From NCBI GenBank assembly GCA_016285835.1, contig JAEERM010000007.1, forward strand, positions 1-64,000: DNA of 64,000 nucleotides. Reading direction: 5' to 3'. The translations under genes and the position numbers were made by a program. The DNA comes from Fibrobacter sp. GTDB taxonomy: Bacteria; Fibrobacterota; Fibrobacteria; Fibrobacterales; Fibrobacteraceae. Under the pieces are notes generated by a model. The model made no database searches, had not been told where the DNA came from, and worked only from the letters and a program-made list of their open reading frames with translations. Below are positions 1 through 64,000 of this stretch, piece by piece; the first letter of the stretch is position 1; each line of letters starts with the position of its first letter.

Positions 1-124
1 TGTAACCCTGTTCGCGCAGGGCCTTGCAAGCCTGGGTGCCGGAATAGTCGAATTCGCAAGCCTGACCGATCACGATCGGGCCAGAACCGATGATAAGGAC
101 TTTGTCGATGCCTTCAATCTTCAT
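1..124 (-). CDS. carB: carbamoyl-phosphate synthase large subunit, N-terminal fragment (continues beyond window)
   Basis: Reverse complement translates to [41 protein letters not shown], the conserved CarB N-terminus. Confidence 0.93.
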
Positions 125-160
125 TTTTGTTTTCTCCGTTATTGCTTTTTTAAAACTCTA

Positions 161-191
161 AAAAAAAACGCTGAACTAAAAAGTCCAGCGA
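161..191 (-). terminator. intrinsic terminator / candidate attenuator upstream of carB
   Basis: Minus strand CGCTGGACT-TTTT-AGTTCAGCG (9 bp with one G:U) followed by T9. Confidence 0.7.
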
Positions 192-337
192 AACCAAAAT
201 CAGAAATAGAAACAACTTCGACCGCGTCGGAACGGTGTGTTCCGCAAGGTGCCTTTGCATCCATAATCTTCTGCAAAATCATCTTTTTCCCAGCCAAAAA
301 TCGTTCAGTTCAAACTTGCGCAAATATAGAATAAAGA

Positions 338-356
338 ACCCCGTCTTGCAACGGGG
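338..356 (-). terminator. hairpin downstream of small lipoprotein gene
   Basis: Minus strand CCCCGT-TGCAAG-ACGGGG followed by TTCTTTATT. Confidence 0.45.
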
Positions 357-394
357 AAAAAACAAAAAATGTAAAACGTAAAATGCGGGAAAGG

Positions 395-580
395 CTAGTC
401 CTCAGAATCGCCAGCATCTTCCGGGACCTGGCAATCTGCCGGATTTTCATCACAGTCGTCTATATTTTTATCGGTTCCGCTGCCGTCACAAGCCGCCAAA
501 CCCATGACAGACAACAACATAAACATTCCAAACCATTTTTTCATATTCATACCTGCATTTTTTTGTTTGCGTTTTAACAA
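395..580 (-). CDS. small hypothetical lipoprotein
   Basis: 61-aa ORF; MKKWFGMFMLLSVMGLAAC lipobox followed by acidic segment; true start probably the internal MNMKKW. Confidence 0.6.
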   Translation of the reverse strand: MLKRKQKNAGMNMKKWFGMFMLLSVMGLAACDGSGTDKNIDDCDENPADCQVPEDAGDSED

Positions 581-616
581 ATATAATGTTTTTTTGAATG
601 CGCAAGGCGAGGCATT

Positions 617-645
617 AAAAAAAGGGCGCCGTCAGGCGTCCTTTT
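617..645 (-). terminator. terminator downstream of tailed DASS transporter
   Basis: Minus strand GGACGCC-TGAC-GGCGCCC followed by T-run. Confidence 0.6.
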
Positions 646-665
646 GAAACTGGATCCAGCCAGAA

Positions 666-3390
666 TTACTTCTTGGCGGGAGCGGCGGCCGGCTTGGCAG
701 CAGCCGGCTGAGCAGCGGGCTTGGCGGCCGGCTTAGCCTCAGGAGCAGCCTTCGGCGCTTCTGCAGGCTTTGCGGCAGGTGCAGCAGCCTTCTGGGCTTC
801 TGCCTGGGCCTTCTTCGCTTCGGCTTCGGCCTTAGCAGCTTCTGCCTCGGCCTTCTTGGCCTCTGCTTCGGCCTTCTTAGCTTCGGCTTCAGCCTTCTTG
901 GCTTCCGCCTCGGCCTTCTTGGCAGCAGCTTCTTCAGCCTTCTTCTTGGCCTCTTCAGCCTTCTTAGCTTCAGCGGCGGCCTTCTTGGCGGCAGCGACGC
1001 TATCAGCCTTGGCCTTCTTCACGGCGGCGATGCTATCCTGCTGAGCTTTCTTCGCGGCGGCAGCAGCCTTCTTCTCTTCTTCAGCCTTCTTCTTTGCAGC
1101 TTCAGCTTCGGCTTTCTTCTTTTCAGCCTCTGCCTTCTTGGCTTCTGCAGCCTTCTTCTTTTCTTCGGCAGCTTTCTTCTTTGCTTCTTCAGCTTCAGCC
1201 TTCTTCTTGGCCTCTTCTGCCTTCTTGGCTTCAGCGGCGGCCTTCTTGGCGGCAGCGACGCTATCAGCCTTGGCCTTCTTCACTGCGGCAATGCTATCCT
1301 GCTGGGCTTTCTTCGCAGCGGCAGCAGCCTTCTTTTCTTCGGCAGCCTTCTTCTTGGCCTCTTCGGCTTCAGCCTTCTTCTTAGCAGCCTCGGCCTTCTT
1401 GGCTTCAGCAGCAGCCTTCTTTTCTTCGGCAGCTTTCTTCTTAGCTTCTTCAGCTTCGGCCTTCTTCTTGGCAGCCTCTGCCTTCTTGGCTTCAGCAGCA
1501 GCCTTCTTTTCCTCGGCAGCGACGCTATCAGCCTTGGCCTTCTTCACGGCGGCGATGCTATCCTGCTGAGCCTTCTTCGCGGCGGCAGCAGCCTTCTTTT
1601 CTTCGGCAGCCTTCTTCTTTGCTTCTTCAGCTTCAGCCTTCTTCTTGGCCTCTTCTGCCTTCTTAGCTTCAGCGGCGGCCTTCTTTTCCTCGGCAGCTTT
1701 CTTCTTTGCTTCTTCAGCTTCAGCCTTCTTCTTAGCAGCCTCTGCCTTCTTAGCTTCAGCAGCAGCCTTCTTTTCTTCGGCTGCTTTCTTCTTAGCTTCT
1801 TCAGCTTCAGCCTTCTTCTTGGCCTCTTCTGCCTTCTTGGCTTCAGCAGCGGCCTTCTTGGCGGCAGCAACGCTATCGGACTTGGCCTTCTTCACAGCGG
1901 CGATGCTATCCTGCTGAGCTTTCTTCGCGGCGGCAGCAGCCTTCTTTTCTTCAGCGGCTTTCTTCTTTGCTTCTTCAGCTTCAGCCTTCTTCTTGGCCTC
2001 TTCTGCCTTCTTAGCTTCTGCAGCAGCCTTCTTGGCGGCAGCGACGCTATCAGCCTTGGCCTTCTTCACGGCGGCGATGCTATCCTGCTGAGCTTTCTTC
2101 GCGGCGGCAGCAGCCTTCTTCTCTTCTTCAGCCTTCTTCTTTGCAGCTTCAGCTTCGGCTTTCTTCTTTTCAGCCTCTGCCTTCTTGGCTTCTGCAGCCT
2201 TCTTCTTTTCTTCGGCTGCTTTCTTCTTAGCTTCTTCGGCTTCAGCCTTCTTCTTGGCGTCTTCTGCCTTCTTAGCTTCTGCGGCAGCCTTCTTGGCGGC
2301 AGCGACGCTATCAGCCTTGGCCTTCTTCACGGCGGCGATGCTATCCTGCTGAGCCTTCTTCGCAGCGGCAGCAGCCTTCTTCTCTTCAGCAGCTTTCTTC
2401 TTTGCAGCTTCAGCTTCGGCCTTCTTCTTGGCCTCTTCTGCCTTCTTAGCTTCTGCAGCAGCCTTCTTGGCGGCAGCGACGCTATCAGCCTTGGCCTTCT
2501 TCACGGCGGCGATGCTATCCTGCTGGGCTTTCTTTGCAGCGGCAGCAGCCTTCTTTTCCTCGGCAGCTTTCTTCTTTGCTTCTTCAGCTTCAGCCTTCTT
2601 CTTGGCAGCCTCTGCCTTCTTGGCTTCAGCAGCAGCCTTCTTGGCGGCAGCGACGCTGTCGGCCTTAGCCTTCTTCACAGCAGCGATGCTATCCTGCTGG
2701 GCTTTCTTCGCAGCGGCGGCAGCCTTCTTTTCTTCGGCAGCCTTCTTCTTTGCCTCTTCGGCTTCAGCCTTCTTCTTAGCAGCCTCGGCCTTCTTGGCTT
2801 CAGCAGCAGCCTTCTTGGCAGCAGCAACACTATCGGACTTGGCCTTCTTCACGGCGGCGATGCTATCCTGCTGAGCTTTCTTCGCAGCGGCGGCAGCCTT
2901 CTTAGCTTCTGCAGCGGCCTTCTTCGCAGCAGCAACACTGTCAGCCTTAGCCTTCTTAGCAGCAGCAATGCTATCCTGACGAGCCTTCTTCGCTTCAGCG
3001 GCGGCAACCAGGGCGGCCGCTTCGGCAGCCTTCACCTTCTCGATAGAATCGGCCTTGGCCTGGGCGGCGGCAGCACTATCAGCGGCAGCCTGAGCGGCTG
3101 CGGCACTATCGGCAGCTGCCTTTGCGGCGAGAGAATCAGCGGCAGCCTGGGCTGCAGCGGCGCTATCGACAACCGCAGAATCCTTGGCGGTAGAATCGGC
3201 AACAGCAGCTGTATCCGTAGCAGCAGAATCAACAGCAGCCGTATCCGTAACGGCGGAATCAATCACGGACGAATCGGCGACAACGGCGACCGGCGCCTCA
3301 GGTGCAGGCGCAGGAGCCTCGACAACCTTCTCCGCAGCAACCGGAGCAGCAGGAGCGGCATCAGCAGCCTTCGGCACCGGAGTACCGAAG
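666..3390 (-). repeat. region encoding long TolA-like repetitive tail
   Basis: Recurring 174/261/348-bp spacing of the DSIAAVKKAK-encoding block. Confidence 0.9.
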
Positions 3391-4844
3391 AAATTCACCT
3401 TGGCAAGGAAGATCATCATCACCCAGGAGAGCACGAGACCGACAAGGCCCATGACAATGCCCGTAATCGCCATGCCACGCGTATCCGTATAACCCGTCGC
3501 ATGCGCAAGCGCGTTAGGCGGAGTCGAAATCGGGAGGCTCATGCCGAGAGAGCTAGCAAACGCAACAGACACGAGGAGGGCAGTCACGCCACCGAGGCCA
3601 ACGAGGTTGTCCTGGCAAGCGATACCCACGGCGCAGAGAATCGGAACCAAGAGAGTCGCAGTAGAGGTGTGGCTCATGAAGTTCGCCATGAACAAGCAGA
3701 TGATACCGCAACCGATCATGAGAGCGAGCGGAGACCAGCTTGCAAACGGAATCGTCTTGATGAGGTGAGCGGCAAGGCCAGTCGCATTGAGGCCCACGCC
3801 CAGGGCAAAACCACCCGCCACGAGCCAGAGCACGTCCCAGCTCATCGCGTTCAAATCCTTCTTGGTAATCACACCGGTCAGGGCAAACACGGCCATCGGG
3901 ATCATCGCAATCGCGTTATCGTTGATACCGTGAACGTTCTTGCCCGTCACCCACAAAAGCACACACACGACAAAGGTAATGTACACGATGATAGCCTTGG
4001 GGCTCGTATCGAACTTGCCAGCACCCTCGATATTCAGGACCATCTGCTTCATCTTGATCGGGTAGATCTTCACAAGCAAGAGCCATGCAACGACCATCAA
4101 AATAATCACGTAAGGAATACCGAACGCCATCCACTGGCCGAAGGTGACCGGATTTGCAACGAGGTCGCCACGGGCAACAGCATCGTTCAGGGCGCCAAGG
4201 GCAATCGCGTTAGGAGGCGTACCGATCGGGGTACCCATACCGCCGATGTTCGCACCGAGCGGGATGGCGAGGGCAAAGGCGGCCTTACCGCGGTCGTCTT
4301 CATCAAACAGCTTGAGCACCGGGGCCAGAATCGCAAGCATCATCGCGGCAGTCGCAGTGTTGCTCATGAACATGGAGAACACAGCGGTAATAAGCATGAG
4401 GCCAAGGAGCACGAACTTCGGGTTCTTGCCGAAGGGCTTCAGGAGCACGCGGGCCAGGTTAAGGTCCATCTTATACTTCGTGGCGGCAGCAGCGAGGAAG
4501 AACCCACCCAAGAAGAGCATGATGATGGGGTTCGCAAAGGTCGCCATGATGGACTTGTGGCTAATCATCGTGACACCGTCCACGCGGAACGGGGCAAGCG
4601 ACGAATCGGACATCGTGACGATCATAAGCACGATGACGAGCACCGAGGTGGACCAGATCGGGAACGGCTGGAGGATCCAGAAAAGCGCGGCCATGACGAA
4701 AACGCCGATGACGCGGATTTCGAGCGGATTCAGGATTCCCATGGGGCTTGCGGCATCGAATCCGAGGGATTCGTAGGGCAAGAAGAGAGCGGCGATGGCG
4801 AGCACCGACGCAATGATGAATTTGATGAATTTAGCCTTTGTCAT
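666..4844 (-). CDS. DASS/SLC13-type anion:Na+ symporter with ~900-aa Lys/Ala/Glu/Asp-Ser repeat tail
   Basis: 1392-aa ORF; two TPPN motifs (GTPIGTPPNAIALG, SLPISTPPNALAHATGY) typical of DASS transporters; C-terminal (KKAQQDSIAAVKKAKADSVAAAKKAAAEAKKAE..) repeats. Confidence 0.9.
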   Translation of the reverse strand: MTKAKFIKFIIASVLAIAALFLPYESLGFDAASPMGILNPLEIRVIGVFVMAALFWILQPFPIWSTSVLVIVLMIVTMSDSSLAPFRVDGVTMISHKSIMATFANPIIMLFLGGFFLAAAATKYKMDLNLARVLLKPFGKNPKFVLLGLMLITAVFSMFMSNTATAAMMLAILAPVLKLFDEDDRGKAAFALAIPLGANIGGMGTPIGTPPNAIALGALNDAVARGDLVANPVTFGQWMAFGIPYVIILMVVAWLLLVKIYPIKMKQMVLNIEGAGKFDTSPKAIIVYITFVVCVLLWVTGKNVHGINDNAIAMIPMAVFALTGVITKKDLNAMSWDVLWLVAGGFALGVGLNATGLAAHLIKTIPFASWSPLALMIGCGIICLFMANFMSHTSTATLLVPILCAVGIACQDNLVGLGGVTALLVSVAFASSLGMSLPISTPPNALAHATGYTDTRGMAITGIVMGLVGLVLSWVMMIFLAKVNFFGTPVPKAADAAPAAPVAAEKVVEAPAPAPEAPVAVVADSSVIDSAVTDTAAVDSAATDTAAVADSTAKDSAVVDSAAAAQAAADSLAAKAAADSAAAAQAAADSAAAAQAKADSIEKVKAAEAAALVAAAEAKKARQDSIAAAKKAKADSVAAAKKAAAEAKKAAAAAKKAQQDSIAAVKKAKSDSVAAAKKAAAEAKKAEAAKKKAEAEEAKKKAAEEKKAAAAAKKAQQDSIAAVKKAKADSVAAAKKAAAEAKKAEAAKKKAEAEEAKKKAAEEKKAAAAAKKAQQDSIAAVKKAKADSVAAAKKAAAEAKKAEEAKKKAEAEAAKKKAAEEKKAAAAAKKAQQDSIAAVKKAKADSVAAAKKAAAEAKKAEDAKKKAEAEEAKKKAAEEKKKAAEAKKAEAEKKKAEAEAAKKKAEEEKKAAAAAKKAQQDSIAAVKKAKADSVAAAKKAAAEAKKAEEAKKKAEAEEAKKKAAEEKKAAAAAKKAQQDSIAAVKKAKSDSVAAAKKAAAEAKKAEEAKKKAEAEEAKKKAAEEKKAAAEAKKAEAAKKKAEAEEAKKKAAEEKKAAAEAKKAEEAKKKAEAEEAKKKAAEEKKAAAAAKKAQQDSIAAVKKAKADSVAAEEKKAAAEAKKAEAAKKKAEAEEAKKKAAEEKKAAAEAKKAEAAKKKAEAEEAKKKAAEEKKAAAAAKKAQQDSIAAVKKAKADSVAAAKKAAAEAKKAEEAKKKAEAEEAKKKAAEEKKKAAEAKKAEAEKKKAEAEAAKKKAEEEKKAAAAAKKAQQDSIAAVKKAKADSVAAAKKAAAEAKKAEEAKKKAEEAAAKKAEAEAKKAEAEAKKAEAEAKKAEAEAAKAEAEAKKAQAEAQKAAAPAAKPAEAPKAAPEAKPAAKPAAQPAAAKPAAAPAKK

Positions 4845-4902
4845 AGTGCGCCCAAATTTAGAAAAATAGGGCTAGGGTGGCAAATACGGAGGCCAACGGA
4901 AA

Positions 4903-4929
4903 AGCCCGCCTGGGCAGGCGGGCCTTAAT
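4903..4929 (-). terminator. terminator downstream of giant surface protein gene
   Basis: Minus strand GCCCGCC-TGCCCA-GGCGGGC-TTTT. Confidence 0.7.
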
Positions 4930-4952
4930 GCCGTTTTTTTAGCGCTTTGGGC

Positions 4953-7900
4953 CTATTTCACCATGATCCGGCCGGCCTTCATCTGGCTACCCGCACGCAC
5001 GCGGAGCATGTAGAGGCCAGGCTTCGGGGCGTCGAGGACAAGCTGGTTCACACCGGCAAGCGTCGTTGCGCTGCGGCTGGACACCACCTTGCCGTCCATG
5101 CCGAGGATATCGACAACCGTGCGGCTTCCCGCCAGGCCTTCGCTAGCCTCGAAGGTGACACCCACATTCGCGCCCGACTTCACGTAGCGAAGGGCGTCGA
5201 TGCTGAAGCTTGCGACCACCTTCGCAGCCGGAGCCACGCGGACCGTCGCCTTCTTCGCAAACGAGGTCAGGTTCACGCGCAGGGTTTCACCCTCATGCAT
5301 TTCCGTCGTCTTGCCGTCGACCGTCACGAACACCTTGAGGCCGACCTCGCGCAGGGATTCGACTCCCTTGAACGAGAGCTCGCCCACGCGGTCGGAGGTC
5401 GCGCTGAGTTCCACATCCCATTCCAGTTCGTCGGCCGGGGCCTTCACGGACTTCGCGAGCTTGCGATTGCCTTCCACGATGGAGAGGTTCACGCGGTCGC
5501 CCATGCCCTCAGGCGGCTCGTTCGTGACAAACGGGCTTGTCGATGCGCCGAAGATGTTCCAGGCATCCTTCTTGCCCCTAAGATCGGAGAGCACGGCCTG
5601 GAGCGTCCAGTTCTTGCTGTTCGCGGCCTTCGCGAGGATGCGCTTGCTAAGCGCAGGCGCGAGAGAATCCTGCTCAGAAGAATCCTTGTCGGCAAACTCA
5701 GGTTTCACCGGCAACTTCCAGTCCATGGAGTGGCGCACCTCGGCCCAGACAGCCTCGTAAGGCTTGATGACAACCGCTTCCTCGTAATCCGAGATTTCGG
5801 CGTTCCAGCGCCAGAAGATTACATCGGACTTTTCGGAAGGATCGCTGTTCGCATGCGGGTTTTCGCCATAGATATTCAAGCTAAAGCCGTAGGGGTTCGC
5901 GACCAGGTTCCAACCACTGTTGATGCTGTCGAGGTTCCAGACGGCGCCTTCCAGAACAACATCGGCGGTCGGTTTCAACACGAGCGGACGGCCCTTGATA
6001 GAACTGTACCAGTAACCGCGGGTCGGTTCAATCTCATCGTCCGGAGAGAACGCCCTGTACTGCCAGAAGTCGCCCATGGACGTAGATTCATCCCACCAGT
6101 AGAACCTGGCGTCGTCATCGCTCCAATCCATCGCTTTCTTGTCGAGGTTCACGAGCGAAATCATCTGCCAGCCATCTTCAGCCACGGCAGCGATTTCCGC
6201 CTTCACCTCGAAGAATGCCGTCGTATCGACAGATCCCTTCGCATCGAAAAGTTCCGCCGTCAGCACGTACTTGCCGGCAGCAAGCGGGAACATCTGCCAA
6301 GCTCCGCTATAGGGCGGCACGATGGAATCGGCGAAGACCGTATCAACCACGGGTTCGCTGACGCCCTCCATTCTGAGGACGATGCGTGCAGAAACGTTGC
6401 GGGTCACTTCGAACTCGCTAGTCGTAAAGGAGAACTGCACCGCGTTACCCGACAGGGCAAGCTCGGGTTTCACGAATTCGATATCCGTGCGGTTCGACTT
6501 GCCGAAGAACGCCACGAGCGAAGCACCATGCAAGCTGAACGGGAGCGCGTCACCGTCACGCAGCATCTGGCGATCGTCGCTGCCATCGCGGAGAACCACG
6601 AGGGAATCAAGCATGAAGCTCGAATCAGGCACGGACACCACGCGGAGCATGTTGCCGTTCATGACCTTCGGCAGGATAATCGTATTGTCGACCGCAAAGA
6701 TATGTTCGACAGCCGGCTTGCTATCCTCGGCAGGTTCTACCAGCCTGATGGAGCCGTTCACGCTTTCGAGAGCAACGCGGTCGTAGGCGGATTCGCATTC
6801 CTTTCCTGTGCCCCATACGGCGTAGAGGTTATACATGTCCTTCTTGCCGTCGGAGAGCAGGATATCGGCAAAGTCGCTGGTGAATTCCGTATAGGCCGTA
6901 CCCTCGCCCGCGCGGTCGAGGCTCCAGCCCACCATGCAGGCGTTCGCCGTGTAGAGGTAGGCCGGCAGCGGAATCGACACCGTGCTGTCGTCAAGCTTGT
7001 ACGAAGCCTTCTCCTTCCAGTCGTTGCCGTAGAAGAGGACTTCCTTCTCGCGGTTCACATGGAACACCACATTGAACGTTTCGCCTTCCGTCGGAATCGC
7101 AAGCGTCACGTCCTCGGCCACGGTGAGGTTGCCGTCGGTGAGCGAGGTCAAGAAGCCGGTGAGATCGTCCAGCACGTAGAGCGAGTCGGTAGAGCCCGAG
7201 AAGCCCGCCTTGAGCGTGTAGGCAGCCTTGAACCTCAGGCCGCCTTCGACGACCGGCACCACGAGGCCCGTATCGGCCACGGCGAACGACACCGTGGAAT
7301 CCTCGACATCCTGGGTCAGCACGAGGCTACCCACGTTCGTATTCGCGAACGACACCGTGTAGGTTTCGACCTCCGCCGGCATCCACACTGCGTAGAGCGT
7401 ACGGACTTCGCTTGCATCACCCATCTCGCGGACGAATTCCGAAGTCAGGTCGAAGGAGCCTTCCGTCGCGTTGGAATCGACGGACCAGCCCACGAGTTTC
7501 GCATCGGCACGGTAGATGTTGTTCGGGAGAGCGACAGATTCATCGTCAAGCGTCTTGTCGTCGGTACTCGACCAGTTGTCGCCGTAGAACACGTTCGCAT
7601 CGCCGCCGTTCACGTTGTAGGCGAACTTGTACGGAACCGCAGAGACGGAGGCGTCGAGCGCGAGGCTCTGTTCCTGGCCGAACACCAGGGTTCCGCCGTT
7701 CGTCGTAGAGCCCAGGACCTCGCCCGAGATATCGGACTTCGTGATGGCAGATTCGGAGGCGATGCGGTAACCCGGCTTCACCTCGTAGTTCACGTTGAAC
7801 GTGATACCCTTGGAGCTGCGCGGAATCTCGACACCGGAGGCCGTCACTTCGATCGGTTCCGTCGTCACATCGTTTACAGTCTGGCTGATGAAGAACGAAC

Positions 7901-10900
7901 CGGTCCTGTCGCCCTCGCTCTTCACGATTTCAGTTTCAATCGTCGCGTATTCGTCCCACACTGCATAGAGCGTGTCGACCGTTATTCCAAGGCTCCTGTA
8001 GTTGCGCAGGTCTTCTACGAACTGCGTATTGTAATCAAGATAGTGCTTGGAGCTGCTGCGCGAAATTGCCCAGCCCTGCAAGCGGGCATCCGTGCGGAGC
8101 AGGCCGGTCGGGAAGGCCGTTTCGCCTTCGAGGGCGAAGAATCCCTTGTTGTTCCAGCCGTTCTCGTAGAACACGTGGGCCTTGGTATTTTCGACAAACA
8201 CGAACTGCACGCCGTCGGCCTCGACCGGGATTTCGAGAGTCTTGTCCTCGTCGACCACCAGGGTGCCGTTCTGCAGCGACCCAAGGACATTGCCATCGGA
8301 ATCGACCAGGTTCAAGCTGCTGCCGTTCGCAAAGTAGCCCGAATTGAGCGTCGCAGACACATGGAACACGAGACCGCCCTGGACGAAAGGCACCAACAGT
8401 TCATCAGAGCCCACTTCGAAGTCCTGCGCGCCGGGCACATCCTGCGAGAGCGTAAGGCTACCCGCATTCGGGTTCGAGAGCGCGACCGCGTAGGTGGACT
8501 GTCCGGCATCGGGCACCCAGACCGCATACATCGTCACAGTCGAGGAGCCGTTGGCCTGGAGCACTTCGGAACTCTTTTCGTCATATTTCTGGTAAGTATT
8601 CTCGTAGCCGGACGGGCCACCTTCGGACGTGTAGTAGACCGCGGCGCCGTCGGCAATTTTCGTAAGCGACCAGCCCACCAGCTTGTAGCCCACACGGTAA
8701 ATTTCCGTCGGGAAGGTGCGCTCGGATTCAGACATCGAGATATCGTAGCTGCCCGATGCGTTCCAACCGCTGCCGTAGAACACGTTCACGCCCGTCGCCG
8801 CATTCGCGTCGAATGCCACGGCAAACGCATCGGCCTTCGCAGGGGCCTTCACGATTGTATTGCCAGCGAGCGTAAGCCTGTCGTTCACGAGGGCGGCAAG
8901 GTTGTTGCCGTTCGCATCGACCGTGTAGAAGTAGCTGTTCGCAATCTTCGAGAAGCCCGGGTTCGGGGTGAACTCGACCGCGAAGGAGATATCGCCCTTG
9001 CCGAGCGGGAGCGTGACAGCCTCGTCCTTCACTTCCGTGCTATTGACGATTTCGTCATCCGCATCGCGCTGCACGAGCGTAAGCGTACCCATCTCGGAAG
9101 CAGCCTGGGCGACCGTCACGTTGGAGGTCGTAGCGCAAGTGCCCCAGTCGGCGTAGAGCGCACCGGTGTAATCGCTACCCGCAGCCTCCACCGACGCAGC
9201 AAATTCCGCATCGAACTTGGTAAAGCGACGGTCCGTCTCGGCCGGGGTCGCCAGGAGCGTCCAGCCCTTGATGCAGGCATCCGTACGGTAGAAGTCCATC
9301 GGGAACGCAGCAGAATCGGCAAGCGTGTAGGTGTACTTCGGATTCGCGCCTTCAAGCGGGTTGCCGTAGTAGACCTTGGCATCGCCCGCATTCATGTTGA
9401 ACGTGATAACGTATTCGCTTTCGGCAAGGCCGAGCGCCGCGATGGACATCGCGTGCTTGACAGTCACGCTACCGTTTTCAAGTTCGCCGAGCGGGATGCC
9501 CTGCGGGTCGAAGCTTGCAAAGCCCTTCGTATCATCGTAGGCATAACCCGTCGCCGGAACGAAGGACACCGCAAAGGCGATTCCATCATCGGTTTCGGGA
9601 ACCTGGAGGCCATCATCGCCCACCACGAAGCTGCGGTTACCCTGGGAAAGCGTGAGCACGCCCTTGCCCGAATCGGCAGAATAGACCGTCAGGAGCTTCT
9701 GCTGGCATCCCGCATCCCACACGGCGTAGAGGTCGCCCGAGTTGGCCGCATCGAATGCCGCGACAACGTCACCGTCAAATTCCGTGAATCCCGTCGTCGC
9801 CGTCTCGCTGAAGCTCCAGCCCACGAGGCAGGCATCAGCACGGTAGAGGTTCATGGGGAAGGCCCTTGCATCGGCATCGTCGGTAATCTGGACCGTAATG
9901 TTTTCCACCGGCGTACCCATGTAGAACACATTCGCATCACCCGCATTTTCCTTGAACACGAAGATATACGTGGAAGGGCTAACCGCGGCGGAGAGGGTCA
10001 AGGAAGCTGCGACATTCAGCACGCCCTCATTGATTTCGACAGTGGCGTTGGACGCATCGACCGCGGAGATCCCGTTCATGCTATTGTAGATATAGCCCTT
10101 GTTCGCAGCGAACGAGACCGTAAAGTCGAGAGCTTCGTCAGCCGGCACCTGGAGGGCAGTCTCGCCCACCGTGTATTCGACCGTCGTATTCGAGACCGTG
10201 CGGCTCAGCGTAAACGTACCCGCCAAAGCATCGGCGTTCGCGACCGTCGCAACCGTCTGCGTCGTTTCGCAATCGCCCCACTTGGCATAGAGCGTCGACA
10301 CCGGCATGCCCGCCTTGTTCGCATTCTCGACCGCGGCAACGAATGTCGCATTATACTGCGTATAGGCCGTCGACGTTTCCTTGCCGATAGTCCAACCAGC
10401 AAGACATGCACCCACGCGATAGACGCCCTTCGGGAACGGGATATCTTCGGTAGCGAGCGCATAGTTGTCGCTTTCCTTCCAATCTGCACCGTAGAAGACG
10501 TTTTCGCCTTCTTCCACGTTCACGTCGAACGCGAAGGTGTAGGGCTTGCCGGCGGCAGGAGCATCCACAATCTTGTTGCCATCGACCACAAGGAGGTTGT
10601 CTTCGAGAGCGGCAAACTCGCCCGATCCGTCATCGACAGTAAACGTGCCGTTCTCATCGAATTCGTAGCCTTCGTTCACGTTGAACGACACGGCGAACAC
10701 GATTCCAAGCGGCGCAGCAGGCACATTGAAGCCGTTCGAAGGAACTTCGTAGCTGTTACCATGCTGGCTCAGCACAAGCGTACCTTCCACAGGTTCGTTG
10801 AGCGTAACGGTGTAGAGGGTCTGCGGAGTTTCACATTCATTCCACACGGCATAGAGCACGGGGCTTTCGACACCCGCGGCGATAGCAGCCTTCACAAAGT

Positions 10901-13900
10901 TCGAGTCGAACGTCGCAAAGGATTCCGCCTTGGAGGCATCCTTGCTGAAGCCGTAGCCCACCAGGCACTTGTCTGTACGGTAGACCTTCGGGAACAGGCG
11001 TGCAGATTCGTCCATGCCAAGGTCATAGGAGACCTCCAAGGCATTTTCCGGCCAGTCAGCCGGGTAGAACACGTTCGCGCTGCCCGCATTCACGTCGAAG
11101 GCGACCGTGTATTCGACCGCATTCACCGCACCTGAAATCACCGTATTGGCGGTCATCGTCCAGGGCAGCGGTTCGGCAGACACTTCCACGGCTTCGGCAT
11201 CACCCACCGTGTAAGAGGGGGCGACCGTCTGGTCGAGCGCGTAACCCGGAGCGGGCACCACGCGGAGACCCGAGAAATAGGCAAATTCGCCGACAACCTC
11301 AGTGCCACCGTTTATGGCCTCTTCCCTAGTCGTCACCTTCGGGATCGACACGCCCTCGGCACCGACAGTCGCGACCACCTTGGATTCGCCGTCCACAGTC
11401 TGCATGAGCTCAACCGTAGCCTTGTTCTTCAAGTCATCGGAGAGCGAGACTGTCACGTTCTGGATCGGGTTCGCGCAGCCGGCAGCGTCAGCGCTCCACA
11501 CGGCATAGAGGTCGATATCGCCTTCGATCTCGCGTTCTTCGATTTCCGCAATGAAGTCCGCATCCGCGACATCATAAACGAGGCCATTGTCGTCAAGCTT
11601 CCAGCCCGCAAGGCACTTGTCGGTGCGATAGATGCTTGTGGTCATGGGGCGCCCCACGTTGAGCGTAGCGGTTGCACCCCAGTTTTCACCGTAGAACACA
11701 GCCGTATCGCCCGCATTTTCGTGGTAGACGACGCTGTAATCCACTTTCGACAGACCCTGTACGCGAATCACGGCATTTTCACCAAATTCGACTTCAGAGT
11801 TCCCCGCAACCATGGGCAGCGGATTTTCAGTCGTTTCATCAGACTCGTTCACATAGAAGGCCTGGTATTCGTTGGCAAGCGTCACACCCACCTTCGGAAT
11901 GACTTCCACACGGCTAAAGAAGATGTCATCATCGACACGCGACGTGCTACCTTCTTCATAAGGCGTCGGGCCCGAAGGCAAATAGACCTCGTCACTGCCA
12001 GTCATCTCGAACGCCTTCTGTTCTATTCCATCCAAATTCTGGTAGAACACGACAGTCGCAAGATTCTGGATGCTAGCATCGAGCGTAAGGGCCAATGTTC
12101 CCGTACGGCAGTCAGAATAGCCGTTCCACCTTGCGAACAACGTATCCGCATTCAGGCCGGCCGCAATTCGGTCTGCCCTATCCTTCAACATGCCTGCGGT
12201 CAAAGACAGCTCTTCAACATGCGCAGAAGCATTAGGACTGAAGCTCCAACCGACAAAGCAAGCATCCGAACGGTACACACTACCCATCGGAAGCGTTCCG
12301 CCAATCCTCATCGTTCTCGTCGCAGACCAGGAAGCTCCATAGGCAACCGTTTCTCCCTCTGCATTTGCAGCGAACACGATATCGTACGGAATCTTATTTT
12401 CCTTGAAGCCTACATAGAAGGCATTCGCATTCTGTGCGGCATCGAGATGGAACCATCCATCTTCAGCAACAAGCGGTTCTGTTATTGCAGCCGCATTCGC
12501 CACTATTGCATTCGGATTATTCTCATCAAGTTCAACACCAAAGCCAGGCAAATAGGTAAACGACACATCATAACCTTGAGAATTGTGCGCAAAGACCAGC
12601 TCATCACCATAAGTAGAGCCGTCATCTAGCCAAGCCTTATGGGTAAACACGGCATTGCCAAATTTCTGACTAACGATAATGGTATCCCCGTTAGTCATAT
12701 AATGTTCCTCTTCGCCCTCATAGTAGGAATCGATATAAAGCCTAGCTGTTGTCGGCTGGTTGCATCCATTGCCATATTCCATCCATGTCGCATACAGCTT
12801 CGTCGGAGAGGCCATATCGCTACTGAATTCGTTGACATTCCACGTGGACACTTCCGTATAGATAGGATCAACCTCGGGCTGGGGGCCATTCGGGTCATAC
12901 ATCGACCAACCAGCGAAGCACTTGTCCGTGCGGAAAGGAGTCCACATCGGGGCAGCAGAGCCATCCGCACCAATCTGGAGCGATCCGCTCGGGACTGCAT
13001 CGGCCGGGATCCACACCTTCGAAGAATCTTCTTCGCCGAGGACCAGGTCATACGTCACATACACCGGCTTGTACTGTTCGAACGTCACGCGCATCGGTAT
13101 GTTGCCGAAAACATCCAGTTCGGCACCGTCCTGCGCCAGGATAGTCACGGACTGTCCGTTCACCATCATGTCGTAAGAGAGGCTCTTCAGGAGATAGCCT
13201 TCGGCAGGTTCCACCACCAAATAGTACTTGGAACCAACATTTTCCTCGTAGTCATCGAGAACCCGCGGCAGATGAAGTTCCATCGGCTGGCCTTCGCCCT
13301 TCGAGACAAAGCTATGGGTGATAATCGTCTGTTCGGGGTCATCCGCAGAAACAGGCACGTCCCCAATCTTCTGGACAAGGTAGACATTGCCCGAGCCTTC
13401 GACATTCAAGGTTACCGTGAAGTAGCCGTGGCCTTCGTCGCACACCGGATGTTCCCAGTCCGGTTCAAGCATATTCACAAGGCCGACCTCGCCATCGAAA
13501 GGCGACATGTGGTTCAACTCGCTTGTCACATCAGCAGTTTCACGCTGGGTATCGACTTCGCGACCCTCGAGCTTCCAACCGATGCGGCAACCTTCCTCGT
13601 TGTACAGGCGTGGTGCACGCTCGTGAGCATTGCTTGCAGACACACGGCCCGGATTTTCAAACCAATCTGTCTGATAAGCGTTGTCGACAAACTTGTTTGC
13701 CACGATTACCTTGGATTCCGGCGTCGGGCGGACATAGGTCACATTGTATTCAAGCTCTTCGTAGAGCACATGGAACGTCAAGTCATCCATCGCTTTCGGC
13801 TGGACAATCAACGAATCGTTGGCATTGTTGTAGCCCCAATTTATAGAGCCTGCCTCCGTCAAGTCAACCGATCCCGCACCTGTTTTCTGAGTGTAGGTGA

Positions 13901-16900
13901 AATCCGGATCAATAAACATTCTATATCCCGGATCCGGACGTGCAGATACCGTAAACGAGAGCGTATCGTTATTGTTAGGAATGTAGAGCATATGGCGATC
14001 GTTATCAAACCAGGTCGCATGTTCAAAGCTCAAGTGAACATTTTTCTCGTCATTGTCATAGGTCTGCGTCAACACCAGGCTTCCATGATAATCGGACTCA
14101 TCCGTCAAGGCTTCATCATTATTATCAACCGCAATCACATTCAGTTCAAGCGGAGTCGAGCTATATGTCGAGCTGCTCGCAGATTCGATAATTTCGACGG
14201 CATACACAGTGACCGAAGCATTCTCTTCGTCATTTACCGCAGGCGTGTAATATTCATAGCCATCGGCAAGGAACTGCCCAGCCAATTCGGAATCGAACAC
14301 CTTCGAGTGACCCTCGTACCCCTCAGCCGTCTTCACGCCCCAGTAAGGTGTACCATAGGCAGTCGTACCCTCTTCGCGGACATACACGTTCGGGAACTGG
14401 TATTTATCCTTGTGAACAGACATTTCTCTCGACGATTCCCAGCTACGTCCGAGGAACACATCATTCTTCACATTTTCGAGGCTTAGGTCAACATTATAAT
14501 TTAGGACCGTATAGTCAACAAGGAAGCCTACATTACCATTGACAACCGTAACCTTGCCAGTCGAAGCATCATACCCAGGAGCACGCACACTACTCAGATC
14601 CACCTTGAAGCCCGGAGCCTGTCGAAATTCGACATCAAAGGTGTAGCTATTTTCTGCATACTGGTAGATACGGACACCATGTTTCCATACATACCCATCA
14701 GCAGTCCACCAATTCTCGTAAGTACGCGAATCCGTCGACAACACGATAGGATTACCGCCAATCGTACTATTCTGCTTCACGGTGATGTTTATCGGGAACG
14801 CATAGCAATCAGTATCATCTGAGCCATAGAACAAGCACGAAGATACATAAACAGCTTGGGTGCTGCTATAGGAACCTGTTTCCCAAACCGGGTAAAGGTC
14901 TATCGTCTCCGCGTCACCCGCAGCCGTAATCAGTTCCGGAACCAAGCTAAAGAACAAATCGTTATTATTTTCATAACAGTCATCATCAAAAATCACGCAG
15001 TTCGCCCTGCTTTCGTCTATCGTCCACCCTGCAAGCATAACCGAGCGGCCGTCTATGTTACGACCAAAGAATGTCGGGAAGTTGCGGTTTTCGTCATCAA
15101 GGCCCTGCGGATTTGTCGGATCATTATAATTGTCAGCCACAAACAAGGGGTACTTGCTCCCGTACAGTTCCAATTGACCATCGAAGTGGAACACAACATT
15201 GTAGGGCTTTGCGACATAATTCGGAATAACCGCGAATGTGTCGGCCCAAGTTCCGTTTCCGATTTCAGTCTTTCTCAGCGACCTCGCCATCTTGACATTT
15301 TCCATGCCCACGGTATCTTCGCTCGTGAGGCCACCCACGACCCAAGTCTTGGAGGTACATTCATTCAACCCCAGAGAAAGCTCTTCCCAAGGAGCAACAT
15401 CCTTGGATTCGGACTCGATTGTTCCAACGCTTGCAATATTCTGGCACCTATTATCATTCGGGTTCGACACCATGAACGAAATGGAATAAGAGTCAGCATA
15501 CTCATAGCCGACCGGTGCGGTGAACCCGCTTGCCGCAAAGGCCGCGGCATAAGGAATTGCTGTCGAGCTCTGTCCTACACTCACAGGAACCGTAGAAAGC
15601 GGAGTCTTGTCGCCGGCGCCATCATAGGCATATGTGCTAATGGTAAAGCCCACGCCAGCCGGGTTCTTGACAATTACAGACGGGGCCGAGCCCGAGTTAT
15701 ACTGCACCACAATCTTTGTCACCGCATCCTCTCCACTCACCATACCAATGAGTTCAGAGAACGTAGCAAAGCCGTCTATCGAGACAGGCTCCGGCAGAAT
15801 CGGATCATCGGAATCATCCAGATACAGCACCCTCATCAAGAGGTTGTCACTGGGATCGCTCAGGGCCACAGCATACGGAACAAGCGTCGTGTAGGCGGCC
15901 TCGTTGTTGGAGACTTCGGTCACCTTCGGCGACATGAACACGAAATTCTTGGTCGTCAAATCTTCAATATTATCGCAGGTTTGGTCACAGTACTGATAAA
16001 CGACATCATAAGTCTTTACAGTCCTGTTCGTCATAACGCCGATATTTTCCACGCCATCCGTGAACACCGTATTTGCCGTTATAACATCAGGCGCGCCTTC
16101 GCCCGAAAGGTACGGAGAAAGGCCTTTCGCTTCAAAAGCACGCATAACCGCCTGGAGGCTATCAACGAACATCTTGTTCGCATGCCCACTGGCATCCGTA
16201 TAGCCAACAAAGCCTTTATACTCTTCATTAACGGTCGGCGCGTTGCCACTCATGTCAATAGATTGATAAACTGCGTTCAAGCCAAACGCCTCCTGCTGTT
16301 CCTGCAACAGAGACGCGGCATCCGCAACCACCAACGGCAACAAGTAATTCGACTTATCAGCAGGCGTTGCTATCGAAGGAAGCGCATTGCCAGACTGCGT
16401 CCACACATACACCGAAGCATTCCAGACCGTCACCTGGTTCATGGCGGCGGCAAACATCGCCGATTTCATTTCCGACTCGTTCACTACGCCATTGGCCACG
16501 CGGCCAAACGTATTCCCGCTCAAATCCGCGGCAAAGAAATCTGTGTAGGAAGCCTCGACCGGACCTCCACTCAACTCATAGTAGTGATACCCAATCTTTC
16601 CATCATCCGTAAGGCCAGTCACCAGGTTGCGCACGTTGGCGAAATAGGCATCGCTACCTGTTTTCCAATCCGCTTCAGAAACATTACCAATACCGGTAGC
16701 AACAGCATCCGTACCAAAGTGGTAGTTAGCATAGACATGGGCATTGGAGCCATTCGACACGAAATAACCGCCAAGGTAGCCCACATTCGCATTTGTCGCG
16801 TCCACTCCGGAATAGGTGATATCGCCATTGGAGTAGCTTCCGTAGATAGTCAAAATCGCACCATCGACAAAGCCAAAGAACGGGCCCATGTTCAAGGTAT

Positions 16901-19900
16901 TCTGCGTGCCGGAGTTCGTGAAGGACACATTACCGTTGAAAGCCACCTTGTTTATACTGAGGCTTCCATTTCCCGAGCTGTTATCCAATACAACATCACC
17001 GAACAGGCCGCCAACTTTTGCTTCGGACGTCATACTCGCAACAGACCCAGTCACGTTTCCATTAAAGACGATGTTTGTCGCTATCGGGGTTACGCTTCCA
17101 TAATTGGTATTTGTCACCCGGCCAGCCAAGCCGCCAACAACGGAGCCACCCGAGACGTTAACGTCAACAAGAAGATCCCTGAACTCGACGCTCTTATCGC
17201 CTTCGGAACCGCCCGAAGAAAAGTGACCATAGCCAAGGAGACCGCCTGCCACAACCGTACCGGTAACGGAGTTAGAGCCGGAAAGGGTCGCACCCTCGAC
17301 ATGCCAGTCGCCATAATCGTTATCGCCGACACTGCCAGCAAGACCACCCGCATACGCACCCGAGACCGTAATATTTTCAAGGTTCGAGTTCATCACGATC
17401 AGCCACTGGACGTCGCCAGCCAAGGCACCGACATAAGGCGTTCCGTGAGTGCCGCCAACAGAAAGTCCGCTCACCAAAGATTGCCGTACATTCACAAGGT
17501 AATTCGGATCATTGATGGAGGTCTGATATCCAATAAAGCCACCACGGTAAGAATTTCCCGAACCCGTATAGGATGCATCATCGGCAACGAGGCCAGCACC
17601 GGCAGTCGTCACCATGACCGTATCTTCCACGAAAGCCAGATGGGTAATTCCATTTGCATAACCCACAAAGCTACCCGCAGCAGAAGTCATTACGCCCTGG
17701 TTTGCGGCATCCAAGCCATAGACCTTGGTATCGACAACACCCGAATTTTGAATGGTATGGTTCTCGTATCCGGAAACCTTTCCTGCAAAGGCTCCCGCCT
17801 GGGTTCCCGCCACATAAGAATTTGTCACGCGGACATTAGAGAAGGTGGAACTCTCCCGTGCGATATCGTCGGTAACAATACCGACGACGCTTCCCAGTTC
17901 CGCGTTCTTCACCACGACATGCGCGTTGTCGAACGTGACATTGCGGACCGTCTTTACACCCTTCATGAAGCCCATGGAATTATCGCCCGAGCCATCGTTA
18001 TCCTCGTAACAGAATCCGGAAATGGTATAGTATTCGCTGCGGCCATCGAATTCTGCATTTGTATTAGAGAACTGGATGGGTGTAAAGTTGGCCATTTTAC
18101 ACTTGTTGTTGGTTTCGTCATAACCGCCAAAATCAAGATTGGTGGCAAGCCTTACAGAATAAGTAGGATAGCTATTTGAAAATTCATCAACCAAATCACC
18201 CCAGCACTTAAAATCGTTCGTACCTTCGTTCGGAGACGTCACCGCCTCTTGAGAAATGGAGCACCACCAGCTAGAACAATTCAGGTGGAAATACGTCCCA
18301 TTTGTAAGGCAGCCGTTCTCGTCGAAGGTGACCGTGCTCGGATTCGCAAAGACCGGCGTCACTGTCACTGGTTTGTCAGGCATGGTAAAATAGTATCCGT
18401 TAGTTCCATTTGAATACGCATACACAGACTGTCCACCTTCGGTTTCCACAACATCCACACGAACAAGCTGAGCCCCTTCATCAGGAACAGCCGTCAAATT
18501 AACCCGTTCATCAACAAAAGCCGTCTGTTTGTCACTCGTCACATGGCCAAATTGAGCAGACTCAATAGTTACCGCATGCGGCGTAATGAAGGTCGGGGTT
18601 ACCGTCACATCCCCGTACGGCATGGTAAACGACACCGTAGTCTCGTTTCCAGTCGTGGCAATGGTGCCTTCTATATTGTTTCCATATTCATCGACAATCT
18701 GGACACTACTATACACGTAGTTTTCATCCGGAATCAAGCTCAACGTGACCACAGAACCGGCCGTATAATTCCCCGCACCTTCCATGGTTCCACCGGCAAT
18801 ACCATCCGCCAGAGATACCGCATGCGGTACAGAAGCATCCATGAGAGTCGCAGTCAGATTGAGGCCCGACGCATTCGCCGACCATGTAAGGAAACGAAGC
18901 GTCATCGTCCTGCCCGTGCCCACCACCGTACCGATATCTTTACTGCCACTCACGGTCTTGAGCGTCGCTGCTTCAGTGTTTCCATCAAAGAAAGTCAACC
19001 AACCGTAATAATCAGAATAAACATCCGTGTAGCCAGTCACCTGCAACACATAGCCTTCCGGAACGGTCAGTTCCAGTTCGCCGGTGCCGGTAGTGTAGTA
19101 GCCATTTTCACCGCCATTATCATATATCTTGAACGATGCAACACCATCGGGGATTGTCGCAACCGTAGTCCCGGAAACAGGCATATTGATGAACAAGCCG
19201 TCTTCTGCCGTCAGCGCCTCGGTAAACGAGGGTGTCGCCGTAACAAAGGTATTGGGCATGGAGAACGTAACCGTATTGTTGGTGTACCAGCCACCAGATG
19301 TTTCCAAATAATTCTGCTCTCCGTCCATGACTATGACGTTGTCAAGCAAGAACCCTTGATCCGGAGTTGCAACCAAAGCGACTTCCGTACCATAAGTCGC
19401 AGATGCCGGTGTGCTGACGACATTCCCACCCGGAGCCGTTCCAACCTCTATATCATGCTCCGGCGCAGGCACAAGGGTCACCGTCAAATCAAGACCGGCA
19501 TCAGTCAGCGAATAGTTCGAATAAAAATAGATGGTCATGACTCGTCCGGAGAGAACCGGCCCTACGTCCATCTCACCGTATATGGCGTCCACCAGCACCT
19601 TGGAATCCGCAGGCCCATCATAAATTGTCAACACGTCATTGTACTGCGTATGGATGCTGCCGGTCACCTGCAGCAAGAAGCCTTCCGGAGCCGTCATTTC
19701 CAGGTAGGCATTAGCGGTGTTGCTGTAGTAGCCCGGATTATTCGCGTCTTGGCCATCATCGTAGACCTTGAACGTGGTCCTGTTCGAGGGGATGGCGAGG
19801 GTATATTCACCCCTCACAGGCAAGTTCACAAAGAAGCCGCCGTTACCGTCGCTAGTAAGCGAGACTTCTTCGGCCCAGGATGCAGCGGCCGCAAACAGCG

Positions 19901-19943
19901 CGGTCATCGCGCAAAGGAAAAACGCATGAATCTTTGTCTTCAT
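4953..19943 (-). CDS. giant secreted surface protein with CUB-like domains, GLUG-like region, ~12 InlB/Flg_new-like repeats and T9SS-like C-terminal domain
   Basis: ORF open from 20006; likely start ATG at 19943 preceded by AGAGGAATCT with signal peptide MKTKIHAFFLCAMTALFAAAASWAEE; repeated GWS...LYAVW motifs; C-terminus GLYMLRVRAGSQMKAGRIMVK. Confidence 0.9.
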   Translation of the reverse strand: MKTKIHAFFLCAMTALFAAAASWAEEVSLTSDGNGGFFVNLPVRGEYTLAIPSNRTTFKVYDDGQDANNPGYYSNTANAYLEMTAPEGFLLQVTGSIHTQYNDVLTIYDGPADSKVLVDAIYGEMDVGPVLSGRVMTIYFYSNYSLTDAGLDLTVTLVPAPEHDIEVGTAPGGNVVSTPASATYGTEVALVATPDQGFLLDNVIVMDGEQNYLETSGGWYTNNTVTFSMPNTFVTATPSFTEALTAEDGLFINMPVSGTTVATIPDGVASFKIYDNGGENGYYTTGTGELELTVPEGYVLQVTGYTDVYSDYYGWLTFFDGNTEAATLKTVSGSKDIGTVVGTGRTMTLRFLTWSANASGLNLTATLMDASVPHAVSLADGIAGGTMEGAGNYTAGSVVTLSLIPDENYVYSSVQIVDEYGNNIEGTIATTGNETTVSFTMPYGDVTVTPTFITPHAVTIESAQFGHVTSDKQTAFVDERVNLTAVPDEGAQLVRVDVVETEGGQSVYAYSNGTNGYYFTMPDKPVTVTPVFANPSTVTFDENGCLTNGTYFHLNCSSWWCSISQEAVTSPNEGTNDFKCWGDLVDEFSNSYPTYSVRLATNLDFGGYDETNNKCKMANFTPIQFSNTNAEFDGRSEYYTISGFCYEDNDGSGDNSMGFMKGVKTVRNVTFDNAHVVVKNAELGSVVGIVTDDIARESSTFSNVRVTNSYVAGTQAGAFAGKVSGYENHTIQNSGVVDTKVYGLDAANQGVMTSAAGSFVGYANGITHLAFVEDTVMVTTAGAGLVADDASYTGSGNSYRGGFIGYQTSINDPNYLVNVRQSLVSGLSVGGTHGTPYVGALAGDVQWLIVMNSNLENITVSGAYAGGLAGSVGDNDYGDWHVEGATLSGSNSVTGTVVAGGLLGYGHFSSGGSEGDKSVEFRDLLVDVNVSGGSVVGGLAGRVTNTNYGSVTPIATNIVFNGNVTGSVASMTSEAKVGGLFGDVVLDNSSGNGSLSINKVAFNGNVSFTNSGTQNTLNMGPFFGFVDGAILTIYGSYSNGDITYSGVDATNANVGYLGGYFVSNGSNAHVYANYHFGTDAVATGIGNVSEADWKTGSDAYFANVRNLVTGLTDDGKIGYHYYELSGGPVEASYTDFFAADLSGNTFGRVANGVVNESEMKSAMFAAAMNQVTVWNASVYVWTQSGNALPSIATPADKSNYLLPLVVADAASLLQEQQEAFGLNAVYQSIDMSGNAPTVNEEYKGFVGYTDASGHANKMFVDSLQAVMRAFEAKGLSPYLSGEGAPDVITANTVFTDGVENIGVMTNRTVKTYDVVYQYCDQTCDNIEDLTTKNFVFMSPKVTEVSNNEAAYTTLVPYAVALSDPSDNLLMRVLYLDDSDDPILPEPVSIDGFATFSELIGMVSGEDAVTKIVVQYNSGSAPSVIVKNPAGVGFTISTYAYDGAGDKTPLSTVPVSVGQSSTAIPYAAAFAASGFTAPVGYEYADSYSISFMVSNPNDNRCQNIASVGTIESESKDVAPWEELSLGLNECTSKTWVVGGLTSEDTVGMENVKMARSLRKTEIGNGTWADTFAVIPNYVAKPYNVVFHFDGQLELYGSKYPLFVADNYNDPTNPQGLDDENRNFPTFFGRNIDGRSVMLAGWTIDESRANCVIFDDDCYENNNDLFFSLVPELITAAGDAETIDLYPVWETGSYSSTQAVYVSSCLFYGSDDTDCYAFPINITVKQNSTIGGNPIVLSTDSRTYENWWTADGYVWKHGVRIYQYAENSYTFDVEFRQAPGFKVDLSSVRAPGYDASTGKVTVVNGNVGFLVDYTVLNYNVDLSLENVKNDVFLGRSWESSREMSVHKDKYQFPNVYVREEGTTAYGTPYWGVKTAEGYEGHSKVFDSELAGQFLADGYEYYTPAVNDEENASVTVYAVEIIESASSSTYSSTPLELNVIAVDNNDEALTDESDYHGSLVLTQTYDNDEKNVHLSFEHATWFDNDRHMLYIPNNNDTLSFTVSARPDPGYRMFIDPDFTYTQKTGAGSVDLTEAGSINWGYNNANDSLIVQPKAMDDLTFHVLYEELEYNVTYVRPTPESKVIVANKFVDNAYQTDWFENPGRVSASNAHERAPRLYNEEGCRIGWKLEGREVDTQRETADVTSELNHMSPFDGEVGLVNMLEPDWEHPVCDEGHGYFTVTLNVEGSGNVYLVQKIGDVPVSADDPEQTIITHSFVSKGEGQPMELHLPRVLDDYEENVGSKYYLVVEPAEGYLLKSLSYDMMVNGQSVTILAQDGAELDVFGNIPMRVTFEQYKPVYVTYDLVLGEEDSSKVWIPADAVPSGSLQIGADGSAAPMWTPFRTDKCFAGWSMYDPNGPQPEVDPIYTEVSTWNVNEFSSDMASPTKLYATWMEYGNGCNQPTTARLYIDSYYEGEEEHYMTNGDTIIVSQKFGNAVFTHKAWLDDGSTYGDELVFAHNSQGYDVSFTYLPGFGVELDENNPNAIVANAAAITEPLVAEDGWFHLDAAQNANAFYVGFKENKIPYDIVFAANAEGETVAYGASWSATRTMRIGGTLPMGSVYRSDACFVGWSFSPNASAHVEELSLTAGMLKDRADRIAAGLNADTLFARWNGYSDCRTGTLALTLDASIQNLATVVFYQNLDGIEQKAFEMTGSDEVYLPSGPTPYEEGSTSRVDDDIFFSRVEVIPKVGVTLANEYQAFYVNESDETTENPLPMVAGNSEVEFGENAVIRVQGLSKVDYSVVYHENAGDTAVFYGENWGATATLNVGRPMTTSIYRTDKCLAGWKLDDNGLVYDVADADFIAEIEEREIEGDIDLYAVWSADAAGCANPIQNVTVSLSDDLKNKATVELMQTVDGESKVVATVGAEGVSIPKVTTREEAINGGTEVVGEFAYFSGLRVVPAPGYALDQTVAPSYTVGDAEAVEVSAEPLPWTMTANTVISGAVNAVEYTVAFDVNAGSANVFYPADWPENALEVSYDLGMDESARLFPKVYRTDKCLVGYGFSKDASKAESFATFDSNFVKAAIAAGVESPVLYAVWNECETPQTLYTVTLNEPVEGTLVLSQHGNSYEVPSNGFNVPAAPLGIVFAVSFNVNEGYEFDENGTFTVDDGSGEFAALEDNLLVVDGNKIVDAPAAGKPYTFAFDVNVEEGENVFYGADWKESDNYALATEDIPFPKGVYRVGACLAGWTIGKETSTAYTQYNATFVAAVENANKAGMPVSTLYAKWGDCETTQTVATVANADALAGTFTLSRTVSNTTVEYTVGETALQVPADEALDFTVSFAANKGYIYNSMNGISAVDASNATVEINEGVLNVAASLTLSAAVSPSTYIFVFKENAGDANVFYMGTPVENITVQITDDADARAFPMNLYRADACLVGWSFSETATTGFTEFDGDVVAAFDAANSGDLYAVWDAGCQQKLLTVYSADSGKGVLTLSQGNRSFVVGDDGLQVPETDDGIAFAVSFVPATGYAYDDTKGFASFDPQGIPLGELENGSVTVKHAMSIAALGLAESEYVITFNMNAGDAKVYYGNPLEGANPKYTYTLADSAAFPMDFYRTDACIKGWTLLATPAETDRRFTKFDAEFAASVEAAGSDYTGALYADWGTCATTSNVTVAQAASEMGTLTLVQRDADDEIVNSTEVKDEAVTLPLGKGDISFAVEFTPNPGFSKIANSYFYTVDANGNNLAALVNDRLTLAGNTIVKAPAKADAFAVAFDANAATGVNVFYGSGWNASGSYDISMSESERTFPTEIYRVGYKLVGWSLTKIADGAAVYYTSEGGPSGYENTYQKYDEKSSEVLQANGSSTVTMYAVWVPDAGQSTYAVALSNPNAGSLTLSQDVPGAQDFEVGSDELLVPFVQGGLVFHVSATLNSGYFANGSSLNLVDSDGNVLGSLQNGTLVVDEDKTLEIPVEADGVQFVFVENTKAHVFYENGWNNKGFFALEGETAFPTGLLRTDARLQGWAISRSSSKHYLDYNTQFVEDLRNYRSLGITVDTLYAVWDEYATIETEIVKSEGDRTGSFFISQTVNDVTTEPIEVTASGVEIPRSSKGITFNVNYEVKPGYRIASESAITKSDISGEVLGSTTNGGTLVFGQEQSLALDASVSAVPYKFAYNVNGGDANVFYGDNWSSTDDKTLDDESVALPNNIYRADAKLVGWSVDSNATEGSFDLTSEFVREMGDASEVRTLYAVWMPAEVETYTVSFANTNVGSLVLTQDVEDSTVSFAVADTGLVVPVVEGGLRFKAAYTLKAGFSGSTDSLYVLDDLTGFLTSLTDGNLTVAEDVTLAIPTEGETFNVVFHVNREKEVLFYGNDWKEKASYKLDDSTVSIPLPAYLYTANACMVGWSLDRAGEGTAYTEFTSDFADILLSDGKKDMYNLYAVWGTGKECESAYDRVALESVNGSIRLVEPAEDSKPAVEHIFAVDNTIILPKVMNGNMLRVVSVPDSSFMLDSLVVLRDGSDDRQMLRDGDALPFSLHGASLVAFFGKSNRTDIEFVKPELALSGNAVQFSFTTSEFEVTRNVSARIVLRMEGVSEPVVDTVFADSIVPPYSGAWQMFPLAAGKYVLTAELFDAKGSVDTTAFFEVKAEIAAVAEDGWQMISLVNLDKKAMDWSDDDARFYWWDESTSMGDFWQYRAFSPDDEIEPTRGYWYSSIKGRPLVLKPTADVVLEGAVWNLDSINSGWNLVANPYGFSLNIYGENPHANSDPSEKSDVIFWRWNAEISDYEEAVVIKPYEAVWAEVRHSMDWKLPVKPEFADKDSSEQDSLAPALSKRILAKAANSKNWTLQAVLSDLRGKKDAWNIFGASTSPFVTNEPPEGMGDRVNLSIVEGNRKLAKSVKAPADELEWDVELSATSDRVGELSFKGVESLREVGLKVFVTVDGKTTEMHEGETLRVNLTSFAKKATVRVAPAAKVVASFSIDALRYVKSGANVGVTFEASEGLAGSRTVVDILGMDGKVVSSRSATTLAGVNQLVLDAPKPGLYMLRVRAGSQMKAGRIMVK

Positions 19944-20312
19944 AGATTCCTCTCTAAAACTTTGCTTTCGCCATACGGCGAACTGAGGGCCGCGGACGGT
20001 CCCCAAAATTTGTACGAAATTTAGTTATTCTGCTTACATATTACAAGATTCTTACGTCCAATATGCTCCAGAACACACTTTTGTACAAATTTGTCCTTTA
20101 AATTCGCTTTTTTGACCATCCAAGGAAAGGGCCCGCACGACCAAACGGCACGGCGCACCATATTTTACGCATATTTTGCGTAGAATGTCAGATTATCCCC
20201 TCCACGGGCGGCCAGCCCCACCGTCCGAAGTTTTTCACCGCCCACTTTGTTATATTTCCCCCCGTATTTTATTGTACAGTAAAACAAGGGATTTATCCCA
20301 CAGGAAAACACT

Positions 20313-21890
20313 ATGAAAAAGATCAAGTTCCAGGACACCTCGTTCCGCGATGGTTTCCAGTCTATTTTCGGTGCCCGTGTCTTCGCGAAGGACTTTATGC
20401 CCGCCGTCGAAGCAGCCTGCAAGGCCGGCATCACCCACTTTGAAGCTGGTGGTGGCGCCCGTTTCCAGGCCCTTTACCAGAACTGCGGCGAAGACGCCTT
20501 CGACATGATGGACGAATTCCGTCGCGTCGTGGGCCCGAACGTCCGCCTGCAGACCCTCGCCCGCGGTATCAACGTGGTGGCCCTCGCCCCGCAGCCGCGC
20601 GACATGATCAAGCTCCATGCCGACATGTTCAAGAAGCACGGCATGACCCGCATCCGTAACTTTGACGCCCTCAACGACGTGAACAACCTCATCTACTCCG
20701 GCAAGTGCATCACCGACGCCGGTCTGGAACACGAAGTCGTCGTGACCATGATGGAACTGCCTCCGGGATGCGACCTTAACGCCGCCCACAACCCGGAATT
20801 CTACGAACGCATCCTCCGCAACATTCTGGACGCGGGCGTTCCGTTCGCTTCCGTCTGCTTCAAGGATGCTTCCGGTACCACGAACCCGACCAAGGTGTAC
20901 GAGACCTTCAAGCGCGCCCGTAAGCTCCTCGGCGACAAGGTCGAACTCCGCATCCACAGCCATGACACCTGCGGTACCGGTGTGGCCCAGTACAAGGCCG
21001 CTATCGAAGGTGGCGCCGATGGCGTCGACCTCGGCCGCAAGCCGCTCTCCGGCGGTACGGCTCAGCCCGACCTGTTCTCCATGTTCCACGCCCTCAAGGG
21101 TACGGAATACAAGCTCGCCCTCGGTGAAGACAGCATCGTCGACGATCACATTCCGGAACTCATGGAAGCGAACAACGTCGCCGTCGAATGCCTCAAGGAC
21201 TACAACTTCCCGCCTGAAGCTCGTCAGATTACGACCGACGTGATCTTCAGCCCCATGCCGGGTGGCGCTCTTACCGCCAACACCCTCATGATGCGCGAAA
21301 CCAAGACCTTCCACCTGTTCCCGAAGGTTATCGAGAACATGAGTGAATGCGTGCGCCGCGGTGGCTTTGCCTCTTCTGTGACGCCGGTTTCCCAGTTCTA
21401 CTTCCAGCAGGCCTACATGAACACCCTGAACCAGGCCGCAGGCCGCGGTACGTGGTTCAAGATGACGGAAGGCTACGGCAAGATGCTCCTCGGCTACCAG
21501 GGCAAGACCCCGTGCGAACCGGATCCGGAGCTCGTGAAGATTGCCGCCGACCAGTTCAACATGAAGCCGTTCAAGGAAGCCTATCCGGGCATCCAGTGCG
21601 CCGAAGAAATCCTTCCGCCGGGCATCCCGGCTGCGAAGAAGCTCCTCGAAGAAAATGGCCTGCCGGTTACCGACGAGACCATCTTCATCACGGGCTGCCT
21701 CCAGACGAAGGCTGGCAACAAGGGTATCGAGTTCCTCAAGGGCAACCGCCACATTGGCGTGCCGAAGAAGGACCCGAACGCCGCTCCGGCCGTGGACACC
21801 AAGAACATGAAGGCCGGTGCCGCAAGCACCTACCGCATCGCCCTTGGCAACCAGAGCTGGGACGTGCAGGTTCAGACGCTCAGCAAGTAA
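20313..21890 (+). CDS. pyruvate carboxylase subunit B / oxaloacetate decarboxylase alpha-type (HMGL-like domain)
   Basis: MKKIKFQDTSFRDGFQSIFGARVFAKDF...; FRDGFQS and IHSHDTCGTGVAQYKAAIEGGADGVD motifs. Confidence 0.85.
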   Translation: MKKIKFQDTSFRDGFQSIFGARVFAKDFMPAVEAACKAGITHFEAGGGARFQALYQNCGEDAFDMMDEFRRVVGPNVRLQTLARGINVVALAPQPRDMIKLHADMFKKHGMTRIRNFDALNDVNNLIYSGKCITDAGLEHEVVVTMMELPPGCDLNAAHNPEFYERILRNILDAGVPFASVCFKDASGTTNPTKVYETFKRARKLLGDKVELRIHSHDTCGTGVAQYKAAIEGGADGVDLGRKPLSGGTAQPDLFSMFHALKGTEYKLALGEDSIVDDHIPELMEANNVAVECLKDYNFPPEARQITTDVIFSPMPGGALTANTLMMRETKTFHLFPKVIENMSECVRRGGFASSVTPVSQFYFQQAYMNTLNQAAGRGTWFKMTEGYGKMLLGYQGKTPCEPDPELVKIAADQFNMKPFKEAYPGIQCAEEILPPGIPAAKKLLEENGLPVTDETIFITGCLQTKAGNKGIEFLKGNRHIGVPKKDPNAAPAVDTKNMKAGAASTYRIALGNQSWDVQVQTLSK

Positions 21891-21920
21891 GCGCAAACCA
21901 AATCGTTTATGCGAAAAAAC

Positions 21921-21950
21921 TCCGATATTTTATATCGGAGTTTTTTTTTG
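21921..21950 (+). terminator. intrinsic terminator
   Basis: AACTCCGATAT-TTT-ATATCGGAGTTTTTTTTT. Confidence 0.85.
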
Positions 21951-21989
21951 CACCCTTGATGGGTAGAACAAATTCACGTTGGAACGATT

Positions 21990-22928
21990 TTATTTTTCGC
22001 CTTTGAGCAATTCTTCGAAGAAGACGATTGTCTTTTCGAGCCCCTGGCGCAGCGGGATTGTCGGTTCCCAACCGAGGGCAGACTTGGCAAGGTCGATATT
22101 CGGGCGACGCATCTTGGGATCGTCGCCGGGGAGCGGCTTGTACACAATCTTGCTCTTGGAACCCGTCAGGTCAAGGACTTCCTTCGCAAGTTCGAGCATC
22201 GTAAATTCGCCAGGGTTGCCGATGTTCACCGGGCCAATTATCTTGTCCTGATTCATCATGCGCACAAAACCTTCGATGAGATCGTCCACGTAGCAGAAAC
22301 TGCGCGTCTGGCTGCCGTCGCCGTAAATCGTGAGGTCTTCGCCCTTGAGTGCCTGCACAATGAAGTTGCTCACTACGCGGCCGTCGTTCATGAGCATACG
22401 CGGGCCGTAAGTATTGAAAATACGCACGATGCGGATATCGACATTATTTTGTCTATGATAATCCATGAAAAGCGTTTCGGCAACGCGCTTGCCTTCGTCG
22501 TAGCAACTGCGGATGCCGATGGGGTTCACGTTTCCCCAATAGTCTTCGGTCTGCGGGTGTACCGCCGGGTCGCCGTAAACTTCACTTGTACTGGCCTGTA
22601 AGATGCGAGCCTTCACGCGTTTGGCCATGCCGAGCATGTTGATAGCGCCCATCACGCTCGTCTTGATTGTCTTTACCGGGTTGAACTGGTAATGGATGGG
22701 GCTTGCGGGGCATGCGAGGTTGAAAATGCGGTCCACTTCCAGGAGGATGGGTTCCGTCACGTCGTGGCGGATGAGCTCGAAGCAGCGGTTATCGCGCAGG
22801 TGGGCGACATTCGCCATACGGCCCGTAAAGTAGTTGTCAAGGCAAATCACCTCGTGCCCGTCGTTCAGCAGACGTTCACACAAGTGACTCCCCAGGAATC
22901 CTGCACCACCAGTAACTAAGCAACGCAT
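21990..22928 (-). CDS. NAD-dependent epimerase/dehydratase, UDP-glucuronate decarboxylase-like
   Basis: [38 protein letters not shown] active-site motif; [18 protein letters not shown]. Confidence 0.88.
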
Positions 22929-22942
22929 AAGCACTCCTTGCA

Positions 22943-22974
22943 GTAGGAAGTAGGAAGTAGACAGTAGACAGTGG
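22943..22974. repeat. short heptamer array GTAGGAA GTAGGAA GTAGACA GTAGACA
   Basis: Exact and near-exact 7-bp units just upstream of the epimerase start. Confidence 0.85.
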
Positions 22975-22979
22975 TAAAA

Positions 22980-23813
22980 CTAGTCATCGGAATCACGCTC
23001 TAATTCAGCGGCACCGTTCCCGCGGAGAGCCACGAGCCGGACACCATTCAATGTCAAATAAGGATCGTAAGTGTCGATGACCTTGCTGTGGCCCATGACC
23101 ATGCGGCCCCAGCCGCCCGTTGCAAACACGGGGACCTTCTTCCGGCCCATCTCGGCCTTAATCTTTTCGACTAACGTTTCGAGCTCCGCCATGAATCCGT
23201 ACAAAAGGCCCGCACGGATAGCGTCGTCCGTATTGTTCGCAATCACATGGTCCGGCCACTCGATGCTCACGGGCATCAAGCGCGCGGCCTTCTCGGTCAA
23301 CACGTCCAAACTGGCACTGATTCCGGGGATGATGATACCGCCCGCAAACCCGCCATCCTTCATCACATCGAAAGTCGTCGCCGTGCCCATGTCCACCACA
23401 ATGGCATCCTTGTAGCCGCGGTCGCGCAACGCAATCACGTTGCAAAGGCGGTCGGAGCCGAGGGTCGCCGGGTTCGGGTAAGCAATCGGGCAATCCAGGC
23501 AGTTCTTGGAACTCACCACCTGTACCGGGCGTTTGAGGAGCGTCTGCAAAGCCTTGATCCACGGGCGTTCAAGTACCGGCACCACCGTCGAAAGGCCCAC
23601 ATGTGTAATCACCGAGGGCTTGATTTCGGAGAAACGAATGAGACCGCCAATGCGGTTCATCACTTCGTCGCTTGTGGTTTCTTTGCGGGTGGTAAGCCTC
23701 CAATGGTCCACCACCTTGTCGCCCTTAAAAATACCCAAAACAGTATGGGAGTTGCCCACATCTACTACAAAAGAAAACTTTTCTGAATTTTTTGAACTTT
23801 TCTTCATCTGCAA
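22980..23813 (-). CDS. coaX: type III pantothenate kinase
   Basis: FVVDVGNSHTVLGIFKGDKVVDHWRLTT; TLGSDRLCNVIA; VVDMGTATTFDVM; GGIIIPG. Confidence 0.9.
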   Translation of the reverse strand: MQMKKSSKNSEKFSFVVDVGNSHTVLGIFKGDKVVDHWRLTTRKETTSDEVMNRIGGLIRFSEIKPSVITHVGLSTVVPVLERPWIKALQTLLKRPVQVVSSKNCLDCPIAYPNPATLGSDRLCNVIALRDRGYKDAIVVDMGTATTFDVMKDGGFAGGIIIPGISASLDVLTEKAARLMPVSIEWPDHVIANNTDDAIRAGLLYGFMAELETLVEKIKAEMGRKKVPVFATGGWGRMVMGHSKVIDTYDPYLTLNGVRLVALRGNGAAELERDSDD

Positions 23814-23873
23814 ATCACTATTTGCTAAAAAAATAGCAATTTAGGGGCATCCACGATTGCTATATATGCAACC

Positions 23874-24794
23874 ATGGCTAATTTAGGCTATACATTCCTG
23901 CTCATCCTGACAGCCGCAATCTGGGGTTCGGGCTTTGTCGCCCAAATCGAAGGGAACGCATTCGGGCCATTTGCATTCTCGTGCATCCGCTGCTTTATCG
24001 CCGCAGGTTTCCTAGCCTTAGTCTTCAAGATTCTCGATGCGTTCGGCAAGAGCCCCCGCAGGCCGCGCAACCGCAAAGAAACGCTACTCCACTGGAAGGC
24101 TGGTTTCTTTTGCGGGCTGGCACTCTGCACCGCAATGAACTTGCAACAACTCGGAATGTACCTCGGTACCCCTGCCGGGAAATCCGGGTTCCTCACCGCC
24201 TGCTATATAGTACTTGTACCGGTCGTTAGTTTATTCTTAGGTAAGCGTACATCATTGAAGACTTGGATTTGCATCGCCATTACGACAGCGGGGCTTTACC
24301 TGCTCTGCGTCAAGGACGGTTTCTCCATCGAACTTTCAGACAGCGTTTCACTCCTATGCGCACTGGCCTTTTCGTTCCACATCCTCGTCATCGACAAGTT
24401 CGTCAACCACGTGGACCCGATTCGCGTCTCGGCAATCCAATTCCTGACCATCGGCATTTTGACCGCGCCCCTGATGATTGTATTCGACCTGAAATTCCCG
24501 GCAATGGACTTCGGCACTGTCATTGCCGCATTTGGCAACCCGTATGCAATAGCGGGCCTTGCGTTTGCCGCCCTATGTTCCAGCGGTATTGCCTATACAT
24601 TGCAAATTGTCGCACAAGACAAAATCAACCCCACCATCGCCTCGCTCACGATGAGTCTGGAATCGGTATTCGCCGTCCTTGCGGGTTGGGCCATTCTAGG
24701 GGAACAGCTTTCAGCCCGTGAGATTTGCGGTTGTGCAATTATGATGGTCGCCATCGTGATGGCGCAAATTAAGATTTCGCCTGCCTCTTCTTGA
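23874..24794 (+). CDS. EamA/DMT-family membrane transporter
   Basis: ~10 TM segments; WGSGFVA, and C-terminal SLESVFAVLAGWAILGEQLSAREICGCAIMM typical EamA ending. Confidence 0.88.
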   Translation: MANLGYTFLLILTAAIWGSGFVAQIEGNAFGPFAFSCIRCFIAAGFLALVFKILDAFGKSPRRPRNRKETLLHWKAGFFCGLALCTAMNLQQLGMYLGTPAGKSGFLTACYIVLVPVVSLFLGKRTSLKTWICIAITTAGLYLLCVKDGFSIELSDSVSLLCALAFSFHILVIDKFVNHVDPIRVSAIQFLTIGILTAPLMIVFDLKFPAMDFGTVIAAFGNPYAIAGLAFAALCSSGIAYTLQIVAQDKINPTIASLTMSLESVFAVLAGWAILGEQLSAREICGCAIMMVAIVMAQIKISPASS

Positions 24795-26289
24795 TGAGCA
24801 AGGCTCCACCGACAATCAGCACAAGGCCAAGCACGAACGAAAGAAGCGCGCTTCTCGTGAATCCCGCCACGATATAGCAGACAAAACTCACCCCCGCAAC
24901 AGAAAGCGCATAGGGCAACTGCGTATTCACGTGGTTCACATGGTTACAGTCCGCACCGGCACTCGCCATAATCGTCGTATCGGAAATCGGGGATATATGG
25001 TCGCCACAAACGGCACCCGCCATGCACGCCGAAATAGAAATAATCATCAAATCCGGATCGATGCTCGAGAACGCCGCCACCACAATCGGGATCAAGATGC
25101 CGAACGTCCCCCACGAGGTTCCCGTCGAGAAGGCAAGCCCCACACCGACTAAGAAGATTATCGCCGGCATCAAGTTCATAAAGCCAGCAGCGCTCCCCGA
25201 AATGAGACTTGCCACAAAGACCTTCGCGCCAAGCGTATCGGTAACGCCCTTCAAACTCCAGGCCAGCACAAGAATCAATATCGCCGGAACCATCGCCTTG
25301 AAACCTTCAGGCAAACATTCCAGGCACTTGCGCAACTTCAAGACACGACGACCCAAATACCAAATCACCGTCACCGCAAGCGTACAGAAGCTACCAATGA
25401 CAAGCCCCACCGAAGCATCGCTTGCACCAAAGGCATCGACAAAACCCTTGTGAGCCTCGCCGTTCGAGAAGAATCCGCCCGTATAAACTAAACCCGCCAC
25501 GCAGAACACAATCAAGGAAACAATCGGGAAAACAAGATCGGCAACAGTCCCTCGGGAATCTTCACGCTTCAAAGACTGAGTCTGCGCATCGAGTTTTTCG
25601 GCCGCGGTCTCGTATTTTTTCATCGGGCCAAAATCCACCTTCAAAAGAATAATCGTAAAGAGGGCAACGATAGTCAGCAATGCATAGAAATTAAAGGGAA
25701 TCGATTTCACAAACAGTCCCAGGCCATCTTCCCCTTCGACAAAGCCGGTCACTGCCGCCGCCCACGAACTGATAGGCGCAATAATGCATATCGGGGCTGC
25801 CGTAGCATCAATCAGGTACGCCAGTTTTTCGCGACTCAGCTTGAATTTTCCCGTAACAGGGCGCATCACAGAACCCACCGTGAGGCAGTTGAAATAATCA
25901 TCGACAAAAATCAAGATGCCCAAGATGACGGTCGCCAGTTGCACACCCACTTTGGACTTGATACGACGCCCAGCCCATTCACCGAAAGCCGCCGCCCCTC
26001 CGGACTTGTTCATCAAGGCGACCATCGTCCCAAAGAACACAAGGAAAAACAGGATGCCCACGTTCCACGGGTCCGACACCTGCTTGACCATGCCATCCTT
26101 GAACACAGCATCCAAGAAATGCGGGAAATTACCCTCGCTAATGAGCAACGCGCCCATCAATATGCCCACAAAAAGGGACGAATAAGCCTCCTTGGTAATG
26201 AGGGCAAGGACAATGGCCACAATCGAGGGCACCAGGGCCCAGAACGTTCCATGAAAATAGGATACAACTTCAGCAGCTTGTTGTTCCAT
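24769..26289 (-). CDS. NhaC-family Na+/H+ antiporter
   Basis: Multi-TM; FVDDYFNCLTVGSVMRPVTGKFKLSREKLAYLIDATAAP, GDHISPISDTTIMASAG; AAGGAG SD before ATG at 26289. Confidence 0.88.
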   Translation of the reverse strand: MEQQAAEVVSYFHGTFWALVPSIVAIVLALITKEAYSSLFVGILMGALLISEGNFPHFLDAVFKDGMVKQVSDPWNVGILFFLVFFGTMVALMNKSGGAAAFGEWAGRRIKSKVGVQLATVILGILIFVDDYFNCLTVGSVMRPVTGKFKLSREKLAYLIDATAAPICIIAPISSWAAAVTGFVEGEDGLGLFVKSIPFNFYALLTIVALFTIILLKVDFGPMKKYETAAEKLDAQTQSLKREDSRGTVADLVFPIVSLIVFCVAGLVYTGGFFSNGEAHKGFVDAFGASDASVGLVIGSFCTLAVTVIWYLGRRVLKLRKCLECLPEGFKAMVPAILILVLAWSLKGVTDTLGAKVFVASLISGSAAGFMNLMPAIIFLVGVGLAFSTGTSWGTFGILIPIVVAAFSSIDPDLMIISISACMAGAVCGDHISPISDTTIMASAGADCNHVNHVNTQLPYALSVAGVSFVCYIVAGFTRSALLSFVLGLVLIVGGALLIKKRQAKS

Positions 26290-26351
26290 AAAAAAACTCC
26301 TTGGGGTTTCCAAGGAATATAAAAAAACAAATCTTTTGTGGTTTTGCCTTA

Positions 26352-27215
26352 CTAGATTCGCATCGAAATATCGAGAGCTTTCACGCTATGCGTAAGCGCA
26401 CCGACGGAGATGTAGTCCAGGCCGAGCGTCGCGATTTCCTTTGCACGTTCGAGCGTCATGTTGCCGGAACCTTCCACCAGGCACTTGTCGCCGCTTTCCT
26501 TGATAATCTTCAAAGCCTCGGCCATCATCTCGTTGCTCATGTTATCAAGCATGATGACATCAACACCCTTATTAAGGAGCGCGCGCAACTGGTCGAAGTT
26601 TTCGACTTCCATTTCGACCATCAGGTTCTGCTTGTTGTTCTTCTTCACCACTTCGAGCGCCTGGAGAACACCGCCCGCCGCAGCGATGTGGTTATCCTTC
26701 ACGAGCACCATGTCGAAGAGTCCCATACGGTGGTTGGAACCGCCCCCCACCCGCACCGCATACTTCTGCAGCGTACGGAAACCGGGAACCGTCTTGCGCG
26801 TATCAAGCACCTTCGTCTTGCCACCCTTCAAAGCTTCCTGGAAAGTATGTGCAACCGTTGCCACGCCGGAGAGTTGCTGGATAAAGTTCAAAAGCGTGCG
26901 TTCACCCGTCAGGAGTTCGTGCGTCGTGCCGTCCATTTCGGCAATCAAATCGCCCTTCTTCACCACGTCACCATCTTTCTTGTGGAGCGTCACCTTCACA
27001 TTCGCCTTGAGTTCCTGGAACACGAGTTCAATCACCGGGAGGCCGGCAAGCACACCGTCTTCCTTGGCAATCAGGCGGGCATGCTGCTTTTGGTCAGCAG
27101 GGATGGTCCACTCGCTCGTGACATCACCCGTGCGCACATCTTCGGCAAGCGCCAAGCGAATCATCGTGAGGGCATCTTCGGTAGGGAATTTGGGAGTTGA
27201 GTTATCGCCGTACAT
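26352..27215 (-). CDS. nadC: nicotinate-nucleotide pyrophosphorylase (carboxylating)
   Basis: LALAEDVRTGDVTSEWTIP; RTLLNFIQQLSGVAT; LDTRKTVPGFRTLQKYAVRVGGGSNHRMGLFDMVLVKDNHI. Confidence 0.95.
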   Translation of the reverse strand: MYGDNSTPKFPTEDALTMIRLALAEDVRTGDVTSEWTIPADQKQHARLIAKEDGVLAGLPVIELVFQELKANVKVTLHKKDGDVVKKGDLIAEMDGTTHELLTGERTLLNFIQQLSGVATVAHTFQEALKGGKTKVLDTRKTVPGFRTLQKYAVRVGGGSNHRMGLFDMVLVKDNHIAAAGGVLQALEVVKKNNKQNLMVEMEVENFDQLRALLNKGVDVIMLDNMSNEMMAEALKIIKESGDKCLVEGSGNMTLERAKEIATLGLDYISVGALTHSVKALDISMRI

Positions 27216-27339
27216 GGTTAGTGATTGGTGGTTAGTGATTGGTGGTTGGTGGTTAGTGGTTAGTAGGAAGTAGGATGTTGGAAGTAGGAAGTTGGAAGTT
27301 ACTGTCTACTGCCTACTGTCTACTGCCTACTGTTTTCTG
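27216..27339. repeat. degenerate heptamer tandem array with facing inverted block
   Basis: GTGATTG GTGGTTA GTGATTG GTGGTTG GTGGTTA GTGGTTA GTAGGAA ... then TCTACTG CCTACTG TCTACTG CCTACTG. Confidence 0.9.
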
Positions 27340-28791
27340 CTATTGCGCTCCTTTTCCGGTCAGCACCACATATACGGTTCGAACCAGAATCTGGAAATCA
27401 AGCAGCAAACTCATATTCTCGTAGTAATACATGTCGTACTGCAACTTGATTTGCACATCCTCGATGCTCGTATCGTAATGGTGACGCACCTGAGCCCAGC
27501 CAGTGAGGCCCGGCTTCATCTTGAGGCGGCTGATGTAGAACGGAATCTTTTCGCGGAGCTTGCCGATAAACACAGCACGTTCAGGGCGCGGGCCGACCAT
27601 GCTCATATCGCCCTTGAGCACACAGAAAATCTGCGGGAGTTCGTCAATGCGGGTCTTGCGCAGGAACTTGCCCACCTTCGTAATACGCGGGTCGTCTTTG
27701 GTTGCCCACTGAGCACCGAACTTTTCGGCATCGGTACGCATGGTGCGGAATTTATAAACCGTAAAGGGCTTGCCGTACAGGCCGATGCGTTCCTGCGAAT
27801 AGAGCACTGGGCCGCGGTCCTCGAGCTTGATAGCAATGGCTGCCAAAATGCAAACCGGTAGCGAGCACAATCCCAAAAACGCTCCAAACAAAATATCGAT
27901 AATGCGCTTGACTTGCACTTGCCAAGGGGGCATCGTAAACGCAAACAGTTCCTGCAATTCAAAGCCATAAACGAGGTTCGCCTTGAACTGGCCATTCACC
28001 ACACCATAAAGTTCCGGGACAATATAAATATGGAGAGGCAGTTCGCAAATCCACACGAGCACTCGCATGATTTCTTGCGGAGAGGCACTATCGTGAGCGA
28101 TGATGATACCACTGACCTTGAGTTTTTTCACAAGCGCAGGCAAATCGGAATACTTGCCCAATACAGGATACCCCGCAAACTCGTGATCCATCACTTGGAA
28201 GCGTTCATCGACAAAACCGATAACCCGATGGCCACGCGCCGGAGTCTTAGCAAGCGATTCTGCAATTTTACGGCCAGCTTCTGTCGCGCCAAGGACCAGG
28301 ATATTATTCGCACCATAACCTAGGCGCAAAAAACCGCGCAGGCACCAGTAGATAACCATGCGGAATCCAGCCACCAGCGTAAGGGCGAGACCACCATAAA
28401 TGAATATCCACGGGAATCGCGAGCCGTAGAGATAACCCTCGCTCAATGGCGAATTGGCAAAGACCTTCCCGACAAATTCCGCACCGAACAACCCGACAAT
28501 GACAAGCACAATCCCCAGAGCGACGGCGCGGAGCACCCTCAAAATCTGGTGGGTACGGGACATCAGGAGCCAAGAACGGTACAAGCCGGCACAGGTAAAG
28601 AGCAAAAGCCAGCCCAAGTTGAGAACTAGGCCCATGTGCCAATATTCATCAAATGTCTTGCTCGGGTCAAACTTGTCTACAATCCAGCCACTATGGAACT
28701 GCACCCAGAACGCCAAGGCGAAACAAATCGACAAGGCGGCAAAGTCCGAAAGGACTAAGAGGATTCGTTCCAACGTGGTTGCGCGTATCAT
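27340..28791 (-). CDS. polyprenyl glycosylphosphotransferase (WbaP/WcaJ-like exopolysaccharide sugar transferase)
   Basis: N-terminal TM segments; [71 protein letters not shown]. Confidence 0.92.
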
Positions 28792-28814
28792 CTATAACCC
28801 ACGGAACTCGAATA

Positions 28815-30104
28815 CTAGACGAGGAAACGGATTACCTGGCTCTTTTCCACAATCTCGGGCAGAGCATCAATGGAATCGACCGCCTTGGAAGCCTTGCAAT
28901 CCTGCGTCTTTTCGGTAATGACCACGATGGAAACCTTACCCGGGTCCTTCACATTCTTCTGGATGATCGTTTCGATAGAGATATTGTTCTCGGCGAGGAT
29001 GCTCGTAATCTTTGCGAGCACACCACAAGCATCGCGGGAAGTGAAGCGCAAGTAATAACGGGAAGTCGTTTCCGAAATCGGCACGAGCGTCGCGGAATTG
29101 TCAACGTTGAACCAGCCCATCGGGAGAGCCTTGCGGCTACCGCAGTCAGTAGAACGGGCCAGAGAAACAAGGTCGGCCACCACAGCAGAAGCCGTCGGGA
29201 GGCGGCCTGCACCGGCACCCGTCTGCACCGTTTCGCCCAAGTTGTCACACTTGAGGTACACCGCGTTAATCACGCCGTTCACGTTAGAAAGCAGATTGTC
29301 GTTGGAGATGAAGCACGGATGGACGCGGGCATCCACGCGGTCACCGTCACGGTGATAAATACCGAGGAGCTTCACGCAGCAACCGATTTCCTTTGCAAAA
29401 GCGATATCCTGGGCGGTAATCTTCGAAATGCCCGTCACGTGAATCTTTTCGAAGTCCACGCGCTTGCCACTGCAGAGGCTAGCGAGCAAAGCAGTCTTGT
29501 GGGCAGAGTCGATACCTTCGATATCGAAAGTCGGGTCGGCTTCGGCAAAGCCGAGCTTCTGCGCATCCTTGAGCACCACGTCGAAGTCGAGACCTTCGTC
29601 GGCCATGCGGCTAAGGATATAGTTACAAGTACCGTTGATGATGCAGCTCAGGTGTTCCACCGTCGAGCCCAACAGGCCTTCCTGGAGGCTACGGATGATG
29701 GGAATGCCACCGCCAACAGCGGCTTCGAACAGCACATGCAGCCCCTTGCTTGCGGCGAGCGGGAAAATTTCGTGACCGTACTTGGCGAGGAGAGCCTTGT
29801 TCGCAGTCACCACGTGCTTGCCACTTTCGAGGGCGGCCAAAATCCACTTGCGCGGCATGTTGTAGCCGCCGGCGAGTTCCACGAGCACGTCGATATCGTC
29901 ACCGGCAATCATTTCATCGGCATTGGTCGAAACCTTGTAGCCCTTCGCCTTGTACGGGGCAACTTCTTCTTCGGACTTCGCGCAGATGCAGGCGAGTTCA
30001 AGTTCGACACCGAGCTTTTCCTTGTACTCGGCAATTTTCTGTTCCAGGATCTGAATAACACCGCCACCGACGGTTCCTGTACCAATAAGTCCAATACGCA
30101 ACAT
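28815..30104 (-). CDS. hom: homoserine dehydrogenase with C-terminal ACT domain
   Basis: IGLIGTGTVGGGVIQIL; VTANKALLAKYGHEIF; EAAVGGGIPIIRSLQEGL; ACGVLAKITSILAENNISIETIIQ. Confidence 0.95.
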   Translation of the reverse strand: MLRIGLIGTGTVGGGVIQILEQKIAEYKEKLGVELELACICAKSEEEVAPYKAKGYKVSTNADEMIAGDDIDVLVELAGGYNMPRKWILAALESGKHVVTANKALLAKYGHEIFPLAASKGLHVLFEAAVGGGIPIIRSLQEGLLGSTVEHLSCIINGTCNYILSRMADEGLDFDVVLKDAQKLGFAEADPTFDIEGIDSAHKTALLASLCSGKRVDFEKIHVTGISKITAQDIAFAKEIGCCVKLLGIYHRDGDRVDARVHPCFISNDNLLSNVNGVINAVYLKCDNLGETVQTGAGAGRLPTASAVVADLVSLARSTDCGSRKALPMGWFNVDNSATLVPISETTSRYYLRFTSRDACGVLAKITSILAENNISIETIIQKNVKDPGKVSIVVITEKTQDCKASKAVDSIDALPEIVEKSQVIRFLV

Positions 30105-30151
30105 AGGGCGTCTCCATTTTTAAATTTTTTCGGGAGAAAAGATAGAAATTA

Positions 30152-30235
30152 GTAGTTAGTGGTTTGTGGTTAGTGGTTTGTAATAATGACGAAAAAAGCA
30201 ACTATCTTGTTTACTAACCACTACATACCAACCAC
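30152..30235. repeat. heptamer array between divergent hom and sugar transferase genes
   Basis: GTAGTTA GTGGTTT GTGGTTA GTGGTTT then inverted ACTAACCACTACATACCAACCAC. Confidence 0.75.
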
Positions 30236-30254
30236 TTTTTCTACATTTCCCTAC

Positions 30255-31427
30255 ATGGAACAAGCAAATGTCAATCCAGATATCGGCTCTATCCTCGACG
30301 AGCAGAAACTCAAGAACATTGTCTACCCGGCAAGGCTCTTCCGCGCGCGTCTAAACGAGGAATTCCAGCGTTCCAACCGTACGCGAAAGCCGTTCCTGTT
30401 CCTCAAAGTTTACGCCCACCAATTTGATATTCTCGGATGGTCCAGGCCTAACGAAGTCATCAACAAGACATGGAAGATTAGCGTTCTCACCATGTTCTCG
30501 CACCTGCGCTTTATCGATGTCCTTGGCTACCTCCCCGACAGCAACGGAATTGGTATCATTCTGCTGAACTCGGACCTGACAAAACTCGAGAACATCCGCA
30601 AGGACATGCTCCATAGGCTCAACGACGCGGGCCTTATCCAGGCATTGCGGCACAATCCCAAGAAACCGATTTTCAAGGCATACCTCTATTCCGGCCTCCA
30701 AGAAAAGGAGAACCAGGAACTGAGCAAGAAGATCGAGGAATTCAACAGCATGGGAGGCAGTTTCTTCTCGTTGACTCGTCTCACCATGTCGGAAATTTGG
30801 CAGCACCCACACAAGATCCGTTATAGGCGCGTTATCAAGCGCACATTCGACCTTGTCGGTGCCACCTGTGGCATTATCCTGCTTTCCCCGTTACTCCTGT
30901 TCTGCGCACTGGCAGTCAAGATTAGCGACCCTAAGGGGCCTGTCATCTTCAAGCAGACGCGCGTAGGCAAAGACGGTAAGGAATTCACGATGTACAAGTT
31001 CCGCAGTATGTACATCGATGCCGAAGAGCGCAAAAAAGAACTCATGGCATTGAACGAGACCGGCGGAAAAACATTCAAGATGAAGAACGACCCCCGCATA
31101 TACCCGTTCGGGCGCGTTCTCCGCAAGTTCAGCCTCGACGAACTGCCGCAGTTGTTCAACATCATCCAGGGGTCCATGTCCATAGTGGGGCCGCGTCCGC
31201 CTCTGCCTTCCGAGGTAGAAGAATACGAGCCGTGGCATCAGGTCAGGTTGTCTGTAACCCCGGGCCTTACTTGCATTTGGCAGGTGAGCGGGCGTAGCAA
31301 CATCCCGTTCGAAGGGCAGATGCGCCTCGACAACGACTATATCCGCCGCGACGGCAAGATTGCCGAAGATATCAAGCTTATCCTAAAGACATTCAAGGTC
31401 GTGTTCAAAGGCGACGGCGCCTACTAG
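30255..31427 (+). CDS. bacterial sugar transferase with N-terminal GGDEF-like domain, no N-terminal TM domain
   Basis: C-terminal half KRTFDLVGATCGIILLSPLLLFCALAVK...KQTRVGKDGKEFTMYKFRSMYIDAEERKKEL; N-terminal region resembles degenerate GGDEF fold. Confidence 0.88.
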   Translation: MEQANVNPDIGSILDEQKLKNIVYPARLFRARLNEEFQRSNRTRKPFLFLKVYAHQFDILGWSRPNEVINKTWKISVLTMFSHLRFIDVLGYLPDSNGIGIILLNSDLTKLENIRKDMLHRLNDAGLIQALRHNPKKPIFKAYLYSGLQEKENQELSKKIEEFNSMGGSFFSLTRLTMSEIWQHPHKIRYRRVIKRTFDLVGATCGIILLSPLLLFCALAVKISDPKGPVIFKQTRVGKDGKEFTMYKFRSMYIDAEERKKELMALNETGGKTFKMKNDPRIYPFGRVLRKFSLDELPQLFNIIQGSMSIVGPRPPLPSEVEEYEPWHQVRLSVTPGLTCIWQVSGRSNIPFEGQMRLDNDYIRRDGKIAEDIKLILKTFKVVFKGDGAY

Positions 31428-32176
31428 TAATCTTTATAGATTACGTTGTGCAAGACCAAACCCTGCGGGGGCGCCCAAGTGCGTTCACCCTTGAAGTTTT
31501 TCTCGAATATGGTCTTGACCGTCCCTTCGGGGTATCGGCCGCGCCCCACATCGAACAACGTTCCCACCATCGCGCGGACCTGCCTGTGCAAGAACCGGTT
31601 CCCCTTGATATGGAAGACAACGCTCCAGTCGTTTTGGCGCTCCAGGCGAAACTCGCTCAACGTGCAAAGCGTGGACTTCCCGTCGTTGCGCGGGATGCAG
31701 AAGTCGATAAAGTCGTGCTCACCCAAGAAAGCGGAAGCCTCGCGTTCCATTGCATCCAAATCCAGGTGTAACGAACCACATTCCCAACCGAAGTCACGCA
31801 TTAGCGCAACGGGGCGCGTAAAAATCGTGTACTGGTAATAACGCATCACGGCATCGTAGCGCGCATTGAAATCGTCGGCGCAGCGTTCCAAGTCGCGGAT
31901 GCGGATAAGCCGCTTGGTCAGGCCGTTTATGGAACGGACAGTCTTCTGCGGGTCCAGTTCACCGTCGTAATCGAAATGGCAACACTGGCCGCGCGCATGC
32001 ACGCCCGTATCGGTACGGCCCGAACCAACAATGCGGACTGGCGACCGAAGCACGATTGAAAACGCCTCCTCCAAGGAAGACTGCACCGTGACAAATTTGG
32101 TCTTGCCCGCTTCGTTCTGCGCCTGCCAGCCGTAAAACGCGCTGCCAAGGTACTCACAACGGAAGCGGTAACGCAT
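31424..32176 (-). CDS. truA: tRNA pseudouridine synthase A
   Basis: YLGSAFYGWQAQ; GSGRTDTGVHARGQCCHFD; FNARYDAVMRYYQYTI. Confidence 0.95.
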   Translation of the reverse strand: MRYRFRCEYLGSAFYGWQAQNEAGKTKFVTVQSSLEEAFSIVLRSPVRIVGSGRTDTGVHARGQCCHFDYDGELDPQKTVRSINGLTKRLIRIRDLERCADDFNARYDAVMRYYQYTIFTRPVALMRDFGWECGSLHLDLDAMEREASAFLGEHDFIDFCIPRNDGKSTLCTLSEFRLERQNDWSVVFHIKGNRFLHRQVRAMVGTLFDVGRGRYPEGTVKTIFEKNFKGERTWAPPQGLVLHNVIYKDY

Positions 32177-33198
32177 CAGTTCCCCGTTTCCTGGGATTCC
32201 TTGATAACCGTTTCGACGTATTCCTGCGGGATTCTCAACTGCGAAGCAATCGCCGATGCCGGGAAACCACGACGGGTCATCTGCAAAATCTTGGTCTTCT
32301 CGGTAAATTCGCGGTCGAAACGGCTCGTAGAGAGCGGAGTACGCGGAGCCGGAGCCCCACCCTGCGGGCCTCCCGTGATATTGTGGCTCTGCGCGCGAAT
32401 CTTCATGGTCTGTTCCCTAGTCATGCCACGCGGAGAGCGCAGCACATCGGAAAGGGACTGCATTGCCGACGTAATGCGTTCCTTCGCCGTCGGACGGAGA
32501 TGCGGCCTTTCGAGGTCGCTTGTCAAAATCTTGTTCTCGGGGATGCCGTTCTCGTCTTCGAAGGCGACCTTCGATACCGGCGGTTCCGCATCGGCAAAAG
32601 CTTCGGATGCTGCCGGTTCGGACGGAGCCGGTTCGCCAGGTGCGCTCGGGAGTTTCACTTCTGCAACGCGCTTCTGCCTTTCGGCAAACTCGGTAGCGTC
32701 GTCTATAATCGAACGCCTCTGGGGGCGCGGGCGCGGCGGAACAAGCGTCGGGTCGTTCTCGAACCCGTTCTTAGGTTCCTTGAAACGGTGCCTGCCAGTA
32801 ATGGCAGCTAGTTTCTGTGTAAGTTCCTTCTTGCCATGCCCGAGGACAAAGACCAGGACAAAGAAAATAATCCCTACAGCGGCAACACCGCCCACAATCC
32901 AAATCCATGCGCTGTTGGACAGCCCACCCTCTTCTTCGGAACTTTCCGGCGCAGACGGGGTCTGCATCTCGGAGAGGGCGTTCCAGCTCACCTCAAGTTC
33001 TTCACGAATCTTTATCTGCAAGTCGGGCCTCTGCGACGACTCCCAAAGTGCCATCTCCAGGGAATCAATCCTGGCTCGGGCGACCAAATAGGCTTCGGCA
33101 TCAAAGTTGGCCACCCCCATGGAGGTATCCAACTTCAAATAAATGATGATGACAAGCGCCAGGACAAAAAGCACGGCAGGAGCAGTAAACTTCTTCAT
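32176..33198 (-). CDS. hypothetical membrane protein with C-terminal HTH-like segment
   Basis: Two TM segments; C-terminus RGFPASAIASQLRIPQEYVETVIKES; stop overlaps truA start. Confidence 0.75.
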   Translation of the reverse strand: MKKFTAPAVLFVLALVIIIYLKLDTSMGVANFDAEAYLVARARIDSLEMALWESSQRPDLQIKIREELEVSWNALSEMQTPSAPESSEEEGGLSNSAWIWIVGGVAAVGIIFFVLVFVLGHGKKELTQKLAAITGRHRFKEPKNGFENDPTLVPPRPRPQRRSIIDDATEFAERQKRVAEVKLPSAPGEPAPSEPAASEAFADAEPPVSKVAFEDENGIPENKILTSDLERPHLRPTAKERITSAMQSLSDVLRSPRGMTREQTMKIRAQSHNITGGPQGGAPAPRTPLSTSRFDREFTEKTKILQMTRRGFPASAIASQLRIPQEYVETVIKESQETGN

Positions 33199-33365
33199 GT
33201 TGAAAAATGTAGAAAAAATACAACGTTGTAGAGTTCAATAAGGGCAAAAGTAGGCCAAATCGTGAAAAAAAGCCATTTTTGGAGAATTGAGAAACCCTCA
33301 ACACCTTTTTGGAAAAACTTACAAAAAGGTGCCCAACGTCTTTAGGGGATACGTATATTAATGTA

Positions 33366-33432
33366 CAAGAACTCTTTGTTCTCCTCCTAACCCCAAAAAT
33401 CAAATACCCCGATTCTATCGGGGTATTTTTCG
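33366..33432 (+). ncRNA. candidate small RNA
   Basis: TATATT -10-like box at 33354, hairpin AGAAC-TCTTT-GTTCT (33368-33382), C-rich CUCCUCCUAACCCC linker, terminator at 33402-33430. Confidence 0.4.
33402..33430. terminator. bidirectional intrinsic terminator
   Basis: AAATACCCCGAT-TCT-ATCGGGGTATTTTT. Confidence 0.85.
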
Positions 33433-33462
33433 TTTATTTCTTAAAATAAGGGACTGGCGCTA

Positions 33463-34902
33463 TCAGCCACCCTGCATGGTTTCGTCAATCACGACCCTAT
33501 TCATGCCAGCGTTCACGGCGAAGTTCATCGCTTCCTCGACGCGGGAGAGCAGGGCCTCGGCACTGTTTTCGGCACCGGGCAGGGCTACCGTCACGCCGAT
33601 GCTGAGCGTCGTCGCTAGGATGGCATCGCCATAGGCGATCTGCAGCTGGGAAATCTCGTAGCGGATTTTTTCGGCGCGGGCGCGGGTAATCTTGAAATCG
33701 GCACCGGGCATGATGATGCAAATAGCATCGCCATCGCAACGGCAGGGGATATCCTCGTAGCGGATGAATCCCGGAATGCGCTGGCCAAGTTCCCACAACA
33801 TCTGTTCCACAGCATGACGGCCACGGGTCTTCTGGATGGTGGAAACTGCGTCCGGATACATCATGATGACGCCAATCGGGGCCTTGCGACGCCTTGCAGC
33901 CGCAATTTCGCGGCGCAGGGATTCTTCCATATAACGTTTGTTGAAAAGGCCGGTCAGGGAATCGCGGATGCTGTGCTGCTGGAACCGGATGCTCATGTTC
34001 TGGTTCGCCACGTACAGCCCGAACACGGCAGCAATGACGCTCACCTTCGACTTCCACAGGTCCACGGTTTCGCCCTCGGGCAGCACATCGGTCTGGACAG
34101 AGAGGATGCCGAAATGTTCCTCGAAGCCTTCGATCGGGGCGCAGAAGGAAACACCGTGCGGATGGTGATGCAGGTGCGTGCAGCCACCCGACAGCGACGG
34201 TTTGGCAAAGTCGGTCACGACAATTTCACCCTTGTTGAAGCTGGCACATTCTGCCGGCATGATAGTATCGTCGCTTATGGTGTAGTCACCAAAGGAAACA
34301 ATTTTGTGGAGCTCTGTCTGGGTACCGCCGTACATATAAAGTATTCCGCTGGATTTCGGGAAGAACTTAGGCAGCACGTTTCCGAACGAAGAAACCACCT
34401 CCGAGAACGGACGATTCTTGAGAATATCCTTGCAGAACGGGCTCCAGGCTTCGAGCGGGAAAAGGACAGGCGGCTTTTTCGGATTGAGCGCAGCAAGAGC
34501 GTCTTTGGCAGGCATCGCACCCGGAGGCAGGTTTCTCTGAACCGGAGCTTCCGGGAATTTTTGAACAGGGGGCTTGGGAGGGAATTCCGGATTGCCGGGA
34601 TTCACGACAGGCAAATACTGGGTACGCGGACTCTGGGACTGTCTCAGGGAATTCAAAGCAGAAGAAAAATCAGCCTCGGCATTGGTAAGCTTCTTCTTGC
34701 AGATGCAGAAGAGCACGACGCCCAGCACGGAACCCCATGCACCGATGAATACGAACTTCAGGTCCATCGAAAGGACATTTACCGGGACAAAATAGGCAGC
34801 AAGCACACCGCCAATAAAGGCCACCAGCCAGAGGATGAAAATGACTACGCTCATGTCAATAAATTTACTTTTTCTAAAAAGAAAAATAGCGTTTACTTGC
34901 AA
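33463..34902 (-). CDS. GAF-like plus degenerate GGDEF domain protein, membrane-anchored
   Basis: Two N-terminal TM; RDSLTGLFNKRYMEESLRREIAAARRRKAPIGVIMM...; GGDEF site replaced (RCDGDAICIIMPGA). Confidence 0.82.
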   Translation of the reverse strand: MQVNAIFLFRKSKFIDMSVVIFILWLVAFIGGVLAAYFVPVNVLSMDLKFVFIGAWGSVLGVVLFCICKKKLTNAEADFSSALNSLRQSQSPRTQYLPVVNPGNPEFPPKPPVQKFPEAPVQRNLPPGAMPAKDALAALNPKKPPVLFPLEAWSPFCKDILKNRPFSEVVSSFGNVLPKFFPKSSGILYMYGGTQTELHKIVSFGDYTISDDTIMPAECASFNKGEIVVTDFAKPSLSGGCTHLHHHPHGVSFCAPIEGFEEHFGILSVQTDVLPEGETVDLWKSKVSVIAAVFGLYVANQNMSIRFQQHSIRDSLTGLFNKRYMEESLRREIAAARRRKAPIGVIMMYPDAVSTIQKTRGRHAVEQMLWELGQRIPGFIRYEDIPCRCDGDAICIIMPGADFKITRARAEKIRYEISQLQIAYGDAILATTLSIGVTVALPGAENSAEALLSRVEEAMNFAVNAGMNRVVIDETMQGG

Positions 34903-34973
34903 AATTTGAATAAAAAAAGGAAAAAAGCCCTCCTTTTTTATAAAAAAGCCCCTTTTTAGCTAAATTTACACCT

Positions 34974-37547
34974 ATGACCCTCCTCGAAAAGATTGCCCTC
35001 GCCCTCCCCGCCGTGGAATCCCCTGCAAGATACATGGGCGGCGAAGCGAACAGCGTGGTAAAAGACCATAGCCAAATGCTCGCCCGCATGGCGTTCGTCT
35101 TCCCGGACACCTACGAAATCGGCATGAGCAACAACGGCATCCGCATTTTGTACCACGTCATCAACCGCGAGCCCGACCTTTTGTGCGAAGTCTCGTTCGC
35201 GCCGTGGGACGACATGGCCGCCGAGATGAGGAAGTACGACATTCCGCTGTACAGCTACGCGACGTATACGCCGGTACGCGATTTCGAGGTGATGGGCATG
35301 ACGCTCCAGACGGAGCTCAACTTCACGAACGTTCCCTATGTACTGGAACTCGCCCGCGTTCCGGTGTGGCAGAAGGACCGCCAGGAAAACGACCCGATTG
35401 TTGTCGCAGGTGGGCCCGCGATGGCAAACCCAGAACCCGTCGTCGACTTTTTTGACGCATTCATGATTGGCGATGGCGAAAAGGTGATGATCGAGTTTCT
35501 GCGGTGCGTAGGCGAGGGCCGCAAAGCGGGCCTCAAACGCGCCGAAATCCTTACAAACTTGTCCAAAATCGACGGCGTGTATGTGCCGAGCCTCCGCCCG
35601 GTCGTCAAGAACAAATTCGGCGCGATTGTGCCGGCGGAACCCGCCGCCGGCGCCTACGCCACCACGAACGGGGTGCGCCGCCTGTTCATCCCCGTGATGG
35701 ACCCGAAGGACTACCCCATCAAGAACCTGATTGCGAACATGCAACTTGTTCACAACCGCTTCAGCGTCGAGGTCATGCGCGGTTGCGCCCAAGGTTGCCG
35801 CTTCTGCCAGGCGGGCATCTGGTACCGCCCGTGCCGCGAACTAGATCCGGACGATGTTCTGGACATTGCCAAAGCAGGCATCCAAGCAACCGGCGAACGC
35901 GAACTCGGACTCCTCTCGCTTTCGACCGCCGACTACAAGCCGGTCGAAGCCCTCACCGACTCCATCATCGACGACCCGTTTTTCGATACCGTCGACGTGA
36001 GCCTCCCGAGCATCCGCGTGAACAGTTTCGGCCAGACCCTCGCTGGCAAGATTGCCGCCCTGAAGGGCGGCCGCAGCGCCACGTTTGCCCCCGAAACAGG
36101 CTCCGAGCGCATCCGCAAGATGATCAACAAGACCATCAGCGACCAAGACATGTACGACGCCGCCGAGCACGCGTTCTCCAGCGGTTTCAACAAAATTAAG
36201 CTATATACGATGATTGGCTTCCCGACCGAGAACGAAGCCGACATGCAAGCCTTCTGCGACCTCATTTTCAACCTCGTGAAAATCGGGCGCAAGTACAACC
36301 GAGGCATCCAGATTGCTGTTTCCATCGGCATCCTCATTCCCAAGTCGTTCACGGGGCTCCAATGGGCGCCCTTCATGGACAAGGATACCGCCCTCAAGCA
36401 TATCCGCTACGTGCGCGAAAAATTCTTCAAGCACCCGAACGTGAAAATCAACTGGGCAAGTTGGGAAACAAGTTTCCTCGAAGCCATCTACAGCCGTGGC
36501 GACAGGAGCCTCGGCCCCGTCATCTACGCCGCATACAAGAAAGGCATCATCTTCGAGAGCGACGCCTACCGCTTTGACTACAACAAGTGGCTAGAGGTAT
36601 GGGAAGAATGCGGCTACGACACGAGCTGGGTGTACCGCGAGCGCGAAAAAGACGAAGTGTTCCCGTGGGATTTCATTCATGCGGGCACCACCAAGCAGTA
36701 CCTACGCCGCGAGTGGGAAAAGGCGTTCGACCCGAACAGCGCCCCCGTGCCGAACTGCAAATGGGGCGACTGCCAAAAATGTGGCATTCCCGGATTCGGC
36801 GCCGAGATCAAGCTCGCCGACAACCCTGTACGCCACAAGGCCCCGAGCCGCACCCCCGAAGAAATCAAGAAACTCGTCGAGGAACGCCGCCCCAAAAAGA
36901 CGGAAAGTTTCAGCTACAAGATTACCTTCAAAAAGACGGGCATCAGCCGGTTCTTGCCGCACCAGAACATGCTCAGTTTCTTTGAACGTACGTTTATTTG
37001 CGCAGGCATCCCTGTCAAGTTCAGCGAAGGATTCAGCCCCAAGCCACGCATATCGAACATGGGCGCACTCCCGCTAGGTGTCGAGACCTACTGCGAACTC
37101 ATCAGCGTCGACCTGCTCCAGCAACTGGACCTTTCACCCGAAGGGAAGCAGAAAACTATCCAGATGCTAAGCGCCCCGTTCCCGCGTGGCATGGAAATTG
37201 TGGACATAGAACCGCTCAAGGAAAAGCTCTCCAAGCACTTCCCCAAGGCAATGGTGTACTCTTACACGCCCGAAGCCGTCCCCGAAGGCATCAAGGAAAG
37301 TTTCCTCGCAAAGACGCTCCCCACCGTATGCAACCATCGCGGTCAGGAAATCAACCTGAACGAGCACATCCTTGATCTCGATGTCCAAAACAATACGATA
37401 TTCGCAAAAATCAAGTGCAATAACCAAGGCGCGACAGCAAGCCCCTTCAGCATTTTCTCGGCACTCATGGGAGAATCCTATGATCCGACCAAGCTCAACG
37501 AAGCCTCCCGCCGCTACCTGATCCGCAAACTGTCCATTGAATTCTAA
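34974..37547 (+). CDS. B12-binding/radical SAM protein fused to DUF2344 (TIGR03960/TIGR03936-like)
   Basis: VMRGCAQGCRFCQAGIWYRPCREL radical SAM CxxxCxxC; C-terminal FKKTGISRFLPHQNMLSFFERTFICAGIPVKFSEGFSPKPRIS. Confidence 0.92.
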   Translation: MTLLEKIALALPAVESPARYMGGEANSVVKDHSQMLARMAFVFPDTYEIGMSNNGIRILYHVINREPDLLCEVSFAPWDDMAAEMRKYDIPLYSYATYTPVRDFEVMGMTLQTELNFTNVPYVLELARVPVWQKDRQENDPIVVAGGPAMANPEPVVDFFDAFMIGDGEKVMIEFLRCVGEGRKAGLKRAEILTNLSKIDGVYVPSLRPVVKNKFGAIVPAEPAAGAYATTNGVRRLFIPVMDPKDYPIKNLIANMQLVHNRFSVEVMRGCAQGCRFCQAGIWYRPCRELDPDDVLDIAKAGIQATGERELGLLSLSTADYKPVEALTDSIIDDPFFDTVDVSLPSIRVNSFGQTLAGKIAALKGGRSATFAPETGSERIRKMINKTISDQDMYDAAEHAFSSGFNKIKLYTMIGFPTENEADMQAFCDLIFNLVKIGRKYNRGIQIAVSIGILIPKSFTGLQWAPFMDKDTALKHIRYVREKFFKHPNVKINWASWETSFLEAIYSRGDRSLGPVIYAAYKKGIIFESDAYRFDYNKWLEVWEECGYDTSWVYREREKDEVFPWDFIHAGTTKQYLRREWEKAFDPNSAPVPNCKWGDCQKCGIPGFGAEIKLADNPVRHKAPSRTPEEIKKLVEERRPKKTESFSYKITFKKTGISRFLPHQNMLSFFERTFICAGIPVKFSEGFSPKPRISNMGALPLGVETYCELISVDLLQQLDLSPEGKQKTIQMLSAPFPRGMEIVDIEPLKEKLSKHFPKAMVYSYTPEAVPEGIKESFLAKTLPTVCNHRGQEINLNEHILDLDVQNNTIFAKIKCNNQGATASPFSIFSALMGESYDPTKLNEASRRYLIRKLSIEF

Positions 37548-37662
37548 AAAAAGCCCTTTTCGCCCCATTTTTCTTACTTAATCTTTTTTTACCTTTGCTT
37601 TTTTTTCCAATCCTGAGGAATTATCTATATTCTTAACATCTGTTCTTTTTAAAGGAGTCACT

Positions 37663-38316
37663 ATGAAGAAAATTTTCCTTGCTGCCCTGATGGCAATGTC
37701 TCTGTGTAGCTACAGCTACGCCCAGGACGACGACGACGAATACGAAGAAGACAGCCCGCGTGCCGTGGCCGAATCCACAACATCCTCCTCCCGCTCGACA
37801 TCCACCACCAAAGCCGACAAATCCGAAGGTGGTAACGCACTCTTGGGCGTAAACCTCAACCTTCTCACGATGATGGACCTAGAAAGCATTGAGCACAGCC
37901 TCCAGCGCATGGGCCTCGTGTTCAAGCTCGGCCAGAACATGGAACTCACGGCCTACTTCGGCCTCAAAATTGTCGGTGACACAGAAGACGATCTCCCGGA
38001 TGGACGCGAAGTCGACGAAGATAACGGTTACACCCAGATCTCTCTCGGTGCCGGATTCGACTACTTCTTCTATGAACCCCTTCTCCCGATTTCCGTCGGC
38101 GGAGACTTCATCTTTACCCACTGGGGCGAAGACAACAACCAGATTAACTTTGATGCAATGTTTGGCATGCGAGCCGAAATCATCAAGAATTTCTCCATCA
38201 ATGGCAAAGTCGGTCTAGACCTCGCCTATCACTGGTGGACCGAAGGCGAAGTCGATAAGAGCGTGCTCGCATTCGGCCTCGCAGCCCGCGTCAACCTGAT
38301 CTGGTTCTTCATCTAA
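37663..38316 (+). CDS. hypothetical secreted/outer-membrane beta-barrel-like protein
   Basis: AAAGGAG SD; signal peptide MKKIFLAALMAMSLCSYSYA; C-terminal alternating hydrophobic strands ending in aromatic FFI. Confidence 0.75.
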   Translation: MKKIFLAALMAMSLCSYSYAQDDDDEYEEDSPRAVAESTTSSSRSTSTTKADKSEGGNALLGVNLNLLTMMDLESIEHSLQRMGLVFKLGQNMELTAYFGLKIVGDTEDDLPDGREVDEDNGYTQISLGAGFDYFFYEPLLPISVGGDFIFTHWGEDNNQINFDAMFGMRAEIIKNFSINGKVGLDLAYHWWTEGEVDKSVLAFGLAARVNLIWFFI

Positions 38317-38345
38317 TCGTCCAGACAAATTGCAAATATTCGCAG

Positions 38346-38376
38346 AACACCGGCTCAAACGCCGGTGTTTTTTTAT
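38346..38376 (+). terminator. intrinsic terminator
   Basis: AACACCGGC-TCAAAC-GCCGGTGTTTTTTT. Confidence 0.85.
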
Positions 38377-38465
38377 ACCCCTCCCGCTCAATAAAACAAT
38401 CCTCAATTCACAAAAAAGCATAAACAACCAAGCATACCTTACTCTACATAAAGCAAGATATCCAT

Positions 38466-38520
38466 TCAGTCATTGAGAATAGTATCCACTGTGACGAGAA
38501 TGGAAGCGTCGGCCGGGGCA
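38466..38520. repeat. dispersed repeat, truncated copy
   Basis: TCAGTCATTGAGAATAGTATCC..GAGAATGGAAGCGTCGGCCGGGG matches 46892-46946. Confidence 0.75.
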
Positions 38521-39345
38521 TCATTCCCCGATAACAAACTTTACATAAAGCTCTAGCAAACTCTCACCCCACAGGTACATGGCCGGGGCGGCCACCGCAA
38601 GGAACGGCCCAAACGGAATCTGGCCGCTGCCGTCATCCTTGCCTTTATGCAGTCGCCCCCAAGGGACCATCACGACAATCCCGAGCACAGCAGCAACAAC
38701 CAGCACCTCCACAGCCCCAGTAAAACCCATAAGCGCACCGTAACCCGCCAGGAGCTTCACATCGCCAAAGCCCATCGCTTCCTTTTTCAAGACCTTCGTC
38801 GCAACCCAGCCCAGCAAATAAAGGCCTCCACCGGCCCCCACAGCGCCAATCAAGCTCTCAAGTGGAGTCACCCCGCCCGGGAACAGCGAAATGAGCAAAC
38901 CCGCCACAATCCCGCCCACCGAAATCGTATCGGGAATTAACTTGTACTTAAAATCCACAGCACAGACAGGGTATATCCCCAAAAGAAGCCAGAACATCGC
39001 GAGCGCAGAAGCCCAGTCCACGACATTGCCCGTCATGCCTACAAAGTAGTTTGTCGAAAACAGGGCCAAAGCACCCAGGAGCCCACAAAGAGCTTCACCA
39101 ATCGGGTATATGGGGCTAATCGGCTGCTTGCAGCAGGCACTCTTGCCCCGGAGAAGCAACCAACCCACGATGGGAAGGTTCAAATAGAGGGGAATACGCT
39201 TCTTGCAAAGCGGGCAATGCGATGGCGGATTGATGAGGGAAATACCCCGCGGCATACGATAAACGACCACGTTGTAGAAACTACCGACGCACGCCCCTAT
39301 GACGAAGAACACAATCAGTCCGTACCAAAGTGGGAATATTTCCAT
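38521..39345 (-). CDS. prepilin peptidase (A24 family)
   Basis: GACVGSFYNVVVYRMPRGISLINPPSHCPLCKKRIP; PIYPIGEALCG; AVDFKYKLIPD; KKEAMGFGDVKLLAGYGALMG. Confidence 0.93.
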   Translation of the reverse strand: MEIFPLWYGLIVFFVIGACVGSFYNVVVYRMPRGISLINPPSHCPLCKKRIPLYLNLPIVGWLLLRGKSACCKQPISPIYPIGEALCGLLGALALFSTNYFVGMTGNVVDWASALAMFWLLLGIYPVCAVDFKYKLIPDTISVGGIVAGLLISLFPGGVTPLESLIGAVGAGGGLYLLGWVATKVLKKEAMGFGDVKLLAGYGALMGFTGAVEVLVVAAVLGIVVMVPWGRLHKGKDDGSGQIPFGPFLAVAAPAMYLWGESLLELYVKFVIGE

Positions 39346-39472
39346 AAAAACCTCATTTTTTGCCGGATTTCATCTTTTTAGGCCACAAACTGTTACTTTT
39401 CGGCCTCAAAAAAGATAAATTATATTTACGTAATTGTATGTCCAAAAAAAGAGCATCGCGAGGTTTATCGAT

Positions 39473-42400
39473 ATGCGTTTAAGAGTGTTCCTGGCCTTTG
39501 CCATCTGCCTACTAGCCCTGAGCGGTTGCTCCAGGGAATCCTCCATCAGCGAAAACGTAAACCTGCGAAACAACCATTCCGTTGTCTTCGTGTCCCGGAC
39601 ACCGTTCAAGGACCCGCAAGCTTTTGCGGACTCCATAATGAACTTGCCTAATCCGGACTCCGTCATCGCCCACGACACGCTCACGGTAACTGTGAACGAC
39701 ACCATCTACCTGATGGGTTTCCTCAAGTACAACGCCGACAAGATTTACCGCTACGCCTGGGCGTTCAAGAACCCCGATTCCACTATTGTCAGCAAGAACG
39801 CAACGCAGGAAATGTGGGTTTTCACCAAGACGAGCAACAAAGGGAACAACTGCCCCGTCACCAAGGGTAAGCTATTCTGCCCCCTATTTATCGCTGTCGA
39901 CGGCAACAACGCCAGGGATACCGCAGGCAAGGACCAGTTCATCCGCGTTATCGACACTCCTCCGTATCTGAGCGTTCCCAAAGACACCTTATGGACTCGC
40001 GCCAAGAGCGATATCACCTTCCCCATCGTGGCATTAGACTCATTCGGGACAATCAAGGACATCAAAATTGACCGCGACGCCAGCGGGAAGTCCAAGCCGA
40101 AAACCTGGAAAGTCAAACCCGTGGAAGGCACCGACACGATGCTTGTCACAATTAAGTTTGACTCAGCCTACGTCAGTTCAAGCGGCAACCAGAAAATCTA
40201 TGTCATTGTCACCGACGACGACGACAACGAAACGATTGACAGCGTGAACCTGCACTTCAACATTCCCCCGACAATCGAACTGCTCGACCCCAAGGACGAC
40301 GGCCGCTACGGCACCGACGAACGTTTCGCCTTCTTCTACAAGGCAAACGATGTCGACAACCCCGCCTCGCTTCGCTATTTCATCCGCGTAGCCAAGAGCA
40401 GGGACAACTACGGAACACCGCCCGTCCTTACCGACAACGACCTTGTCGCCAAAAACATCAAGGAAAAGAGTTTTGAGCCCAAGGCCAAGGAATTCAACGA
40501 CAGCAACGTCATTGTCACCTTGAAAAACCCGAAAACCATCCTCAGTGGCAAGCTCTACTGGGATGTGTGGGTCACCGACGGCTACGATACCGTCTTCTCG
40601 GCAAGAATCAAGGAAAAAGACGGAACGAAACGCCCGTGGAAATTCTTCTACGGCAACCTCAAGGACACGGCCGGAACATTCATGGGCTACGTGAACTACG
40701 AGGGATGGTCGCACCATGAGGGCATCCGCATTGTATTCCAAGATTCCCTCGGCAACCGCTACTACACGCACACCGCCGACAACGGTCAATTCTCCATCTC
40801 GGTCAAGTCGGGCACGTACGACATGCTTGCCATGGACACGACTGGCTACGGGTTCAAGGACACCATCCTCACAAAACTGTTCGTAGATGTTTCCAGCGAC
40901 AAGAATCTCGGAACGCTCATCCTCAGGGACACCGCCGACCCGGTCATCGTGTTCAGCGACATTCCTTCCGACACAATCAATACCCCGGATATCACCCTGA
41001 ACGGCAAGTTCTACGACCACGGTTCCCAGGTCAAGTCCGCAGTCGCCACACTTGACGGGGACACGCTCAAGTTCAATTCGTTCAGCCAGAACACCTGGGT
41101 TGTCGACATCAAGAAAATGGAAGACGGCGAGCATACGTTCTACATCGCAGCAAAGGACAGCGCCGGACGGAAAAGCGATTCAACGATTACCTTCTATGTT
41201 CATGCGACATCTATCCACATCATGGTCAATGGGCAGGCAACCAGCGTCCAAGAAAATTCGAAACCATTCACATTCGCGGCCGAGTTGAGCAAGACAAGTA
41301 TTGCCGACAGCTTGATTTGGGAATCGAACGTACCTAAATTCAAGAAGGTCCGCCACAAGATCAAGAATTTCAAGGATACCCTGCGCTACAGCAAGGCATC
41401 GGACATCGGTGAATTGGAAAGTGGCAAGATGTACGAAATGTACGCCGTGACTCCGGGCGGAATCAAGTCGAACGTCGTGCGCTTCGGCATTCTCGGCAAG
41501 GATCCGGTCATCTTCTTCGAAAAGCCCTCGAACGATACAGTCATCACCATAGACGACAGAATCCTGTTCTCCATATTCTTCTACCCAGGCGAAGGGGAAA
41601 GTGGCACGCCATCCATCAAGACCATCGGCGAAGGTTGCAATCGCAGCTTCAACAGCGGTGTCAAGATTGGCGAAGACGAATCCATCCACTGGGACAAGCC
41701 CGGTGACAAGAAGGTCATTGTCTACTTCGAGAAGAACGGGAAGAAAGCCTCCGACACGTTGCGTGTCAAGGTCATCGAAGATCCTCCCACCATCAAGATT
41801 TTGAACAAGCAGAACAATACGAAGAAAAAGATCAAGACTACAGAAACGGTCGATATCAAGGCCTTCGACAAGTTCGGCACCATCAAGGAAATCAAGTGGA
41901 CCTGTTCCAACAATCCGATTACGTTCGACAACGATGTCACCATCGCCGAAGACGATACGGTCACGACTCAGGTCACCTTTACCATGCCCGGTACGGCCAC
42001 AAGCAACTACAAGTGCGTTGTCCGCGCCACCGACGATGACAACATGTATGGCTACGACACCATCACTTACGACATCATCGAAGACAAGCCTTACTTGTTG
42101 CTGAACACGCACAATTCTACTGTAAAGATCAATACCAAGGTTTCGCTCAACGGCATCGCCATCGACACCTTGGGCTCGATTGTAGACTACATGTTCTACT
42201 GCGACAGCATCAAGAGCCACTTCGCAAGCATCAGCGAAAGCGACTGGACTCACATGTCCAAGCTCGACACAAACATCAGCGTCCCGAGCGTACCCTGCAC
42301 CTGGACCTGCCTTGTCCACATTGTCGACGATGACAGCCTTGTGGCCGCAGATACGGCGACCTACACCGTTGTACTCGACCCGCCCTGGGTAGAAGTCAGT

Positions 42401-44767
42401 GAAGACTACAAATCCGTAACCATCAAGGACACCGTCAGCCTCGACGCAAGATCCGGTGACGCCATGGGACGCATCGTCAAATACGAATGGGGCTGTGCGC
42501 CCAAGGGCAGCACAATCAATTACACATGGTCCTCTAAATCTACACCACGCTATAACGCAGTAATGCCCTCTTCAGCCGAAAACGATTTCCGCTGTGTCAT
42601 CCGCGTCACCGATGACGATGGCCTCACCGCAACCGATACGACGCATATCGACGTCGCCCTCGCACCGCCGACAGTCACCGTCAAGCACGAGGAAATCACC
42701 ACACGTCCGAATTACAAGATTAACCTGGACGCCGACGCGAAGGATGCCGACAATTACGATGGCGAAATTGTGAAGCGCGAATGGAGTTGCGGCGAGCCCT
42801 ACGAAATTCCGAACAAATGGAAGAAGGTCAGTTCCTTCGACACCTCGTGGAAAGCTCCGAGCAATGCCGTGGCCAACTACATCTGCGTTGCCCGTGCCAC
42901 AGACGATGACGGCAATACGGCAACAGACACGACTCGCGTAAAGTTCACCACCAACACCCCGATTATCCAGGTAAACGTCCCGATTATCTACGTGAACCTT
43001 GGTGATGTATTCGACCTTAACGCATCCATCAACGACGCTTGGCAGGGAGTCAACTGGTACAGCTGGCAATGCTTCGACACCAAGGGCCACGCCATGGAAG
43101 GTGAAAAGAGGTGGGCCTACCACGGAGACCTCTACGACATCCGTACCGATACAGTTTCCTACATCAAAAACCCGGATAAACTTAACGGCATCGACTCGAT
43201 GCTCTGCATTATCAGCGCCGAAGAATCGTCCAGCGACATGGTCCTCAAAGATACGACCATCGTCAAGATTATGCGCCAGTATCCGGAAGGCGTCATCTCG
43301 GCGGCAGACACCGTTTACCTGTGGAGCGGAGACAACACTGTCGATAACGACGCGAAGTACTTCTATACAAATGAATGGGGCGGCTCCCACTCCGTTCCGG
43401 GCGAACTGGCCGACCCGAGCGGCAACTTTGAATACCGCTGGAGATTCAGCAATGTGAGCAGTGCATACTACGTCGGCGAAAGCGACGGAAGCCTGGACAC
43501 GTCCAGCTACGAATTTAACACGGCATTCAAGCGCCCCACGAGTGAAGGCGACATGACAATTTCGCTGGACTTCCGCGACAGTATCCCGCCGGGAAGCGCA
43601 ACGCAAGCCTTCTTCACCCGCCATAGCGGCCCCATCAAATCCAGAACCGTCTATTTCCGCAAAGCATGGAAGAACCTCGCACCGAGCGGAGACACGGTCC
43701 TCGCACAAAGCAACGTGACTGTGGCACCTGCACTCACCTCTTTGAACGACAGGCCTTATGCGGCCTACCTCAAGAGCGCCACCAGTGTCCAGGCAGTTTA
43801 CCACAACGGCTCTAGCTGGAAAAACCTCGGTGCAGCAGTGAGCACATCGGCAAACATCGCCAAGATCCAGCTTGCAAGCAACGACAACAACGTGTACTTG
43901 GCCATCATGACCGCAGACAAGAAACTCTCCATATACAGTTCTAGCGGTACAAGCGGATGGAGCATGATGGGTAGCGCAATCAATGCCGACACCACCTCCT
44001 TCCACTTGTTGACCAAGAGTAGCGGGCCGTTTGTATTGTACCTGAACGCTTCGAACAAAAAGCCCACTTACGCTTCGTACTCCAGCAGTTGGAATTCCAC
44101 AACCATTAGCGACAAGGGTTGCCGCAACATCACGGGTGCATTCACCAGCAATGGTGGCTGGGTTGCCGCATACGTCGACACAACGAAGAAGTATTCCGGA
44201 TTCTACGCCTTGTACGACAACGGCAACAACAGAAAAGCAAGAGACCAGGCGATTGCCGACAGTATCAACAAGGTGAACCTCACCATCGACCCGTCAAACA
44301 ACACGGCTTACCTCGCCTTCCTCAGCCGTAAGGTGGAAAAGTACGGGCCTTACGTGTACAGGGGAACCATCAACAACGACAATGTCAACTGGAAGAAGGA
44401 CGGAGTGTTCGGGAACCCGATTGTGAACCGATTTGCTTACCGGATCCAAGTCACGGCAAAGAACGGCAAGACATTTGTCGCCTTCGACGATGCCGACCGC
44501 CATTCCGCAGCTCAGACCCACGTTTATCAGTTGGCATCAAATTCTTGGAAACTGTACGGTGAAAACGAACTTCCCTATTTCAAGATTGAATTCTTCAACC
44601 AGAACGGCTACTACCTGCGCGGTTCGCATCCGAATATAACCGTCGACGAACATGACGACGTGTACATCTCGATGCTCGCCTGGGAAAACGGCAATGGCGG
44701 TGGACACAACTTCGGCCCCATTGTCATGAAATACGTGGCCAAGAATTGGGATGTCAACGACAAATAA
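39473..44767 (+). CDS. very large lipoprotein with Ig/PKD-like repeats and propeller-like C-terminal region
   Basis: Signal MRLRVFLAFAICLLALSGC; repeats with WxC ... YxCxVRATDDDG pattern; ATG at 39473 rather than TTG 39434. Confidence 0.88.
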   Translation: MRLRVFLAFAICLLALSGCSRESSISENVNLRNNHSVVFVSRTPFKDPQAFADSIMNLPNPDSVIAHDTLTVTVNDTIYLMGFLKYNADKIYRYAWAFKNPDSTIVSKNATQEMWVFTKTSNKGNNCPVTKGKLFCPLFIAVDGNNARDTAGKDQFIRVIDTPPYLSVPKDTLWTRAKSDITFPIVALDSFGTIKDIKIDRDASGKSKPKTWKVKPVEGTDTMLVTIKFDSAYVSSSGNQKIYVIVTDDDDNETIDSVNLHFNIPPTIELLDPKDDGRYGTDERFAFFYKANDVDNPASLRYFIRVAKSRDNYGTPPVLTDNDLVAKNIKEKSFEPKAKEFNDSNVIVTLKNPKTILSGKLYWDVWVTDGYDTVFSARIKEKDGTKRPWKFFYGNLKDTAGTFMGYVNYEGWSHHEGIRIVFQDSLGNRYYTHTADNGQFSISVKSGTYDMLAMDTTGYGFKDTILTKLFVDVSSDKNLGTLILRDTADPVIVFSDIPSDTINTPDITLNGKFYDHGSQVKSAVATLDGDTLKFNSFSQNTWVVDIKKMEDGEHTFYIAAKDSAGRKSDSTITFYVHATSIHIMVNGQATSVQENSKPFTFAAELSKTSIADSLIWESNVPKFKKVRHKIKNFKDTLRYSKASDIGELESGKMYEMYAVTPGGIKSNVVRFGILGKDPVIFFEKPSNDTVITIDDRILFSIFFYPGEGESGTPSIKTIGEGCNRSFNSGVKIGEDESIHWDKPGDKKVIVYFEKNGKKASDTLRVKVIEDPPTIKILNKQNNTKKKIKTTETVDIKAFDKFGTIKEIKWTCSNNPITFDNDVTIAEDDTVTTQVTFTMPGTATSNYKCVVRATDDDNMYGYDTITYDIIEDKPYLLLNTHNSTVKINTKVSLNGIAIDTLGSIVDYMFYCDSIKSHFASISESDWTHMSKLDTNISVPSVPCTWTCLVHIVDDDSLVAADTATYTVVLDPPWVEVSEDYKSVTIKDTVSLDARSGDAMGRIVKYEWGCAPKGSTINYTWSSKSTPRYNAVMPSSAENDFRCVIRVTDDDGLTATDTTHIDVALAPPTVTVKHEEITTRPNYKINLDADAKDADNYDGEIVKREWSCGEPYEIPNKWKKVSSFDTSWKAPSNAVANYICVARATDDDGNTATDTTRVKFTTNTPIIQVNVPIIYVNLGDVFDLNASINDAWQGVNWYSWQCFDTKGHAMEGEKRWAYHGDLYDIRTDTVSYIKNPDKLNGIDSMLCIISAEESSSDMVLKDTTIVKIMRQYPEGVISAADTVYLWSGDNTVDNDAKYFYTNEWGGSHSVPGELADPSGNFEYRWRFSNVSSAYYVGESDGSLDTSSYEFNTAFKRPTSEGDMTISLDFRDSIPPGSATQAFFTRHSGPIKSRTVYFRKAWKNLAPSGDTVLAQSNVTVAPALTSLNDRPYAAYLKSATSVQAVYHNGSSWKNLGAAVSTSANIAKIQLASNDNNVYLAIMTADKKLSIYSSSGTSGWSMMGSAINADTTSFHLLTKSSGPFVLYLNASNKKPTYASYSSSWNSTTISDKGCRNITGAFTSNGGWVAAYVDTTKKYSGFYALYDNGNNRKARDQAIADSINKVNLTIDPSNNTAYLAFLSRKVEKYGPYVYRGTINNDNVNWKKDGVFGNPIVNRFAYRIQVTAKNGKTFVAFDDADRHSAAQTHVYQLASNSWKLYGENELPYFKIEFFNQNGYYLRGSHPNITVDEHDDVYISMLAWENGNGGGHNFGPIVMKYVAKNWDVNDK

Positions 44768-44778
44768 AAAGGATACAA

Positions 44779-45222
44779 ATGAATATTGAAATTGCAGCTA
44801 TTTGCGATGCTGCCACAGCCAACGGCGCAGGCGGTCGCTTGAATATTCTGGGAGCATTTGACAGAATCTTTTCGAAGTTTCCCTTGGTTATCCCGCAGTG
44901 TTCTGCGGTATTCCGCGTGCGCTATCAGCGTTCCGAAGCGGGCATGCACAAGGTGCGCCTTTCCATCGAAGATGTTTGCGGCAAACCCATCGTGCCGACC
45001 ATGGAATCGAACCTCCCGCTAGAACCGGTCGTCACCGGATTCGATACCGCGGCAGTCAACATGATTCTCAATATGCAGAGACTCAAGATTGAAAGGCCGG
45101 ACAAGTACATGGTTCGTTTTTTCATTGACGACGAAGAACTCGCCGTGCTCCCGCTTTACATTCTAGAGCCGCCTCAATCCAAGCTCCAGGCTCCCGAGGC
45201 AGACGAAGAAAAAATCAGCTAA
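44779..45222 (+). CDS. hypothetical protein (DUF6941-like)
   Basis: MNIEIAAICDAATANGAGGRLNILGAFDRIFSKFPLVIPQCSAVFRVRYQRSEAG; AAAGGA SD, 12 nt after preceding stop. Confidence 0.7.
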   Translation: MNIEIAAICDAATANGAGGRLNILGAFDRIFSKFPLVIPQCSAVFRVRYQRSEAGMHKVRLSIEDVCGKPIVPTMESNLPLEPVVTGFDTAAVNMILNMQRLKIERPDKYMVRFFIDDEELAVLPLYILEPPQSKLQAPEADEEKIS

Positions 45223-45782
45223 GCCAGTTCGACAGCTAGGCACATAGCGGCATCCCCCGCACCCATCAGGTCCGGGGCTAGCTTTTTTGCATCCAAATCG
45301 ACAAGGTGGACACCGTCGACAACATCCAGCAACATGGGGCGACGGAGCGTCCCTGCAAAAAAATCGCCTCCGTGGCACTTGTAATACGCCTCTTTACGGC
45401 ACCACAGGCGGAAAAACTCGCTGTCGAAATGTTGGGTTGCAAGCAAGTAGGAGACTTCCTCTTCACTGAAAAACCTTTCGGCAAGCGACTGCCTGTTTTT
45501 GCGGAAGAATTCCAAATCCAGCCCGACCATAGCATCAAAGGAATACGCGAGCGCGCATACATTGCCGGAATGAGTCCAGTTGGCGTCAAAATCCCGCTCG
45601 GGGAAAAACGGGCGCGGAGAATCAGGATTCACGACCATGTCCGCTTGCGAGACCTTCTTGCCACAAGCAGCCGAGAGAATTTCAAAAATACGTTCGCGAT
45701 GACCGCGACGCCCCTCCGTCGGAAACATTGTAACAAAAACATCCCCACAGGGCGTGAGTATTTTAGTTGACTTCATCTCCAT
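45219..45782 (-). CDS. 4'-phosphopantetheinyl transferase superfamily (Sfp-type)
   Basis: MVGLDLEFFRKNRQSLAERFFSEEEVSYL ... FRLWCRKEAYYKCHGGDFF. Confidence 0.88.
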   Translation of the reverse strand: MEMKSTKILTPCGDVFVTMFPTEGRRGHRERIFEILSAACGKKVSQADMVVNPDSPRPFFPERDFDANWTHSGNVCALAYSFDAMVGLDLEFFRKNRQSLAERFFSEEEVSYLLATQHFDSEFFRLWCRKEAYYKCHGGDFFAGTLRRPMLLDVVDGVHLVDLDAKKLAPDLMGAGDAAMCLAVELA

Positions 45783-45805
45783 TCCCTAAAGATAATTTCT
45801 ACTTT

Positions 45806-46312
45806 ATGGATATGCACCATCCCGGACGAATTTTATCCGCAATATTTTCTCTTTTCTTACTGCTCGGCTGTTCAGAGATCAACGACAGTTGGGAAGTCAA
45901 GGGAGGCGGATACCTGAAATACACCGTCAACGGAGGCAAGTCCTACACCATCGAACTCGATGCAGATGATGTCGTCCGCCCCGATTACGGCCGCAGTTTT
46001 TTCCAGGTACAGACCCAAATGGAAGAAAGTAGTCGCGGGGACCAATTTTCCATTCTCGTGAACCGCCCCAAGCTGGGTTACAACAACGCCAACGCCAACT
46101 ACAGTTGGATGATTGCAGAAAATTCCGAAAAAGGCTACCTCGTGGGAGACAGCAATATCGTCCATTTTGACCAAAAGGACAACGACTCCACATGGACAGC
46201 CTACATCGATCTCTATTTTCAGGATTGCCGGACCGGAAGTTGCGAAAACGACCACCCTCCCCTGCATATCGAAGGGCGACTGCGCTACTGGATCGCGGAG
46301 GATGATAAATGA
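45806..46312 (+). CDS. hypothetical lipoprotein
   Basis: MDMHHPGRILSAIFSLFLLLGCSEIND lipobox. Confidence 0.72.
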   Translation: MDMHHPGRILSAIFSLFLLLGCSEINDSWEVKGGGYLKYTVNGGKSYTIELDADDVVRPDYGRSFFQVQTQMEESSRGDQFSILVNRPKLGYNNANANYSWMIAENSEKGYLVGDSNIVHFDQKDNDSTWTAYIDLYFQDCRTGSCENDHPPLHIEGRLRYWIAEDDK

Positions 46313-46317
46313 GGTCG

Positions 46318-46800
46318 CTGCGCTTTGAGCTATGAGGTCGGCACTTCGTGCCTTTGAGGTCGCTCCCTTCGGTCGCTTTGAGGCACGAGGTCGGTCGCTA
46401 CGCTCCCTTCGAGGTGTGAGGTGAGTAGGAAGTAGACAGTAGGAAGTAGGAAGTGATTAGTGGTTGGTGGTTAGGAAAATAGACGAGAGAGGAAAAAGTT
46501 GTCATTCGCAGGCGCATGACTTGTCGGCTCAGCCATGCCGAAACGCAAGCGTTTTGGCACGGCATTCGCCTTGGTTGTCATTGCGAGGGGCGATTGCCAG
46601 AGCCTGCCGCGAGCGAAGCGTGGCGGAAGCAATCTCTAGGTATGGGTTAGGGATAAGAATCTAGGATCTAGAGACTAGGGAGAAATATCACGGCTTCGCC
46701 GTCTTATATTGACGCACGAAGTGCGTGATTCTTTTCACTAGCCTCTTTTCTCTAGTCTCTCGAAGCCTCACTGCTCATTGCTCATAGCTCACTGTTCGTG
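46318..46800. repeat. composite intergenic repeat: hairpin words plus degenerate heptamer arrays (left member of inverted pair)
   Basis: GAGGTCGGCACTTCGTGCC..., GTAGGAA/GTAGACA, GTGGTTG, AGACGAG, CTAGGATCTAG, ACGGCTTCGCCGT, CGCACTTCGTGCG, ACTGCTCATTGCTCATAGCTCACTG; inverted copy at 56735-57085. Confidence 0.9.
46575..46637 (+). repeat. dispersed element TTGTCATTGCGAGGGGCGA...GGAAGCAATCTCT
   Basis: Inverted shorter copy at 58946-58984. Confidence 0.8.
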
Positions 46801-46891
46801 CCTCGTGCCCCCTCTAAAAAACTACAAACTCAACTCTTTGGCAAATGGAGCATATATAGCTTAGCCATCCTTCAAGTTATAAGCATGAAAT

Positions 46892-46946
46892 TCGTTCAGT
46901 CATTGAGAATTATATTCAATGGCGAGAGAATAGAAGCGTCGGCCAG
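46892..46946. repeat. dispersed repeat copy
   Basis: TCAGTCATTGAGAATTATATTCAATGGCGAGAGAATAGAAGCGTCGGCCAGGG, matches 38466-38520. Confidence 0.75.
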
Positions 46947-46962
46947 GGAAGGGGAGGGTGCA

Positions 46963-47087
46963 GGGAGGGGACCGGGCGGCCTTCGCTAAAGTGAGCAAGT
47001 GAGCGTCGCAGCGGCAAGCTTGCTTGCCGATATGACCGAACGTAGCCACGGACGCCTTGGCGTCCACTCCGAGCTGGGTCCCCTCCC
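46963..47087. other. structured element of unknown function (candidate ncRNA or palindromic element)
   Basis: 11-bp perfect closing stem GGGAGGGGACC / GGTCCCCTCCC enclosing perfect hairpins CGGCAAG-CTTG-CTTGCCG and GGACGCC-TT-GGCGTCC. Confidence 0.65.
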
Positions 47088-47185
47088 GCATAATATAAAG
47101 AAGCAACAAATCCCGCCTTTTGACAATAACCTCTAAAAACCCCTTGACAAAACCCAAACATTTTTCTAATATTGCCCTACCCCGA

Positions 47186-47259
<74 letters not shown>

Positions 47260-47264
47260 CTGAA

Positions 47265-47297
47265 AAAACGGTTTGCACAAGCAAGCCGTTTTTTTTA
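47265..47297 (+). terminator. terminator downstream of tRNA-Val
   Basis: AACGGTTTGC-ACAA-GCAAGCCGTTTTTTTT. Confidence 0.8.
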
Positions 47298-47383
47298 TTC
47301 CCTAAAACATGGTGTTCCAAATTGGAATACGGGTTTAATCGATTGTGCTGGATTTCTTATTTATTATTTGTTATAATATTATT

Positions 47384-47495
47384 ACACCCAGAAAGAGAAA
47401 ATATGAGAGACAAACACATTAGGTCATTGGGGCCTTTTGGGTTTCCTCCTTGTTGACAAAAGAGGGACGCTCGTTTGAGCGTCCCTTTTATTTTT
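47384..47495 (+). ncRNA. candidate small RNA containing 17-codon micro-ORF
   Basis: TATAAT at 47372-47377; transcript would contain MRDKHIRSLGPFGFPPC* (47403-47456), CCTCCT and terminator at 47464-47495. Confidence 0.35.
47464..47495. terminator. bidirectional terminator
   Basis: GGGACGCTC-GTTT-GAGCGTCCCTTTTATTTTT. Confidence 0.85.
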
Positions 47496-47508
47496 GGAAT
47501 CAAGCTTA

Positions 47509-49155
47509 TTACTTGGTCTGGAGTTCGGCCGGAGTGGATTCCGCAGGAGCGGCGGCCGCTTCGGCAGGCTCAGCGACCTTTGCAGAATCAACAACTACTT
47601 CGGCGGCAGGAGCTTCGACCTTGGCGGAATCGACAACCTTTTCTACGGCAGCAGGAGCGGCCGGGACGGCTTCGGCGGCCTTCGGGGTCGGAGTGCCGAA
47701 GAAGTTCACCTTGGCGAGGAAGATCATCATCACCCAGGAGAGAACAAGGCCAGAAAGACCCATCACGACACCCGTCTTTGCCATGCCGTTCGTATCGGTG
47801 TAACCGGTAGCATGGGCAAGAGCGTTAGGCGGCGTAGAAATCGGAAGGCTCATACCGAGAGAGCTGGCGAATGCGACAGACACGAGGAGGGCAGTCACGC
47901 CACCGAGGCCAACGAGGTTGTCCTGGCAGGCAATACCCACAGCGCAGAGAATCGGGACCAAAAGCGTTGCCGTAGAGGTGTGACTCATGAAGTTCGCCAT
48001 GAAGAGGCAGATGATGCCGCAACCAATCATCAAAGCAATCGGAGACCAGCTTGCAAACGGAATCGTCTTGATCAAGTGAGCGGCGAGGCCAGTCGCATTG
48101 AGGCCAACACCGAGAGCGAAACCACCGGCCACGAGCCAGAGCACGTCCCAGCTCATTGCGTTCAAATCCTTCTTGGTAATCACGCCGGTGAGGGCGAAGA
48201 CAGCCATCGGGATCATGGCGATTGCGTTATCGTTAATACCGTGGACACCCTTACCGGTCACCCACAGGAGCACGCACACGACGAAAGTAATGTAGACGAT
48301 GATGGCCTTGGGGCTCGTGTCGAACTTGCCGGCACCTTCAATGTTGAGGACCATTTCCTTCATCTTGATCGGATAAATCTTGAGGAGGAGGAGCCAAGCG
48401 ATGACCATCAAAATAATCACGTACGGGATACCGAAGGCCATCCACTGGCCAAAGGAGACGGGATTCGCAACGAGGTCGCCACGGGCGACGGCGTCGTTTA
48501 AGGCGCCGAGAGCGATAGCGTTCGGTGGCGTACCGATCGGGGTACCCATACCACCGATGTTGGCACCGAGCGGGATGGCGAGGGCGAATGCGGCTTTGCC
48601 GCGGTCGTCTTCGTCAAAGAGTTTGAGCACCGGAGCGAGGATGGCGAGCATCATGGCAGCGGTGGCAGTGTTGCTCATGAACATCGAGAACACGGCAGTG
48701 ATGAGCATGAGGCCGAGGAGCACGAACTTCGGGTTCTTGCCGAAGGGCTTCAGGAGCACGCGGGCCAGGTTCAAGTCCATCTTGTACTTGGTCGCGGCAG
48801 CGGCGAGGAAGAACCCGCCCAAGAAGAGCATGATAATCGGGTTCGCGAAAGTCGCCATGACGGACTTGTGGCTGATCATCGTCACGCCGTCCACGCGGAA
48901 CGGAGCGAGAGCCGAATCCGACATCGTGACAATCATGAGCACGATGACAAGCATCGAAGTGGACCAAATCGGGAACGGTTGCAGAATCCAGAAAAGGGCA
49001 GCCATGACGAAAACGCCAATGACGCGAATTTCGAGCGGATTCAGGATTCCCATGGGGCTTGCGGCATCGAATCCGAGGGATTCGTAGGGCAAGAAGAGGG
49101 CGGCGATGGCAAGCAACGACGCAATGATGAATTTGATGAATTTAGCCTTTGTCAT
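47509..49155 (-). CDS. DASS/SLC13-type transporter, short-tailed paralogue
   Basis: 548 aa, nearly identical to N-terminal ~490 aa of the 666..4844 product; short Ala/Pro/Glu tail. Confidence 0.92.
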   Translation of the reverse strand: MTKAKFIKFIIASLLAIAALFLPYESLGFDAASPMGILNPLEIRVIGVFVMAALFWILQPFPIWSTSMLVIVLMIVTMSDSALAPFRVDGVTMISHKSVMATFANPIIMLFLGGFFLAAAATKYKMDLNLARVLLKPFGKNPKFVLLGLMLITAVFSMFMSNTATAAMMLAILAPVLKLFDEDDRGKAAFALAIPLGANIGGMGTPIGTPPNAIALGALNDAVARGDLVANPVSFGQWMAFGIPYVIILMVIAWLLLLKIYPIKMKEMVLNIEGAGKFDTSPKAIIVYITFVVCVLLWVTGKGVHGINDNAIAMIPMAVFALTGVITKKDLNAMSWDVLWLVAGGFALGVGLNATGLAAHLIKTIPFASWSPIALMIGCGIICLFMANFMSHTSTATLLVPILCAVGIACQDNLVGLGGVTALLVSVAFASSLGMSLPISTPPNALAHATGYTDTNGMAKTGVVMGLSGLVLSWVMMIFLAKVNFFGTPTPKAAEAVPAAPAAVEKVVDSAKVEAPAAEVVVDSAKVAEPAEAAAAPAESTPAELQTK

Positions 49156-49279
49156 AACGGGCGCAAATTTAGTAATAATAGAGGGTTTCGGCTATACTAT
49201 TATTTACGCACATTAACAATATGATGTTAGACTGGGAAAAATACGCAACACTTGCGTTTTTTGGTGAAAAAGCCAAAAA

Positions 49280-52093
49280 TTACCGGATTGCCACCCTAGA
49301 AACGAGGCTTTGCCCCCCGACTTTCACTCGGGCAATAAAGATTCCCGAACGGGCAACACGGAGATTGGCAGCATTGACCCCACCTTGGGCACTGAAGGAA
49401 GCCGAAGAAACCACCCTACCCTGCATATCTAGGAGTTCCACCTTCGCAGGGTTCCCGGCAAGGCCAGCACTTGCGACAAAACCGACATACAACTGGCCCG
49501 GGGACTGACGGATCTTGAGACTGTTTAAAGAGTAGGTTACAGGGACCTTCGGAGTACAGGCAACACGAATTGTCGCCTCTCTAGCGCGAGCAAGAAGCTT
49601 TACACCAACACTATCGCCATCCGACAGTTCGGCAGTTTCACCATCGACGGTGACAAACACACGTAAGCCGTTCGAGCGCAGGGCCGCAAATCCTTCGACC
49701 GAGATAAAGGCTTCTCGCTCACTCCCAGCTTGGAGTTCCAAAGTCCATTCGTAGGCGCCATCCTTCGTGAATGGCTTTACCGACCTTGCCAAATGCAAGC
49801 CACGTTCCCCGAGCACCGACAGGTTCACATAGTCCCCCATAGCGGCGGGCGGTTCTTCTTGGCTAAGTTCACGTGCCGAAGCTCCCAAAACATTCCACGA
49901 ATCCATGTGCCCTTGCCTATCCTTGAGCACAAGCCGGAGTTCCCAGCCATCGTTCTCGTCTTTTTTCGCAAGAGCCATGCGGGTCATCGCGAGGCCATTC
50001 CACAACGAACTGTCAAAAACAGGCTCGCCATCCAGAGCCCAAGTTATAGCCCTATCCACCTTCGCCCACACAGCTTCGTATGGGCCAAGAACCGTCGGGA
50101 TTTCGTATTCGCGGGTCTTTACGTTCCAACGCCAGAACTGCACGGAATCACCGGCAACATCGGCATGCAGATTCACATAATAGCCGTGCGGGTTCGCCAC
50201 CAAGTTCCAGCCACTGTTCAGGCTGTCGAGTTCCCAGGCAAACGCGGCCTCGCCCGCAGTCTCCCCGGCAAGCGAAAGCGTGCGGCCTTCTAGACTGTTA
50301 TACCAATAACCGTCAATTGCCGAGGGTTTGCTCCCCCGTTTCAGCCGGCGATACTGCAGGAACTCGGCTCCACCGTAAGATTCGTCCCAATGGTAGAACA
50401 ACTGGTCGTCATCCCATTTGAGTTTTTCCATGTCGACGCCCGAGAGCGAAACCATCGCCCAGGTGCCCGTATCGATAGCCATTTCGCCCGCAACACGCAG
50501 GGTATCGACATAACTTGCAGAATCAAGGTCATGGAACACCTTCGCCTCGACGACGTATTCACCCACAGGCGCCGGAGCCAACTGCCATTCACCCGAAAGT
50601 GAAACGGCCTCCGCAGAATCCACAAGCAACGAATCCACAATGTAGCCTTCCGGCCCCTTGACCGTCACGCGGAAACCGACCTTGCGGAAGATGTTCATCT
50701 CCCCGGTGCTATAGCGGAGCCGCGCCGCATTCCCAGAAACTTCAAGGCCGGATTCAACATCCACACGGAGCGGTTCCGGATCGGGGCCGGGCACAAAATG
50801 GAATTTCAGTTGCGTCGGGCCATCAATCCGCATCCAATTGCCGTACGGATTTTCTCCGTCCAGGACAAACGCAGAATCCGGTACAGCACGCACCATGAAC
50901 GGAAGGCCTTTTGCACTGCGCGGGACCCGAAGCGTATCGCGGAAGCTACGAACCACCGTATCGCCCGAAACCACCTGCAAAAATTCCACACTGCCGTGTT
51001 CGGCCCCTAGCACCACATCGACACCGGCACATTCCGAGTCATACCTCCAGTTCGGTTTCAAGGCCAGAACTTCGTCTTCGGAGCTGAGCCGGAACAAGTC
51101 GACATCGGAACTTCTAAACATCTTGCCGCCCTTATCGCTGCCTTCGACGGACCAACCATCAAAGCAAGCATCCACGCGGTAGACCGTGGGGAAAGCGCCA
51201 CCATCGGTCACGGAAATTTCATCCTTCCAGGACTCGTCATAGAAAACGCTGTCTTCCCGAGTAAAAACAAACGATTGAAGATTTTTGTATTGCGAAGCAA
51301 AGAACTCCACCCTGAACAGGACCGAACTAAACTCTATACCGTCGTCACCATCCAAGATCTCGAGCGCCTTCGTGAGAGTTCCCTCCAAGTCGACCGTGTC
51401 CGACCAAACGCGCCTCGTAAAGCGCAGCGAAGCCAAGGCATCCAATGTAGACTGAGAAGCTCTAGCGGTAGCATCCTCGTCCAGTTCGACAGAAAAGAAC
51501 ATATAAGGGTGATTCCGGAACCATCCAAATTCACCTTTCAGCAAAAGAAGCATGCTCGTCACGAAGGGAATTGACTCGGAGCGACCCTGCAAAAGTTCAT
51601 CCTCGCCCGTTGGCACCCTGACGACAATCGGCAAAGGTCCCTCGTTGGAAATGACTAGGTTCTTTAGAACAGACTTTCCCTGAGTAGCGCTGTAATACAG
51701 TTGGACGGTAGCATTCTCTTTTACATCCTGAACAAAATCCTGGAAAAAATACCCGGCCTTCTGTTTGCTGAAATCATAAAACAAGGTGCGACTCGGAGTC
51801 TGCACAAAAACGCTATCCAAGTCCATCGCATTTATCCCCATTTCGTCCACGACACCGAACAAAGGAACTTGATCGAGGTTATTGGCCTCGAACTCGCGAA
51901 TTACCGGCATAAAGGAATAAATATACAGCCCACTTTTATCGAAAGGCCTGACGACCTCACCATCCGATATGTAATACTCAATATTATAGTGAGGCTTGGG
52001 AGCCAGAACTTTGGGACCTGCAGAAGCAATAGAAAAGGACGCCATCAGAAAAATGGCGACCATACGCAATGTCAATCCTGCAGATATCCTCAT
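49280..52093 (-). CDS. secreted surface protein with shared C-terminal module and T9SS-like tail
   Basis: MRISAGLTLRMVAIFLMASFSIASAGPK signal; NSGWNLVANPHGYYVNL...PYEAVWAKV; C-terminus SGIFIARVKVGGQSLVSRVAIR. Confidence 0.87.
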   Translation of the reverse strand: MRISAGLTLRMVAIFLMASFSIASAGPKVLAPKPHYNIEYYISDGEVVRPFDKSGLYIYSFMPVIREFEANNLDQVPLFGVVDEMGINAMDLDSVFVQTPSRTLFYDFSKQKAGYFFQDFVQDVKENATVQLYYSATQGKSVLKNLVISNEGPLPIVVRVPTGEDELLQGRSESIPFVTSMLLLLKGEFGWFRNHPYMFFSVELDEDATARASQSTLDALASLRFTRRVWSDTVDLEGTLTKALEILDGDDGIEFSSVLFRVEFFASQYKNLQSFVFTREDSVFYDESWKDEISVTDGGAFPTVYRVDACFDGWSVEGSDKGGKMFRSSDVDLFRLSSEDEVLALKPNWRYDSECAGVDVVLGAEHGSVEFLQVVSGDTVVRSFRDTLRVPRSAKGLPFMVRAVPDSAFVLDGENPYGNWMRIDGPTQLKFHFVPGPDPEPLRVDVESGLEVSGNAARLRYSTGEMNIFRKVGFRVTVKGPEGYIVDSLLVDSAEAVSLSGEWQLAPAPVGEYVVEAKVFHDLDSASYVDTLRVAGEMAIDTGTWAMVSLSGVDMEKLKWDDDQLFYHWDESYGGAEFLQYRRLKRGSKPSAIDGYWYNSLEGRTLSLAGETAGEAAFAWELDSLNSGWNLVANPHGYYVNLHADVAGDSVQFWRWNVKTREYEIPTVLGPYEAVWAKVDRAITWALDGEPVFDSSLWNGLAMTRMALAKKDENDGWELRLVLKDRQGHMDSWNVLGASARELSQEEPPAAMGDYVNLSVLGERGLHLARSVKPFTKDGAYEWTLELQAGSEREAFISVEGFAALRSNGLRVFVTVDGETAELSDGDSVGVKLLARAREATIRVACTPKVPVTYSLNSLKIRQSPGQLYVGFVASAGLAGNPAKVELLDMQGRVVSSASFSAQGGVNAANLRVARSGIFIARVKVGGQSLVSRVAIR

Positions 52094-52166
52094 AGCAAAG
52101 AAAATATATAATATCGGACAATTTTGCTACAACAATCTTACAAAATAGCCGTTTGAGAGGGGGAAA

Positions 52167-55100
52167 TTAGCGCAAAACGACTTTTTGAGCGAAATTCTGG
52201 CTCCCGGAACGGATTCTGAGGATATAGAGGCCTCCTTCGGGCGCCGGGAAATTCACGCTGTTCTTGCCATCCACAGAGACCGCTGACAGCGATGCAATCA
52301 CCTTCCCGGAAATATCCAAGAGTTCCACCTTCGCATTCCGGCCTGCAAGTCCATTTGTTGCCACGAACTGGACATTGACGGCACTACCGCTACGATAGAA
52401 GCGGACATCCTTGAGAGCATATTCCACCTCGGGCTTGGCATGCGGAGCTACACGGACAACTGCAGTCTTCTTGAGGGAACCGACCTTTACGGCAATCGTC
52501 TTGCCTTCCTTCGCCTCGACCGTCTTGCCGTCAACCGTCACGAACACCTTGTTGCCTGTCGCCTTAGCTTCGGCAAGACCCTCCAATTTAAGATACGCAG
52601 TTCTCTCACTCGACGCACTCAACTGGAGAGTCCATTCCATTTCTTCTGCCGCAGGCCTGAACGACCTTGCAAGAGCGCGGCCACCATCGACAATCGAGAG
52701 CGACACATAATCTCCCATGCCGGAAGGCGGTTCGTCACTCTTGGACACTTCGCTGCTCGTGCCGAACAGGTTCCAGGAATCCTTCTTGCCGTTGCCGTCG
52801 GACAGGATTGCACGGATAGTCCAGCCGTCAGAAGCCTTCTTGAGTGCAGAAACTTTCGCGAGGGATTTTGCCTTGCTATTAACAAATTTCAATTTAGCCG
52901 GGAACTGGATAGTCTGCGGACCGTGCGTGTGCAACCATACAGCCTCGTAAGGTTGAAGCACTGTCGGGATTTCGTATTCACCGGACTCGTCGTTCCAGCT
53001 CCATACATCGATATCGGAGCCCGCTATCGCAGACAGGTCAACGGTCCAGCTATAAGGGTTAGCAACCATGTTCCAGCCACTATTGATGCTGTCTACATTC
53101 CAGACAATTTCAGCATTGTCGACATACTTGGCAGCCTTGCGCTTCAGGGGAGCTCCGTCATAGGAACCATACCAATACCCATCCAGCTCGGACACTTTGT
53201 CGGAGCGGGAATAAGCACGGTATTGCATGTAGTCGCCCAACGTCAGAGATTCGTCCCAACTATAGAGCACATGATAATCGTCCAAGTGCAACTTGCGCAC
53301 ATCGACATCGGCAAGCGATACCATCTGCCAGCGGCTCGTCCGGACACGCGTTTCATTCCAGGAGCTACCATTAACCAATGCGGAGTCCGAAGCTCCCTGC
53401 AACGCAATTTCATAGACTAGCGAATCGCCGGGGTTTACACCAAAGGTCACAGAGGCACCACGCACAGAGCCGGGTACGGAATCAACCAACACCGTATCGA
53501 CCAAGGTGGTGTATCCGGACCGCACCCGGACCGACAACGCAACCTTACCGGCCAAGGAATCTACGCTGGCGTTAAACTTGAGACGAGCTATGGAGCCAGC
53601 CCATTCTATCTTGTGCGACTCAATTTTGAGAGCCGGGACACGAATAATTACCAAAGCACTGCTAGATACGGGCAGTTCGAACGAGGAGGACGATACGGGC
53701 AGCGGCAGCTCAGAAGAACTGGAGATAACCGGCACGAACTCCGAAGAACTGAACGGGAAGAAGAAGGAACTGGAACTTGCAGACAGAGGCAATTCGATCG
53801 AACTAGAACTGAACAGCCACGGCCATGCGATAGAACTGGAACTGAATGTCGGGAACCAGAACGAACTGGAGCTTTCCGGGACCGAAGAAGAACTGGATAC
53901 GGCAATAGAAGACGATGACGGAGGATTGGTGACAATCGGCTTCGCAAGCAGGTACGGGAAGTCATCGTTCATGCCATCCTTGCGGGCCCAATATTCAACA
54001 CCATTCTCGGCAAACGGTTCGTTCAGGAAGTCTGCAAAATCATCCATCTTCATAGAAGCAACAACCTTCGTGCCGTTGAAATTCTCGCTAATCTCTTCGG
54101 ACGCACCGTTACGGACATTGTAGCGTACATCCCAGCACGTGGCATTGCCGTTCAACTTGGTCTTGCCACTGCACTCGTTCTCGATCAGTCTCCAGTCATC
54201 ACCCTGCGCAGACGACAAGTACTTGGCATTACCCCCTTCGAACTTGCCAAAAGCATCAAGGGCATCCTCACCATTATGGTACGTGGAAACAATTTTTCTG
54301 AACACCTTCGTTCCGTTCAACGTAAGAAGGCCAACCAAATAACCCTCTCGTATATTGTCCGATGATGCCCTGCCAGGAATCGGATGGAACGTGCCGATAT
54401 GGTACACATTCTCCATGGCAAAGTCCTTGCTGCTCAGCAAGCGTCCGAATACACCGCCCACATACAGGGAATCGGCCTGGGAGAAATCCCCCTGCACCTC
54501 GAAGTCGCCGATAATCGCGACATGGTCCACTTTATTCGGCATGACGCAGTAACCGCAAAGCCCGCCCACAGCAGCAGAGCCCTCTACTGGAAATGTTGGA
54601 TCCACCCCGGCATTGAGGTTCAGCAAGGAAGGTTTGTCCAACTGAACATTTTCAAAAGCCACATAGAGGACACCCGCATTGTCGGCAAACGAACCAAAAA
54701 TACCACCCATACGGACGATGTTCAGACTATCGGTCACCGAAATACGACCCTTGAATAATGCGTTGCGCACGGTCAAGACGGAATCTCCGTCCGCGTATGT
54801 TCCACTTGTATTAGGCCGAGTCACGGCCTTACCGACAAAGCCTCCCACCATTAAAGAATCAATTGCAGAGACTTCGCTGCCTCCGGCGTTATGCCCTTGA
54901 AGGCCGCTTATAGCGACTTTTATTTCCATCGACGAGGAATTTTCCACCAAAGCATTTGCATTACGGGCAAGGCAAGCACTACCGGCCAAGCCACCCATGA
55001 ATACGTTGGCACTTATGTTCTCAACATCCGGCTTTTTAACAAGCACGAGCGGCCCGCTAGTTTCAGAATTGGAAATAGAAACAAACGATTCGCTCGTCAC

Positions 55101-56552
55101 CTCATTCTTGGTCGATACGCAAGTTTGTTCACCAATCAAGCCGCCAGAATAATACTCGTAAAGATCCGCATTCCTCAGAGTATCCTTAATGTTAGGAGTC
55201 ATTTCTACGTTGTTGATTTTAAGTTTGGCACCCCCATCAAGCGCACTGCGGCCAATCAAGCCACCCAAATGTACAACCGAGCCCTGCGACTTGTTAATAG
55301 AACCATAAAAGGCAACATTATTCACAAATAAATCCATAATTTCATTGGCCTGATTCTTGTAGGGCGCAACCTCCCCCAGGAGACCGCCCATCGTCTTTCC
55401 ACCGAATAGCTTGGTATAAACACCTGATTTACCAGCCTTTTTCAGCATTGTCACGTTTTCAATTTTCATATAGCCGACTTCGGGAACATTGTTTCTCTGC
55501 CGCGAAAGCACATACATGCCAACTAGCCCCCCAGCAACAATAGACGTGTCGGCAGACAGGTTCTGGACCTTGGCCATAACATTGATTTCTTGCAAGTTAA
55601 GATTTACGGCATACGCAACAAGGCCACCTATGTAGGCGCGATAACTGCTCCCCCAACCCGCAAGATTACCTCCCGCATAGTCATCCGCATCGCCCAGGTC
55701 CACCTCGTTATAGATATTGAGGTCGTCATCACTGAAAATCCGTAAAAAGGTGCTGTTTTCCAAATAGCCGACAAGCCCCCCAGCCATGGGGGCAGAAATT
55801 CGAACATTGTCCAAAGTGTCATCGTATAACAAAGACCGCGTCATTACGCCCGCCAAACCACCAACAGGCCCAAAATAGGAGGCCTTGGGTGTCACGGAAG
55901 AAGCCGCATCGGGGCCCTTTATGGTAAAACGAAAATCTTTGAGAACCAGGTTATGGACATTGACTGAATCAAGTTCCTTGAAAAAACCAATTGTATCGAG
56001 AACGTGTTCAACCGAATAATCAATGATTTCAGTATAGCACACATTCTTGACATCAAATCCATTTCCGCTAATTTCTCCGTAATCCGGCTTGAACTTAAGG
56101 GGAGTATGGTTGACAGCGCAAACCGTATCTTTGCCAATGACTTCAATCTGCCCAAAATCAAAATCACTCAAGAACACAATCGTTCCGCTCGTAAACGGAT
56201 CCCAAAAACTGTTACCCCCCGCAGGGCGCCAATCTGCATTCATCAGAGAATCAAGAACAAACGCTGTACGGGAGAGTGTCTTCAACCTCGCTCCAGTACA
56301 CCTTGCCCCTTCCATATTACTGCCGCCAAACTGCGTGCCACCGAACAGCGCACCACCGAACTGAGGAAAAACGTAAGCCGTTGCAGGAATCGCACTATTA
56401 CCACAGGAGTCTGTTCCCTGCGAAATATAAGCTGTACCATTATTGTCATCATAGAGATTTACAAAGCCCGCATTGTTTTCCAATCCCTGAGCAAAGACGG
56501 ATCCCGCCGTAAGGAATCCCCAAATGAATAAAAAAATGGATTTTATTTTCAT
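52167..56552 (-). CDS. secreted surface protein: GLUG-like repeats, poly-Ser linkers, shared C-terminal module, T9SS-like tail
   Basis: MKIKSIFLFIWGFLTAGSVFAQG signal; ~11 (V/A/M)GGLxG repeats; SSSS linker; C-terminus GGLYILRIRSGSQNFAQKVVLR. Confidence 0.9.
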   Translation of the reverse strand: MKIKSIFLFIWGFLTAGSVFAQGLENNAGFVNLYDDNNGTAYISQGTDSCGNSAIPATAYVFPQFGGALFGGTQFGGSNMEGARCTGARLKTLSRTAFVLDSLMNADWRPAGGNSFWDPFTSGTIVFLSDFDFGQIEVIGKDTVCAVNHTPLKFKPDYGEISGNGFDVKNVCYTEIIDYSVEHVLDTIGFFKELDSVNVHNLVLKDFRFTIKGPDAASSVTPKASYFGPVGGLAGVMTRSLLYDDTLDNVRISAPMAGGLVGYLENSTFLRIFSDDDLNIYNEVDLGDADDYAGGNLAGWGSSYRAYIGGLVAYAVNLNLQEINVMAKVQNLSADTSIVAGGLVGMYVLSRQRNNVPEVGYMKIENVTMLKKAGKSGVYTKLFGGKTMGGLLGEVAPYKNQANEIMDLFVNNVAFYGSINKSQGSVVHLGGLIGRSALDGGAKLKINNVEMTPNIKDTLRNADLYEYYSGGLIGEQTCVSTKNEVTSESFVSISNSETSGPLVLVKKPDVENISANVFMGGLAGSACLARNANALVENSSSMEIKVAISGLQGHNAGGSEVSAIDSLMVGGFVGKAVTRPNTSGTYADGDSVLTVRNALFKGRISVTDSLNIVRMGGIFGSFADNAGVLYVAFENVQLDKPSLLNLNAGVDPTFPVEGSAAVGGLCGYCVMPNKVDHVAIIGDFEVQGDFSQADSLYVGGVFGRLLSSKDFAMENVYHIGTFHPIPGRASSDNIREGYLVGLLTLNGTKVFRKIVSTYHNGEDALDAFGKFEGGNAKYLSSAQGDDWRLIENECSGKTKLNGNATCWDVRYNVRNGASEEISENFNGTKVVASMKMDDFADFLNEPFAENGVEYWARKDGMNDDFPYLLAKPIVTNPPSSSSIAVSSSSSVPESSSSFWFPTFSSSSIAWPWLFSSSSIELPLSASSSSFFFPFSSSEFVPVISSSSELPLPVSSSSFELPVSSSALVIIRVPALKIESHKIEWAGSIARLKFNASVDSLAGKVALSVRVRSGYTTLVDTVLVDSVPGSVRGASVTFGVNPGDSLVYEIALQGASDSALVNGSSWNETRVRTSRWQMVSLADVDVRKLHLDDYHVLYSWDESLTLGDYMQYRAYSRSDKVSELDGYWYGSYDGAPLKRKAAKYVDNAEIVWNVDSINSGWNMVANPYSWTVDLSAIAGSDIDVWSWNDESGEYEIPTVLQPYEAVWLHTHGPQTIQFPAKLKFVNSKAKSLAKVSALKKASDGWTIRAILSDGNGKKDSWNLFGTSSEVSKSDEPPSGMGDYVSLSIVDGGRALARSFRPAAEEMEWTLQLSASSERTAYLKLEGLAEAKATGNKVFVTVDGKTVEAKEGKTIAVKVGSLKKTAVVRVAPHAKPEVEYALKDVRFYRSGSAVNVQFVATNGLAGRNAKVELLDISGKVIASLSAVSVDGKNSVNFPAPEGGLYILRIRSGSQNFAQKVVLR

Positions 56553-56734
56553 GCCTTATACCCTGCCTCGATTATTTTCTCTATATAAGATACTATCAAA
56601 AAGGGGAAATATTCCAATCGAGAGTTTCTTTTTCTTTACACTGTGATAGGGCGCAAGTGCAAAAACTGCCCAAAATACTACAAAATGACAGGCGTCACAT
56701 GTTTAATTTTGTACAACACTTTTTTGGGGTAAGA

Positions 56735-57080
56735 GGCTAGGATCTAGAGGCTAGAATCTAGGGGGATGAGGCGCGAGCGGTGAGGTATGAGCAGTGAGCT
56801 GTGAGGCTTCGAGAGACTAGAGAATACCTTTGACCACTTAGTGCTTTAGCACTTATGTGGGCATGGCCACCTTTAGGTGGGAGGCTAGTGAAAAGAATCA
56901 CGCACTTCGTGCGTTAGTAACAGACGGCGAAGCCGTGATATTTTTCCCTAGATCCTAGATCCTAACCCCTAACCTCTATTTACCGCACACCTCAAAGGCA
57001 CGAAGTGCCGACCTCGTGCCTCAAAGCGAGCTTGCGAGCGACCTCGTGCCTCGAAGGGAGCGTAGCGACCGGCCTCGCAC
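56735..57080. repeat. composite intergenic repeat (right member of inverted pair)
   Basis: AGGCTAG GATCTAG AGGCTAG AATCTAG ..., CGCACTTCGTGCG, ACGGCGAAGCCGT, CCTAGATCCTAGATCC, GGCACGAAGTGCC. Confidence 0.9.
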
Positions 57081-58883
57081 CTATTTCACATCGTATTCGG
57101 GTATCGGCAGGCTTTCGCCGGTCTTCATCGCGGCGTCAAGCTTCTTGGACTTTTCCGGGTCGAGCCACCAGTAAACGGGAATGGCGTCTTCGCGGTTGAA
57201 ATGGTCCAGCACCTTTTCGGGCATGCCGTAGCGGTTCCAGTAGAGAATGCGGTGGTGGTCGCACTGCCACATAAGCACGTACGGCACAATTTCGGCGAGG
57301 CGGTTGTCGAGTGCTTTCAGGATTTCGTTACGCTTCGCGAGGTCGAATTCCGTCTTCTGCAAGTCGATAAGGCTATCGACAACTTTATCCTGAACACCGG
57401 CTAGGTTATTCGTACCCTTCTGGAGTGCCGTTGCAGAATGCCAGCTCGCTTCCGGGTCACGGAGGCGGCCTGCACCCCAATTCACCCAGTAGAGGTCGAA
57501 GTCGGCATCATCGAGACGCTTGCGCAAGGTGCTCTGGCTCATCTGTTCGATGGTCGCCACCACGCCGACCTTCTTCAGGTCTTCCTGGAACAGCGTGAGG
57601 TGGCGCAGGTCTTCCTGGCTCGTGATGAAGTTGATGGCGAAGGCCTTGCCGTCTTTTTCGAGCACGCCCTGGCCGTTCACCTTGTAGCCCGCTTCGGCAA
57701 AGAGGGCGCGGGCGCTGTCCGGGTTGAACTTGTAAAGCGGCGCCGTCGGGTTCTGGTTGCCTTCCCACAGGTCGGGGTAGTAGCTGTTCAGCAAGAAGTA
57801 CTGGCCGAACATGTACTTTTCGTTCATGGCCTCGCGGTTCAAAAGCATGCTCAAGGCACGGCGCACGCGAACGTCCTGGAACTGCGGCTTGCGCAGGTTG
57901 ATGGCCATGCCCTGGAAGCCGATGGGCTCCTTGTTAAAGATACGCTGCTTTACGGCCCAGCCCTTCTTGACGGCATCGAAGTCGGTCTGCTTCATCCAGA
58001 TGCTGCTGGTGTAGATGGCATACGCGTTGAAGTCCTGCTTCTTGAAGGCTTCGAGGGCCTTCGTCTGGTCGTTCATGAAGCGGTAGCGGATTTTCTCGAA
58101 GTTGTACTTGCCGCGGTTCCAGTTCTTGTGGAAGCCCCACCAGTCGGAGCGGCGTTCCAGTTCCACGTAGCGGTCTTCGCGGAAGGTCTTGATCTTGTAC
58201 GGGCCCGAGACGACCGGGAACTCGTAGCGGATCTGGTTGAAGTCCTTCCCGGCCCAAACGTGCTTGGGGAACGCGAGCATGCCTGCGGCTTCCCAGAAGT
58301 TGCCCCAGTGGGATTCCTTCGCGGTCATCTTCACCGTGAGGCTGTCGACCACCTCGGGGCGGTCGAAACGGCTAAGTCCGACCTTGAAAATCGGCGTGAG
58401 GTTCTTCTCGTCCATGATGACGTCGTAGTAGTACTGCACATCTTCGGCGGTGACGGGCTTGCCGTCGCTCCACTGGGCCCGCGCATCCACGTGGAAGGTG
58501 AACGTCTTGCCGTCTTCGCTAACGCTCCAGCTGTCGGCGAGGATACCGACTTCGCGGTCCTCGGTGGAGTGCAGACTCACGAGCGGCTCGAACATCATGC
58601 CCATGAGTTCGGCGGAGAAGCTGTTGTAGTCTTCCCACATGTTGAAGGACTTCGGCATCGCGGAGCCCCAAAGAGTAATCGTGCCGCAGGGGCGGGCATC
58701 CTTCGAGGCAATCGGGTCGAACTCGCCCGTGGCGGTGGAATCGACCGGCAGTTCCGGGCAGTTCAGCTCGGCGGTCTTGGAAGTCCCGGACTTCCCCTGC
58801 TCGTTGCAGGCAGTGAGGGCCAGGGCAGACAGCATCAGGGATGCAAAAGCTATACCATAAATTCTCGTCTTCATATTCTTCAT
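57081..58883 (-). CDS. extracellular solute-binding protein family 5 (peptide/oligopeptide ABC transporter), lipoprotein
   Basis: MLSALALTACNEQGKSG lipobox; LADSWSVSEDGKTFTFHVDARAQWSDGKPVTAEDVQYYYDVI. Confidence 0.92.
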   Translation of the reverse strand: MKNMKTRIYGIAFASLMLSALALTACNEQGKSGTSKTAELNCPELPVDSTATGEFDPIASKDARPCGTITLWGSAMPKSFNMWEDYNSFSAELMGMMFEPLVSLHSTEDREVGILADSWSVSEDGKTFTFHVDARAQWSDGKPVTAEDVQYYYDVIMDEKNLTPIFKVGLSRFDRPEVVDSLTVKMTAKESHWGNFWEAAGMLAFPKHVWAGKDFNQIRYEFPVVSGPYKIKTFREDRYVELERRSDWWGFHKNWNRGKYNFEKIRYRFMNDQTKALEAFKKQDFNAYAIYTSSIWMKQTDFDAVKKGWAVKQRIFNKEPIGFQGMAINLRKPQFQDVRVRRALSMLLNREAMNEKYMFGQYFLLNSYYPDLWEGNQNPTAPLYKFNPDSARALFAEAGYKVNGQGVLEKDGKAFAINFITSQEDLRHLTLFQEDLKKVGVVATIEQMSQSTLRKRLDDADFDLYWVNWGAGRLRDPEASWHSATALQKGTNNLAGVQDKVVDSLIDLQKTEFDLAKRNEILKALDNRLAEIVPYVLMWQCDHHRILYWNRYGMPEKVLDHFNREDAIPVYWWLDPEKSKKLDAAMKTGESLPIPEYDVK

Positions 58884-58904
58884 ACTATCGTCTCTCGTTT
58901 AATT

Positions 58905-59045
58905 AAGTTTCGAGGCTCGGGCCTCATACCCTTCAGATGACTAGCGGAGATTGCTTCGGGGCTCTTCGCCCCTCGCAATGACAATTCCTGCGACCAGTCA
59001 CGCCTTCTCTCTCGTCTTTCGTCTCTCGTCTCTCGTCTACTAACT
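58905..59045. repeat. composite intergenic repeat with GACGAGA heptamers and GTCATTGCGAG element
   Basis: Reverse complement GACGAGA GACGAGA GACGAAA GACGAGA ... TTGTCATTGCGAGGGGCGAAGAGCCCCGAAGCAATCTCC. Confidence 0.85.
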
Positions 59046-59865
59046 ACGGCAACCCCACGTGCCGCTGTTTCTGTTTCTTGACCTTGGGGCCCTTATCGGA
59101 CTCCTCGGGTTCAGCCGCAGCCATCTCGGCCCTGAGAATTTCCAGCGAGACACGGGCAGCTTCCTGCTCGGCCTTCTTCTTGTTCGGGCCCGTCCCCCGA
59201 CCGTAGACCTTCCCGTTCACGGAGACCTCGGCGGTGAATGACTTCTGGTGTTCCGGACCGTCTTCGGCCACTATCGCGTACTCCGGGGACATGTGCAGCT
59301 TGGAGCCCTGCGTGAGTTCCAGCAGTTCGCTCTTGTAGTTCACGAAGTCCTCGGCCACAATGATTTCTTGCACTCGCGGGAAATGGAAACGGTTGAGGAT
59401 GGCGCGGACCTCTTCGAGCCCGCCGTCCAGGTACACCGCCCCGAGCACCGCCTCGTAGGCATCAGCGAGGATCGTTTCCTTGCCCCGACCGCCCATCTTG
59501 GCCTCGGACTTGCCGATCTTGATGTAGTCGCCCAAGTTCCATTCCTTGGAAGACTGGGCGCAGGCATGGCCGGAAACCACAGCGCTCTTGCGCTTGGAAA
59601 GGTTGCCTTCGGAATCATCGGGGTATGTCTTGTACAGGTACTCCGTGGTCAGCATGTTGAGCACGGAATCGCCCAGGAACTCCAGACGTTCGTTGTTGTT
59701 TGTGTACGGGAGGTCCTTGCCGGACAGGAACGACCGATGCACCAGGGCATGGGCCAGCAGTTCCGGATCGCGGAACCTATACCCGAGCTTCGCCTCAAGC
59801 CCGTCACCGGACTTCTGGCGAAACCAGAGCTTTAGCATTTTGTGGAGGAGAGTATTCTTTTCCAT
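59044..59865 (-). CDS. rnc: ribonuclease III
   Basis: NNERLEFLGDSVLNMLTTEYLY; ETILADAYEAVLGAVYLDGG; C-terminal dsRBD GRGTGPNKKKAEQEAARVSLE. Confidence 0.95.
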   Translation of the reverse strand: MEKNTLLHKMLKLWFRQKSGDGLEAKLGYRFRDPELLAHALVHRSFLSGKDLPYTNNNERLEFLGDSVLNMLTTEYLYKTYPDDSEGNLSKRKSAVVSGHACAQSSKEWNLGDYIKIGKSEAKMGGRGKETILADAYEAVLGAVYLDGGLEEVRAILNRFHFPRVQEIIVAEDFVNYKSELLELTQGSKLHMSPEYAIVAEDGPEHQKSFTAEVSVNGKVYGRGTGPNKKKAEQEAARVSLEILRAEMAAAEPEESDKGPKVKKQKQRHVGLP

Positions 59866-59871
59866 ATTTAA

Positions 59872-59975
59872 TAGGGGTTAGGGGCTAGAGGCTAGGATCT
59901 AGGGGAAAAATAGGGATTAGGGGTTAGAGATTTGGATTTAAGAGTCAGCCTCTAGATCCTAGTCTCTAATCAACA
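59872..59975. repeat. heptamer array GGGGTTA/GGGGCTA/GAGGCTA/GGATCTA
   Basis: Degenerate 7-bp units upstream of rnc start. Confidence 0.85.
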
Positions 59976-60033
59976 AGAAAGGGCAGCCTCGTTCGGGCCG
60001 CCCTGTCCAGTTGCTTTTCCGATGAGAACCGAA

Positions 60034-60276
60034 TTAAGCCTTCTTGGATTCGATGAAGGCGACCACGTCGGCAACCTTCTGGAACTTTTCGGCATCGGAA
60101 TCGAGGATTTCGACTTCGAATTCGTCTTCGAGAGCCATAACCAGTTCAACGCGATCGAGAGAGTCCGCACCCAGGTCATTGCCGAATTCGGATTCCATCT
60201 TCACGTCTTCGGCCTTGACTTCGAGCTTGGCGACGATGACGTCGGTAATCTTCTTGAAAATTTCTTCTTGTGTCAT
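60034..60276 (-). CDS. acpP: acyl carrier protein
   Basis: FGNDLGADSLDRVELVMALEDEFEVEILD with phosphopantetheine Ser. Confidence 0.96.
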   Translation of the reverse strand: MTQEEIFKKITDVIVAKLEVKAEDVKMESEFGNDLGADSLDRVELVMALEDEFEVEILDSDAEKFQKVADVVAFIESKKA

Positions 60277-60323
60277 TGTTAACTCCGTTTGGATTGTTTG
60301 ATGTTAAATTTAATAAAAAATGG

Positions 60324-61064
60324 CTAGGCGTTCAACCCACCATCTACACCCAGAATCTGGCCAGTGATGTAGCAGGCGTCATCGGAGGCCAAAAAAGCGA
60401 CCGCATTGGCCACATCTTCGGGTTTTCCGATACGTCCGAGGGGGATTTGGGCTGCATATTTTTCCTTGGTGGCGTCGTCCATGGCGGCGGTCATGTCGGT
60501 CCCGATGAAACCGGGGGCGATGGCGTTGACCGTAATGCCACGAGAAGCGAATTCCCTCGCATTGGAGCGGGTCATGCCGATGATGCCGGCCTTGGCGGCG
60601 GCGTAGTTGGCCTGTCCGGCCTGGCCACGCAGGGCGTTAATGCTCGAAATGTTGATAATGTGGCCGGTGCGCTTGCCCATCATGGTGCGGGCGACTGCAC
60701 GGGTGCACAGGAACACGGAACGCAGGTTGGTCGCAATGACCGCGTCAAATTCTTCGTCCTTCATGCGCATCAGGAGGCCATCGCGGGTGATACCGGCATT
60801 GTTGACCAGGATGTCGACCGTGCCCATGTCGGCGATAATCTGCTTGAACACATTCTGGACCGTCTCGGAGTCGGCCACGTTGCATGCGTAGCTCTTGACC
60901 TGCACCCCAAGTTCGGCGGAAAGTTTGGCCGCCAGTTCTTCCTTGACCGAGGTGGAAAGGATGGCGACGTCCGCACCTTCGCTAGCAAGCTTTGTAGCGA
61001 TGGCGAGACCGATACCACGGGAAGCCCCCGTGACAATGGCTTTTTTACCTGTAAGTTTTCCCAT
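60324..61064 (-). CDS. fabG: 3-oxoacyl-[ACP] reductase
   Basis: KKAIVTGASRGIGLAIATKLA; NNAGITRDGLLMRM; INISSINALRGQAGQANYAAAKAG; SDDACYITGQILGVDGGL. Confidence 0.95.
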   Translation of the reverse strand: MGKLTGKKAIVTGASRGIGLAIATKLASEGADVAILSTSVKEELAAKLSAELGVQVKSYACNVADSETVQNVFKQIIADMGTVDILVNNAGITRDGLLMRMKDEEFDAVIATNLRSVFLCTRAVARTMMGKRTGHIINISSINALRGQAGQANYAAAKAGIIGMTRSNAREFASRGITVNAIAPGFIGTDMTAAMDDATKEKYAAQIPLGRIGKPEDVANAVAFLASDDACYITGQILGVDGGLNA

Positions 61065-61078
61065 AGTAGAACCTTCTT

Positions 61079-61157
61079 AGTAGGAAGTTAGAAGTTGGAA
61101 GTAGGAAGTTAGATGTAGGAAGTTTCTGTCTACTGTCTACTTCCTACTGTCTACTTT
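61079..61157. repeat. heptamer array with facing inverted block
   Basis: GTAGGAA GTTAGAA GTTGGAA GTAGGAA GTTAGAT GTAGGAA then TCTACTG TCTACTT CCTACTG TCTACTT. Confidence 0.9.
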
Positions 61158-61158
61158 T

Positions 61159-62082
61159 TTATCCCTTCAACGCCTGGAATGCCTCGATGGATTCCACCGG
61201 CGTGACCTTCACGTCGCGGCTGATCTTACGCATCAGGCCCATGAGCACCTTGCCGGAGCCGACTTCCACGCCCTGCGTGACACCCAGGGACATGGCCTTG
61301 TTCATACAATCGTTCCAGCGGACCGGAGACACCAGTTGGCGCACCAGCAGGTCGGCAATTTCGCTACCCTTCGTGACCGGTTCGGCAATCACGTTCGCGA
61401 TGACCGGCTTTTCGACGTCCTTGAAGGTCGTCTTGGCAATGGCTTCGGCGAGGCCGGCCTGGGCAAACTGCATCAGCGGGCTGTGGAAGGCGCCCGAAAC
61501 GGCGAGCGGGATGGCCTTGATACCGGCAGCACCGCAGTTTTCCACGAGCTTGTTCACGCCGGCGACCGCACCGGACACCACGATCTGGCCCGGGCAGTTG
61601 ATGTTCGCAGGCACCACAACGCCTTCGGCCTTGACCGCTTCGCAAAGTTCAAGGATCTTGGCTTCGTCCTGACCCATGATGGCGGCCATCGCACCCGGAT
61701 TCTTGGAACCGGCCGATGCCATGAGTTCGCCACGGGTACGCACCAGGCGCAGGCCATCTTCAAAGCTGAAACCGCCGGCAGCATAGATGGCGGAGTATTC
61801 ACCGAGGGAATGCCCGGCCACGTAGTCGAACGCGAAACCTTCGGACTTGAGGAGCTCCATCACCATGGCAGACACGGTGAAAAGGGCCGGCTGGGTGTTG
61901 TCGGTGCTCTTGAGCACGTCTTCGGGGCCTTCGGCCATGAGCTTCGAAAGCGAGAAGCCCAGGATTTCATCGGCCTGCATCATAATCTTCTTGGCCGGTT
62001 CAAACGTGGAAGCGAGCGTCTGGCCCATGCCCACGTACTGGGCACCCTGGCCCGGGAAAAGCAAAATCGTCTTAGACATCAT
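61159..62082 (-). CDS. fabD: malonyl-CoA:ACP transacylase
   Basis: LLFPGQGAQYVGMGQ; VAGHSLGEYSAIYAAG; GAFHSPLMQFA. Confidence 0.95.
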   Translation of the reverse strand: MMSKTILLFPGQGAQYVGMGQTLASTFEPAKKIMMQADEILGFSLSKLMAEGPEDVLKSTDNTQPALFTVSAMVMELLKSEGFAFDYVAGHSLGEYSAIYAAGGFSFEDGLRLVRTRGELMASAGSKNPGAMAAIMGQDEAKILELCEAVKAEGVVVPANINCPGQIVVSGAVAGVNKLVENCGAAGIKAIPLAVSGAFHSPLMQFAQAGLAEAIAKTTFKDVEKPVIANVIAEPVTKGSEIADLLVRQLVSPVRWNDCMNKAMSLGVTQGVEVGSGKVLMGLMRKISRDVKVTPVESIEAFQALKG

Positions 62083-62220
62083 AAACCTCTGCGGCTAGGC
62101 CGCAATTTTATTTTTGCTCCCTAAATTAAAAAATTACAGCAAAGCATTCGAGGGTTTTCCAGGGAAAAACGCTCCAGAGGCCCGAAAGAAAGCATTATAA
62201 AGTATTTTTGTAAACAAACA

Positions 62221-62262
62221 AAGCCCCGCCGTTCCTAAAAACGGCAGGGCTTCCCTTTCCTA
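62221..62262 (-). terminator. terminator downstream of GH9-like gene
   Basis: Minus strand AAGCCCTGCCGTTTTTAGGAACGGCGGGGCTTTGTTT. Confidence 0.8.
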
Positions 62263-62272
62263 GAGTTAAAAT

Positions 62273-64000
62273 TTAGAGCCCAATTCTAACAACTTTGTAT
62301 TCCCTGATACTCCCTGCAGAGAACTTCACGATGTAGGCGCCGGCAGGGACCTGTTCCATGTTCCACTGCAACGCATGGCGACCGGCACCCTGTTGCCCAG
62401 GGTTATACAGCTTCATAGTCTTGCCCTTAATAGAAACAAGCGAGACCCTGACATTGCGTGCCGTCGGGAGCACATAGTTCACGTCAAGGACATTCCCGTG
62501 GTTTGCGATTTCGAGGTGGGAAGCTCCGGCCGGCGAAACACTCGGGATGTAGTCCTTCTTCGAGGAATCGGCCTTTGCCGAATCCGTCTTCGTCGTGTCC
62601 GTCTTGGTGGAATCGATCTTGGTGGAATCCTTGGGCAAGACAGCCGGACGATCGGCAGCAAGAAGCACCGTAGCAGCAAGGAAAGATACATTATACCACA
62701 AATCCGTTTCTGTTCCCGTATAATATCTCCAATCAGAACTCAAAGTTTCGTTAAGCACCCCTCCTAAAAGGGCGCCAACCGGAGTGCTGTAACGATATGG
62801 TGCCAGACCAGAGTTTCCATTCCATCCTTCCGGATTGGCCATTCTACTGTGCGGATGAGCTTCGTTCTTGTCACCCACGCCCATCACAAACGAAATATCC
62901 CACCGGTTCAGGCCCAAAAAGGCATTCATCTTATTGATCGCAAGTTGGCGCACCTGAGCATTTCCGGTAACCTCGGCATAAATCAGCAGCGCCATGAGCG
63001 CACCGGCTTCGTAACCGTTAACATCCGCTTCCAAAGCAGGAATGGATTGATACCAGGGCGTCGAATAGCTTAATGCAAGTTCTGCATCTTCATCATAAGG
63101 AAGAGTAATTTTCGATTCGCCATGAGCGCATTCAACCACATGTTCTACCAATCTTTTAGTAATCCTTTCCAAATAATCCACACGCAGAGAATCAGAGAGG
63201 CCATATTTCATACTTGCACTGGAATCAGCCAGGAACAACTTGTAGAATGCATACAAAGCGATAGAATAATTGTTCTGGTAATCAGCCATCCAACCATTAG
63301 ATTTAAACCCATCCGGAATTCCGAGCCAGCCACCTGCAAATCCAGCCGAATACTTGAAATTTGCCGAGTTATCATAGACATCCTTGTTGATTGTCAAGTC
63401 GTCCATGTAATCCATCTTTTTCGTTTTTTCATAAGTCGCATAATGGAGAGCAATTGCCGCCATGGCGAGTTCATCTTCAGGTTTTTGCACACAACTATAA
63501 GCTTCATTCTCACAATTTTCTCCTGCATCTTTGTTTGCCTTGCCGTAGGCGTACAACTTTTCAGCCACCTTCAAGCAACTATCCGCGAAAGTTTTGTCAT
63601 AGGCAGCGTAACTCTGGCTCAAGAAGGCAAGCCCTGCCGCAATAGAACCTGAAAACGCCGGGCCAATCCCATAGATAAGCGGTCTAGGCTTAGCATCTTC
63701 ACGTGAATCCATATTTTCCGGACGGTCCCATAAAAGATGGTCGTTATTTATGTTTCCAACAGTCACCGCCATTTTCTCAAAATCCCCCTTGGCGTATTCG
63801 TAAGAACGCAAGAAGAACTCGGCGCCATGCCTTGCTTCGCGGAGAATGTCGGGAATACCATCGGTATTATTGGTTTCGTTATGATTGAAGGCGTAATGGT
63901 CTTCGTCGCGTTCCGGATGTAGCGTAGCAAAAGCCGAGAGCATCATGAACGCATAAGTCATGGTTGGTCCTTCTTTCACGTAGTCACCGGCATCGTACCA
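62273..64000 (-). CDS. glycoside hydrolase family 9-like enzyme, C-terminal part, with DSTK linker and T9SS-like tail (continues beyond window)
   Basis: Reading frame open to window edge (WYDAGDYVKEGPTMTYAFMML); DGIPDILREARHGAEFFLRS; MGVGDKNEAHPHSRM; C-terminal sorting-like VPAGAYIVKFSAGSIREYKVVRIGL. Confidence 0.88.
   Translation of the reverse strand, partial: WYDAGDYVKEGPTMTYAFMMLSAFATLHPERDEDHYAFNHNETNNTDGIPDILREARHGAEFFLRSYEYAKGDFEKMAVTVGNINNDHLLWDRPENMDSREDAKPRPLIYGIGPAFSGSIAAGLAFLSQSYAAYDKTFADSCLKVAEKLYAYGKANKDAGENCENEAYSCVQKPEDELAMAAIALHYATYEKTKKMDYMDDLTINKDVYDNSANFKYSAGFAGGWLGIPDGFKSNGWMADYQNNYSIALYAFYKLFLADSSASMKYGLSDSLRVDYLERITKRLVEHVVECAHGESKITLPYDEDAELALSYSTPWYQSIPALEADVNGYEAGALMALLIYAEVTGNAQVRQLAINKMNAFLGLNRWDISFVMGVGDKNEAHPHSRMANPEGWNGNSGLAPYRYSTPVGALLGGVLNETLSSDWRYYTGTETDLWYNVSFLAATVLLAADRPAVLPKDSTKIDSTKTDTTKTDSAKADSSKKDYIPSVSPAGASHLEIANHGNVLDVNYVLPTARNVRVSLVSIKGKTMKLYNPGQQGAGRHALQWNMEQVPAGAYIVKFSAGSIREYKVVRIGL

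Follow-up and report, generated by a model that had tools for sequence, protein, structure and literature searches.

The period-7 tracts that populate the intergenic spacers of Fibrobacter are, in the reading that we favor and hold to be moderately probable, the arms of short, dispersed, and imperfect inverted-repeat elements that spread to, or are exchanged between, spacers. In a complete element, a G-rich heptamer arm is followed by a C-rich arm of related words, in some cases with a small hairpin core in between, and the elements are located in intergenic spacers, tight against the ends of the genes. In our best reading they are mostly selfish or neutral, with arms that change by slippage of 7 bp and by the replacement of whole arms. 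The inverted-repeat interpretation is drawn from the excess of period 7, the intergenic bias, the order and polarity of the arms, the vocabularies of individual spacer slots, a copied junction, a conserved core found in both orientations, hybrid elements, and exact 7-bp differences between species. The stretch of 64,000 nucleotides analyzed here, referred to as the window, comes from a 3.5-Mb draft genome assembled into 212 contigs, which we call G000. Its genus is Fibrobacter, named records of which matched genomes of this genus with nucleotide identities of up to 82% to 91% over kilobases.

In a preliminary description of the window, 9 intergenic loci had been named as composed of 7-bp units, and TRF placed arrays of period 7 or 14 at, or within, each of these 9 loci, which were also recovered by a sliding period-7 test of G000. 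At a strict threshold, 397 kb of G000 contained 43 period-7 tracts, none of periods 5, 8, 11, and 13, a single tract of period 10, and 2 to 9 tracts each of periods 6, 9, 12, 15, and 18, with periods 14 and 21 being multiples of 7. At a looser threshold, 134 period-7 tracts were found in 955 kb, as compared with 4 in an order-1 Markov control; the counts were 3 to 5 for periods 5, 8, 11, and 13, and 3 to 11 if period 10 was included. Period-7 tracts are thus strongly enriched. The tracts were intergenic in 66 cases and placed within genes in 2, which supports the earlier proposal of a dispersed intergenic heptamer family akin to the STRRs of cyanobacteria.

An origin of the tracts as assembly artefacts was refuted by their presence in many separately assembled genomes, in some cases with identical sequences at orthologous slots, as for the AGTAGACAGTAGGAAGTAGGCAGTAGACAG tract, which was the same base for base in G000 (locus L138) and G030. 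It was also noted that many contig starts in G000 had a heptamer tract no more than about 1 kb away (for example C3:547, C4:416, C14:846, C22:826, C39:246), which means that the repeats probably break the assembly and that their number is undercounted. The tracts were found across the genus with a patchy distribution: the matches to one word pattern ranged from 0 to 189 in near-complete genomes, and the pattern GATCTAGNNTCTAG was common in only 6 of 41 Fibrobacter genomes. In G009 and G011, the reversed, non-complemented pattern (MRGATGA units) was present while the forward pattern was nearly absent, which suggests yet another vocabulary. The words had further been described as strung together in a recurring order, which was borne out in G000 (40 of 113 four-word strings repeated, versus 16.1 ± 4.5 after shuffling) and G030 (16 versus 7.7 ± 2.8), but not in G010 (0 of 24).

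The tracts do not stand alone as drifting tandem arrays; many of them are paired arms in inverted orientation, so that the unit is the hairpin element that the two arms make up. If R denotes an arm with a G-rich sequence on the strand being read and Y its C-rich counterpart, R preceded Y in the two-arm pairs of four Fibrobacter species, which occurred in many spacers, and no pair with Y before R was found in these species, with the exception of one composite of five arms (RYYRY). Because an R-Y pair reads as R-Y on either strand, it constitutes an inverted repeat in which the outer ends are fixed. The word sets of the two arms overlapped yet differed, and words ending in C (AGTAGAC, AGTAGGC, AGTAAAC) accounted for 45% near stop codons versus 20% near start codons. 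Counting against the inverted-repeat reading, many tracts had a single arm or lacked a core, and the pairing of the arms was imperfect.

Furthermore, the G-rich strand was read away from the nearest gene in 119 cases and toward it in 9 for tracts within 40 bp of a gene in Fibrobacter, in counts over dispersed, related copies that do not represent independent events. The rule was independent of gene direction: it held at both 3' and 5' ends, in spacers between convergent (28:1) and divergent (13:1) genes, and likewise between co-directional ones, and a tie between polarity and transcription was rejected because all three types of spacer follow this one rule. No strand bias was observed in gene flanks free of tracts (83:103 and 103:102).

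An alternative that we judge to be unlikely is that the tracts arise in place by polymerase slippage only, and that translation has acted as the filter behind their orientation. A C-rich sense strand near starts would then avoid false ribosome-binding sites, and a G-rich strand near stops would add stop codons in all frames. This would account for the single-unit changes of 7 bp between sister species, for the G-poor sense strand of the words adjacent to starts, for the occurrence of TAG, TGA, or TAA in most G-rich words, and for the enrichment of TAG stops among genes directly bordered by tracts (27 of 40 versus 164 of 468 in G000). However, the polarity at 3' ends persisted in a small set of words free of stop codons (12:3) and in words with stops on the C-rich strand only (4:0), and an origin of the polarity from stop codons alone was rejected on the basis of the stop-free words. 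The polarity is also evident in spacers between convergent genes, where start codons are absent, and slippage leaves the replacement of whole tracts, the copied junctions, and the conserved core unexplained.

Several arrangements of the arms are represented in the window. The element at positions 27216 to 27339 fills the exact gap between nadC (quinolinate phosphoribosyltransferase; 26352-27215, minus strand) and a sugar transferase gene (Bac_transf; 27340-28791, minus strand), and is predicted to form an RNA hairpin (fold z -4.5). Read on the minus strand, it contains an AGTAGGC/AGTAGAC arm, the junction AGTAGACAGTAACTTCC, and TTCC plus TAACCAC words that continue to the ATG of nadC; the orthologous slot in the sister genome G008 contains a TAGGGGT/TAGGATC hairpin instead. 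Between two divergent genes, a G-rich arm of AGTGGTT and TTTGTGG words (30150-30181, plus strand) pairs with the C-rich arm TTTACTAACCACTACATACCAACCACT (30209-30235, plus strand) in a hairpin with a fold z of -3.4. A single G-rich arm of two AGTAGGA units, two AGTAGAC units, and a final AGT (22942-22974, plus strand) is located between two genes on the minus strand, and its orientation agrees with the polarity rule relative to the gene at 21990-22928 (5' end) but violates it relative to the gene at 22980-23807 (3' end).

All of the loci named in the preliminary description were of period 7, but the regions 46425-46800 and 56735-57000 are composite, with other palindromes in addition to the heptamers. 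The first contains a G-rich arm of two word families, AGTAGGA/AGTAGAC followed by AGTGATT/GGTGGTT (46424-46474, plus strand), around which the intergenic composite spans 1.2 kb in G000 versus 0.45 kb in G008. It further contains a G-rich arm of TAG words (TAGGATC, TAGAGAC, TAGGGAG; 46636-46684, plus strand), a variant of the core with the sequence CACGGCTTCGCCGTCTTATAT and a second small palindrome (46685-46731, plus strand), which may be compared with CACGGCTTCGCCGCGATTAT in G008 (locus L316), and C-rich partner arms of CACTAGCC/CTCTAGT followed by GCTCACTGCTCATTGCTCAT-type words (46732-46800, plus strand). The second composite, of which the G-rich arms AGAGGCTAGGATCTAG and then GAGCGGTGAGGTATGAGCAGTGAGC (56732-56806, plus strand) are kept in G008, contains another copy of the variant core (56895-56941, minus strand), inverted relative to the first, and the C-rich arm CCTAGATCCTAGATCCTAACCCCTAACC (56942-56983, plus strand). 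The exact core was absent from the window, in which these are the two variant copies. A different dispersed palindrome (TTGTCATTGCGAGG...GAAGCAATC) was observed inside or beside heptamer composites at 46570-46640 and 58950-58995, and a repeat of about 30 bp (GAGGTCGCTCCCTACGCTCCCTTCGAGGCAC) at 46356-46422 and 57008-57077, inverted between the two composites.

Three further elements are associated with a run of genes on the minus strand. A GACGAGA/GACGAAA arm (59008-59043, minus strand) is located directly 3' of the stop codon of rnc (RNase III; 59044-59865), and its copy in G008 contains one additional 7-bp unit. A TAG-word hairpin (59872-59966) is located in the spacer between acpP (acyl carrier protein; 60034-60276) and rnc, beyond a terminator-like hairpin of acpP, and has a fold z of -3.8 over a stretch that includes the acpP hairpin. 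The spacer between fabD (acyl transferase domain; 61159-62082) and fabG (60324-61064), which served as a flanking gene for the comparison of orthologous slots, contains an AGTAGAC/AGTAGGA hairpin (61079-61157), and the single-strand RNA fold of positions 61062-61170 is weak (z -1.35). Elsewhere in the window, the genes at 666-4844 and 47509-49155 have an N-terminal part in common and matched the same G008 gene at 93% to 96%, the former with a long low-complexity repeat region, and one open reading frame, about 5000 codons long, spans positions 4953-19943. Searches of the 64-kb window with Rfam covariance models gave no match beyond the tRNA at 47186-47259.

Collinearity between the sister genome G008 and the window extends from approximately 26 to 62 kb, and the comparison of G000 with G008 covers about 20 spacers. 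Among the 7 tract-containing spacers of the window with an ortholog in G008, the tract was kept in 3 and a different tract was present in 4. Two of the kept tracts differed by exactly 7 bp, and the third was 94% to 96% identical with two larger indels; an exact 7-bp difference was also seen between G008 and G013. Drift of the units within a locus, as first suggested, thus accounts for a part of the change, and between species the words changed to a greater extent by replacement of the whole tract.

The fabD-fabG slot contained at least 5 different vocabularies, or was nearly empty, among species in which the FabG proteins were 85% to 100% identical. It was occupied by a GACGAGA hairpin in G008 and G013, by AGTGGTT/AGTAAAC words in G012 and G024, by GAGCAGT in G020, and by AGGCTCG in G016, while a spacer of only 7 to 8 nt without a hairpin was found in G029 and G023 (7 nt in both), G028, and G002. 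The content of the slot differed although its flanks were 96% to 97% identical to G008 on both sides, and replacement through recombination of the neighboring sequences was rejected on these grounds. In the acpP-rnc slot, the TAG-word element was whole in both G000 and G008, with an additional 7 bp in the latter, and other word families were found in G018 and G013. The GACGAAA hairpin in G013 was located inside a surviving outer C-rich end of the TAG-word element; the remnant is the older and the hairpin the newer of the two. In G034, G036, G035, and G019, a palindrome of the TGTCATCCTGAGC...GAAGGATC type was observed in the same fabD-fabG or acpP-rnc slots.

The junction AGTAGACAGWAACTTCC was present at 5 unrelated loci in G000, two of which have an identical string of about 40 nt in common, and otherwise only in G013 and G018, that is, in 3 genomes in total. 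Taken together, the kept and replaced slots, the copied junctions, and the inverted core are consistent with whole elements being copied and replaced, with additional slippage by single units. Weighing against inverted-repeat elements, we found no clean example of an empty site accompanied by a target-site duplication. As for the features that define MITEs, inverted arms with fixed ends were present, a target-site duplication could not be defined in the two slots compared, and no cognate transposase was identified.

The core, GGCGGC-NNN-GCCGC-GATTAT, was often located between arms of quite different words. The core pattern GGCNNNGCCGCGATTAT was identified in 33 of the 41 Fibrobacter genomes, with up to 29 copies each, and the reversed control gave no matches. 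A period-7 arm adjoined 36 of the 42 copies that were read, and the copies were flanked by at least 8 vocabularies (AGTAGAC, AGTGGTT/AGTAAAC, TAGGGGC, AATTATG, TTCGGAA, GTCATTG, GAGTTAT, and GACGAAA). The arms matched each other better within an element than between elements (13.5 versus 10.1), and in the hybrids L322, L335, and L336, the words to the left of the core differed from those to the right, as if arms had been exchanged at the core. At one slot, the core had opposite orientations in L329 and L337 versus L332, being inverted in G022 relative to G010 and G020. In a small, hand-picked alignment, 3 of the 5 stem pairs had changed on both sides, which for this reason serves as supporting evidence only. 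A viral source of the core was rejected, with 2 matches in 2.9 million viral contigs.

Could the hairpins instead be selected at the RNA level? They would then separate cistrons, through RNase III cleavage, attenuation, or protection of 3' ends, with the structure under selection while the sequence turns over, a proposal that we find distinctly improbable. In its favor, the hairpin layout is constant while the words change, 34 of about 40 intergenic core copies for which both neighbors were called are located between co-directional genes, and several elements fold as clear RNA hairpins (z -3.4 to -5.0). Against it, the fabD-fabG spacer is free of hairpins in the four species listed above, tracts are equally frequent in divergent spacers (12 of 88) and operon spacers (48 of 369), and the core is found in both orientations. 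Moreover, the folding excess is modest: the median fold z was -3.65 in co-directional spacers with two arms versus -2.33 in ordinary spacers. Convergent spacers with tracts folded more weakly than ordinary terminators, and a role as simple terminators was rejected because tracts folded no better than ordinary convergent spacers. The effect of the inverted-repeat elements is likely to be passive, as a hairpin within an operon transcript, and we do not think that they are required regulators, but the orientation of the core leans toward the sense strand (23:11, with a few loci counted twice), which allows for some function.

In the inverted-repeat reading, copies in the form of hairpin-forming DNA would spread to spacer slots or be traded among them, with template switching and a trans-acting transposase as examples of the mechanism. 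Their arms would grow and shrink by slippage of one unit, and recombination, either at the core or between short words that are shared, may exchange whole arms. Because insertions into coding and promoter sequences would be purged, elements would accumulate downstream of a stop codon or terminator and upstream of the next ribosome-binding site. No transposase was found to track the repeats among the RVT_1 and Y1_Tnp families, which counts against such elements. Spread driven by a reverse transcriptase was rejected because RVT_1 was absent from the repeat-rich genomes G000, G010, and G030, and spread driven by RAYTs because Y1_Tnp was absent from the repeat-rich genomes G006, G010, and G030. 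Of the 4 Y1_Tnp loci that were read, 3 had no heptamer tracts, and one (L091) had a single tract at a distance of about 250 bp.

Similar loci were found in many phyla, among the matches listed, when one genome per species was scanned for three AGTAGRM units. The listed matches included 107 loci outside Fibrobacter, 18 of which had R followed by Y and none the reverse, and the G-rich strand was read away from the nearest gene in 54 cases and toward it in 3 (within 40 bp, with rough gene calls), with 57:6 in a second test on AGT words. All of the scanned words contain TAG, and a filter by stop codons may apply in these phyla; in Fibrobacter, the stop-free words largely set such a filter aside. 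Across the sampled loci, the shared polarity and arm order point to one common process. A much bolder extension, to which we give little credence, is a class of mobile hairpins with a small conserved core and exchangeable heptamer arms, whereby each lineage rewrites its spacers in its own vocabulary and the same process lies behind heptamers across phyla; the arms would come either from synthesis in steps of seven bases that proceeds outward from broken ends or from a supply in trans. Least credible of all are break-healing scars, whereby G-rich heptamers would be added in a telomere-like manner to 3' ends at spacer breaks and the ends joined head to head, which would account for the arm order, the polarity at both gene ends, the differing arm words, and the outermost position of older remnants, but leaves the shared core and the identical arm-junction strings at unrelated loci unexplained, and for which no reverse transcriptase tracks the repeats and we know of no candidate enzyme.

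Heptamer repeats in bacterial genomes were noticed long ago and have lacked an explanation. The finding that sister species swap whole vocabularies at the same spots while the layout is kept opens this little-understood class of repeats to direct testing. In Fibrobacter, there are many related species among which a given spacer is either empty, occupied, or occupied anew by another vocabulary, and the rates, mechanism, and cost can thus be measured directly.

The STRR heptamers of filamentous cyanobacteria (Calothrix) are tandem and intergenic, with several words per genome. They are mentioned in a study of other heptamers (PMC4692102), and in the open-licence literature available to us, the arm pairing, core, and vocabulary exchange found in Fibrobacter were not reported. 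In Beggiatoaceae, Cyanobacteria, and Bacteroidetes, TAACTGA heptamers occur mostly as one exact word in direct repeats just upstream of start codons, and were proposed to be sites for a translational regulator, with a single indirect repeat and no core among the reported features (MacGregor 2015; PMC4679880). They are like the Fibrobacter tracts in being intergenic with differences in steps of 7 nt, and the AGTTATC word, a minor word in G000, is the TAACTGA heptamer read from the other strand. However, the Fibrobacter arms are located at both gene ends rather than as exact direct repeats upstream of starts.

REPs and REPINs are dispersed extragenic palindromic repeats associated with RAYT transposases (PMC3733652, PMC3116915), and the Fibrobacter elements are likewise dispersed, extragenic, hairpin-forming inverted repeats with fixed outer ends. 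They differ from REPs and REPINs in their heptamer arms and in the lack of both a tag common to all families and a consistent RAYT. The terminal GTAG (or CGTC) tag, which REPs and REPINs have on a GC-rich palindrome, was not general, with GTAG in one vocabulary only and absent from the AGTGGTT, GAG, GAC, and AAT vocabularies, and no RAYT (Y1_Tnp) flanked by the repeats was found among the 4 Y1_Tnp loci that were read.

A further close parallel is provided by the G-rich intergenic heptamers GGGAATC in Xanthomonas and GGGGA(C/T)T in Nostoc (Rehm et al. 2015; PMC4692102), which have a polarity relative to genes, vary in length and sequence between close species, and in Xanthomonas include many convergent inverted pairs; their role was left open in that study. 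Like the Fibrobacter tracts, these are over-represented intergenic tandem units of 7 bases with the same polarity and with inverted pairs. Unlike them, the Fibrobacter tracts comprise many vocabularies per genus and per genome rather than one word type per organism, and, by sequence, most of the words (AGTAGAC, AGTGGTT, GACGAGA) lack GGG runs, four of which would be able to form a G-quadruplex; only the TAGGGG words contain such runs. With bare intergenic heptamers known from Xanthomonas, Beggiatoaceae, Cyanobacteria, and Bacteroidetes, it was too strong to call them the most unusual non-coding signal in the window. In the open-licence literature, we found nothing on such repeats in Fibrobacter or on their exact words, and no conserved core or vocabulary exchange for heptamer repeats. 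Intergenic heptamers, their polarity, and their inverted pairs are thus already known from Xanthomonas (PMC4692102), whereas the replacement of whole slots and the conserved hairpin core set Fibrobacter apart from these heptamers, and the core, the swap of vocabularies, and the generality across phyla are, as far as we found, new.
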